From positions 12,814,501-12,878,500 of the forward strand of contig NC_092671.1 in assembly GCF_964355755.1 (NCBI RefSeq): DNA of 64,000 bases, given 5' to 3'. Each line of letters opens with the position of its first letter. The first letter of the stretch is position 1. The translations under genes and the position numbers were made by a program. The notes below the pieces were generated by a model that was given only the letters and a program-made list of their open reading frames with translations, had not been told where the DNA came from and ran no database searches. The stretch comes from Antedon mediterranea. Lineage: Eukaryota; Echinodermata; Crinoidea; Comatulida; Antedonidae. This document shows, piece by piece, positions 1-64,000 of this stretch.

Positions 1-250
1 GTTGAAGTTCAAGATGGTGAGTCTGTGAGGTTAGAGGTGAAAGTGGTTGGAAATCCAGAACCAGAGATCAAATGGTTTAGAGATGGTAATGAGCTACAAG
101 AAGATCAGCATTATCAGTATGTTCTTGATGAAGATGACACCTGGTCATTAATTTTGGCGGAAGCTACACCGGCTGATGCTGGAGAGTTTACTTGTCAAGC
201 AGAGAACTGTCATGGTTCTGTTTCCTGTAAAGCATACCTCAACGTAGAAG
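1..250 (+). CDS. Ig (I-set) domain exon, cut by window edge
   Basis: The open frame runs in from the edge and ends at a GT donor in phase 1. It shows the I-set core: Trp in IKWFRDG, then DAGEFTCQAEN around the second Cys. It is probably the last of the Ig repeats expected upstream in obscurin. Confidence 0.85.
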
Positions 251-3200
251 GTGAGAAACTCTTGACCTCATTTTAATATACTCCCAAAGGTGAAAGGAAA
301 TTTAATTATACTGTGTTTTCAAATCTGCTAGTTTCTTTGTAGGCCATTTCTATGCAAAACAACTTTTCATTGTACATATTTTTAAATAGAAAATAGATAG
401 AGAAATGCCAAAAAGATATTATATTCACTTATTAATTTGGTTAATTTTTAAATTTGTACATGAATTAAAATATAATATAGAAATATTATGACTTACTAGT
501 GTTTTAACAAACATTTTAAAAATTAAAAGTCCTTTTAAAACTCAACCTCTACTTTTATTAGAAGACCCTGCAACTGTAACAGAAGATGAGATTTCTTCGG
601 AACTAGGGGACTCAAGAACAAAAAAAGATACAGAGACTGTTGCCAGACTTCTGAAAGAACATAAAGAAAAGAGGTTAAGAAATGGTTCCTTATCAACATC
701 AGGAGCAGAGGAGGTAACATTTCTAAATAAGTTTTCACTTGTTTACTTACATTAGCATGTAATATGCAAACTAACTTTGAAAAGCCAACTAAAGTCTACT
801 ATTGAGAAATTAGTTTACTAATACATAATCCATATGAACCACATACTTTGTGAAGTTGTTGTTATTATATCCTTGTTATTGCCAAGTTTTTAAATAAAGG
901 ATTAAATGAATTAAATGTATTGGAATGTTAGTAAAACAACAGATCAATATGTATACATATCCAAAGTTGTTAGGATTGAGGCAACTTCTGAAATATGTTT
1001 AAAAAGAAAAGCATAGTATTAAAAGCATTATACTTCTGAAATCTGAACAAAATACAATTATATTAAAATGTAAGCTGTTTCATTGTACAAACTATTGACA
1101 GTTGATTATATGATTTTTGATAGGAAATGTTTTGTCGATATATTGTTTTGGAAAACTACCAAAGTGATAAACTGAACATCCAACAAGGAGATGAAGTAGA
1201 GGTTCTAGAATCACAATCTGAGGAGAGATGGTTAATTAAACACATTGAAGATTCATCTATGGTATGTAATAGATTATATATGTCATTTTAATTATCCAAC
1301 AACCTTCTATTTCCTATTGTAAATTTGTAATCCTTGAAGATTAAGATATATTTAATTTAGGATGTCATTAAGGCTAAATAGTGGGATGAATAACGTTTAT
1401 ATTTTAATGCTTAAAGTGATTGTAGTTTGTATAAAACCATTATAATTAATTTTCTTATAACCTATGATATCCATTTATCTACTTTAAAGTTTCTTACCGT
1501 TTTAAAACACATATTGACTGAAAACAATAAACTAAATTTGGTATCTTATTTTAATATTGTAAATGTTTATTTGTTTTAATTTTTTTATTTTAAATTCCCA
1601 ACGCCATCGAGTCATATTGGTTTGTGTTGATATCAAGACGATACTATATTCATATCATAACTACTACTAATTTTTCTATTGTTAAGTTTTGTCAATATGA
1701 TCACAATTGTTATTTTTGCTTTAGATTGGTTATGTTCCTGCCTCTCTGCTGGAAAAGCTTGATGAAGATGATAGTGGCCAATCCAAAAGGAACAGTGTTA
1801 AACTTGCCATTCAAGAACTCTTCCCGGAAATTGGTAACTTAACGCCTGATTCATAAAATAATTATTAATTGTATAACTTTTTTACGGAAGGAAAAATACT
1901 GTCATTAATTTCTTTTAAGAAGGACACAGTAACGAGTCATAATGATTAAGTTAAATTGTTTGTTTAATTGAGGCAAGTTTATAATGGGTTTTTCTAGTGA
2001 ACAAAAAACAATTGGGGCCTTATGGTAACAGAATGCATATTTGTTGTTGGCTAAATGAAATTATAAATGATATGTTTTGCACAAATTTGACTTTTATTGC
2101 CAATATATTATCTGGTTTCCACGCCTATATTTGATATCAATAAATTATTCCACATTGGATACAATTGTATAAGTTATTAAGTTTATATTTTTCTTAAATA
2201 TAGTACCAACTGCTGAATCTATGCAGGAAAACAAACTGAAAAGAAAGCTGAGTGCTAAAGAAAGGTTGTTGACAATGAGGCAATACTCTGACCAAGATGA
2301 TGTAAAGGATGTAAGTGTGTTTTTGTATTTAAAAACCACAAACAATTAATATGTGTTTATATGTTTGCATTATCGATTGATCCAGTGTGCTAATGGTAGA
2401 TTTTCTGCATATGAAAAGAGGAAATTCTGGGTTTGAATCTTGGTTAGGGTGGCTTTTCTCATACATATTTCCACATTTTACTGTTTTTAAATAATACTAA
2501 TTAATTTCCAGGATATCACCAGTTTACACAAATACACCTGTAAAACTTCCTGAAAGTATTGTTTTATTATTTCATTTATTATTAATATGTAATGTTTATT
2601 AAGACTAGGAAAATAGGCTATGTTCCATAAATGACACGTTTTGCTTTAATAACAAAAATCGGAAAGAAATATTCTATACTGTCTAGTTTTGTTCATGTTG
2701 TCCACTGATCAGTTTGCGAAAAGCCAACATTCATAATATCACCTTTTGAGAAGGTTGTTATTGCAACGTTGACCAAGTTTTGACTTTACTACTTTATCAG
2801 GAGTGAAACTGCAATTCCTTTGAGGAATATGTTTAACCAAATTACTCTACTGCATATAAGAGTAGATCAAGGGGGAAAATAAATATTGCCATCTTAAGCT
2901 TTGTCTACACTATCAAACTAGTTTGACAAAAAAGTTTGATGTCCAAAAATATGGTAGTGATATGCCCAAATATGGTAGTGGTATGACATCATCATGTCCA
3001 TATAGGCACATCACATTTGTCACATCACATAAAATTTTATAGCGTAGACAGCTTTTTAGCAATGCTGTTCATTGAATCAAACCAACCAGCAAAATTATGT
3101 TAATATCTGATATTGTTTGACCCACTATTTCAAAATCCTGGATCCGCTACTATAATTTATCATCTAATTTGATTTAAAAGTCATGAGTTTTAAAAGTCAT

Positions 3201-6200
3201 TAGGTCAGGATTGAACCCTGGACCTTGTTATTGGAAGGCAATCAGTTAACCACCAGCTTCTCTAGTGATACCAAATGCTTATTAGAGTTGTTCTATGAAT
3301 CAAACCAGCACAATTTGGTCATATCTAATATACATTAGATTTATGTTTATATGGAAATTTAATTATCAAGTTTGTCTAAAATGCTATACAATACTTGCTT
3401 CAATTTTAGTAGTATGAAAATGTACTGAACTTAGCTCATTTTTTTATTGGTGGAAATGATAAAGTTATTATAACTAGGCATGGAAATGAGTCATCAGTCT
3501 TGGTTTCAATTTATTAAGTTATTACTTTATATTTAATAAAAAGTTTGCAACTTTTTCTGCTATATTACATAATGTTTATCAATATTAATTTCTTTGATGG
3601 CTATGAACAATCATAATATAACTGTCATGCTATTTATAAATTATATTACAACATATTAATAGAGAAATAGTAATATACATACCAATAAAATTCTGATGTT
3701 ATTTATACAGAGTTTTGATATGTGCGTGGCAATAGCGTCCTATATTCCAGTTGAAGAAGATGTTGATCACATTCCATTAGTCGAAGGACAATATGTAGAG
3801 ATCTTAGACTCAGATGGTGCAATTGAATGGCTTGTGCAAACTAAACCAACAAAGGTCAACCCTCCAAGGCGAGGATGGGTTCCTGCCAGCCACCTCATGA
3901 AAGACCGTGCTACCATGGTTCCTGGACAAACCGAGTCGTTAAACCGGATGATATCAAGAGTAATATTGGATGAAAGTGATTCTGACTTAGCTGGAACTAA
4001 AAAACAAGAAGCTCTCATCAAAAGAAGGTTAGTATATCTATAATAAAATAATGTTTAACAATTCAAATTCTTTACTTGTTTACGGAGCTCAGCAATGCTG
4101 GGTCCGGAGTCGAGGCTAGGCTATGCCTATAAGCCCCTTTTGATAATTACATCAACTCTTGAATATGGCGCAAATTTAAGAGGGTGGTTGGACCATGCCC
4201 GTTCAAGACCGGACTTAAATTGATTGGTTGATCTTGAAGCTACTACATCCTCCGATAACGAATTCCATAATATAATAGCTTTTCGACCAAATGAGTCCCT
4301 CATCCAATTTGTGCGTGAGAACTTAAATTTTAATTTAAAAGAATGACCACGTGTTCTAACATCTTCATCACGCTCAAAAAAAGAATCAGCAGAAATACTA
4401 TCCACTCCATGTAAAATTTTAAAAATCTGTATCAAATGAGCTCTTTGCCTTCTGTATGCGAGAGTATAGGTTGAGAATTTTCAGCCTTTCAGAATAAGGT
4501 AAATGACGAATGGAAAAAATGGAAAAAATAAGCTTGGTGGCACGTTCTTGGACTTTTTCCAATAGGTCTTCCTCCTTACAATGCAGCGAGTTAAAAACAA
4601 CGTTGCAGTATTCCAAGGTCGGACGAATAATAGCTTTATATAAACGAAGAAACCCATCCATATTTAAAAACTTGAACTTTGCTATGAACAATCATAATAT
4701 AACTGTAAAATATAGGATGTAATGTTAACAGTCTTACCCCTGATGTAACTCCGATAGACCACAATTTACCTCCAATAGGCTAAAGAGTGTATAAACATAG
4801 CTGTTAAAAGTTAGAACCTCCAAGCTTATAATTCATCCATAAAAAATTAATATTGTTTTTATTCTTTAGGTATGTTCTAGAAGAATTGCTGCAGACAGAA
4901 AGAGCTTTTGTAAAGAATATGATGTTTTGTTTAGAAACATACCTTCCATTGGTTGAGGACCAGAATGCACCACCAGCTGTTAAAGGAAAAAAAGATGTGC
5001 TCTTCTTAAATTTTGAGAAAATCTGTGACTTTCATAAAAAGTAAGTTGTTTACAATAAATCTATGACTGCGACAAACACCTGCAAAATAGGATTGTTTTT
5101 TTACAACATCTTGCAAGATTCATGTCCATACTGTATATAGCAAAAATACATTTCCGCCAACATTGTTTTTTAAAACATGCATAATATAGTTATAATGCAT
5201 ATATAAACTAAGATTTTTAAAATGTTTAAAATTCAGGTTACTTCATTGTAAACATTTCATCATTATAGTTTTAGGTCTTTTTATATTTCTGTAAAATACA
5301 AAAATGTTTCTATCAAGTCTACAATTGAAAACAATTGCTGCAATCAAGAAATATTCATATTATAATGTAAAAATTTCAGTTTAATAAACGCATGCAGATA
5401 AATATCGGGACTACATTTATTTTACTATTTCCTTTCGTTGCAATTGCCAAAGCTGTCAAAGCTTTATCTGACACAAAATGTGGACATGATGATGTCATAT
5501 CACTACCAGATTTGGGTATATCTCTACCATATTTGGGCACATCACACTTTTTTGTCAAACTAGTTTGATAGTATAGACAGAGTTTAAGATTGCCGTCAAA
5601 GCACTTATTAAACAAAAGAATGGAAAAACAGAAAAAAGTTCTTTTTAAAAAATTGTCAGCAGATTGCATTGATTATAACGAATGGCCTTTAATTTCCTGT
5701 TGCTAAGAGAGTTGTATTAACATTTTCATCTACCACTTAAAGCCAAGCAATTTTCTTTGCAATAATATATGCGAAGAGTTTTCTTGAAACTAGGAAGAAA
5801 TAGGTCATGTGTCAATTTACCAACTTCCTTTAAACACGGCTTGCTGTTTCGTCTGTCATATTATCATTGACTTTAAACTTTCCCTTAATCTATCCCATAG
5901 GCCATATTATGATAGACAAAATTTCCTGTTTTTCACATTATTTTATTTGACAGATTCAGATTACATTCCCTTGATCTTACCTATATTTTTGTCTTCAAAT
6001 TTTTACCTGATTATTATAATTATGAATAGTTTATATGTTTTGTGTAGACATTGTTATACGAAATAAAAAGGCGAGTTAATATACTAAGCACTCCTCAGAT
6101 ATTCAAAGTGAAAATGAGACAATTTACTAAAAATGTATCAATATTACTTCATGTCTGTACATTTATGTAATCTCTTTTGATTTTTTTTACATATGTTAAA

Positions 6201-9200
6201 GATATATTTCCACCCCCACGCCCGAAAATAATTATTATTGAGTTTTTGGCTAAATTTAACTGTTCATTTTGTCTTTTTTATAAGTGAAAACGGTTTTTTT
6301 TTCTACGCAAGTAATTTACTTATTAAAACTGCGAAATTGCATACTCAAAGTCTTTTTTTTATTATTCTTCATTTTTCATGTTTTTTGGGGACAATGCATC
6401 TTTAAAGCTTAATATATTAAATGCACTAAATAAATATAATAATCTAATACACAGCCGGCTATAAAAGGCTTACAGACACAGTATGTTTATGCAATTTAAT
6501 GATAAAGTATATTTTCACTTTTTCATTATTTATTATTCACAAATTTTTACAGCACCTTTGTAAAAGAGTTAGAAGAGTGTGGAAATGACGCTTACAGTGT
6601 AGGTAGAGCTTTCATTAAATGGGTAAGAATAATTTGTTCTCAAAATTAATTTACAAGGTTATTTAACGTTATAGTAGTATAATATATAATAGTAAAATAA
6701 AGTTGAAGAGATACTGTATATTTCCTATATCATTTAACATCTAAGGAAATATTTATCCTATTTATTTTATTCAAAAAACAACTGAACATATAATAATATA
6801 CAGTGACGCTTTAAGAAATGTTTACATTTTTTTTTTCTGTAGCAATGCAATTTTGAATATCACGTGCAATACTGCAAAAACAAACCGAGGTCAGAGAACT
6901 GCCTAACACCTACTGTCAAAGCCTGCTTTGATGTGAGTATGATTGAATAGGCCTACATTTTAATTTCATAAACGGATATTCCATACCACACCCAATTACC
7001 TTATAAATTAACAGGATGATCAATTTAGAAAACAATGGACATACAGAGTTAATACAATTAACACAATTTAGATATTATTGAACAAATTGATTTAATTTGC
7101 TTAAATGTATTGCTTTTTTTTACATTATCTTAGGAATATCTTCGTAGTAAAGGCATAGTGGATAAATTTAGTTTATCAGATTATCTGATTAAACCAGTGC
7201 AACGGCTTACTAAGTACCAGCTTCTACTTAAGGAGGTTGTGAAGTATACATCAAGAGCTAAAGAAGACTGTATTGAACTAGAGGTAAAAATGAACAATAA
7301 TGTTAAACTGCATATCCATGTAAAGTAGGCATTGCAGGACTCTATATTTTATAGATCTTACTATATTTGTTTTAATTTACGGTCTTTCATCTGGATCTTA
7401 ATATTTTTTTTTTTAGCGTAGATGCTAATCAAGGCCGTAGTGAGAGTTTAAAGATGCTTTATAATATAATTATTAATAAAAAATATGACAATTTGTGCTG
7501 GGAACTTGGGGTGGGTGGTGAAAATTGAGAATTTCAGATAAGGCGAGCGCCTTGTTTATAATAATTAAAACAAAATGAAATAACAATGATAGCAATAATG
7601 TTAATAGAATAATTACGATGATGATAGAGTATCAAACATTATATATTCTATGCCTAAAATCATCAATCCATTTATCACTGAAAGTCTACACCTGGCCTAC
7701 CATGAATCTCTCCAATATAATTATTAATAATGACAGGCTGATCATAAGTTGATTGACACATATATTGACCTTGTATTTCTTAATTTTCTAGATGGCATTG
7801 AATGTAATGATGCAAGTACCTAAAAGGGCTAATGACTTAATGCACATCAGTCTCATCGAAGGCTTCCAGGTAAAACTAATGTGCTCTTTATGATTGGTAC
7901 TCAGGTTAAGACATTAATCTATGACAAATTACTGTTTCCTTCTCATATATCTGCGATAGAATTCTATAGAGACATGAATACTAGTAATTAGGTAATGTTT
8001 AATTTTTAACATGCATTTGTCACAAAATCAGGTTACAAGTACATATGATCTATATATCAATTACTGAAATCACACAATCTGACCTACTTTACAAAATTTG
8101 GTTATAACTATTTAATTGATTATCCTTTCTTTAATAAATGTACATTAAAATTTTAAATTTAAAACTGTAAGTATATATACAAATAAAACTAACCTGCAAT
8201 ATACTAATATATTTGGAATAAGAATATACTAATGATGAATTTCTAAGACACAAAAGACTAACATTCCTCCGAACTAGACAGGAAATTAAAAGGCGATATA
8301 ACCCAGTAGGCCTGATAGTAAACTCAATATTGCTTTATGATGATAATAGTATTTTTTACATTTCCTCTCACTAATGGCTTTAAGTTAAAATAATGAGGTA
8401 TTTGTCCTATATGGTAGACTGGCTATTTAGAAGCAAATTCAGGTCAGTGTATAATTCACACAGACCTAGCTGCTACACTGAGGTTTACTAAACTAATGTA
8501 CTATAATAAGAATTAGTTATGTGTAAGGCAACACACAGATTAATGCTATATTAAATCATAGCATATAAAGTAGTTAATATCAAATATAGGTTATGCTTTG
8601 ATTTGAACAAAGAAACAACTAAAAACAAATTGCCACATAACTAGGACACAACATTGCGGATTAAATTGTCAATTATATGCTTTCACCTTTTTTTCAAGGG
8701 CAACATTAATGATCTTGGAAAGCTGTATCGCCAGGAGGACTACACAGTGTGGACAGGAAAGCAGAAAGGGAGGGGAAAAGAACGGCATGTGTTTCTATTT
8801 AAAGATCTTATTATGCTTACTAAGATCAAGAAAGATCCCCGCTCTGAAGGGTTTACATATGCTTACAAGAACCACATGACGGTAAGTATCTGTGGCTCAG
8901 ACTTATACCATGGAGTTTTTTACTCCATGCTTATACATACTTACCTCGCAAAGTGGGTCTGGGGGAACTCACACCAAGTATTACAACCAGTACCAAACTG
9001 AGAGAGGCGATAGGAGTAATGATACTGTTGGTAAAAATGAAAGAATATTGAAATAGAGTATGTTATATAAGGAACAGTGCCATAAGGTGACAAATGTTCC
9101 AAAACAAGTGTAAAATGGTACTGCTAGGCCTACTCCTAATTTAGAGTAGAACCCCTATTAAGGACACCTTGGGGGCCCAACTAACAGTGACCCCTTAATA

Positions 9201-12200
9201 GGGGTGTCCCTTGAATACCAGTTTTGGTAATGTTAAACATAATTGTCCATTTAATGGGGAAGTTTCCCCTTAATATAGATTGATTGAATTGATTGAATTT
9301 ATTTGGTTCATACATAAAATACATTATAAAATAGACGACAAACAGTACATCAAATTCAAAAGACAACACCAGAAAAGTACAAAAAACAGAAGGTGTCAAA
9401 CAATGGAAACAGAACAAAATGAACCAAGGATAATTAGATAAAGTTTCACATTTTCAGTGTAACTTATTTCCATCTAAGTCCTTATGTACATTTAACTGAG
9501 ACAAATTGACATCTTAAAAAAGTTATATAAACAAAAAAGTAAACGCTCGCAAAAAAGTAAATAGGTCCCCTGAATAGGAATATTGGGTATCTATTGTACA
9601 TCTATGGGAGAGCTTTAGAGGGATCATCAATTTTTTTTCATTTCTTAATATAAACATAAAAAGGCACAATCATAACAGAATAAATTCATTCACATTCATC
9701 CTATTGGAACATGAATGAAGCTAAAAAAAGAACAATTGTTTTTTTATTTGGCAAACTCAACTGTGTTATTGTTATTGTTGTGATACAGCACATTTTAAAA
9801 CCAACATTTGTGCCAACTACATCAATGTGATGTCAATTATATTATGACATTATTTTGAAAGATAAAACACTTTTATGTTTGAATGTTTTGAAATAGCAAT
9901 AATCAAATTATGAATGTATTATATCAATGATCCTGGTTAATAAATTGATAGATATTGTTTTGAACACAAAACATTGTATGACCTTCAGAAAAATGAAAAT
10001 GTGCTTTTAGAGCAGAAACATTAAAACATAATGTATCTAGAGACCTAGATTGCTCCTTTTTCATTGTATGAATTGTATGAAGTATCCAGTCAGGTAATAG
10101 ACATATTATTTGCAAATTAGAATTTCATTATCCTTCGTCAACAATGTGATCCAATATAGAAGTTATGTATGTCAGTATAGGCCATCTTTTAACAGTTCAT
10201 ACTTTGAATGCAGATCTCACCGAGCCAATGGCATAACACAAGGGGAAAATGCTCATGGTTTAGGGGCCCTCCAACGCTGGGTAGTTGCATTGGGCTTCTC
10301 ATGCTCTTGGGCCTTTGGATTTAGCCAGAGAACATTCAGAGCTGTTACGCCATTTCACCGAGCAATGGTATCTACTACTACAATACTACTGTAGATATAA
10401 ACTTACAACTGAATGAATGTGTTGTGGCATCTTGACCATTTGTTCTAGGTTAAATTCCGGTTCTGATTCACTATCAGGAGTGCTCTCCCGAATTAGCATA
10501 GCGCCGTTCATCAAACTTCAATACAACTTAGTTTAGAAGTACTGTATTTTCTTCCTATAATTAAAACAGTCTTGCTATGTAAGATACCTGAAAAAATAAA
10601 ATAAATGTTATTGACTAAGGTAATTTAATTTTATGTTAGATACCTGGCATAGGAATGACAGAAGAATCTAGAGATGAAAGATGTTTTGAATTGTGGTATG
10701 GCAAAGCATCATCTTCCCTTAGCATGACATTACAGGTAAGAGTGAACATAATGATACAATATTACAAAAAGGTGGTACACTTAAACATACACAGTTAAAT
10801 ACACTATTATACAATTAGTTAAGTCTTATTCAAAATTGATTCACCTATGAAATGATTATGTTTTATAGGCAAAAACAAAGTATGTAAAAGAGGCTTGGGT
10901 AAAAGAAATAAGAAGTCTACTTGAACAGAAACAAATGGAAATGTTAGAAGCAAAAGCCAGCGTGGAGAGGATTTATGGTATTAAAGTTTATGCTGTAATA
11001 TTAATGTTTATTGACATGGTATTTTCATAGTAGGCCTATTGAAGATGACAAAATTATGTCATTACAGTATAAAAAAAGAAAAATAATAACTAAAACCAAT
11101 AGTAAAAATACCTGTATTCTTTTAAAAGATCATACAAAATGTGTAATCTTATGATGGTTTCACTTTTGTAAAGCCTGCCCTCTCTAAAATAAGAAAGTAA
11201 TAACAAAATAAACACAAAGCTTATAAAAAGATGCCCTTTATTACAAATTGTTAGCTCTACTTTTCCATTTAATGAACACCAAATCTTAATGAAAAATTTA
11301 ATAAAGATCAAAACAGAAAATCAGTAAACTCTAAACACCCATCTCATTCAACTTTTGATATTACCTATTATAAAACAGGTGCATTACATCAAACAAGAAG
11401 TTCTATACGATCAGCCAGTTCAATTTCATCACTCAATTCCGAGCCAGGTAGTGCGCCCTCTCCATAGATGTTGCATGTTGTCTGTCTATCTGGTTTTAAT
11501 ATGTTAACTAATTCTCTAATATCTTTTATCTATAGAACTTTTTTTTTACTTTTGTCTAAATATTACTAATAAAAACATATTACTTTTGTAACATGACATT
11601 TTCTGACAATTACAGTTTCTACTTTCTAATTAGGTAATTTAATTTAGTTTACTTTATACGGACATTTCTATATTTTCTTTTTTCTAGTAACTCTTTTATT
11701 TGTGCATGTTAAACTATCAATTATGTATAGCTTTGTAATGTGTTTGTTGATTTATATCTATGAGTAGCTATTTATTCACAATGCAAAAAGGGATACTGTA
11801 CATCAGTAGATAAATACCTATATTATATAGATTCCTCCAGCATTATAGGGGGGGCTAAATATTTCATAAATGATAAAAACAATCCATTGGGTTGCAGAAA
11901 AATAAAAATAGTAATTATTTTATTTTAAAAAGACATGGCTGTTAAATTTTAGGGGTGGAGGGAAGGACTAAAGCCTGTCTATCCCCCGCCTAAATCTACT
12001 GCCTCCCTCTTTTAAAACCCTTCTATCCCTGCACCTCCATCTTTAAAACTTTGATTTGGAGTCATTGAAAATACCAGTAGAAAACCACATTTTGGATGAT
12101 TGTGTAGAGCGAGTTCAGCCTTATTCTGACTTATGTTTGTTATTAAATCAAATAAATTTGCTTCATTTACTAGTAGAGGACCAGCTAATAGGTTCTGTGA

Positions 12201-15200
12201 TCAACTTTATAGAACAAAGGTACAAAATATTTGATATTATTTGTTTTATAGGAACACTCAGTAATTCCAGTTTATTAAGCAAGTCCAGTGAATCCCTTAC
12301 ATTCAATGAAACTTCCACATCAAGTTTAGGTGCCACGTCATCGTTATCCGTACCAGCTCGTCTCCATGGTGACAGTTTCACAAGCCTCGACAGAGATTCC
12401 CCACCACGGGATGTAAGTAAAAAGGCTATGCTAGATTAACTTGCACATTTACAAGCACTTGCATGATACTGACATTTGTCTTTGCTACAAAACAGTAAAA
12501 TTAGGTAACAGAGCTGGTGGGAGTAAGACATTTGAAACGGATTGGATTTATGTCTGCTCTCTGCCCAGATGAGCATTTGTAAATGATTACCGGCTTATAT
12601 AACAATATCACATTAATATTACCATTACATACCAGTACATTAAGTTCCTCTAAATTCTCTTTGGAACATGTTTGAAGACTCATTTTTTCTATACTATGCC
12701 ATTATGCTTTTGTAACAGAAATGTTTTGAGTTTGCTTTTAATATGAAGAAATGTATACTGTAGTTTGCTTTTTTTCTCTCTCAAACTGTATACAATAATA
12801 ATTTTGCTTGTCAACCAAATAATTATGAAAGACAGAGAAAATGTATGAAACAACTACAGTACCTTATTTCGATATGATAGTTTATCAAATTTCAGAAAAA
12901 TCCTTGTTACATGAAATCAACTACATTTTTCAAATTAAGCTAAATTGTTAAGCATTTTTGAGTAGAAGTTTTGTAAATGTTGTAGTAGGTGATGCAGATG
13001 AGTTATAGTCGCTTAGGCTAGAGTTGTCCCAGCAAATTTGTTTTATTTTTCTGTACATCAAACAATATCAATTATTCTGGTTGTAATAATTCTGTACTCA
13101 TATTTTGGTCTATTGTATGTAAAAATAGTGCCACTCTTAACTGGCTATTAATTGTAGCTTTGCTTATATGCAATACATGTCTTAATCCAGAATTGTGAAG
13201 ATCTAGAAATCGGTGGGTTATACGAAATATCTGATGACTTTATCGCCGGAGGAATGTGTGGGCTAGAACTAAGCAAAGGCGAGTTAGTCAAGCTTGTAGA
13301 GGCTGAGAATAACAATGTATGCATTGTTCAGTCCATGCCTAGCCCAGAATGTTGCACTGGTGAGGAGGGCAGTGTACCACCTTACTTACTACGGAGAAGA
13401 AAGTCCCTTGAAGGTAACATGCTCAATATTTTGCTGTCATAGATGAAGTAGTTCTGTTGCTAAGCTTGGCTTTTCTCTTTTTTTTACATATTTTGATCTA
13501 CATTCACACATTGTATGTCTTCTTTTGTACATTACTTTGTTTGATTTGTGAAAAATAAATAATAACAAGTCTCAATTTAAAATTTACTCATAATTCGTTG
13601 TTAAGTTATGTATAAAGTATATCAATTATACTGCCATACTGTATTTGCTTGACATGTGCAGGATGTGTTTATCTTAAAATTTATCAATAACACAAACAAA
13701 TATTATATAATGAATTATTAAATAATAATTTATTATAAAATACTGCTGTTACTGTTAAAGTTTAAGTTTGATATTAATTTTGAATGCTGCATTTTGAGTA
13801 GTGAAATAATTAGATAATAAGTAAATAAAATTATTAATAATAATAATAATAAAATTATTAACAACTCCATTAACTATTTTTACAGCACCTGTCAGCATAG
13901 TAGAAAAACCAGAAACTGTTTCTGTAAATGTAGGTGATAACGCAACTTTCACTTGCACGTTCACCGGCATGCCAACACCAACTACTGATTGGTACTTTAA
14001 AGGTCATGTGATCAAAGGTCAAAGTAGCATGAATGTCGATGAGGGATTATGGATATCAACCATCACAATACTGAATGTGAACATAGAGGACAGTGGGAAA
14101 TACAGATGCGTTATAAATAACGCATTTAGTACAAAGTCTTGCATGGCTCATTTGCATGTAGCATGTAGGTTGACAAATGAATCAGCTCATTATTTATTCA
14201 TTAATTATAAATGAATATTCATTTAATTTGAAGTTATTCATTACATTTTTCATTCATACAATTGTTCTTTCATCATTCATTAATCTGTTAACTTAATTCA
14301 TTCATAGCTAAAACAAGTTTGAATCAAATCTCTCTATCAACTAATGGCAATCAATAAATATCCGATCTATTAATGAATAACAAATTAATTCAAAGAACTT
14401 ACATTTTTTCAAAACAATCAATTCTTCTACCATCCGAATGACAAAACAATCCAGTGGCTGCTGACCATTCAAACTAACCAGCAATTCAATAACTGCTCAC
14501 CAATCAAAAACTGACCAACAAAAACAATCCTGTCAACCAAGCCACTTCTGCCAGCCAAACACTACACAATAACAAGTACAGTGTTAACCAACATCTCAAA
14601 CAACATCTGTAAAAGTAGCAAAAATGTTTTGTGTACATAATCAAAACTAAAAACTTACCTACTCAAGATTTAGAACTTTTCAAAACTTCTATTAATTAGA
14701 AACAGAAACCACATTAATTTATTTGATGTTCATCTTCTTTCTGATTCAGATGTTTGGGGATCTCCGTCCATCACTACCATTGAAAGCTCCGATGATGCCA
14801 TACTTGAATTTGATGACGACACTATAATGTCTCTACCAGATAATTCTCCGTCCATAGCAACAGATCACCTGAAAACAAACATCTTTGAAATTAACTCAAC
14901 AATAACCAATATTCACAATAACAATGTAAATAAAAGTGAGAGATCTATTGAACATATAGGTAAGTTTGTACATTTGTACATCATATGTAAACCATTGATT
15001 ATATTATCATTATCTATATATAAATTTACGTAAGGGCAAAATTCGGTAAATCTCGGTTTATTTCTAGAATTTCTACTCGATGGTATATAAAGTTGGTTCA
15101 TAATTTCGGTACTGATTTTAACCATCTGATGTAACCCTGTTTACTAATTAAATTGAGTTAGGTAATTAGTTATTGACGATTAAAACGAATTTAGGTTCAA

Positions 15201-16557
15201 CGATTTGCCCCAAATAGAGGTGTTATCCGATCGTGGTATGCACTGTCTAATGGATGTCCATCTTGAAAAATACCCGCCACAAAAATACGAGGAGGCTTCG
15301 CATTTTCCTATCTCCTCCTACGATAATTGTTTTTAATAGCTGAAAACTGGTTGAACAGCTAGAGTACAGCATTATAATGTTGAAGACAGGCCGATTTTCT
15401 TTAAAAAATACAATTTTGATAGATTTAATATACGATTATACAAATGTATTGATTTGCAATGAATGGAACATTCCAATCTCTGTTTCACAAGTGTCTATTC
15501 CCTCAGGCGTCGTAAAGGCAAGTACAGTACTGTATACTCGAAATTCGATCCATTTTTGTTTTCAATCTGTGCTGCAGAGGTTGGATATAATTTTTTTTAA
15601 ACGGATAATGAGCTAGCGTTTTCACTCGCCGTATATTATGTACAAATCTTTATTATTGCAGTTAAACCACCCACATCATCACCTTTCCCTCACTGGCATG
15701 AGTAGCGTTGTAAAACCAGTAGAGAATAGGCCTACGGTACATCACATGCCTTAAACGCAGAACAACTTTGGTGGGTAGGGTAGGAACCAACTTAATTATG
15801 AATTGGCTCTAAGAAACAATTGAAAACCATTAGGCCTACTAATTAAGTTGAGTTAGATAATTTAATATTTATTGACGATTAAATCGAATTTATGATTTTC
15901 CCCGAATAGAGGTGGTTTTCAAATTGTTTTACATTATATTATAAACATATACACGTCGTAGTGATGTATCGTTACATGTGCTGTACTATTTCAATCGACT
16001 AGGACGGTGATAGTTTCAACAAAGTATTACATCGCAATGTTTTACTGTGTTTAGTGGTATATTATTTGTAAAACATGAAAGCAATTAATATTTCGTTACT
16101 AAATGGATAAAGAATATATTTTAACATTGTTCCTCTTTGCACCCATCCTCTTCCCCATCCCTCAACCCTAATGTTACATACAAAACACAAATTAAGTTTG
16201 TTTAAATTTGACTTAAACAATTGGTCTTATTTTGTGACAAGTTTCTCTTTCGGAAGTAATAGGGTGCTAATTTTAGTTGAGTACATAAATCACAGTGTCT
16301 ATTTATTCGTTCCTGTACACGACATGTATTATTGTCCTGCGGTACGTACATTTGAAATCGCCAGTTTTTTAACGCTGAAATTATTATGTATTTGAGAACC
16401 ATCTGTGGGCACGACCATCTAGTACTATACAATTTACTATAGTAATGCAATGTAATTATTTAGCTGAATAATAAATGCTAAAAAAAATTAATAAGATTTA
16501 CACAATTATTTTTTTTTTTTTTTTGCAGTAGAAAAAGACATAATAATTGAAGACTAA
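1..16557 (+). CDS. OBSCN: Obscurin/UNC-89-like protein, 3' part (Ig-SH3-SH3-DH-PH-SH3-Ig)
   Basis: Twenty exons join in frame to 996 residues plus stop: 1-250, 562-713, 1124-1261, 1725-1833, 2204-2310, 3711-4027, 4870-5040, 6553-6622, 6843-6932, 7134-7283, 7792-7869, 8699-8881, 10640-10735, 10869-10977, 11379-11447, 12252-12412, 13191-13413, 13886-14164, 14750-14959, 16529-16557. All have AG/GT borders and matching phases. Domain order (residues within this fragment): Ig 1-83, SH3 135-216, SH3 253-320, DH about 358-544, PH 545-673, Ser-rich linker 674-750, SH3-like 751-825, I-set Ig 825-918, acidic/Asn-rich tail. SH3-DH-PH-Ig following muscle-type Ig repeats is the signature of obscurin/UNC-89, a sarcomeric M-band scaffold whose DH-PH acts on Rho GTPases; the PH sequence also looks obscurin-like. 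Unlike obscurin, the frame stops before any kinase. Trio/Kalirin is the alternative, but those lack the leading Ig. The 5' end lies outside the window. Confidence 0.8.
1124..1833 (+). CDS. SH3 domain 1, split over two exons
   Basis: Exons 1124-1261 and 1725-1833 encode an SH3 fold: an acidic RT-loop region, GDEVEVLE, a single Trp in ERWLIK, and GYVPASLLEKL with the typical Pro before the final strand. The canonical ALYDY box is degenerate (IVLENY). Confidence 0.7.
2379..2458 (+). repeat. tRNA-derived SINE remnant
   Basis: Pol III-like boxes in tRNA spacing: A-box-like gtgtgctaatggtaga and B-box-like tgggtttgaatctt. No clean cloverleaf, so it is a SINE head or tRNA pseudogene rather than a tRNA gene. 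Confidence 0.4.
2896..3055 (+). repeat. MITE family M1, copy 1
   Basis: About 160 bp with imperfect terminal inverted repeats: a left end like ctttgtctacactatcaaac and a right end like agcgtagacagctt. The internal sequence repeats 'atatggtagtg' and contains 'gacatcatcatgtcc'. Three other copies lie near 5.5, 17.4 and 36.3 kb. No coding capacity; probably a non-autonomous DNA transposon. Confidence 0.75.
3201..3275 (-). repeat. tRNA-derived SINE remnant, family T1
   Basis: On the minus strand, an A-box-like agctggtggttaactg is followed by a B-box-like gggttcaatcctga. The segment tcaggattgaaccctggacc is shared with 21811-21830, which shows a dispersed family. Confidence 0.5.
3711..4027 (+). 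CDS. SH3 domain 2, directly before the DH domain
   Basis: A single exon carries AIASYIPVEED, LVEGQYVEILD, a Trp in IEWLVQ and GWVPASHLM, that is, a complete SH3. The rest of the exon is a charged linker into the DH domain. This is the position of the one SH3 known in obscurin and UNC-89. Confidence 0.8.
4060..4691 (-). mobile_element. Non-LTR retrotransposon remnant (reverse transcriptase C-terminus, CR1/Jockey-like)
   Basis: Two overlapping minus-strand reading frames (4419-4691 and 4127-4435) give the familiar end of a LINE reverse transcriptase: YKAIIRPTLEYCNVVFNS, LEKVQERATKLI, LPYSERLKILNL, then IQIFKILHGVD, FKLKFKFSRTN and IILWNSLSEDVV. The frame breaks near 4430, so it is dead, and it is 5'-truncated. 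It lies in the intron between the second SH3 and the DH exons and is antisense to gene A. The family is inferred from these motifs only. Confidence 0.8.
4870..7869 (+). CDS. DH (RhoGEF) domain exons
   Basis: Exons 4870-5040, 6553-6622, 6843-6932, 7134-7283 and 7792-7869 encode the DH helical bundle. CR1 begins with VLEELLQTERAFVKNM. The CR3 hallmark LIKPVQRLTKYQLLLKE is intact in exon 7134-7283, which supports a catalytically competent exchange factor for Rho-family GTPases. Confidence 0.9.
5461..5588 (-). repeat. MITE family M1, copy 2 (inverted)
   Basis: The reverse complement matches the other M1 copies, ending with ctagtttgatagtatagaca at the right border and carrying the shared gatgatgtcatat core. 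It lies in the intron after exon 4870-5040 of gene A. Confidence 0.7.
6196..6406 (+). repeat. Dispersed repeat R3, short copy
   Basis: It starts ttaaagatatatttcc and ends ggggacaatgcatctttaaa, an imperfect inverted pair. The interior (ttggctaaatttaactgttc, then cttcatttttcatgtttttt) is clearly homologous to 27700-27872. It is probably a non-autonomous DNA element. Confidence 0.6.
8699..10977 (+). CDS. PH domain exons
   Basis: Exons 8699-8881, 10640-10735 and 10869-10977 follow the DH domain. They contain GKLYRQEDYTVW, RHVFLFKDLIML, ERCFELWYG and the C-terminal helix Trp in EAWVKEIRSLL. The pattern of residues around TVW and RHVFLF is that of obscurin PH domains. Confidence 0.85.
9140..9420 (+). 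repeat. Repetitive intronic stretch with inverted words
   Basis: aacccctattaaggacacc is mirrored by ccccttaataggggtgtcc, giving a short hairpin. A 'gattgaattgattgaattta' low-complexity run follows at about 9280. Related 'ccctaataaggggacacc' words recur near 22315. The wider intron 8882-10639 shows no further coding exon that I can support. Confidence 0.4.
13191..13413 (+). CDS. SH3-like domain 3, degenerate
   Basis: One phase 0-1 exon encodes LYEISDDFIAG, LSKGELVKLVE and SVPPYLL, matching the strand pattern of an SH3. The conserved Trp of the ligand groove is replaced (NNVCIVQ), so poly-proline binding may be lost. An SH3 after the PH is not part of standard obscurin. Confidence 0.55.
13886..14164 (+). 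CDS. I-set Ig domain, C-terminal in gene A
   Basis: A single phase 1-1 exon, the usual form for titin-type Ig domains. It has TFTCTFTG, Trp in TDWYFKG and DSGKYRCVINN. It is followed by an Asp/Ser/Asn-rich exon (14750-14959) and a nine-residue terminal exon. Confidence 0.85.
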
Positions 16558-17009
16558 CCGAGATGACAAACAAATTTGCAGGTAATTTTATAGCAAATTT
16601 ATACACTTTTTTCTTTTCATTAAAGAATATACTATTCACATGTTGACATTTGAGAATAGAATTAAAGTTGCTTCTTTGATACCCATAGTATAGATATCCT
16701 ATCTATAGCAATTTGTATGTCATACGAAATACAGTATACAAATATGAAATTTACACATCTTTATATAAAAATAATTTATATCTCAATAGACATTACAAAG
16801 GACTATTGCACCTTCTGTAACCCTATAAATATACTACTGATGTATTGATAAAAAAAAACTCTTATTTTTTCTTTACAGTGGACACAGTGAAAAAATTACT
16901 GATAAACGGTTTAATTGTTGCAAAGAAATTGATGAGCTGCAAATATAATTTAAGCTAATTGCGTGACTTGAAATATAGAATTGTTTTGATGAGCATTCAC
17001 GGATTGTGC

Positions 17010-17015
17010 AATAAA
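17010..17015 (+). terminator. Candidate polyadenylation signal of gene A
   Basis: AATAAA lies about 450 bp after the gene A stop. A possible 3'UTR intron (donor at 16581, acceptor before 16879) would shorten the UTR; it does not affect the protein. Confidence 0.5.
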
Positions 17016-17340
17016 TATAAACATTCCAAATTAGAGGGAGTCGACTAATCATTTTTAAAAAGTAAGATTTTTACTTCATTAGTTGAAATACAATTAATTT
17101 CAATTTAGACAATAATTACAATATTATATAACATTACAACATTAAGAATTAAATAGTATTTGGGACCTATGAAAGTTTAGCAACAAGGACCAACAATCTG
17201 AATAACACTCAAACACACTCGCAATGTAAATATACATATAATACACTATCCACATAGCCAAGCAAAACACACTGGGGCATCAACACCTATGTTTTGTATG
17301 ATGTGGGTAAACTCTGGAATTTTGCTAGGCAATATGTAAA

Positions 17341-17490
17341 GCTCTGTCTACACTATCAAACTAGTTTGACAAAAACAGTTTGATGTGCCCAAATATGGTA
17401 GTGATATGCCCAGATATGGTAGTGATATGACATCATCATGTCCATATATGGGCACATCACATTTTTTTTGTCACATAAAGTTTGTATCAA
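17341..17490 (+). repeat. MITE family M1, copy 3
   Basis: It begins with gctctgtctacactatcaaa and includes two words fitting the SRF CArG consensus, ccaaatatgg at 17389 and ccatatatgg at 17442. It lies just downstream of the gene A polyadenylation signal. Confidence 0.75.
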
Positions 17491-17750
17491 TAATGATAAC
17501 CCAATTCATACTAATTAAGGTTGGTGTCATTTTTAGGTTAATTTGAGGAATGCTGGTTCTTTTTCGTTCCTGAGAATGTCGACTCACAGCTGCAGTACTG
17601 TCATGTATTTGTACATCAAATACTACAAAGATTAAAATATGCATGATAAACAATTTTGTTTGATCTCAATTATAAGGTAAGAATGTTTAAATAATAATTA
17701 TCAATATAAAACATATAATAAATCAATGGGAAATTTAAATTGCTTTAAAA

Positions 17751-17880
17751 ATGACAATGCATGGGTATTAGTGACTGAATTTCAATGGAGATAATACTGT
17801 ACATATAAAATAAGCAAATAATGAATTTAAAAAAAACAGCCAGAAAGAAATTGCAGAGCTTTTAGGTAACAATAACGTTG
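17751..17880 (+). repeat. Dispersed repeat R4, copy 1
   Basis: It contains atgacaatgcatgggtatta, gtgactgaatttcaatgg and further downstream similarity to 33517-33650 and 61341-61450. No coding potential; family unknown. Confidence 0.5.
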
Positions 17881-20800
17881 TAAATATGTAGTAGTCAATA
17901 TTTAAATGTAAATAAATATTTCAAAATACTAAATTACAGCACAAAAGTTCATCAAATATTAATTGGATTTAGAATAAAACAAAATAAATAATTAAATATT
18001 TCTTTCTTTTCTCATTTTAGCCTGAAAAGTTGTCTGCACATTGACTTTGGGAGAATAATCGTTTCATCAGTTGTAAATTAGATGCTGTTCATACTATCCT
18101 CAAGAAGTGCGATTGTTGGGGTTGTCCCTTATATTTGCTTTAAATATATTGTTGATCTTTTAATATTTAGGAGACTCTTTATTCTTGCAATATTCATATT
18201 AAACATTTTGATATTTTAACATCCAATAATAACTGTAAAGATAATCTATTTTAATTGTTGGATAACAAAAGCTTTTATTGAAAGATTTTCTATAAAAAAA
18301 ATTGCAATAAATGTAAATAGTTATAATAGAATAAGTGTGTGTCTTATTAACTTCAGAGGTCAGACAAACAAAATACTTCATTTGTAAATTAGACATCACA
18401 TCTACAAACATGGAGATGGTAAACACGCAAAAATTGACTACCAACCATCAATTATTTCTTTAATTTGAAAAAAAAGAATAAACTTGGGACATAATCATCA
18501 CGAAATGCTATAGTAACAAATCTGTTCTCAACCTAAACTATTTCAACACCACCTATATTAAGTAACCTGTACATCAGAAGTATTTTATTTACAATTGTTA
18601 ATGTTGTCGATTGTGTACATATCAGCGTGTATTATGAATTCCTGTTGTTTCGTACTATCTACATAATATTGGCGAAACAGAGGCACCTAGGTCAACTCCC
18701 TGTTTGAGTGCGTACGTGTCATACCTATTTCAAACTATGACAGACAGATGAGATGATGAAGAATTATTTCTGTTTTATTATTTTGGGTGGTAGATATATA
18801 GAAAATAAACGATTAAATGTCAAAAACTGATTATTTATATGTAATTTTTAGCTACAGCATAAAATGATGATCTTTGTTATTGGTAATATTCACATTCAAA
18901 ACAAATTCAGTCACAGAATAACCAATTATAATTATTTTCAGTTTTTGAGTAAAAACACATGCATAAGGATTTTCAAACCTTTGTGCATTAAATTAAAACA
19001 TCTGCACAAAGTAAAACTATTAAGTAAACGTACCAATCTGATTTCAATTTGTATGTTATTGTAGTGCAAGCTGAACTGGTTTTATGTATCTACACCAGCG
19101 CGTGTGCCATGTCAATTTCAATTAAAATGACAAGACGTAGGAATTTCTAACAAAAAACTCTGCAAGACTGAATGTGTGAAAAGGATGTACATCTTTGGCA
19201 TAGCAGTATTTAATCTCAGGGGAAGCTTTTATTTTAAAATATGTATTCATGTTAAAAAGCACATGTTCATCGAAAGTCCTTCTAAAAATGCTACATCCAA
19301 CTGAGATTTTGATCCAACTATGAATCTACAGCACTATATTGATACTGTGAGAAAAAAACTACTAATAAAAAACAATCATTATTGTTATCATTATAAATAA
19401 TAATTGTCTTTTAACATACCAATCAAAATCAAAAACTTGGTAAAAAGTTAACTAGACAGTTTGTTATTCTTTATACAAACAGTATCTTCAGAAGAATAAA
19501 TAGCTGTAATTAAACAGATAAATATTTACAATAAAAATGAATACTAATGATAAAATTTCCAATGTAAATAAAAAAATAAAAAATAAAATCTAAAGTTGAT
19601 TGCAAGCAAGCTTTCTGGGAGAGCACAATCAGTCCCTATTATCCTTCCCTCTTCACAATATTATTAATACCTCTCTTGTTTTCAATAAGATAGCATTGAA
19701 ACATTATGGCACTCTCATCTATGGGACAACAAAGAATTATTATTATAAATAAAATAAAAGTCAAATTATGGATACATAATATAGAGATTTATATATACAT
19801 TAATTAAACAAAGTTTCAATAAAGAATGGTATTCTTTTTATAGCATTTAAACACTTGTTTATTTTTTTAAATATGTATTGAATATCATATTTTAGTAGCC
19901 TAAGTAGTCCCTCGAGGTAATAACTGTATTATGCGGCCTATGTGGCATTTCCCCTTTTGATGAAATGATATAACTGGTAGTTTAGGTGGCAGTGCAACAA
20001 GACAAACCAGTGAATATATAGCAATATTTACTTTCAATACAATTTTACTGATTTTCAAAACACACTACATCTTAATTACTATGAAAAAGTTTTAAAAGAA
20101 AATATGATATAATATATATAATAAAAATTAACTTCCATCCTCAGAGAATATTACACAAATACTCATCACACTGGACTTATTATCTACAAACAAGAAACTG
20201 CTAAGACATCCTTGGAATACTATCTATAATTTGTTGCTATCCAGTTTCAACAGCCTCATTCATTCAATAGGCCTTAGATTTAAAATCGTCAATGATAAAA
20301 TAATACTAAAGTCAATAGCCAGAACAGCAAGCTATGCTTTTCCATATATGGGCATGAGAATTGGCAGCAACTCAAAGTTGACGAGCCTCCATGCAACACA
20401 ATTTGAAATACCAAGGCACCGATATTAATTATTCTACAGCATGTAATTAAAGCCAAAGCTATGATTGCAAATTAACTGCCCTGTCTGCTACTAAGCTTAC
20501 CACCGACACAGTGACAGACTGTGTATGTTGTAAGATTGTGGCGTTGGCTTGTATGTTGATGTAACATGAACCTAGTCTGTATGTGTCCTGTGTGATATTT
20601 TTATCTTCGGTCAAATGTTCGTGTGTATGTTTGTATGTGAATGATATCACTGACATTTAATTTTGCTTTGGAATGTTTAAGTTTAATGTTTAATTATTAT
20701 AGAGAAATTACTTGCATTATTGTATTTAATAAGAAAAATTTAAAATAATAACTTATTTTACCTTAAGTCTAACAAATAAACATTATGTTGTATTGCAGCA

Positions 20801-21809
20801 AAAAGTTGCAAAGCTATAACTAGTTACATTCTAACAAAACAAATCTATCAAACAGTTTTGACTGTTATTTTAACAACCATTCAAATGGTCAATTAAAATT
20901 TGTCTCATTTCCGTTTTCAAGAAAATGGAGGTAATTTATTCACACTGAATTTAAGCAGTTTGATCTCGGCAGAAACAAGGCTCTATTTATGATGTACGGT
21001 GTTATGAATGTAATAAAATTCATCAATACATCTTATAAATTAAATACACTCTTTTTTATAGTCTAGACACTCTAATATGCCTAACATAAATCAGACATTT
21101 GGATAATAACTAAGAATGGCCATGTGTTAATCTTCTTCCAACAGAGACACATTTCATGCAGATCCGCCTTCCAAAAAAACCCACAATTTTAACTTAACCG
21201 CATAGGCCCTCAAATTATATTTTAATATTTTACATCTTGGTGTAGGTCATTAACTGTGCATTTAAACATCAGAATAGATTTATATTCCGGTAATGAAATC
21301 AGTAGATAGAATAACACAAATCATAGCTATACTCACTAAAATCGACACCAAAATAAAACTAATTGAGGCTTTAGTTTGTACATTTTTCATATAAAAAAAA
21401 ACAAAAGTAGTTTGTGAATAGAAACTATATTATGAAAAATTATGACAACCTTATTAAAAAAGCATAATTGTGAATAAACAAATATTGAAACATATTTGAA
21501 TTCCACTGGATGTCTTACACAATTACTAATTTTTGCCTACTTTGATTATTCCCAGTATAATAATTAAGTTATATTTTAATATTTAACATTTTATTTAATA
21601 TAACATAATAAACTTAAAAGGGTCATGGGTGGTTCAGCAAACAAAATGGACTGCTTTATTTAGTAAATAACTTTAAACAAAGTACAATATTATACACTTT
21701 AATGATTCAAAATCACCTAAAGCATTCTTTTAAATCAGAAAGTAAGACAGGGAATATTTTAAGGTGTGATATATTGCTTGAGTGGCGTGGAACATTTATG
21801 AGGCATTAT

Positions 21810-21870
21810 ATCAGGATTGAACCCTGGACCTTGGAATACATGCACATTAACCACCAAGTTACAGCTCTAC
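21810..21870 (-). repeat. tRNA-derived SINE remnant, family T1
   Basis: It shares tcaggattgaaccctggacc and a ttaaccacca A-box complement with the copy at 3201-3275. It lies in the gene A to gene B intergenic region. Confidence 0.5.
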
Positions 21871-22959
21871 TTTTTTACATATTATTAAAGGCACAACACT
21901 CACTATTAGTTATCTGTATACTTTAGTCTTATAAAATTAGCCAAAGAACCTGCAGTGATTTCTCCATTAGAAATAATTCCATAAAATTATGATATAATGA
22001 TCTAACAATGGACACATATGAAGTATCCAGTTAACCTAAATTCTAATGTTAGTTCAATTATGCATCAATTCCATAAAATTAAAAAAATAATTAATTTATA
22101 AATATTTTAATTAAGATAAACAAATTAATAACTGATTTGACAAATTTGTATCAATTAGTTTTTAATGTCAGACACTGTAGTCATATCTTAAAATTAGACT
22201 TCTATTTTTAATTAATAATAAATGGTAAACTAGACAAAAATTAATAAAACTTAACTAACTATTACCAGTTAAGTAATCGAGCCAATATGTGTTTTAAGGC
22301 TATGGTCAACCCCTAATAAGGGGACACCTTTTGGAACACAATAAAGTGGTGTTCCAAAGGAGTGGTATTGCTAAATTGGTGTTGAATTTACTTTTTTAGT
22401 GTGAATATTCTTTTCTTAGTGCTACTGTGTGAAACTGGTTATATAACTGTGTTTTGTAGCTTTGCCATGAAAGTACAGTATTTAGTTCATTCAACTTGTT
22501 ACCAATTACAGTGTAATGAAATGGGTTTTTAGGATAATGAAAAAGAATAACTAAGATTATTTTTTGATTAACTCAAAATCAAAATTTAATTCGAAAGTAA
22601 ATAGATAAATTAATAACGTGGTCATATTTGGCCAAACTGGTCAATCTCATCTGTATATCAAACGTATTTACTCAAACGCATTAATGTAGTGTAATCACTT
22701 ATCATAGATTGTCCAATCATATTGGTCGTTACTAAATTGAATCATCCCAACCATTGACATTATGTCAGTTGTGATTGGTTAAGACATTCTATTGGCAAAC
22801 ATTTTTATCATACCAAGCATAGTTGTGAAGTTTAGAAACCAAGATCTTGTAGTGAGTACTACTTGAGCAGAACACAATATACCCTGAACTTGTTACTCTC
22901 TACTGGTTAACTTGCAGGCTCCCAGGCAATAGCTAAAAAGCTCTATCAACAATTTCAAT

Positions 22960-25900
22960 ATGTCTGGTAAGTTTACTTTTATTCATAATATTAACTGTCA
23001 CAACATTTTAAAGTCATTATAATCAATATTTATGCATAGTTTTCCAGCTGGGTTTACTGGTTCCTAATATAGGGACTATGTCATACCTTAGGTAATACCA
23101 TATCTAAATATAAAATGTATTCTATATTTTAATTTAATATTATAATAAAAATCTGTAATAAACAGCTAAAATAGTATAATTCTTTCCAATAAAATTTAAA
23201 TTATATAAGGTGATGTATAAAATTCAAATGAAGAGAAAAACAGATAAATAAAAAAGTTTTTAATATACCCATATTGTTGTTAAAAATAGAACATTAACCA
23301 AATAAATATGCAAAGTACATTAAAAGAATTGCCTGCTTAAAAAAACTTATTTTTCAATTAAAAACTTCTTTTATTTCATATCTGTAAAATGTTACCTTTT
23401 GAGATACCATTGGCAGCATCTTGTACCCCTACATTTTACTTATTTGTTACTTAATGTGTTTAGTGTTAATGTATTATGATGCCCCAGATGGAGTTCCATA
23501 GCATAGCATTTAATACTTAAGCACTTAAGGATTGCATTGAAAGGTGCAATGGTCTACCTGGTAATATCATCGAAAAGTGAAATTTCACTCTTCCATGGTA
23601 ATACCCAGCTAATTCTAGTATTTTATATACTAATACAGAACTAGATGATGTCTAAGGTGGTCAGGTTAACCCCTTGTCCTTAATATAGTAACTGCTATCA
23701 ATTTTTCATAATCTATTTAAAGCTTGGTTCCCACTTATACAAAACACAATGATAAAAGCAAGTTGACCCATCACAGGCGTCAGTATGGATGACACATCGC
23801 ATCGTAATTGGTACTTGCATTGCATGTTAGTCTGAACCAAGCTTAAGCCCCACTTTTTTGTTCTTTGAAATGGAAGAAAAAGTGTGCTGTCCAAAAAGAT
23901 TAGGGGCCTAAGCCTGATTCACCATCATATAAGTTATACTTGACGTGTAATAATCACACTTCAATTCAACTCAACTAAAAGATAAAACAAAAACTGATTC
24001 TTGCTATGCTCTGGATTGATTTTTTTAGTCCATTATTTTCCAATTTATTATATTTTCTAGGTCCAATCTTTGAAAAACTTCTGGAGGAAGAGATGCAAGT
24101 AGTTGCTGGTAGTGGGGCCATCTTTGAAGTAAAAGTAACAGGAGAAGCACCTTTAAGTGTTAAATGGTATGTAGATGATGAAGAAGTGAAAGATGACGAC
24201 AACAAATACATTCTTGATGAAGATGATGGTGGCGTCTACAGGTTTCAAATCCGTGAGGTCCAGGTCGTAGACGACGAAAACGAGTTCACAATCAAATGTG
24301 AAGCATCCAACAATGCAGACACAATTATCACAGAATGCTGCTTAGTGGTTGAGGACCTACCAGAGGAGCTGAAAGGAATCTTGTAAGGATTCGCACACTA
24401 TCATTCTGCTAACACATTTCATTATATAAGACACAGAACACTATCAGGGATCAGCTGTACAAGGCTTTGACTGTTTAGAAAATGGGAAAAAGATTTTCAA
24501 TAATTCTCTTTGAACTGCTTATGATTAAAAGTGAAAGCGTTTATTACCGTAATTGAAGATTAATAGGTAAATAAAATAATCTATTGATGTCAATGACAAA
24601 TGGTATATATGCAAATAATAGAAAGAAGGCTTATATGAAGAACTGTCAATGCAAAAACAAAAACAAAAACAAAACAAACGCCAAATTTCAGGACGAGAAT
24701 TAAGAGAAGTGATAGCTGATCCAAAATAAAAATAAAAACCAGAGAAAAAAAAATCATTGATATATAACACTTTTTGACAGAAGTATGAAGGACATTTTCT
24801 AATTCAGGATCTCTATACCTTTTTTAATGATAGCTTGCTGTAGATTTTGAAAGTTTACAAATTTGTCATGCCATCTGCCTGGTTAATGTTTGTTTTAGAC
24901 AACACAGAGATGGCTCCAAATTTAATACATCCATTAAATAATAGAAGTAGTTTGAATGAGTAGTTATCACAGTTTGTATTTTATATATTTCTTGTTTGTA
25001 AAAAGATAATTCATCATTAAAATCTTGAAATGGAATCTAGTCTTTCCAACATCTTTCAATAAATCATCAAATTTCCAGGATATTCTAGATTCTTTTATTC
25101 AAATGGTGGATTTTTTCACAACAAGCTTCAGTTAATCTTGTATAACCAACAGCTATTAAATATTATTTCTTAAACAAATTAATTGTGTTATGTTTCTGCT
25201 GTTTAGCATGCTTATATTACCGACCAATCTTGCAGGCAAGACAAATAATTAAACCTTAAAAATTGGTGATGTCAACTGGGAACATACACTTGCAAAACCT
25301 TTTAGATTTGTCTTATAGCAAGTTGTCGGTAGTCTAAGCAGATGTTGATTTTTAGCTATCAAGCAATCAAGAGGAATGATGGATGGAAGCACAGTTATAT
25401 TTTATATTTCTCCAGATAATTGGAAATTCTCTAATGGGAGAGCTTTTAATTAAAATCATTGCTCTAAATACTGCATATCTGTAGAATTAAATTTTTATTT
25501 TTATTTCTATTTTATTCAATCAAACCCAACCGCAATAATTACCACCACTAACAGGTTTGATACAAACAAAGCCAGGACTGTTTAAAGCACCTTGATTGGT
25601 CTGAACATTGAACAAGGGCTTCTATCGTCCAGTGCCCACCTTGACCAGAGGAAAGGCATAAAGCCAATACGTCTGAGGCAGATACTAGATGCAGGGGCTG
25701 CCATAAGAGTCAGCAGTGCTGATTTTAAATGGGACCCCAGCTCTATATACAGGACCCAATATTCCCAGATGGTCTCCCATCCTAGCTCTAACCAAGCCCA
25801 ACGTTGCTTAACTTCGGTAATCTGACGAGAACCGGTGTTTCAACGTGGTAAAACTGTATTATATAGCATCTAATACACATGATCCTTCTCACATACACTT

Positions 25901-28900
25901 TTTACACTAAAGGGTAATGCTGTGTCTAGTCTGGAAAGAAAAAGGGTCACGTCTGCAGGGTATAAATTAATATTGCATACAAAATATATATTGATATAAA
26001 GGATCACACTTTTCTATTCTTTAAAGTGTACATATCGCAGTATTTTATGCCTATGTTTTACAATTAATTATTAAACAAAACTAAAAAATTAATGTATAAT
26101 TATGTTTAAGACAATTATCACCCTTCCTCTGAAAACTTTCACACTAAATTGACATTAAATAATAACCTAAAAATGGGGTTCCTTTTATCTACATGTTAAT
26201 TTGTCTTTTTATTCTTTAAAATCTACTGGATGTACTGTAAAACACTAAAAATACAAACAAAAAAATATACTTTAATAAAAAGGGATGTACACAATTATCT
26301 AACATAGACCATATACTGTGGAAAGAATTAAATAGAAAATCATTGAATGCCATGATTTGCTATTGTGGATACATTTCCTTCATAAAAAAGCAGCTGAACA
26401 TTGTAGGTCCATTTATGGTAAAGGGTTATGTATTATGACCCTGTTATACTACATATTACAGCATCTATCAATTAAACCAAAAATGTCATTGAAAACCAGA
26501 CTCATTGTTTAAAGCACAGAATGGTTTACTGTGATTGGCCTGCCAAATATGGCTACATCAAGGTCTGCTAAATGATGATTGGTTGAAACTTTAAGGAATC
26601 CTACATTATTGGACAGGTAAGTGTGATTTAAACCACTCTGTAAAAAGTTAAGTAACAATTTAAATTTCCACATTACCTTTTATCTTGGCTTGGCATGCTT
26701 CATTGTAATATAAGATTAAAATTGACAATAAAAAATGGAAATAATTTAATTGTATTTGACCTAATTATTTAAGCCAACCCACACCAAAGTTAAAATTCAA
26801 AAAATGTAAAAACTATTATTTAAATACCAATGGAATGAAGTAACTATGTATATCACACAAATATAGTTAATTAATTAAAATCACTTTGTAAATAGGATAG
26901 GAATTGATTCAATTATGAGACGGATGAATAAATATAAAGTATGACTGTATAGGGTTAGTATAACTAAAAGGTCACTAACATCTAGCTATTAAAACAATCT
27001 ATCTAATCTATTTAGTTCATTTAACTTCCTCTACCTCCTAGGTACAAAACAATAAAATACTAGTAATATTACTACTGCAATAATTTAATTGAATACTCAT
27101 AAATAATTTTGAAAAAACAATAACCATCAATTTTATATCATTAACACCATTATGCATTATTGACTTAACTTATTTAAAGGTGCTCATATTTCTATAAAAA
27201 TTTGAAGTCAAGAGAATCCCAACAATTATCTATTGTAACTTGGAGATCTTCAATACATTTATTTCATAATTAATTTTAGTTTGGCTATAATTGACCCATA
27301 GAAAACCTGATCACTGAACTGACTGGGGGAAACTTTTGACCTACATTATGATTGAAAATGTCATCTGGTGACCTAATAATCACAGTAGTAAATTACTACT
27401 ACTCACTCAAGCAAGCCAGCTTATTAATCATAATAGCTTTCCGATGGTTTCCTTCTAGCACATTTTTTGTACAGAAAATAGTATAACATATACTACAGTA
27501 TTTCCATAATATATTTTAAGTCACACTATAATTTAAATGGATTAAAGATGTATTGTCCACTGAAAAAAGAATTCTTAAAAATGTTGTTGTTGAATATGCC
27601 ATTTTAATGTAACATAATAGTTATCCACTTTGACCAAAAATTGGATCGAAAAAAAATGTATTTACCTGAAAAAAATTTTAAGCAAAAAATTGTCAAATTG
27701 GCTGGATTTTTGGTTGAATTTAACCATTTATTTTGTCATTTTATTATTATTTTTTTTCGTTTTTTTTTCTATGGAAGTGATTAACTTGATTAAAACTACA
27801 AAATAACATATTCAAAGTCTGATGTAATTAATCTTCATTTTTCATGTTTTTGGGGGACAATACATATTTAATAAAAAAAAGTGAAATGCAAAATGGAATA
27901 AAAAAAAAAGATAGGAGAGAAATTGTGTGAAACATAATTATACCAGAAAAAGAGAGATTACACTCTTTCCTGCTAATATTATTAATAGTAAAGTAAACAA
28001 ACATATAAATTGATAAAAATAAATTTTATTATGTGAAAAATGTTTAATAAATTAACAATATTAATGATAACCTCTATTAATATTGTAATACTACACATCA
28101 ACTATTTTTTCCCATTGAAAACAAATTTAAATTTTCTTTTTGTGGCTATAATTTTAAAAAAGTTTTGCAGAAAAACGATACCATGATCTGATAACTACAT
28201 ATATAGTAATATAAATAGACCATTATGATATAAATAAACACCCAAGACATATGTTGTTTGGGGTTTGGACAGATGTATATCCTATAATGCAAAAAAATGT
28301 ATATCAAGTATTTGAACAGTACATACCCCAAGGCGTACTACCACAGAAGAGTTCTGCTAATACCATTAATGTTAATCTATGAATGAAAAAACAACAACTT
28401 TAAGGTGAAAACAATTAAAAATAATCACTAACCATAATAAAACTGACAGAAAAAGTACTCAACTTCAATAATTTGCATTAGTGTTATATTTATTCATTCA
28501 TTTTCTTTATTTCGGATAGTACATCCATATACAAAACAAGAAGAGAAAATATTTCATCAGGAAATTAACAATCGCATCTTCCACAAAAACAACCTAAAAT
28601 AATATGCTAAAATATCAATTTGCACCAACACATGCAGGTAGGATTGGTTATATTTGTATTATTTAAAGTGGAAAAATATTTAATATGTATCCATAAATAT
28701 GCATTTCTGTATATGGTAACGGACAGAAGGCTTCCTTGACATGTCCTACACAAAGAAATGGTAGGGAGGAGGTTATTAATATGTAATCTAATTCAAACTT
28801 AATTGGCACCTAAGTAGCAGATCTCTGTTCCAATATCATCATCTGTGCTCAATTCAAATTTCAATTTAGTTATATGTTTATCCATTCATTCATTTCAATC

Positions 28901-31900
28901 AATGGTATTATTATATTATTTGTATTCGGTAAACATTACTCTCTATCATGTTTCGGTCATAAGGTCAAAATATTCAAGTACAACTTGCTAATTGCCTTGT
29001 TCAATTTTAACTATTTTTTTGTGTGTGAATGAAGCACACTAGCAATATACATCTACTTAAAACCTAATAATATATTGTTATCTTGGAATATCTTATTGAA
29101 AAACAATTATTTATATATTTATGGTTGATAGTTTATAATTATATACATAGATATTAATTAACTTTTTAAAATGGATTTAATTTACACAAATGTATCCAAA
29201 TAAAAGATAACAATATGAAATTGATCTAGTCATATTATTAAAAATGTACATTATTCATTAAAAGTTTAAAAAGTCATTCTGTAACGATGTTTTTAAATAT
29301 GCAGTTAGGTTGAATAAATTGACAGAATATGATTAATTTCACTCTTCCCTGGTAATATTATTATTCAATAAATTAATCATACTAATCAATAAAAGTAATG
29401 GATATAAAATTTTAATGAATGCTTTTATTGGGTCCAGAAAATTTATTTTAGGGATGAGTATAAGAAACATTAAGAAGACTAAAAATATGTACAAAGAAAT
29501 ATCAATAACAAAACAAACACAAAATTATAGACAGGAACAATGATCATGTAGGCAAATCAATTGAATTAGAAAAATAAATTGAATCAAGTGAGCCAAACTG
29601 GAACATAAAGAGGGAGAAATTTTAAGCTTTCAAAAAATGATATATTTATATAAACATCTCACATAATAATAATAACACTCAGTTAACAAAAAAATATTAT
29701 TTATTGTATGAGCTAATGTAATATGTTAATATGTTAGGCTTATACATTCACTTTATTTCACTAGGATTCTGGTTACCAATTTGAATTTGATTAAAAGATT
29801 CTTGAGAAGAGTCAATTAAAAATTCCTTATTACAGATAGCTTCATCCGCCTATTAATTCTAAATTTCTTTACAGCTGATTTTATGAACTTCTTTTTGTTT
29901 ATACTATAATCATTACTGCGTTCTAGTGCAACTTGGCTGAAGCCTGCCAAATACGGATATGAATTCCATACATTCCATCAAACCTTCCTATGCATTCCAA
30001 AGGTTATGAAGGCTAGTGTCGGACTGACAATTTAAAAAAACATAATCAGTGGTTATTGCAGCTGTACCTCATTTGCATATCATTAGCATATCACTTAGTC
30101 AGGGATTTTAATATCCTTATTACCTCTGTAAAAATGTGTTTATTATTTACAAAGCTTGTGTATTAATTACTGCGTAGGTGATATTAGCAAAGCTCATTTG
30201 CATATCAGGCTATTAGAAAATGTGTAGTGGCTTGTAGAACTCACGCTGATCGGTTTTCAACTCATTATGAATATTAATTTCTTAGATATCAGGAAGCTGG
30301 GTTACCAGGGAGTGCAGTCCCATAATGCATTGGGACTTGAAACATTGTTGTCATACCTTTTGTGTGCATTGCTACTACCGTCAGTTTGGTAACCCCAGTA
30401 GCCAGGCCCTTATCATAATCAAGGTAGGTAAGTTATTTTCTTTCTAAAAACTTTTTAGAAACTATCAATCTACTATAAATTATTTTCTTCAAATAATTTA
30501 AACTACATAGTAAGTTAAGCAAAGCAGTAGATTGATTAAAGTAGTTTATAATGTCTACAAAAGAATGCAGCTACTCTTCTTGGGATGTGAACCTAAGCTG
30601 AATACTTGGATATAATTCCAAAAGTGCAAATAACATAATGGACATACTTTGTAATGTTTTCATTTAGAATGTATTTTTAAATACACAAATTATTATCAAT
30701 ATTATTCTTGAATTTCTTAGTCAAAATAGTAATGTAAGTGTAACATTTTTTTCTTAAACATGGGATAGGTAGGCCTAGGTATGATATGTCAACAAATTCA
30801 AGTCTAGGCCTATTTAGTATTACATAAAACTTTGTTTATGTATAAAACATATTTATTATCATATTATTATATGTGGAAATCATGGTAATTAAAGTAATTT
30901 CAATTGTATATTTAGATATAACTCAATGAAGTACCATATTTGTTATTTTATATTGCAACTAGATCATGATTGTCTGAGAAAAATTTAGAAAATATAGAAA
31001 AGATATCTGGTATAGTATGTAAACACATATCTAACAAGAGATGGACTAATTCAATAAATATATTGTCAGTTGAAGATTAGTATTTATATTTTGACTGAAT
31101 GTTTTTGCTACAATCAGTATAGCTTGTATACAGAATTAATAAATAGAAACATAATCATTAATTTTATTTAATTTTATTTATTTTTATTATTAAACTAATT
31201 AGGTTATGAAATTATGATATTCAATAACTTTTAAGGTTAAATGAAAATGGTAACTATATTTAGCACAAACAATTTTATTTTTCACCTTTTATTAAATGTA
31301 ACATTAATCTGATGTTTATAAAACAGTGAAAAGTTTTGACATCGTTAGTCAAAAGGTATTATGTTTAAGCACAGAGGACTTAACTTGAAAAAACAAGGTT
31401 GGATCTTAATCACAACTATTAATAAATGAAATATGATCTTAGAAATGAAACTCAGGAAGTAATTATAAGCCTGGCATACCACTCATTGTAGATTGTTCAC
31501 AGGCAAGTCCAATTAGACGTTATCGTATTTTATCTTAAGAACTATGTCTTCATAAACATCTCAACACACATTTCTAAACAATCTTGTCTCTTTAAAAAAG
31601 TTTTTTTGTATTTTCAAGTATAGAGGGCAGTATTCATATTTTCTATATCAACAAGCATCCAATTAATAATTATCAATTATTATGTTTTGTTTAAAAAACA
31701 CTGTTGCTCATGTAATAATTATACCATTTTGGCTGTGAGAAAAATTCCTGGTATTGAGATACACAATCAATTTGTTACTTTTATATCATATTATCTACTA
31801 CAGAAGTATTTTATTTTATGTCTCCATAAACCTCTCAACGCACATTTCAACAATTTAGTCTCCTTAAAAAAGTTTGCATTTGTTCAAAATAGAGGGCAGT

Positions 31901-34900
31901 ATTCCCATTTTTGTAATCAACATACATAATATTTTTATCAATTATACTATTAAAAAATATATTAAACAGTTAGTGTTTGCCATGAGAACAGTTGTATTTA
32001 AAATTATATTCATGTCATATTATTTGTTACAATACTAATTTTATTCTTTCACCTTTAACTAAAATAAATAAATAAATAAATAGACATATTTATGAAAAAC
32101 TGTTAAGTAACTAAATTATTATCATCCCATAATAAGCATAAACAATTTTCTAGATAGTTGTTAATTGAAATGAATAACATTCTTTTGTTATTTTGCAGTA
32201 ACAGGAAAACAACAAGAAAGATGCCAGCAGGTTTGTTTTTTGTTGTTTATACTTTTGTATACACTAGTTAGCCAATGCCCAGAGGGACTGGGTACAAAAC
32301 TTTATGAAAAATTAGGTGGTGTAGGTATACTCGGCCAAAGTCTTGTGTGTGGAGGGTTATTAATATACACAAGCATGGAATTATACTGGTTCATATAAAA
32401 TACTATTTACACCACAGGTAATCCAAAAATTTAGCTTCAATTTTCTAATTTAAAATATTTATTTATTTATTTTTATTTTAATAATTTTAGCAACATTAAA
32501 ACCATACATAAACTTTGAGTGTGCCAAGGAGTGGCAAAAGATAATATTTTTTTCTTTAATAAATTGTATATGTCTTTGAATGATGAAAACCTTCTGTTTT
32601 TGAAAGGTTAAAACATTATTCTCAGTAATCAATGACTTATCTTATTTATTATGTAAAAAATATGTTATACTATTATTTATTCAACTAATTAAAGATATAA
32701 ATAAACTAATTTTCCCATACAGAAGTACCAGAGCCCCCAGCAGATACGCCCTTTGCTTCAAAGGTTACCAAAGACTCCGTCACTTTAGTATGGGCTGGTA
32801 CAACCTATGATGGAGGTGCCGCTGTAACTGGCTACCATGTAGAAATGGCACCAGCCGGAACCACAAGCTGGAAGACAGTTACCAAGGATGTGTTCAGTAC
32901 TAACTATACCATCAAAAACCTTAAAGAAAATGACAAGCTGATCTTCCGAGTCAGCTGTCTTAACAGCGTTGGTAGTAGCAAACCAAGTGATGTATCTGAG
33001 CCAATCGCAGTTGTTGAATCTGCAGGTAACATCAACTTATTATGTAAAATTTAATTAATTTTATTACTTTTTAAAATATTTTTTTTAGGTCAATATTTTT
33101 TTGAGATCCAATTTTGCCATCAAAATGGCATATTCAACAACAAAAATTAAAAATAATTTTTTCAGAGCGACAGTATATCTTTTAATGCACTATATAAGCC
33201 TACCTTATTATTCATCATTACAGTATGAATGCTCAAAATATAAATATGATGATAAATGATTATTATAATTTTCAAAACTGCTTATTTTTTTTGTAAATAT
33301 AATACCTCTACACTTTTATTTCATCAATATTCTGTTTCTTATTTCAGGGGGTGAAGATGAACTAGAAGAACCAGGTAGGTTTATAATAATTTATCTTTCA
33401 ATGCAAATTTCATGAGCGCCACTCTCGGTAATGAAATAACAAACACCAACTAAAAAGGTTAGGTTCATGAGTTTTTCTGGCAGAATGTGTATGTAATATA
33501 AATCCAAAGGTAAAATACTGAAAAACGACAATTCTGTGGGTATCAGTGGTTGGCTTTCAATGGAGAAACAAATATAATAATTAGAAAAGCTAAATCAAAA
33601 CGATAAATTAAAACAGCAAGGAAGAAAGTGCAATGCTTTTGGAAAACACAATTCCTTCGTCAAATTAAATACAAATATTAATACTTACTGTTATATTTCA
33701 GATGAGATGGCATTCCAGCCCAGACAGATTGAATTCAAAACAACAAATGTCAAACAGTTTTATGAAATCAAAGATGAGTTGGGAAGGTTAGTACAGATGA
33801 TTCTTTCAATTATTTGTGCTATATTCAATCTACTAAAAAAGAAAACATTCTTAAAAAAAAACAATAAGTCTGTATTAGAGAATGCAATATAATATATCTA
33901 TATATGATATATATTGTTATAATTTTCTTATTTGAGAGATGGAATGATTTAATAGTATATAAATGTATTTTGATTGCAGAGGTAAATTCGGTACAGTAAA
34001 CAAATGTTTAGAAAAGAGTAGCAAACGGGTATTTGCTGCAAAGTTTATAAAAGCTGAACAACCAGCTGACAAAAAAGAGGTAATGCTTTTCAAAATAAAC
34101 ATTTTAAGTATTGCCAACTCAAAATTAATCATCACACTTATCAGAGGTTAATTTGAAGTTTAATTATACTATACTTACTTACCAATATTACCGTAGCGTT
34201 GTGGATTAAGATTCTGGTTTTGCCACCCAAGCTTTATAACAACATAACACAGAAAGCATGTGTTTATGGCATCCTGCCTAATCTATAAACCTTTACTATA
34301 TGTATGCTAAACGGCTATTAAAGAAAAAAAACACAAAACGATTAAGCATTATAAATATTTGTATGTATTTTATCAGGTTGAACATGAGATAGACATTATG
34401 AAGAAGTTACAGCATCCTAAGCTATTGCAGTTGTATGATTGTTTTGGGGCTGGAAATAATATGGTTATCATACTTGAACTGTAAGTTGTTGTTTCTTTAT
34501 ATCATGTTTAAATTTTTTAATTTTAATCATGCATTTGAAAATTTGCTAAACCCCTGTCTTAATTATATATTTTATTTATTCATTCACCTTTACTGTTGCA
34601 TTGACTAAGATTGAGTCTTATTATTATATCTCCATGGTTGTCCTTAATACCCTCACTGCTGGCATCCTTGTGGGGATGATTAAGCAGTTGGTTGTGATTG
34701 TCTCCTGGTGTGATGACCATGGTATGCTGGCCTATGGCTTCCTTGGACCCATATACTCCAACTATCTCCACCTATAAAGACAATATAGATATCTCATCAC
34801 ATATATTTACAAATAAACAAGAATGGTAAATTGTATAATTGAAATTAGTAACAAACATATTTCTTTTTTTGTAGTGTATCTGGAGGAGAATTGTTTGAAA

Positions 34901-36855
34901 GGGTAATTGATGAGGAGTTCGATCTGACTGAGAAGGATTGTGTCATGTTCATGACACAAATATGTGAAGGCATGCAATTTATGCATGACAAGAAAATTAT
35001 CCACTTAGATATGAAGGTAATGGAAATTAATTTTTTAAAGTTAATACAGTGCTTTCTGAAAACAAGGCTAAGCAGAAAAATACTATAAGAAGTGGGGTGG
35101 TTGCTCGGTGGAATGGAATCCTCGGTTACTGATACCTACGTTCAACTGTGAAAAGATGTCAGAATTTTTTCTTACGACATGTTAAACTCTACTACCAAAG
35201 ACATCTGTTGTTTGTCTTGTGAAATGTCTGTCTTGAGGACACTGATTTTCACTCTGGGCAGTCCTTGGCTGTGTGCCTAGAAATTTTTGAAAAAGTATTA
35301 AATAATAGCAGTAAAACATAATAATATTATTTTCATTTTGCTCTTGCAGCCAGAAAATATCCTTTGTGTCCGTAAAAATAGTAACAAAATCAAGATTATT
35401 GATTTTGGTTTGGCTCAAGAGTTCAAAGATGGCTTGAAGGTGTCTTGTGGTACACCAGAGTTTCTAGCACCAGAAGTAGTTACATTTGATCCTGTCAATG
35501 TTAACACTGATATGTGGAGTGTAGGAGTCATTGCATACGTTTTGTAAGTTTTTGTGGGTTTGTTTTACTTTTACTTAATCAGCTACACATCTATATTCAC
35601 ATACTGTATTTATATAAGTGTGTTGTGTTTATCATTATAAGAACGTTCCTAAAATGTATCAACCTCCTCCATTTTTTTATTTATGCCTATAATTTAAGAT
35701 TTATCTAAAACATACTCTTCTTTAAACTTGGTTCCTCTGATATTTTATTGGGAAAATCACCTCTTTACTTTTTACGTATAGGAGGCGAGTGGTACACCTT
35801 ATTTTATTTTAATTTTTAAAAATTGTATTTCAGATTGAGTGGATTGTCACCTTTCATGGGTGATTCAGAGGGTGAAACAATGACAAACATCTTGAAGGTT
35901 GAATGGGATTGGGATGATGAGTGTTTTGATGATATCTCAGATGCTTCTAAGAACTTCATTGAAAGTTTACTGAAGAAAGAAAAAGAGTAAGAAACATATT
36001 GGCTGGACCGATAAGTTATTATCAATTTAGCTCCAATGTTAAATTTGGAAACCTTAAGAGGAATGGTTCATATCAATGATTCAACAACTATTATCTCAAG
36101 CAGTAGGGACAGTAACTACCAAATGTTACGAATAAATCAACGCCTTCATCTACAAAAACTATGTTTTCAGACATCAATTTCCAAGAGAGTAATGCAATGT
36201 TTCTAAATCTCTGTCTACACTATCAAACCTAGTTTGACAAAGAAAGTGAGATGTGCCCAAATATGGTAGCAATATGACATCATCATGTCCATATATGGGC
36301 ACATCACATTTTTTGTCACATAAAGTTTGATAGTGTAATCAGAGCTTCAGACATGTTATTGGCAATATTTCCATACCCTAACATATGATATATTATTATT
36401 TCAGGGACAGGAATAGTGCCTCACAATGCTTGCAGCATGATTGGCTGATTAAGGCTGGTGCCGCCTCCTCCAAAGCCATCTCAAAGGCTAAGTTGAAGAA
36501 ATACGTTATCAGGAGGAAATGGCAGGTAAGTTAAAGCGACACTGCCTTGAACTTGAATACATGGGTAGACAATTTAAATAAATTAATTTAATGAATCCTA
36601 CAATTAACTGATCAAACTAGTTTTTTTCAGACTTCATATCCATAAAAACATACTAATATTCTAAAAACCGTAATCAACAAATACATGAGTTTGAATTACA
36701 CAACAAACAAAACCTCTTTTTATTAATAATATCTAAAATAATTTACCTATATTAATATAAAATTCAGAAATAGTCATATTTTTCTTTTTGTTTTCAAATT
36801 ACAGAAAGGCATCAACGCAGTGCGTGCGATGATCCGTGTAAAGTCGATTGTCTAG
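22960..36855 (+). CDS. MYLK: Myosin light chain kinase, smooth-muscle type (Ig-Fn3-kinase-CaM site)
   Basis: Thirteen exons give 546 residues: 22960-22966, 24061-24382, 32199-32230, 32723-33025, 33348-33374, 33702-33786, 33980-34079, 34377-34480, 34875-35016, 35350-35543, 35834-35986, 36405-36525, 36805-36855. Domains: Ig about 5-105, Fn3 121-221, kinase about 250-505, then the helix RRKWQKGINAVRAMIRV, very close to the calmodulin-binding and autoinhibitory segment of vertebrate smooth-muscle MLCK. Catalytic residues are present: glycine loop GKFGTV, Lys280, HLDMK with Asp372, DFG at 392-394, GTPEFLAPE. The product should phosphorylate myosin regulatory light chain under Ca2+/calmodulin control. 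It lacks the long N-terminus and the C-terminal telokin Ig of vertebrate MLCK. The first exon holds only ATG TCT G. It is the middle of three linked, same-strand muscle-type genes. Confidence 0.87.
24061..24382 (+). CDS. Ig domain exon of gene B
   Basis: The exon encodes an I-set Ig with Trp in SVKWYVDDEEV and TIKCEASNNA. Its donor GTAAGG overlaps an in-frame TAA at 24384-24386, so unspliced or read-through RNA would encode a stand-alone single-Ig protein of about 110 residues. Use of the donor (phase 2) fits exon 32199-32230 exactly. Confidence 0.75.
25743..25850 (-). repeat. 5S rRNA-derived element (SINE3-type head or 5S pseudogene)
   Basis: The minus strand carries the 5S rRNA body: caccggttctcgtcagatta, gaagttaagcaacgttggg, ggttagagctaggatgggag, then accatctgggaatattgggt, covering the internal control region. 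The first 14 or so bases of 5S are missing, and the 3' end runs into unrelated sequence down to about 25600, as in SINE3 retroposons. It is not a functional 5S gene. Confidence 0.8.
26531..26616 (+). promoter_or_regulatory. Candidate alternative promoter/first exon, proximal intron
   Basis: Within 90 bp there are two ATTGG (inverted CCAAT) words, a perfect CArG box ccaaatatgg at 26543-26552 and an ideal donor CAG|GTAAGT at 26616/26617. A non-coding first exon here could splice to 32199 and start translation at 32221. Inferred from motifs only. Confidence 0.3.
27542..27872 (+). repeat. Dispersed repeat R3, longer copy with inverted ends
   Basis: The left end ttaaagatgtattgtccact is mirrored by the right end gggggacaatacatattta. 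The right half matches 6241-6406. A partial inverted copy of the left half is at about 33119-33200. It lies in the long intron of gene B. Confidence 0.6.
30068..30427 (+). promoter_or_regulatory. Candidate internal promoter for short MLCK isoform
   Basis: Two copies of the 15-mer ctcatttgcatatca (octamer ATTTGCAT) are at 30068-30082 and 30193-30207. A ZNF143/Staf-like site, tcccataatgcattggga, is at 30318-30335. The following 90 bp are unusually GC-rich for this region and end at a TAG|GTAAGT donor (30427/30428). This fits a non-coding first exon spliced to 32199. Inferred from motifs only. Confidence 0.4.
31500..31990 (+). repeat. Diverged tandem duplication (about 275-bp period)
   Basis: tatgtcttcataaacatctc, a 'ctttaaaaaagttt' word and tagagggcagtattcatatt near 31540-31645 recur as tatgtctccataaacctctc, 'ccttaaaaaagttt' and tagagggcagtattcccatt near 31818-31910. 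No coding potential. Confidence 0.6.
32199..32230 (+). CDS. Small linker exon with internal start codon (short MLCK isoform)
   Basis: A 32-bp exon, phase 2 to 1, after a ttttgcag acceptor. Read from upstream it joins Ig to Fn3. It also contains ATG CCA GCA at 32221, which would begin a 429-residue Fn3-kinase isoform if transcription starts in the preceding intron. Confidence 0.7.
32723..33025 (+). CDS. Fibronectin type III domain of gene B
   Basis: The exon opens with PEPPADTPFAS and contains SVTLVWAG, YDGGAAVTGYHVEM, LIFRVSCLNSVG and SKPSDVSEP, the strand pattern of an Fn3. The wording is very close to the Fn3 just before the kinase in vertebrate MLCK. Confidence 0.9.
33119..33200 (-). repeat. 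Dispersed repeat R3, partial inverted copy
   Basis: The reverse complement of this stretch (including aatatgccattttgatggc and gatatactgtcgctctg) follows the left half of the 27.5-kb copy. It lies in the intron after the Fn3 exon of gene B. Confidence 0.5.
33517..33650 (+). repeat. Dispersed repeat R4, copy 2
   Basis: The core ctgtgggtatcagtggttgg is followed by ctttcaatgg and an A-rich tail with spaced gcaa words, as in the other two copies. It is intronic in gene B, just before exon 33702. Confidence 0.55.
33702..36855 (+). CDS. Protein kinase domain and calmodulin-binding tail of gene B
   Basis: Eight exons from 33702 to the TAG at 36853-36855. Asp of HLD is coded at 35008-35010 and DFG at 35401-35409. 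The final two exons split the CaM-binding helix after RRKWQ, at the same site as in gene C. Confidence 0.9.
36208..36347 (+). repeat. MITE family M1, copy 4
   Basis: This copy has both inverted ends (left tctctgtctacactatcaaa, right ttgatagtgtaatcagagct) and CArG-like words at 36257 and 36289. It sits in the kinase intron of gene B between exons 35834-35986 and 36405-36525. Confidence 0.8.
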
Positions 36856-37032
36856 AAACACATCATTGTCCTAATCATCTACAAATGGCTATTTCTATTG
36901 GCGGTAGAATGTTGATGATCCCGGTCAGGTGTAGGGTTTGCCATTTTGTGCTTTGTCAATCAGTATATGTTGCCAAATCGTCCAATCAAAGGACAGAATT
37001 TATATAAATCGTCCAATCATTGGATATTGATC

Positions 37033-37038
37033 AATAAA
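37033..37038 (+). terminator. Candidate polyadenylation signal of gene B
   Basis: AATAAA in gatcaataaaactg lies about 180 bp after the TAG. Further AATAAA words occur near 37490 and 38337, so the exact site is open. Confidence 0.35.
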
Positions 37039-37574
37039 ACTGTCTAATCATGAGGCATTGATAATCATGATTGTGTAATATTGGGATATCAATCAACAAT
37101 TTATTTCTTTATGCCGAGATAATGAGAGTTATACACAATGGTATTTTTAAATAACTTTTTCTTTCAGTACATCATTGTGTATTGAATATTTAAATCAGTT
37201 TAATTAATATTAATTAATTAATTTATATAATTAATTAAACTTATTTAGTTATGTATCTGCTTTTATTCTAGCATTTAATCTTTTTAAGGCAATTTGCTAA
37301 TAAAACCATGTACATAACATATGATTTTTTTATATTTCATATAGTTATCCCTTTTTTGATCTTGTGCAAAAAAAATATGTCATTTTCTCATCTTTTGTGG
37401 AATATGTCTGTACATCTGTTATATCTTTTATAATAGTTAGAATGTAAAGCTTTAAATCAAAATAGAAAGTCAGTAAATACAGCTCCATCGATAAATAAAT
37501 ATTAAATGCAGAACTAGTTACATCAGAGCAGAATCAGATTCTACAGTTAGAGGCTGTCAAAATAATTTTTTTTT

Positions 37575-40500
37575 TTAAACAAGGTTTTTTTTGCAAATCT
37601 CCTTGATCCAGAAATGCTTTAACTTACAACCTTCCAACATTCCCAGCTGCTTGTATAGCATTTCTAGATTTTGTTTTTTGCCGATGAAGTTTAAGAGCCC
37701 ATCTGTAGGTTAGACGGCAACTGTATATTATCTACTCGCCGTCTTCAAATAGGCCTACTTTTAAAAGAGGTATGAATATGTGGTTGATAAAGAAAAGTAT
37801 GTATTGTGCACACAATTGTAAAAAATAAGGAGTTTGTTTTACAGAAAACTTTTTTGATTTTGTTGCTGAAACATAAGATTCAAAATCTCTTGGTTATAGT
37901 TTAGGAGTGCAGTTTTGATATTTATTACAATAATAGAAAAAAAAATCATGAATATTTTCAGGAAAACCAGCCGTTTATATTGTGGTTGATTACAAACTTA
38001 ATCTAAAGAAGTTTTTTTTTTCTTCTTCTATTTAATTCAAATAAGTTGTAAAGCTAATTGCGTGATTTGTTGTGGACAAATTCTTAGCTGTGTAAAGCCG
38101 TTCCTCTACACTTTGAGATTAAAAGGAAATATGGTTTGGAATATGGATTGATTTAATAATTTATTTTTGCTTGAATTAATATTTCTTTAGTTATTAAAAT
38201 GTATAAGTTTATGTAACTCAGTATATACTTAAATATTAACAGCTGTGTTTTTCTTTTTTAATTCTTTTAATTAATTAACAGTTAAACAGTTAAACTATTA
38301 ATTTTCAATCAACCAAACTCATCTTTATAAAAGTGAATAAATATACATTAAATCTAAATAAATATTTTACCTGTCCAAGTCAATGATTTGTTGTAAACTT
38401 TGACCTCAGACATTTGGACTTTGTCGAATTCATACCTTGCACAACCAACAGGCTTACCTGGCTGCCACGTTTCTCCTAAATTAAAATAAAATAACAGAGA
38501 TTCTCAACTATACATACATACAGGTAGCAATATTAATTTAATAAATCAAAAAGGGAAAAATTTGAAAATAACACAAGTGAACTATCGGATAGTAGTATCA
38601 AACAATAATATTAAACATAAAAAACAATATTTATGGCGTTGGTTAAAATACAGTAAAATCAACATATGAGGTTTGTATCATAGCTACATGAAAGTGAAAA
38701 GCTGGTGATGTTATTGTTTACTATAATCAATAATCAATAAAACATAAATCATCAAGTGGGAATGTGTACAAGAGAGCCTAACATGCTTCCTGAAGTGGGT
38801 GTTTGTAAGCCTTTAATGACCCACTTTACAAACTTCATCTTCTCATCAAAACGATGAAACTCTAGATACAGTAGTGGTAAAGAATACTGGGCAAAGGTAA
38901 GACAATGAGTAGTCAATTCAGATTGGGGTGTTGGATGCCAGCAGCGCAGGAATGATTTTTGAAGTGGGGGGGGGGGGGGGTGTCAAGGGTGTATCCTTGA
39001 ATTTAATTAGGGATGTGGGTGTAGGCACCAACAATTTGAGCCATGCTCCCTTTGCGCATCATTGTACGGAGCAGCTAGGCTTTAACATTTGTGGGGTCAA
39101 AACGCTATATTTGACCATGATTTACTTTGGGAGGTCAGTTGCCCCCCCTCATTCCTGCACCATTGGATGCGAACACACTTTTGTTGTTGGATTTTATTCA
39201 AATGCATTACTTTTAGCATTAAATTATACGCATCATTCCTCTCCGCGTTCCTTGCTTTACTAAAATACTTTTAAACTTAAATTTATGTGATTAAATATAC
39301 CTAAATGTAGGCTTATATACAGTACTCATAATATTCTATATACTGTTGATTATGCAGCTGTGAAAAGGATCTACCTATCAAGATTGTAATAAACTTTGGT
39401 GTTAATGTCTAATGATGACGCAATTAATCTCACAACTGCAATCAATCAACCCTAAGAAATTAATATTAAACCAATCAAAACTCATTTTGCATGCTTCATT
39501 TGAACCAAATGTCAAATAGGAAAATGCTATGATGTCATACTATAGAACTAGATTTTAGAATTTAGAATTTAGTAGACATAAAATGATCATTAGAAATTGT
39601 TTACATGTTTGTATCAGTTGTAGGGTCTTCCACTATGAAATACAATGTATGTCTTATTATGCTTTGGATATTTGTTACAAAATTAAAAGCATCTGTTGGT
39701 CAATTTAAACTAAAGTCAATCAATTTATACCCTTATACAAAAACAATTATCACCACATCAGAGGTGACATCTGCAATCATGACACCAATATTGGAGAAAG
39801 AAAATTAACCTATGTTTTTATATACAGTAATATAGTGTTTCCAGTTACGACTGATGGGCACTCACTAGAAGCTCATGTAAGCTTGTTAGGGACACAAACA
39901 ATACAATTTTTTATTTTATTTTTATTTTATGTCTTTTAGGCAATGTGGCCAAGGATTACCAATAGTGAATTAATCACTGTCCTATCAGATAGGTGGTAAT
40001 CCTCCTGATACAGGGGCTATTGTGTGAACCAGTTCACCGGGGTAACCCCCTACTCTTTTTCGAATAATGGACTGGGTTCTTTAAAGTACACACAGGTTAT
40101 AACTGTGTACACTGGACCTACGGTTTATAGTCCTTATCCGAGAAATACAATGTGGTAATAGAATTTTAATAAAAATTAAGTACTTGAAACTGAATTATTT
40201 ACCATAGTGGCAAACCAGTGACCCTCTTACAGGGTTGTATCATCCCATTAAACTACTATTAATAAACTGTTTTAAAAAATGAAGATACAGACAGGAAGAA
40301 ATGTGATCTAAAACTAATTAGAAGAGCAAAAGAACACCATTAAACATATAGCCAGATCTTGTTTCCTATTTGTTGAGCCAATGAAATCAAAGCGGCTGTG
40401 ACATCATTGTAATTCTGTCAACGTTTGGTACTTCTTACCCTAGTTAACTATTAAGGCAGATGGTTGCTTTTATATCTATACCTACAAATAATTTTGTCAA

Positions 40501-42427
40501 AATACATGAATCATGATGCTGGACTGATGAATGTTCATTTGAAAATAATTGAAGTCATAACAAAAATAATAGTACGAAAGTAAACTATTTTGGAATATTA
40601 TGATATAGTATTTTCAGTACAGGTAAGTAATTGGAACAAATTGCCTAGTGAAATTCACAATTTAAATTAGATTATTTTTAGAGTTAACTACATAATTGTT
40701 TTAATACAATATTTAACTTTTTTGTTTCAATGTTGAAAGTTCGCAGTTTGTCAATTTCTTGTAGATGTTTTAAGTAGTCATAATTAATTGGTTTTTATTG
40801 TCCATTGTGTGTTGACAAACAAATATAGGGTTGGTTTTTGCCTTGCCTTTTGTATGGTATAAATTTGTTTTTGTTTTTTTAAATTATAATATACATGACT
40901 ATGAATTTAGTAGCTCTAATAATAAAAGTATAATGGAGGAGGAATGAGAAGAATTGGAGGGAAAAGGGGAGTGGTTCTAGGATGAACTTTATCGTTTTCA
41001 ATTGTTTTTTTATTCTTACCGATGACTGAACACTCTTGGTTTCATGACTATATGATATTGTAATTATTGTATTACTGTTAATTCATTATTTGCTGCTTGA
41101 AATATGGTTAGGTAACTGTTACTGCTTTAAATATTTTCCATCATTGGTTACCTTTAAATGTCTAAACATTCTTATTAGTTAAAATTACATTGCGATGTTT
41201 ATACATACTTTCAGGAAACAATTAGAGTATTAAAAGGAACACCCTTTTGCATACAATACAACTTAATATCTTTCAACGATTGCTTCCTTGAAATAAGTAC
41301 ACTACAATTTAGGAACATTAGGGTTAGATTTACCAAAATTGTTGAGCAAAAAATCATCATATCATGTTTTAAGTAAATTATGTTTAAAAAAATCTAAGCA
41401 AATATATTTTTTTTCATAAATCTGAGATTCTATAAGATGAAAAGAACTGCTTGGAAAATTAAATATCTTGACAAAGAAAACTATAAATGCTATCCTGGTC
41501 TTTCATCCATTTCATAACATTGAAAAAAGGTTTGTTTTTTTTTAGAATCGAGCATGGCAACCTCTCATTTACAGTGAGAGTACTCCTTCTGTTTATTAAA
41601 AATTAATAAACAATATTACAATTTTAAAATCATCTAGCTTTTGTTGCATTACTACCATGACTTCATAGATATTAGTAGGCCTATGTATTTGTAATATAAA
41701 ATAATAAATCTAAATTGTATTAAAGAATTAAAAAGTTTTCAATTTGAAAGAAGCATGATCTTACTCCAAAAAGAAAACTGCAATTTATCATATAAAGTAT
41801 TTATGAAACAGAATATAGTGTCATAATATTTTCATGGCAGTAATAGCAGCAGCACGCAAGGTTAAATTCTTCACTCTTTTTCAAGATAATTCCAGACACG
41901 TGGCTATGAAATTGAAGCCGATTTTTCACACTGAGTTACCAACTGTTTTGATAGAGCCGACTTTATCTCAGGCCATAAAAAAGCACCTAGGGGGACCGCC
42001 AAGTACAATTCGTCATGACATGAGTCCTAGAAACTATTTAATTTACAGATCCTTATTAAATATTTCATCCATTAAAACACCCAAATTTAAAAACTGATTT
42101 AGGAATCAAGAATGGATGTAATCCAAATTATAATATGGTTTATTAATTTTACTTTTATAAAGTTATAAAGACTGTTTTCCCAGTGAGTCAACTGCATAAT
42201 AAAAAAATCATAAAACAATTAAAAAACATCACCCATAAAACAACGCAGTGTTAATATATTATTCATTTCTGTCTTGTCCTAACATTAGTAAAGTATGTTA
42301 ATGTAAACACTTGAAACAGAATGAGGAAGATAATGTGTCTGTTTACATCATTTAATTAATATAATGGGAAATAAAGATAAAAACATTGACTTACCGATAA
42401 CAACATTTTCTTTTCCATTTTTTTTTT
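37575..42427 (-). CDS. Candidate 3' exons of a minus-strand LamG/concanavalin-like gene
   Basis: Three possible minus-strand exons join in frame, all phase 1: 42395-42427, 38371-38475 and 37575-37663 (stop). The middle one is the best: acceptor tttag, donor ACAG|gtaaaa, 35 codons open, reading WQPGKPVG and FDKVQMSEVKVYNKSLTW. The latter resembles the last strands of LamG/pentraxin-like domains (the 'EVRIYNRALS' pattern). The outer exons are weaker: the first is only 33 bp and A-rich, and the last has a poor polypyrimidine tract. Upstream exons would have to lie at or beyond the start of gene C. It may be a pseudogene fragment or a false model; the function is unknown. Confidence 0.3.
38966..38980 (+). 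repeat. G homopolymer run
   Basis: Fifteen consecutive G in otherwise AT-rich DNA, a G-quadruplex-capable tract and a likely assembly weak point. Confidence 0.8.
39934..40150 (+). repeat. Old interspersed repeat
   Basis: A GC-richer block containing caccggggtaaccccctact, ctgggttctttaaagtacac and acactggacctacggttta. It resembles a repeat I associate with several marine invertebrate genomes, but I cannot name the family. Confidence 0.4.
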
Positions 42428-43267
42428 CTGAATGGAATCATGATACTACTGACATCCTAACATAATGGACACATGTAAAATTCATATTAGAAACATATTA
42501 TAAGTACTTAAAATGGAGTCTTGTATAGGTAAAAAGAAACAATGAACAACATACAAATTATGATACTGTAAATGACAAGTGACTGTCTATTGAGTAGATA
42601 TATTTAATGTTAAATATCTTACACCCAGATGTATATATCACAAAAGATACCTTGGTATTAGTGTTGGAATTTGCAATAAATCAGGACCAAGTGCATTGTT
42701 GATTAGAATAGCTATTGTTAAACTTTATTCTGCAACACAAAAGTTATACATTTGATTTAACAGCAAAAGTTATACACTCTTGCATATGTTGAAAATAGAT
42801 TTAATAAATTAATATTAAGTTTGTGTTTAATTGATTAAATCAGTGGTGGTCATTTCAAGATCACTTCTATATATTTACACTTACACAATTTAGTATTTAC
42901 ATTTATAATGATATTTGCACAAGGGTAACCCTGTTTTGACTGACTTTGCCCTTTTGTACACACAACACAAAACACTATCCCAGTGTGGAATAACATTATT
43001 AGAGGTGCATACAATCCGTAGTGTAGTAAAGTCATTACAGTCTACTACATTCCCCCACATTCTTAGTGCCATTAAATGAATACAAATCAGTTTTCCCAGA
43101 TGACAGAAACTGTCTGTATCAGTGAAACTCACAACTCATCAAACACTATATTAGGAAGTGTTACAAAGTTCAGATATTTTGCTGTTTCAATGTGATTACA
43201 AATAATAGCTACATATTCTGGTACCTGGATTTTATTTGAGGAAGTTTTTTAATTAATTATTATTGAC

Positions 43268-46200
43268 ATGGATGTACTATCGCTTATATGCCAAACAAAA
43301 CCTGATATTGTTATAAGAATATTCGGTGGCAAAAGATACAGGTAAGAAAAGCATGTATTCTCAACATATATCTAGGCTATGGAAAACTCTTAGCAGAATG
43401 ATTGTTCTATAGTAAAAGTATTACTAAGTTTATAACATTATTACTTCAATATTCATGAGTAAAAATTAGTAAGATATGAATACATTCAATAATAGCAATT
43501 TTATTGTTTGTGGAGATTGTTCATATTTTTATTTTATTTATTTATTTCACCTTATTTATAGAGGGTGACCATAACAATTTAATTGATAACTAAAATATTT
43601 TTGTTTAATTTATCATTTGAATTTTAATTTATAACCTGAACCATTGTTTCCAAAACGATTTTGGAATTTGTTTTACAAAAAAAAAATCTGAAAAAACGTC
43701 AACTAATAAGTAATTAACTAATAAAATCAATTGTATAAACGGCGCCACTGACATATCATTTCATTGAACAAACTCATATGTTTCAACCCACAAACTTATT
43801 TTTAATTGACACGTGTCTTTCATTAACTAAAGGTCTAATGATTGTAGGAGGCTAGCTTCAGAAGGTAACTTGGCTTTGCTTTCACACAGTGCCACGGAAG
43901 GTCGGGTAAATGTAGGGAAAACAGCACTAGGAGTCGATATAGATGTAGGCCTATGTAGGCTCACAGAATTCAGTGGACAACAAATTTGTAAAACAGGTAT
44001 GATTTTATTAATTGATATTACTTAAAAATGTGCCAGTACAGTACAGCTATAAATTACTACTCCGTTCCCACACATAACCCTTCATAGCCTACGCATGGGG
44101 CATTGTTTTTAAATCATTTTAGCGATACTGAACATGTTAACAAAAAAAACTAGTGTATTTGCAAAAGTAGAATGAATGAAAAAATAATTGACAATAAATG
44201 TCTATCAATCGCAAATATGTTTGAAATTAATAAGAGAACAGTTTTTTAGCCTATATATTAAAATATTTAAAATTCTCAATCACTTCTACAGATGATATTG
44301 GCTTAAATGGGACTGAATTAAAAGAAAAGGAATATCCCACAACTGAACAGTGTCATTGTCCTATTAATAGTGTTATTGACTCCCAGACAAAGTCTTCTGA
44401 GATATGTCATAATCATTGGATGCCAAACAGCGTGACTGACAATGAAAATATCCCAACTGCTCATTCCAACACAAAAACAGAAATTAACAGAGAGTGCAAG
44501 AGTACGAAAGCAGTGAAGCGTGGATCAGGCCTAAGCAATGAAACATGCATAAATGCAGATACAAAACTGCAAAAAGATGAGGAGGGGTATTCAAATGTTA
44601 TTAAACCTGATCTACATGTAGCAATGAACAGTGAAGAGTGTTACGAGGATTTAGAAAGTAAAAAAATTATGGATGCATCAACAATAAAAGATGAGGCACT
44701 ATCATCTTTATCTAAACTGCCTACTGGTATCAAAGTTACAGAAAAATCTCTTGCACCTACAGGAACGAAAATGGATGAGTGCAAGAAGGATCACAGAACA
44801 ATTGACAGTCCTCCAAAGTGTGACAAAAACAGTGAAAAAACTCAAGATGCATTATTAGGAAGCTCACAAAAGAATAGTGTAACAGAAACAGGGTTCTTAT
44901 ATACTGAACCTAATGGTTACTCAAATTCAATGACAAATGTGAGTGACCATTTCATTACAGAAACAGGTTTGGAGGAAGTTGAAGTTCACGAGAAATGTCA
45001 GACAGAATCTAATATTATTGCAAGCAATGACAAACAAATAGGAAATTTAAAACTTCCTAGGAATAACTCTAGCATAGATCAAGATATTAAAAGTGTTGGA
45101 ATTTCCGATCAAAGGAGTAAAATTAAGGCAACAGATGATGCAAATGCTATGAAACAAAGTATAGGCTTTCATGGCAACACGAAAGAAAATGAGGATGCAG
45201 GAGAAGGAAAAGCTTGTAATATGGATGAAGAAAACAACAATTTAACAGAAACAATTCCTCTATGTATATATAAGCTTTCAGATTGTATAAAAACTTATGA
45301 GCATGAACCTGTTATGTTGAATTGTAAGTTTACAGGACATCCGCAGCCTAAGGTCAGATGGTTACGTGAAGGGAATGAAATACAAAACGACGGCGAGTCT
45401 ATTCTTGATGAAAGTGATGATGGAAATTATTTGTTGATAATATCAAAACCTACCGTTCATCATTCTGGAAATTATGTATGTATTGCTGAAAATACTGTAG
45501 GGTCGGCAAAGACAATATGTTCATTAACAGTATCCAAACAAGGTGAGTTTGTTTTCATTATGGCATTAATAGACATGATATCTACAAAGGAGGAAATAAA
45601 TAATACAACAATTAGTTGAGCTGCTTTTAATAATAGGGAGCTTTAAAATTTGGGATTTTATGTCATTGATATCTCTACAAAATTATGTCGAGAGAAATCA
45701 AGTGAAGAAAAACATCCCAATGTTGCTGTGCGTAATGACGTAACTAGGTTTTAGGTCTTGTGTCATCGCAAATGAACACTCCCTAATTTCATAGAAAGCA
45801 TGCATACATTTTTGTAAACCATAATTTGTAAGCAATTTTCACAATAATAATAAAAAATATATTATGTTTGGTAATAATTATCTGTAGCTTTCAATATAAT
45901 ATATTTGGGTCATGTCCTCTAAATCCTGTTACTGTAAAACAACTACACAAACGAGGACTATACTTGCCTAATGATTTGAAAAACTTAAAATAATAAATAA
46001 GCTTTAAAATATCATCAACAACTTAACACTTTGAATAGCTCTTTGTGCAATAACTTAACAGACAATTTAGAATATGAAATCAGCCAAAGTCTAATCTCAT
46101 AAAAGATGTTATGAATATGAAACTGTTGCAAAATTGTTGTGTTATTGGTTGTCAGACAACCGTTAAATTATAAATATTACATTGTTGTTAATACTGCTTT

Positions 46201-49127
46201 CTATTCATTTTCTTTAGCAACTTTCTCCACTACAGACATGGACGAGAAGGAATGCCGAAGGGCTGAAGAGAACTGTAAGTTATACACTTTTCAGAATATT
46301 TATTTATCAATTATGTGTGTTTTAATGTGTCTTATGAAATGATCATAAAAATATGTATTTTTTAATATATGTGGCGTATTCACCAATTAAAAAAATATTT
46401 CACTTAAGAATTTTTAAAGAATTTCCTTTAAGTAGTATTTACTTTGAAGAATTTTTAAATTTTAAAGGTAAGTGTTACCCATAACAATATGTAAGTAACT
46501 ATCAATAGTTTCTATATATGAAAACATCTGTTTTATATCTCAGGTGACACACCAGCCTTTGAAAGTACCCCAAAAGATGTTTACGTTTTGCAAGGAGAGA
46601 GTGCCACTCTTACATGTAAGGTCTTAAACAAACATCTGCCTCTTATCACATGGCTCCGAGATCATGATGTTATTGCAAACGGTGGACGATTTCAGACGTA
46701 TTCAACTGTAGATGGGACATGTTGCCTGCAGATAGATGATGTTGATTACGACGATATTGGGGAGTACAAATGCTTGGCTGTTAATTCTGGAGGTGTTAAA
46801 CAAATTACAGCATATTTAGAAATTGCAGGTTAGAGCATACTGCATACATACAATTACGATAATTATATTTAATAAGTCAAATCAAAGATATTTTTTCTGT
46901 TGCAGTAGCCAAGTTTGCTATACAGAAACGATAACAGAGCATGGAAAGGAATTGGCCTCCCTACCATATAATGCCGAGGCTTAGTAAAATGAGCTCCTAA
47001 CATATCATTTCCCTACGTTCAGAATAAATTTGGGAATCACCTTTGCCTTTATACTATAAATGGCAAATATGATTGATAATAATATGTATTGTAATACCTA
47101 GATGAAAACGATGACTAATCAGATTATGTTTAAGATAGTAGTGGTAACGATAATGGTAATGCTGATGACATTGACGACAACAATATTAGCAGTAACTTAA
47201 AATTACATTATGAGCTTAAATTATTAGGACAGCTAATGATATTATCAATATCTACTTTAAAGAAACACCAATGATAAATCAAGCATTGGCAACTCAGTAC
47301 GCACTTGAAGGGCAAAAAGTACAGCTTGACTGCGAAATTGAAGGAATTCCAGAACCACATATTTCCTGGTACAAAGACGGTGTTTTAATTACTAAATCAG
47401 ATCGACACAGACAATCTGTAACGAAATATGATGTGTATTCGCTATCAATTTATGATTTTGAACCAAGTGATGTTGGAGAATACAGCGTACATGCTAGTAA
47501 TATGGCAGGGAGAACGTCATGCTCGGCTTTAGTTCAACTAAAAGGTAAATAAAAAAGAACCCCTTCAGAACAAAAATTTAATGTCTATGGTCATGTGAAT
47601 TGATCTTATATAATATAAACAGAAATGATACTCCTGTAGAGAGATGATTTAGTTTTTAGTAAGATTACATTGATAGGTTTTAAATATTTGTTACAGATGG
47701 AAATAATGTAATTATTAAGAAAAACGAAGATCTCGAAGATCACTACAATGTGTTAGAAGAACTTGGCAGGTTGGTAAAATTACATCAAACAAATAAATAA
47801 ATAATAATATTTTCGAATGCGAAAATTGTGTATTTCTATAAATTTTTCATCATTATTTCTGAGGTAACATTTAAATGTGAAAACAATATTATTTGATTTC
47901 ACTGTAAAATAAATATGATGTGAAAATTAGGGGGGCAAGATTGGATTGGATTGATTTACTAAGTGTCCAAATTGAGCCTAAACATATTATGGGTGGGACT
48001 ATACTTTAGTATAGGATTATACTCAGTCATACGGTATTTATTGAAAGTTTGCATTATCTTAATTAGAGGAGCATTTGGAATAACAAAACGGTGCATTTCA
48101 TTTGATGGGAATAAAACGTATGCAGCTAAAATTATCAGGATACGAAATGGGAACAAAGATGATATTTATAGAGAAATCGATATTATGTCATGTCTGGATC
48201 ATCAGAGACTAATCAAGTTGTATGATGCTTATGAAACTAGAGGTGAAATCACAATGGTAATGGAAATGTATCCTTTAAAACATTCATTTGTCTTATGTAC
48301 AAAATAATTTTGGTTTGAATAAATAAATATTAGATCGTATACATATTTTCTTCATTTTAATGAATAACACTTACTAAGTTAGAATACATATACCACAATT
48401 AAACTTACGTAATATAAAAATCTTCTGATATGTCTCCCTCTATAGGTTAAGATAATCTTTACCATGCCTCAAGCTAAAAAGTTTTTTTCTAATTCAAATT
48501 ATTTAATTGTTTTTTATTTGTATTGTAATTTCATAGGATGATGTACATCATCATTATAAGTCTATTAATTTAAAATAGCAATAATAATAATCCTTAATAT
48601 TATGAAAACTACAAATTAATTGAATATAATACAAAAAAAATCAGACATAAAATCTAAACTGATCAGTGATATACTAATTTTTAAATGAAATTTTAAAACA
48701 AGGAGAATGATAAAAAGTTGTACCAACGAAGATTCGAACTTGGAATATTCTGCTTGATATGCAGACATCCTACTATTAGACCACTGGGGCTTTCATGATA
48801 TTGTTCAAAACAGTAGTAGCAGGTATTCATATGATACTGTATGAGAAATTTTATTTTTAAATATATTAGTTTACACTACTATAAGCAATCACAAACTAAC
48901 CCTGCCGGAAGACATAATCCTTATTGATAGGAATAAAACATGTTGTGGCTTCTAGAACAATAGGCCTAGCCTACAGGTCATGAGAATGTGTAAATCTCAC
49001 CAAACTAACCAAAAACGTTTAAATCAAAATACAATATCTGGAATTAAGTAATATTGACAATTAAAATTTTTGCTACTGTTTTTTTTTCTCGTAGACCTAA
49101 ATCCTACAGGGTTGATTCTCCTAATAC

Positions 49128-49193
<66 letters not shown>

Positions 49194-52100
49194 TTATTAC
49201 TTCCATTCTAATCATGTATTACTGTAAATATAATGAATAAATATGAAATCTATGGTATCTATGTCATAGCAGAATAACCTATATTCATACAGATTTGGTA
49301 TTATAATACTCTATTGTGCTTGTAAGTACAGCATGATTCTACCAAACAATATAGATTAAGCTCATATCCTGTACTGTTTACATACAGGATACTTGAAACA
49401 CATCCACTGATAACACCCCTTCATAATGAATGGTACAGTCTGGTCTTCAGATCAAAAGACCATAGATGATAATCTGTAGGGTGGTAATCAGAGGCAAAGT
49501 TAAACTTTTTCGACTGATTGGAATCAGAGAATGGCGATTTAATAGGCATAATATTTATATATTGTTGGTGTGCATATGGCATACTTGTTCTCAATGGATT
49601 GTCTATCACATTTATTATAGGATTTTAATGAAGGGTTACGTGTTTTCAAAAACATGGAAGATTTAGAAAGGTACGTAAACTTCACAGTTTATACAAAGGT
49701 AGGACTTACTGATTTAAATAAAGATTAAATTTGATTTGGATTGTTTTAATCAGGTATAACTCTGCTAATGGAATTGTTTAATTTCATACCAAATTTATTA
49801 CAACATTATTCATAATAATACTCTATAATTAGGCCTAAAGCAGAGAATTGTTCTTTTAAATTAAAATAAGTTTTTGATCTTTTTTAATTGAATTTCATCA
49901 ACTGGTGTAATTATACTACTACAGTATTAGAAAAGAAGTTTTGTTTTTACTTTCCACATATTTGTATGTAGTTGGTTTATAGTAGTAGCATAATTTAGTA
50001 TTGTTTCAATATGAGGCAATATGTTCCTTTTATTTTTCATTGTCAAAGAACAAATATTACATCTTGTTTCAATTCAAGGCCATGTAATTTAGTAAAAGCT
50101 TGTCTGCAAAATTCCTCTTTAAAACAGAATTAATCTACGAGATGTGTGGCAAATAGAGAGGCACCAGTGAATGTTTCGTGCCAATATTTTATAGCCCAGC
50201 TATTCAACCTATGAGTCATGAGCTAACAACCACCTGATCATGCTACATTTGTAACCCCACCAAACGAAAACAGTAGCCTAAAAGACCTCCATGTTCAAAT
50301 TAAACAGTAACCTACAAACACAGTTTACCTATTCGACATAACAATTGTAAACAATGAAGCCCTATAACAATGAACACTTTTTGAAATTTGCTAAGCCTCC
50401 CTAGTGGGATCTTTGGGCCTTTTGTACCCCACTACAGAATACCTTTAAAACACATTGCAAATGAACAAGTAAATATTAGCACAGTACAGTATACAAATAA
50501 AACCAATAAACACAATTGTATATATACTCCTATACCTAATATGTACAATTTTTAAGTACATGCCTAACAAAATCCACTACTTTGATCAGAGTGTTGTTTA
50601 CGTATGTATGTTTATAACTATAATATAAATATAATTAAAATATATTTTAGTACTCTTGAACCAGGTCATATAGGTAAAAGTGCTGAATGAAAGTTCAGAG
50701 CAAAATAGAATAAATTGACTAAAACTTTTTGATTTTAATTCACTATGGGCTGTTTCATGAGGGTTCGCGGGTGTATAGCTCGGAATTTTGGCCAACTGTA
50801 TGTTCAATCTCTATCAGTATATATACTGTTACATGAGACTCACTAAGGTGAGGAGATCATATTTTACGAGACATGCACTCTTCAAATATTATTAGAGTCA
50901 AGGTGGAAATGCTATACTTTTTTTTATTACTGAATCCAATATAGTATATGCCCTTGAAATTGGAAAAAAAAAACAAGCAATACAAAAAATCATGAACAAA
51001 TAATACCAGAATATTCATTAGAAATATTTTCTTAACCTGCAATTAACAGTGTGACTGGTGGTGAATTATTTGAGAGAATCATAGACCAGGAATCATTCAC
51101 CGAAGACAGAGCAGCCTTCTTTATACGACAAGTTCTTGAAGGTCTACAGTACATGCACAAGAAAGGTGTTGTCCACCTCGATCTGAAGGTAAGAATCCAG
51201 AATGAAATGGCCAACTACTACTATAGAACATTTAAATTGGGATATCCCTATTCAGGGAACACTTTTTCACAAAACAAAAAATATTAACACTACAGTAAGG
51301 GACACTTTGTTGTGTCCAAAAAGTGTCCTACTATACTTCTATTCTACTATTAAAGACTACTAGCTTTTTTCTCATTTACAAAATCACTGATTAAGCCAGA
51401 TAGAGAGTAAGAATAGGAACTAAAGAAAATATCAAAGAATAATCACAGATCATAAAGGGTTCAACTTCCACTTTCATATGATTCAGCATTTTTTTTTTAA
51501 ATTATAAATAAAAATTATATATTTATGGCATTGTGGGAGAACAGTCGTTTTCTACTGAACAGACAGCCCAGTATAAAGAATAAAGAAATTAAAATCCTCA
51601 AATCAGTATATACAAAAGCTGCAGTAAGTCTGAAAACTAAAAGCCTAAAATATTTATAACAAAAGCTCAATACCAGTATATAACATATTTTCAGAAAATC
51701 TATACTTTTAGATATTTTGCAGGAAAATACATGGACAATAATTTTATACTAATATCTAAAAACAATGTACTGCTCTACAAGTTTCCTTTATTGTAAAGTA
51801 TAAGTATGTCTTAGATGAAATGATTAAAACTGATAGATTAAAATAATACAAAGGAAAATAAAATGAATTATCAAGAAATGATGCTCTTTTGGTCTACCTT
51901 TCATTCACACTTAATTCATTTTGTAAAAAAACGATAAATGAAAAAAATTTATAAAATAAAGTAAGATGCATTTAAAAAAAGATTGTTCGTTTTACAACAA
52001 TTACAACTAGTTGAACACAATGGAAAAGAAAATCCTTCAAAATAAAAAATAATGTGTTTATCATATTATTGCTCAAAACAAAACTAAAATGATTATGGTT

Positions 52101-55100
52101 CTGTGATAAGGGATTTTATTATTGTCTTATTTTGTCCTTGAATCAATTACTAATTTCTGGTATTGTTTGACTGATTAAGGTTAATTATCTATTTTATAAC
52201 TTATTTTTGCTTTCTGTTTATATCATATTGTACACTCACTTTAAGCTTGAAATGATTGTAAAGGTGAGTCTTGTGTTCATTCTGAACATAATATGAGAAT
52301 GAGCTGTTTGTACTAAGACTCATCGTTATGTGGTAGGGTGGCCTTCTTTCCACCCCGTCTTATCCTCCCTACTGTAGTATTTTCGACCAGGTACAGTGGA
52401 CTGTTGAGTGGACTGGGAGTTGTCGGAAATTGAACCCGGGTTTCTCTGTAGGACAATCAAGTATCCTAACCACTCGGCTACCCAAAGTGTTTCTACGAGG
52501 TTAAAATTAACCCATCTTTGACCTTTTCAATGCACAATATTATTAAATAACGTTTTAGGTATTTACGCTTCTTGTAAATCCAACTACAAACAAATGATAA
52601 CAACCAATGAACACTTATAATATCATGCATGATTATTTTTCTATTATTATATTTCAGCCGGAAAATATTCTTCTAGAGTTCGGAAACCGAGATGACATTA
52701 AGTTGATAGATTTTGGATTAGCACAGAAATTACTTCCAGGGAAAAATATCACATGCAAAAAAGGAACCCCGGAATTTGTTGCACCAGAGCTTGTGAAGCA
52801 GCAACCAGTTACAAAAGAGAGTGACGTGTGGAGTGTTGGAGTTATTGCATATATATTGTAAGTATGAAAGTAGAATACGAAAACTACTAAAATAGAAATT
52901 ATAGTAAGATACTATTAGTAAAGACAGGTTTGCTTTTATGTTTTCAAAAGGAAATTGAGAAAGGTTGAGATCTACACATTTACTACAGTATTTATCCAAC
53001 AAACCTTTAAATAATATTGTAAAAATTAAATAAAATTAATATGTAAATATAGTGGAAATATAACTAATATAAAAGCTGGTAGCCTATTTTTTATTTTAAT
53101 GTGGTTACTCTTACAGTATCTACTATTATTATTAACCATTATTTCCATGCCCAATGAAAGGGATAAATATAATCTGTTTTCAATGATTCCAGATTACTTA
53201 TTAATAGTACATTTTCAGTTTATCCTATGAAACATTAGTTTAAAAGGTTATAAGATTAACATAGTAAGCCTAGATTATTTAAACTTACACACAATAGTAT
53301 TTTGCTCCTGGCATGAACAGCAATTTAAAAAGATATTTTGTTGATAAAAAAAGGACTGAAATAAAAGGATAATTTAGAGGATAAGCAGCTATATTGGGGT
53401 TTAATTATTATTTATTATGACCATGCTTATTGACATAATGTCTTAATAATATAATAATTTACTACTGTGTCTTAATTTTCTTTAGGCTTAGTGGATTATC
53501 ACCATTTCTTGGAGATACAGATAGAGACACATTATTGAAAGTTAAAAGTAGTGAATGGGATTTCGATGATGAAGTATGGGATACCATCTCAGACGATGCT
53601 AAAGAGTTTATATCTAAACTTCTGAAAGAAGAACCAAGGTAAATAGAGTAATGCAAAGTTTTATCGTGATGATGAGAAATTAAAGCTCAGGTACAGGCAT
53701 GAATTTTAAATATAATATTTGGTTAATTGTACATAAATCAAATATTTGTAACAGAAATCGAGACGAAAAAACATGAATTTCCCTTAATATGGTCAAATAC
53801 AAAATTTGGCAAAATTCTTCCATAAAAACCAGGAAGACTTTTTTTCAATAGTTAGGTAGTTAACCTAATGTAATAACATGTCTGGTGACTCCCTAGACGG
53901 TGAAAAAAGATGGTGGATATACGGTGGATAATTTTTGCTATAGCATGAAAATAAAAATCTGAAGTTGAATAAAAATATCAGAAATGTAATATTCAAGTTA
54001 TATTACCTATATTTAGTCATCTGATAACATTTTTTACCACACTGTTTATTTTCCATAGCTTTTTAAAATGCCTCTCTATTTACAAAATTTGTGTACAAAA
54101 GAATAGAGATTTTACCGTGTAATTTGAACTATCCCCCCACTGATAAGAAAGTGCTTATTTTCAACAAGCTCGTGTAACACAAATAAAATCCCCAAAATTA
54201 TGAAACATAGGGGAAACTATAGATCGATAATTATTGGAATGTATGATCAATAGAAATTTTTTGCCCGTACCTGGCCTTTAATTTCAAAAGTAAATATTAT
54301 GAGCAAAATAAGTCAAAGTTTGTTCTTGTTTCTATTTTCATTCATTCTTTCTTGTTTACAAAATGATACAAAAGAATTAAAGCTCTAGGTCAATCTCTAT
54401 AAGACACAATAAATTTATAACAAGCAACAATGTTGTTATAAGACCCTCTTACAACCCACATGGTACTTGAAAAAGTTATTCAAATACAAAAGATCAATAA
54501 GTAATTCAATTACCATTGAATTATTAATTCATATTTTCAGTGACAGACTGGCTGCCGAAAAGTGTCTGCAACACAAATGGCTTAAGGTAAATTTGTTTAT
54601 TTTTTCTGAAGAAATGACCAAAAATCAATAAAATAGTCTAAATATTGCTTTATTTCATAGATATATAGCTTACCACTGTGAGGTGGCTCATACTAAAGTC
54701 TGCAAACTAATGATTTTGAAAATGGTGTTTTAGATGACTTTGTACATTATTTTGTTCAATTGAATTATTTTTAAGGTTGAAGAATTGAAATATGCAGAAA
54801 AAGAAAGAGCCAGGATAAGCACGACTAGATTAAAAACTTTCAACTCTCGAAGAAAATGGCAGGCAAGTAATTTCTTATTTTTACTGTATGTCAAAAGCAG
54901 TATCATAGTATGCATACTAAATCTGAAGATTAAATCGTATGCAATGCATACAATAAAATATATACTGTATAAGTCACCCAACCCATCCAGAAAACAAAAA
55001 GAAAATTGACAGAAATATTTCTTTTTGTTTTGTTTTGAAGAGTTATTAAGCCTACAAATTCTTTTAATTCAACGGACCCACCTTTATCCTTTATATCAAT

Positions 55101-57433
55101 ACACTACTAATACTATTCATTTATCTCTTTTCAATATACAGAGAGCGTTGACAGCTGTGAAATCTGCTATTAGAATATGTCGTCTATCATCGCTAACAAG
55201 TATAAAAAATGGATCGGGAAAAAGTGCAAATACTACAGTAACCTGTACAGAAGAACCAATATTGGAAGGAGGAACAATTTCAAAATCAATTATTCAAACA
55301 GCAAAAACATGTAGCAAAGATGTACCAAATAAGTCTACAACAAATCAAGAGAATTTGAAGACCGGAAAAGTTGCAGGAGTAATACGAGATATGGAAAGAA
55401 GAATCTCCGAAACAGACCGTGGAGATTTTACAAATAACACTAAAGGTATTGATGAATACAGTAATGTTGCATGTCTAGAAAATGACTGCAGTGATTGGAT
55501 ACAAACAGATAACCGTTTGGAAAGTAGCAATTTACAACCAATTAACAAGGATATTCCTTATGCTGAATTGAATGCATGCAACTGTAATGTTGAAAAAACT
55601 AACAAAGAGAGTACACTAGGTGAAGACACAAATTGTGTGCATGTGAAAAATGAAAGTTGTGTCTCGCATGTAGACCATGTAGCAATAGAGGACACACAGT
55701 TTGTCTCGCATGGAAATTCAACAGAATCTAATAATGTAGAAAACTGTAATACACAACATAAAGAAGCAATTTCACAAATACCACTTACGATGGATGCTGA
55801 ACCCAATACAGTTGTCATTAATGCATCAGATGACATAGGACGAACATTTTCATTAAAATTAGAATCTTCCCATATGGTATCTGGTCTTACAATTGAATCT
55901 CCAGCTGTAATTTCTTCGGTCTCATCAGACACACTTGCATCAAATTGTGATGCTGTGACAACTCTTGTGGGGTTCTTTTCGGAGAATTCATCAGATTCTA
56001 TAACAGAAGCACTTCCAAAAGCAGCAGCTGATTTGCAATATGGTTTATTGAACCAAGAGAAGGAACCAACTTTAAGTTACATTGATAGAAATGGAAATAC
56101 AGGTAGACAAAATGGAGAGAGCAGTGCTTTTTCCAACCAAACGAGTAAAAGTAATGGAGAGAGCAGTGCTTTTGCCAGCCAAAAGAGTAAACGTAATGGA
56201 GAGAACAGTGATTTTGCCAGCCAAATGAGTAAAAGTAATGGAGAGAACAGTGCTTTTGCCAGCCAAATTAGTAAAAGTAATGGAGAGAACAGTGCTTTTG
56301 CCAGTCAAACAAGTAAACGTAATGGAGAGAGCAGTGCTTTTTCCAACCAAACGGGTAACAGTAACAAAGAGAGAAATGTTTTGGCAAGCCATGGAAATAA
56401 AAGTAATGAAGAAATCAGTACAATTGCTAGTAGTAAAAGTAGTAATAAGAGCACTGCTTTAGCCAGTCAAAGAAGTAAAAGTATTGGCGATATCAGTGCT
56501 TTTGTTGATCAAGGTAATACCAGTATGAGAAGACGTCGACTCATTAAGTCTTTGACAATTGACCAGCCAAATCTTGACAAACAAACATCCTGTGCAACAC
56601 GTAGAAGGATTTACTCAGCCAATGATGAAATTGAACCAAATTCACAAGAAAGTCTCGATAGTGTTTTCACTGATATTCTTGATGATGCAACAACATCAAG
56701 GTCTTCATCATCTTCAGATTCAACTTCACGTCAACTGCCTTCAACAAGACGAACATCAACACTTTTCAGCATATCAGAAAATGAGGACATTAAAAAAATA
56801 GAGAATCCTAGCGAGGCAAATAGCCCCCCATCTACAACAAATAAGTTAATAAAGCGGAGGTCGACATACCAAAAATGGTCACAAGAATCGCAAGACTCAA
56901 TCGATGTACCAATTAATAAAAAATCTGAAGAATTTTTTTCACAAATGAATACGGATATCATGGCTGCTGATGCTGGTCGTCAATCAAAGTCAAAGAAACG
57001 TAGAACTGGATTTGCATTTCAACCGGGGCAAGATTCAATCCCAGCAAATGCTTTCTTAAACACAAGTGAAGAAGAATCACCTAAAATGTTGTCAGTTGCT
57101 GCAGTGATGATGAAGCTGCATATGAACAGACAAACATCGAGGACACCGAAAACAACCGATGAAACAGATAAACCAAAAACTACTGAAAGACCTAGTTCAA
57201 AAAAAATTACACTTACTGGTCAACAAAGAGAGCTTTCTCCACAAGATATTGAAAACAATCTAGACTTTCTTACAATATCGGATGATGAAAATTTAAACTT
57301 TCCTATCACATACAAAATGTGGCAATTACAAAATAATAAATATGCCAATATGGTTGTTGGTGGTTTATTTGGACTTTTTCTTGGCCTTTTATTTAGGTTT
57401 ATTATATCTATTATAACTGACATTATCCTCTGA
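43268..57433 (+). CDS. Ig-Ig-Ig MLCK-like kinase with C-terminal tail anchor
   Basis: Fourteen exons give 1762 residues: 43268-43341, 43848-43996, 44292-45542, 46218-46274, 46544-46828, 47263-47544, 47697-47769, 48067-48267, 51050-51188, 52658-52857, 53486-53638, 54541-54586, 54776-54862, 55142-57433. The start is chosen because an in-frame TAA lies 18 bp upstream and the AG|GTAAGA donor fits the next exon. Layout: unrecognised N-terminus 1-74, charged Ser/Thr/Asn-rich region 75-395, Ig about 395-490, Ig 511-605, Ig 606-699, kinase about 705-970, MLCK-like CaM-binding helix RRKWQRALTAVKSAIRI, disordered tail with tandem repeats, hydrophobic segment 1736-1762 at the very end. Lys745, HLDLK (Asp835), DFG (855-857) and GTPEFVAPE suggest an active kinase. 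The kinase belongs to the obscurin/SPEG/MLCK group; no family member known to me has such a tail anchor. It lies at the place of the obscurin C-terminal kinase. Confidence 0.82.
44292..45542 (+). CDS. Large disordered exon plus first Ig of gene C
   Basis: A phase 1-1 exon of 1251 bp. About 320 residues of Lys/Glu/Ser/Asn-rich sequence without a recognisable domain precede an I-set Ig with MLNCKFTG, Trp in KVRWLREGNE and NYVCIAENTVG. Confidence 0.9.
46544..47544 (+). CDS. Second and third Ig domains of gene C
   Basis: Two phase 1-1 exons (46544-46828 and 47263-47544), each a whole I-set Ig: ATLTCKV, ITWLRDHDV and GEYKCLAVN in the first; QLDCEIEG, ISWYKDGV and GEYSVHASN in the second. The third Ig has Ser-Val where the second Cys is expected, so it lacks the usual disulphide pair, as is common in cytoplasmic Ig domains. 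Confidence 0.88.
47697..54862 (+). CDS. Protein kinase domain of gene C
   Basis: Exons 47697 to 54862. Key codons: ATP Lys at 48128-48130, HLD at 51174-51182, DFG at 52709-52717. The regulatory helix starts at RRKWQ in the last exon of this block and continues in exon 55142. The intron after RRKWQ begins with GC instead of GT. Confidence 0.9.
48718..48792 (-). repeat. tRNA-like sequence (SINE head or tRNA pseudogene)
   Basis: The minus strand reads agccccagtggtctaatag, then a B-box-like aagttcgaatctt, with tRNA spacing. The acceptor stem does not pair well. It lies in the long intron of gene C. Confidence 0.4.
49128..49193 (+). repeat. (AAT)n microsatellite
   Basis: About 22 uninterrupted AAT units. 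Read on the other strand it gives a spurious poly-Tyr frame. Confidence 0.95.
52413..52492 (-). repeat. tRNA-like sequence (SINE head or tRNA pseudogene)
   Basis: The minus strand has gggtagccgagtggttagg (A box) and aacccgggttcaatttcc (B box), close to a real tRNA in the D and T arms. The anticodon and acceptor stems are degraded. It lies in the gene C kinase intron. Confidence 0.5.
55142..57433 (+). CDS. C-terminal exon of gene C: CaM helix, low-complexity tail, tail anchor
   Basis: One 2292-bp open exon of 763 residues. After RALTAVKSAIRI comes Ser/Asn/Thr-rich sequence with no fold that I recognise, a 42-bp tandem repeat block, several basophilic-kinase-like sites (RRRLIKSLT, RRTST, KRRSTY), and finally about 20 uncharged residues (VVGGLFGLFLGLL, then FIISII) just before TGA. 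Two charges, Arg and Asp, interrupt the hydrophobic run. Confidence 0.85.
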   Translation, partial: RALTAVKSAIRICRLSSLTSIKNGSGKSANTTVTCTEEPILEGGTISKSIIQTAKTCSKDVPNKSTTNQENLKTGKVAGVIRDMERRISETDRGDFTNNTKGIDEYSNVACLENDCSDWIQTDNRLESSNLQPINKDIPYAELNACNCNVEKTNKESTLGEDTNCVHVKNESCVSHVDHVAIEDTQFVSHGNSTESNNVENCNTQHKEAISQIPLTMDAEPNTVVINASDDIGRTFSLKLESSHMVSGLTIESPAVISSVSSDTLASNCDAVTTLVGFFSENSSDSITEALPKAAADLQYGLLNQEKEPTLSYIDRNGNTGRQNGESSAFSNQTSKSNGESSAFASQKSKRNGENSDFASQMSKSNGENSAFASQISKSNGENSAFASQTSKRNGESSAFSNQTGNSNKERNVLASHGNKSNEEISTIASSKSSNKSTALASQRSKSIGDISAFVDQGNTSMRRRRLIKSLTIDQPNLDKQTSCATRRRIYSANDEIEPNSQESLDSVFTDILDDATTSRSSSSSDSTSRQLPSTRRTSTLFSISENEDIKKIENPSEANSPPSTTNKLIKRRSTYQKWSQESQDSIDVPINKKSEEFFSQMNTDIMAADAGRQSKSKKRRTGFAFQPGQDSIPANAFLNTSEEESPKMLSVAAVMMKLHMNRQTSRTPKTTDETDKPKTTERPSSKKITLTGQQRELSPQDIENNLDFLTISDDENLNFPITYKMWQLQNNKYANMVVGGLFGLFLGLLFRFIISIITDIIL
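56105..56520 (+). repeat. 42-bp coding tandem repeat (14-residue unit)
   Basis: About six good and several decayed units of SKSNGENSAFASQI-type sequence. Units differ by a few substitutions (AFSNQ/AFASQ, KRN/KSN), and the frame is kept throughout. It lies between the kinase and the tail anchor. Confidence 0.9.
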
Positions 57434-60400
57434 GGCTAAACCAGTTGATTCAAATCATTGATCAAGAGGAATTCAAGAAACTTATTGAAGGCTTAACAGT
57501 TCAGCTTTAACCAAATATAAAATCAATGTAAAATATAGTTAGTACACCTGGTGTTCTGTTCTTTTTTACCATTGGAAATCTACAAATCCCAAATTAAATG
57601 CATCTTTTAGTGGCAGTTTTTTTAAACAAATGCATTTCACTGGACACTGTGGGCCAACTGAAGCACCATCACAATATAAATACTTTTTATTATTATAATA
57701 ATATGATGGGTACTTTAAATACTTCTCAGCTAATATATTTAGCAAATAAAGTTGTTATTTGTCAAAATTATTAAACATAATAAATTAATTAATTAAAACA
57801 ATATATTTGTAATACTTTTGTAATGATAATAATTTAAAATATTAAACTACATAAATTCAATTAAATTGAAATATGTATTTCTGATAATACATTACTTTAA
57901 TGCAATAATTTTGTTTTTAAATTTAAAGTTTAAGGAGTATTACCATATTACAAATTGAATACACATGTAAGCATTCCAATAATTTATATATTTTAGTAAT
58001 AGCTGTAGATAACTGCTAAATGCACATGTTTTGTTAAAGTTTTGTTCATTTTGTAAATTCAGTGTTTTTACTGCAAAATCAAAATGTTTTTATTAATAAA
58101 CCAGATTTATAAAATGCTTATGAGGCATTATCAAGTTTCATTTGTACAACAAAAAATGCTTTTATAATTAGAATATGGTATTCAATAATCAACAATTCAC
58201 TTTCCTATTTTCAATTGTCATACTATTTTGAAGACTACTATTAAAAATAGTATATCTACTGCACACAAATTACTGTTTACTATAACGATGTCATTTCTAG
58301 AGATATTCCATACATTGTATTTCTACTTCAGTGATAGTTGACAAACAGGATTATGAAAATAAAGCACTGTAAATCCGCTTTTGTAGTGACACAAGTGATA
58401 TGTCTACCTTCTTTTAATTGGTTTGGTCAAAGTTTAAGGTCAAAGTTCAAGGTCAAAAGATGGAAGTGCTTTAAATGCAAACATCTGTTACACAACCATT
58501 GGGTTCAGTATTAGGCCATTATTACTATCATTGTGTACTTACTTTAGATACAGATCTCATGGTGATGAAACTTGTTGAGAAAAAAGATGATCGTTTCAAG
58601 CAGTGTACTACTAGGCGGCACCAAATAACCACACCATTGTGATGACATCTAAATATCAAAATGGCATCTATACCAATAAGATACATTCAGGATGTTTCCT
58701 AGAATGTCCAATCTAATAATCATGTTTTTAATGCTGAACTAATGAAAATATAACATACTGTATACATTACATTTCAATGTAAATCCAATCTGTAGTCTGT
58801 ATGATAGCAGTAGATACTACTGTACTACAAATATTTAATGTACTATTAAATGCAATGTCTTCATGTCATTTTAAGGAATGGTTCACAATGTCAGAAAATA
58901 TGGAATGTAAAGCATATTTGAACAAAAACAGCCCACATTTTTTATAAAACTTGCTGCCTGTTATGTACTGTACTGTAGAGATTTATCATCAGATCAGATC
59001 CATCTATACAATTTAGTATGTTTTAAAATTTTAGTGTGGCATGCTGTAACTAACTATCAAATGGCGTACCTTGTTCACAGTAAAATGTCCTCTTAATAGG
59101 GTTTAATATTGTAATTAACATATTAATTACAGTGTCATAAATCTTTATTTGCAATTCTATCCACATACTTGGAAAAGAAAGTCTATAGATCACCGGGCCT
59201 ATAAAGGCAACAATCAACGAATCTGGGCATATTAGGCAAAAAATAAAATATATAATAAAGTATAATTTTTATTCTAGCTTTCAACAGCATTTGTAACTTA
59301 CTTCCTAGGTGATGGTTTAATAATAAACTGAACAAGTGCTTGTTATAGTTAGTAAAAAAACTCAACTAACTAATTTTGAAATTGTTACCTTAAATCTCAA
59401 TAGCAGTCAGACTTCCTATAATAGTGCCTCTTTTTGATGATGGATAATCTATAGACTATTTGGTAAACTTGAAAAATTTCTCTGCAATTGGTAAAGAAAC
59501 TCAATTGTTGATGGGTATTAAAAATGAACATAATGCATGGATAACTAATTTATTTTAAAGTCTGATTTAATAACTTTGAATACACAACATGGTATCTTTT
59601 CAGATCACAAGGCACGGAATAAATGGGGCCAAGAGGGTATATGACTACTATTTAATAAGTGTAAGAGAAAATGGTATACGGATTGTGTATTTTAATTTGG
59701 GAACATGAAAAATGCTGTACATTACTGTAATAGCTGAACAGTGTATGTTATTTCATGAAGTAATAAGATGTTGCCAAAGTCTGAGTACCAAATATACATT
59801 GCAGTTGAGAATACTTGAAGACAACTACAAGTGGGCACATGTACATGTACATTTTCGATGTTAAAAACAACCTCCCTATTTTTTTAAAACCATATTAAAG
59901 CATAGAGGTATAAATAATGCTTGATAATTTATTATGTGAAAATGTATATAGTAATGTATACTTTCTGAAAATTATGCAATACTTGAAAACACTGATATAT
60001 AATAGACAGAAGATAATCTATTTACATCATAGAAAGTCTATATAATATATAACATTATCTTCTTCTATTACTTTAAATAATAAATATTTTGTATGCTTAA
60101 CAAAACAATTTTATTGTGACCAAAATCTGTTATTCGCCTATAGTCTATATGAAGGCATAAAAACATCATTTTCCTGTCGCATATTATTATCAACATATAT
60201 TTTATTTTGTATTTATTCAAAACTCTGAGGACATGCTAATATACATTTTAGCAATCAGCTAGAAACAATGCCAAATCAATATATGTAAGAAACTGTAAGA
60301 AATAAAAGCTTATGCTTAGAGGACATCTAGATTCTAAATTATAATATTGCTTAGTCTTGAGGTAATGGTCTATATTAACTCTAGACCACCGGGTTTAAGT

Positions 60401-61113
60401 CCACAAAACATCTTGATCATCACTTAATTTGGGATTAATTAATTAAATTTTTATTGTTTAAACTGAAACTATTTACTTAAATGATTACTATATCTTTTAC
60501 ATTAATAAAAAAAACAAGACAATTATAATATACCATATATTATATTAGCTATATTCATATATATAATATATATGTTAAATGCACTTAGCTTGTTGTCTAT
60601 TTTTGTTGTGCTATTACTGTATTAGACTTAGATAATTATTATTTTCCTAAATAAAATATTAAAATGATGTTACTCTTTTTCTTTGTTTCATATTGTTAAA
60701 TATTTAAATATTGTCATATTTGTTAAAATTAAGTTTACAAAGAATTTTCGGGTGATACAGGGCATCTCGACTGAACACGTAATATCATTTTTTACTTCTA
60801 TATCAAATAAATCTTGTGGTCCGTTTTGAAAACAAATTTAAATGTAATACACATTCTTGGCATGTCACTAAATGCAGATCAGTTTTTAACCAATGATTGC
60901 ACTAAATGTTTGAAAAACATTTAATATAAATGTAAGTAAATTGTTTAAAGTATGCTATAAAAAATTAAATATATTCCGATGCAATTTTCAAAAAGGTTAT
61001 CCCAAAAATCTTAAATGCACCATTACGGATAATGCCTAAATGGAGATTTCAAAAATCATCAGATCAACAAAAAACCTAATATGGAAACTAAAGATACCTA
61101 TTTCTAGACGAGT
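57434..61113. other. Convergent intergenic region, gene C and VPS8 3' ends
   Basis: It holds the 3'UTRs of gene C (plus) and VPS8 (minus) and AT-rich spacer. No coding exon seen. Three AAGGTCA-like half sites cluster at 58425-58455. Confidence 0.6.
57745..57750 (+). terminator. Candidate polyadenylation signal of gene C
   Basis: AATAAA in agcaaataaagttg lies about 310 bp after the stop. A second candidate, aaaataaagcactg, is near 58358. Confidence 0.4.
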
Positions 61114-63673
61114 TTAGTCTTGTTGCATTGGTGGTGCAGCCAGACGAAGTTGGAAACTTTCTTTCTTTAGAAAACTATTATCCCTGACAAGTTCTACACC
61201 TGAACTTTGACCTGAGCTACGACTGTCCCTGATGACATCGCATAGAATGCCCATCTAATAAGAGATAAAGAAATTATAGATATTTAATATTTCCATTCAT
61301 AAGCAACATATATATATTATATTATTAATAATATTCAAAGGCAAATCACTGAAAAAATGACAATGCTGTGGGTATCAGTGGCTGGATTTCAATGAGATAC
61401 AAAATAAAATAAGCAAAAAGCTAAATCCAAACAATAAAGTACAACAGCAACAAAAATTAGCATAATAACATTTGGTTTGTCTTTGCAGTCTTGTAATACA
61501 ATACAATATCTTACCCTTGATGGACCTTCTGCTTCTTTTTTAAGTAACTTCAATGCTGCTGTTTGCTCTGGATCCAAGGTGTCAAGCTGAAAATAAATTT
61601 GTTTAAATTTACATTTCCTATGTTATTTGTTTATACATCTAATTTATCTATATTTTATACTCTTGAACAAATATAATAAAATAGGTTTAAAGTTTAAAAA
61701 ACAAAGAAACTAGGAGTAGCTCCTTATCTATACCTTATTTGAATAACTCTTTGTTGGTTTTCTAACTTCTGATGAAATTTTATCTTCAGAAAAACTTAAT
61801 CTTGTTGCCTTTTTTTGGTTTGGGTTCTTCCATCGCCTAGATGTATTGCACAATAAACAACTCCAATGGAGCTTCCCTTCGATGAGAGTGGAACAGCCCG
61901 CTGACTGAAGACAGCTTGCATGATAACCATGGATACAACTGCAGAGAAAAATATACTTTATCACAAGCTACTTCTTTCATTTTCGGATGTATTATCAACA
62001 GATATGTGTACATGGGGAAGTCTGATCTACAACCAACTTCAATTATTATTTTAGTTACTTCAAAACTAAGCAAATGAATGTTTGCTTAAACTATACATGT
62101 TATGATCAATGTTTTTGTTAAAAGTGTTGATTTTAATGCAAATCAAATCATTCATTTATTCATTATTACCTGAAAATAATCACATCAGCAGAAGATGAAG
62201 AAGAAAAACGTTGTGTACAGATTGGACAGTGCTCTGCTCTTGAAACAATACCTTTATTTGCAGTACTTGTCAGGTTAGTAAGTGACCAGTACAAATCCTG
62301 CGCAAGCAGTTGGTTTGTAGTGTTTAGCAAAGTCTATAATTATACAGAATGAAATGCATGATAAAAAAGTTTAACGACCTCTAATCAGAGACAATTTTGT
62401 GGCCATTAATTAAGCTATATATGAATCATAACAATATATATAAAAATCTTTTTTCAAAAATCTTACTAAATCAGTTAATACATATAAAACAACAAAAGAG
62501 GTTTGGTTTAAAAAAAATAATGACCTGTTCATAGTTGTATGTATCCAGCATGCCCAATATAAGTTCCTTTATTTCACCAAAGTTACCAGAACTATATGTT
62601 GGATCCTGAAAAAAAACCAATAAATATTAGGATATTAAATACATTCCGGCGTTTAGTACTTCAGAGTGCTATCGAAATACAAGAAAGCTATAGACAAAAA
62701 ATGTATTTGTTTTTTATGCAACAGAATAAAATTACCTGCATTATTTTCTGCAAGATTGATGGTAAAGCTATGTAACCCAGCATACTGTTTAAAACATGAG
62801 TTGTTAACATTTTAAAATCTAAAAGTAAAACAAATTTTATAACAGGTTAACAATAACAATATATTTGCAATTTTGCTGTCTTACTAACAGTCACTACTGT
62901 ACAAGTAATCAATTAATTATTCTACCATTAAAATGTGTTTCCATTTCAGTGCCTTTAAGTTTTCTTTGGGTCATCATCATAAGGTCAAGCAGTGGAAACC
63001 AAATAGACTGAAATGTAGAACAATCAAAAATAATAGTTAAACTTCTTTATATTTACATATATTATAATAATTCACTCTCAGGATATAGTTACATAAACAA
63101 AAACAGTGGTATATTTGTTTCTGTTAAGACTTCCTTCATTCTATGAATTCATGAGGAAAAATGTATATAGGTTTTTGGAGTGAATTCAGACAACAGCCTT
63201 GTACTTGTACTGCTTTATGAGCAAACCTTTTATGTATTCGTCCTAAACAGGAAATGAAATAAGCTATTTACTAGCTATTTGTTAAAACTGATTATTTTGT
63301 TTATGTACTGTTTGTGCCTGAAAATACCTGACGCTGTGGCTCATCCATTACAGAAGAACTTCTCTGACAGAGTTGAACAATCACCATTAATACAGCTTGA
63401 ACATTTGAGATAATTAAACTAACTAAAAAAAAAGAAGAAAAAGCAAGTAATTATTAGATCTTCATATACAATCAAGGAATTACTTCACGATCACGTTCTG
63501 TTATTGACTTTTCGACACTTACTTTTTGCCTTATCTTTCGTATCAACAATGTCTGTATATAGGCAAACTTTCACCTGAAGAGCCTCAATCAGAATTCCAA
63601 ATGCACCTTGAATATCACCTGCCTTCTCAAGCAAGTAAGCTGTTGCATCAGATACCTTGTAGTATCGAACAAT
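61114..63673 (-). CDS. VPS8: VPS8 homologue (CORVET subunit), C-terminal exons
   Basis: Nine minus-strand exons join in frame to 357 residues plus stop, in transcript order: 63523-63673, 63328-63422, 62926-63007, 62736-62818, 62525-62605, 62170-62333, 61734-61938, 61515-61586, 61114-61254. The frame opens with IVRYYKVSDATAYLLEKAGD and GAFGILIEALQVKV, as in the helical repeats of VPS8. It then carries a RING-H2 finger, starting CPIC in exon 62170-62333 and continuing CIHGYHASCLQ and CLLCN in exon 61734-61938, and ends with a conserved short tail. VPS8 is a core subunit of the CORVET tethering complex on early endosomes. The N-terminal WD40-like part lies beyond the right edge; 63674-64000 appears intronic. 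No functional link to the muscle genes is evident. Confidence 0.9.
61341..61450 (+). repeat. Dispersed repeat R4, copy 3
   Basis: The core ctgtgggtatcagtggctgg is nearly identical to copy 2. It lies in the VPS8 intron between exons 61114-61254 and 61515-61586. Confidence 0.55.
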
Positions 63674-64000
63674 CTTGAACAAAAATAAGATATACATAAA
63701 TATACTGAATGATGGGTTATAGGGGACAATAAGAAAATTACAAAAAATGTAATAACTTTGGTTGAAATCTTCAAATAGCAAATCTATTATTTAAATACTA
63801 CTTGATTACTTCAGAATTATCATTAGAAAAACTAAAAATCAATCATATTAATTCCACAGGTTAGAAGACCACAGAGCTGCAGTAGAAAGAAACACACACT
63901 AAAAATGTAGCTAGAGACCATTTGGGAAGTGAACATAATAATAATCTAAAAAACTATTATTATTACTCCTATGACTTTAACATGGTTAATACAATGCGAG

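Follow-up and report, generated by a model that had tools for sequence, protein, structure and literature searches.

In published descriptions, titin/MLCK/obscurin-class kinases are soluble enzymes or sit on filaments, and they reach calcium stores through partners. A kinase gene in the crinoid Antedon mediterranea raises the question of whether a member of this class might instead carry a membrane anchor of its own. The gene lies in the window considered here, a stretch of 64,000 nucleotides (positions 12814501-12878500 of contig NC_092671.1, from a 354-Mb assembly of 18 contigs; coordinates below refer to the window unless a contig is named). A sequence-only reading of the window had proposed that Ig domains, an MLCK-type kinase and a calmodulin-binding-like helix are joined to a long tail with a hydrophobic end, as in C-terminal tail-anchored membrane proteins.

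Gene structure and genomic setting

Using hand-picked splice sites, all of compatible phase, 14 exons on the plus strand (43268-57433) were assembled into a single frame of 1,762 residues with a stop codon at its terminus only (Table 1). Twelve of the introns are of the GT-AG type, and one, the last, is GC-AG. The terminal exon (55142-57433) is an uninterrupted open frame closed by a TGA at 57431-57433, and encodes residues 1000-1762, a tail of 763 residues; this splicing reproduced the protein length, the tail length and the exon coordinates of the earlier gene model. The shakiest part of the model is its beginning: exons 1 and 2 are without homology support and may be wrong, and errors there leave the finding on kinase and tail untouched. 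An AATAAA hexamer is placed downstream of the stop codon as expected for a terminal exon; the same hexamer is frequent in the AT-rich DNA of this region.

Table 1. Features of the kinase gene, in window coordinates
Feature	Position	Strand	Remarks
Exons 1-2 (43268-43341, 43848-43996)	43268..43996	+	Putative; proposed ATG and short N-terminal leader; in-phase GT-AG junctions
Exon 3	44292..45542	+	Open frame; more than 300 polar residues, then first Ig domain
Exons 4-6 (46218-46274, 46544-46828, 47263-47544)	46218..47544	+	Ig domains two and three; phases compatible
Exons 7-12 (47697-47769, 48067-48267, 51050-51188, 52658-52857, 53486-53638, 54541-54586)	47697..54586	+	DMT-class Ser/Thr kinase domain
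Exon 13	54776..54862	+	Regulatory segment with RRKWQ at end, then GC donor (gcaagt)
Exon 14	55142..57433	+	763-residue tail, closed by the stop codon
Opening 15 codons of exon 14 (RALTAVKSAIRICRL)	55142..55186	+	Complete the calmodulin-type helix together with W998
Coding tandem repeat, 42-bp (14-residue) unit	56111..56419	+	6 copies at 56111-56364, followed by related sequence as far as 56419; TRF score 382
Predicted helix including hydrophobic segment	57302..57427	+	AlphaFold2 block pLDDT 86, 94, 93 across the final 29 residues; lower ahead of them
Predicted tail anchor, residues 1736-1762	57350..57430	+	GxxxGxxxG (G1739, G1743, G1747); R1751 mid-segment
Candidate polyadenylation signal AATAAA	57745..57750	+	About 310 bases 3' of stop

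The gene is the last in a tandem array of kinases of the same class, and a titin/twitchin-like kinase is found at 12.695 Mb of NC_092671.1. (The labels of kinases A, B and E were assigned by eye wherever they go beyond Pfam and PDB scores.) Whereas kinases A and B run on, after the calmodulin-type helix, into exons judged by eye to bear Ig domains, the present kinase runs on into the tail exon. Near kinase C, Pfam found PH and FnIII pieces, together with sub-threshold SH3-like and RhoGEF matches, as pieces that were not spliced together; kinase C is taken to end one gene that carries them all. A fusion of the present gene with this upstream, obscurin-like gene was rejected as the default, because kinase C has a TAG stop of its own (36853-36855), directly after its calmodulin-type helix, and because its phase-0 donor matches neither exon 2 (phase 2) nor exon 3 (phase 1), although an unseen linking exon is conceivable.

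Ig domains and a kinase of the DMT class

Pfam recognized three Ig (I-set) stretches (residues 409-479, as Ig_2, 522-599 and 608-697) and a single Pkinase domain (residues 716-969, E 1.1e-74), and at an E-value of 0.01 found no FnIII (fn3) domain in residues 1-1038. The polar stretch of exon 3 is probably disordered: order-promoting residues, a measure of composition only, make up a fraction of 0.211 in the N-terminal part as against 0.358 in the kinase. When that N-terminal part of exon 3 was compared with the same genome (with one altered residue, at position 2 of the query, and by a search that can miss matches), it returned its self-match only.

Residues K745, E760, D835, N840 and D855, which we take to be the catalytic Lys, Glu, Asp and Asn and the Asp of DFG, are present at the catalytic positions, and the kinase is predicted to be catalytically active. 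Among the best 60 of 2,733 PDB matches the closest is DAPK1 (E 3.9e-77), followed by DAPK3, MLCK4 and twitchin, with obscurin and titin ranking lower; the domain is 45-48% identical to those of three upstream neighbour kinases. These comparisons put it in the ‘DMT’ class (MLCK/DAPK/titin/obscurin), a name taken from the consulted portion of PMC10129394. A ten-row tree, built without obscurin, SPEG or Trio rows and too weak for placing the kinase, left it in an open fork with kinases A, B, C and MLCK4 (support 63 and 43, own branch 1.2), and for that reason the label is kept at DMT-class and no finer.

The junction between kinase and tail

Decisive for the join between kinase and tail is the last intron, which has a GC donor and cuts the calmodulin-type helix in two: exon 13 ends with RRKWQ, exon 14 opens with RALTAVKSAIRICRL, and W998, L1002, V1005 and I1011 form a 1-5-8-14 pattern across the junction, a spacing that we take to be of a calmodulin-binding type. 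The PDB alignment to DAPK1 continues through the junction, and the same break, after TGGCAG with the remainder of the helix in the next exon, recurs in all four kinase genes examined (A, B, C and the present one), the join in kinase A being less sure because it presumes an intron of nearly 15 kb. On the strength of the split helix, the shared break and the DAPK1 alignment, kinase and tail exon belong to one gene despite the GC donor, as the sequence-only reading had it. A C-terminal autoinhibitory/calmodulin helix thus appears to be in place, and the kinase would be under calmodulin control.

The tail and its hydrophobic end

The tail contains no Pfam family at an E-value of 0.01. Serine accounts for 15% of it, order-promoting residues for a fraction of 0.203 in residues 1020-1715 versus 0.358 in the kinase (again residue composition only), and part of it consists of a tandem repeat; it is probably disordered and could act as a flexible tether. 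Compared with the same genome, the whole tail gave itself and seven weak matches (best E 0.0013), all of which fall in tail positions 315-448, repeat included. The end of the tail gave itself and one match (E 1.01), in a frame that by eye is GPCR-like, and no paralogue with the same C-terminal end was found in the genome by these searches, which can miss matches. A comparison of the last 162 residues with viral contigs yielded 22 pattern matches and no relative.

The last 27 residues (1736-1762) read MVVGGLFGLFLGLLFRFIISIITDIIL and are indeed hydrophobic, as had been claimed, although a single Arg (1751) and a single Asp (1759) lie inside. The segment has a KD19 of 2.34, an octanol sum of -11.6 and an apparent insertion dG of about -3.0. 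Because the position weighting was self-devised, these scores were calibrated on controls: 95 hydrophobic peaks (KD at least 1.4) taken from this genome's GPCR genes, 16 in number, and ten soluble kinase domains, the gene's own included. Among the GPCR peaks, the segment stands at fractions of 0.63, 0.68 and 0.86, whereas the best dG in the soluble domains ranges from +0.58 to +2.18. The octanol scale alone would mislead, because a soluble kinase helix passes on it (-6.7 to -10.0 in 9 of the 10 domains). Scored on the spliced protein, the end therefore resembles the GPCR helices of the same genome and lies clearly above the ten soluble kinase domains. Only 1 of 20,000 shuffles of the tail matched its hydrophobicity in the last 40 residues.

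C-tail-anchored proteins have a single segment of transmembrane grade, no further than some 30 residues from their C-terminal end. Elsewhere in the 1,762 residues no second window exceeds a KD of 1.6, bar one in the kinase helix at 894, and the N-terminal 40 residues, which depend on the uncertain exons 1 and 2, contain no signal core by eye; by these measures the protein has a single transmembrane-grade segment, at its end, and no other transmembrane or signal segment. An AlphaFold2 model of the last 129 residues, from a single sequence, has a continuous helix over residues 1720-1761. A hairpin, considered in view of R1751 at mid-segment, was set aside in favour of the one straight helix of this model, weak evidence in that it comes from a single sequence. 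The order of Ig domains, kinase, calmodulin-type helix, tail and hydrophobic end has accordingly been borne out by splicing, Pfam and PDB together.

Is the end translated, and does it anchor?

Provided that the exon is translated in frame, the protein contains the end unless the assembly is in error or a rare splice intervenes; the strongest donor-like site of the final 204 codons reaches 2.7, whereas the 13 real donors, which also served to train the matrix, score 3.7-12.4. The most serious competitor of a membrane anchor accepts this translation and denies the function: the frame could have been lengthened at its 3' side into T-rich DNA, recently and in this lineage only, for example by the loss of an earlier stop, and so have gained an end that is neutral, associates weakly with membranes or acts as a degron. 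We regard such an extension as unlikely, though far from negligible.

The codon statistics, which are ambiguous over the last 34-49 codons, leave room for it. Upstream, 21 of 22 successive 34-codon windows (residues 1000-1747) have a positive coding score, a result that is partly circular because the training set took in the whole tail except its final 60 codons. The last 34 codons have a full coding score of -3.7, a value that 2 of the 32 hydrophobic windows from non-coding DNA attain (mean -8.0 +/- 3.3, from introns that trained the non-coding model) and that 6 of 163 coding ones do not exceed (5.9 +/- 5.4, from GPCR genes left out one at a time). Their synonymous score of -1.1 is equalled or exceeded in 10 of the 32 non-coding windows, and 12 of the 163 coding windows are as low. 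Under the gene-trained model the last 49 codons score -9.6, narrowly the top of six frames (next -10.2).

The extension also draws support from the local background of open frames (134 kb, both strands, with real exons including exon 14 kept in), where 28 of 1,098 stop-ended frames of at least 40 codons have an equally hydrophobic end and 202 reach a KD of 1.6; among the 74 frames with 100 codons or more, 1 and 10 do so, respectively. If the end were non-coding T-rich read-through, its hydrophobicity would be less remarkable, because those 28 local frames match it. That a second copy of the end was not found in the genome also fits a recent origin. Against it, with stops as frequent as in local non-coding DNA (a rate of 0.0788), the final 34 codons would stay open with a probability of 0.06 and the final 62 with one of 0.006, and the segment has a strength in the upper half of real transmembrane helices of the same genome, as well as a glycine zipper.

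Alternatively, the usual mRNA might end elsewhere, if splicing used another donor inside exon 14 (at 56103 or 56514) or if the GC-AG intron were retained, yielding soluble isoforms and making the anchor a minor form or none at all. Introns with GC donors are often alternatively spliced, the last intron has such a donor, and the two donor-like sites score 7.4 and 6.9, respectively. Yet 442 and 305 open codons lie beyond these sites (which fall at residues 1320 and 1457 of 1762), and they are mostly coding-positive under a model partly trained on them; nor does inspection by eye reveal a coding-like plus-strand frame of at least 45 codons downstream, as far as 64000, where minus-strand frames resemble a convergent gene. 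We hold this explanation to be improbable. Least credible of all is that the segment is a single-helix regulator of the PLN/myoregulin kind that binds a partner such as SERCA and carries the kinase along: its layout does match that of tail-anchored regulins, whose helices also have polar or charged residues (in the portion of PMC8396278 consulted), and SERCA2 phosphorylation is regulated by the second SPEG kinase (likewise in part of PMC12812942), but that layout is common to many tail anchors, and layout is the only likeness claimed.

A probable tail-anchored, calmodulin-regulated kinase

The explanation that we prefer, and consider probable if by no means secure, is that this DMT-class kinase (MLCK/DAPK/obscurin-like) is calmodulin-regulated and is a C-tail-anchored membrane protein. 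The intact frame, the kinase-tail splice, the C-terminus of transmembrane grade and the lack of any comparable segment belong to the sequence itself; insertion into a membrane, the choice of organelle, calmodulin control, catalytic activity and expression in muscle are what we infer. Since the last 27 residues are predicted to form a membrane-spanning helix, the kinase may be membrane-fixed. The Ig domains and the kinase would then remain in the cytosol, the long and probably disordered tail would serve as a tether, and residues from about 1736 to 1758 would enter an organelle membrane post-translationally. The glycine zipper may pair helices and thereby favour trans-phosphorylation. Counting against a simple anchor are R1751 at mid-segment and D1759 near the end.

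As to the destination, a transmembrane segment of normal hydrophobicity with little beyond it suggests the ER/SR, while the net charge of +2 ahead of the helix, and the place of R1751 behind 15 apolar residues, would be compatible with the mitochondrial outer membrane as well; the ER/SR is rated about twice as probable as the latter. SLMAP has two tail anchors, and it is the less hydrophobic one that is described as also reaching mitochondria (PMC2712456, in part). A bolder version of the preferred reading, which we regard as rather doubtful, would have a glycine-zipper anchor of its own fix an obscurin/MLCK-class, calmodulin-regulated kinase permanently to the membrane of the SR/ER or of mitochondria, replacing the tethering through partners (ankyrins in the case of obscurin) of its vertebrate relatives; the tail would be the tether, and pairing of the helix would promote autophosphorylation.

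Comparison with known kinases

DMPK belongs to the AGC group and has neither Ig domains nor an MLCK-type calmodulin helix. It resembles the protein predicted here in placing a C-terminal tail anchor on a kinase, but the kinase group is a different one; moreover, DMPK has alternative versions of its tail, whereas here a single terminal exon bears the predicted anchor. The MLCK and DAPK kinases, in turn, share with it the kinase sequence and a calmodulin-type helix with RRKWQ-like residues at the junction, and we know of no C-terminal membrane helix in them. SPEG is linked to the SR through its partner junctophilin.

Obscurin/UNC-89 and SPEG resemble the present gene in their Ig domains, DMT-class kinase and disordered stretch ahead of the kinase. 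In vertebrates, sAnk1 ties obscurin to the SR by attaching to obscurin's non-modular C-terminus, SPEG has a similar SR connection and a second kinase that regulates SERCA2 phosphorylation, and UNC-89 and fly obscurin are without ankyrin-binding regions (all from the consulted sections of PMC12812942). Those sections, which describe links through partners, mention no helix of obscurin's or SPEG's own, in contrast to the predicted helix here. Obscurin kinase domains are also described as binding or phosphorylating the membrane proteins N-cadherin and Na/K-ATPase beta1 (parts of PMC12812942 and PMC10967385). In obscurins, a disordered linker, Ig and FnIII separate one kinase from the other (PMC10129394, in part). 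Obscurin/UNC-89 and SPEG have two kinases per chain, with Ig and FnIII before the second, whereas the present gene model has one kinase, preceded by three Ig domains with no FnIII found; on both counts the gene is not classed as an obscurin.

The statement in the sequence-only reading that known relatives are soluble or sarcomere-bound holds in outline and needs two amendments: obscurin is SR-linked via ankyrins, and SPEG similarly (PMC12812942), and a tail-anchored muscle kinase of another class is known in DMPK, whose isoforms A-D are found at the ER or mitochondria (PMC2778554; both sources as consulted in part). Among the matches listed in a search of open-access literature (titles and the starts of abstracts), no tail-anchored MLCK-class kinase was found.

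If the anchor is real, calmodulin-dependent phosphorylation would be placed right beside calcium pumps and channels, and a self-anchored member of the family would offer a one-protein test of what membrane tethering does. It would also be a parallel to DMPK, a tail-anchored muscle kinase invented independently.

The kinase cluster and its surroundings

Five kinases of the DMT class (MLCK, DAPK, titin and obscurin kinases) lie in a tandem array of about 175 kb, all on a single strand: one is titin/twitchin-like, two are MLCK-like, one is obscurin-like (these labels being assigned partly by eye), and the fifth is the gene studied. In the gene for kinase C, the obscurin-like neighbor, the sequence ends in KGINAVRAMIRVKSIV and then a TAG stop, 16 residues beyond RRKWQ, and the kinase domain therefore forms the extreme C-terminus of its product.

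HECT-ligase-like frames occur inside a long intron presumed for the kinase A gene; they may be a nested gene or a hint that the kinase A join is incorrect. Elsewhere, two frames resemble a non-LTR element reverse transcriptase fragment, and others look like the 3' portion of a gene in convergent orientation, possibly VPS8.

Coordinates of features in the locus (contig, NC_092671.1)
Feature	Coordinates	Strand	Basis
Five-kinase array	contig 12694786-12868139	single
One of the five kinases	window 33900-36530
End of kinase C gene	window 36380-36855
Last intron, gene studied	window 54863-55141
Four basic blocks in tail	window 56500-57100		by eye only
Convergent-gene frames	window 61100-64000 and locus L027	minus
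Reverse transcriptase-like frames	window 4127-4691	minus	by eye
HECT-ligase-like frames	contig ~12756400-12758800 (window -58091 to -55706)		by eye

The last intron and the tail

In the gene studied, the calmodulin-type helix is interrupted by an intron with a GC donor, whereas kinases A, B and C have GT donors at the same site. Downstream, the tail carries, as judged only by eye, four basic blocks (RRRRLIKS, TRRRIYSA, IKRRSTYQ and KKRRTGFA), three of which precede segments of the type QESLDS, QESQDS and GQDS; these are possible phosphorylation or docking sites.
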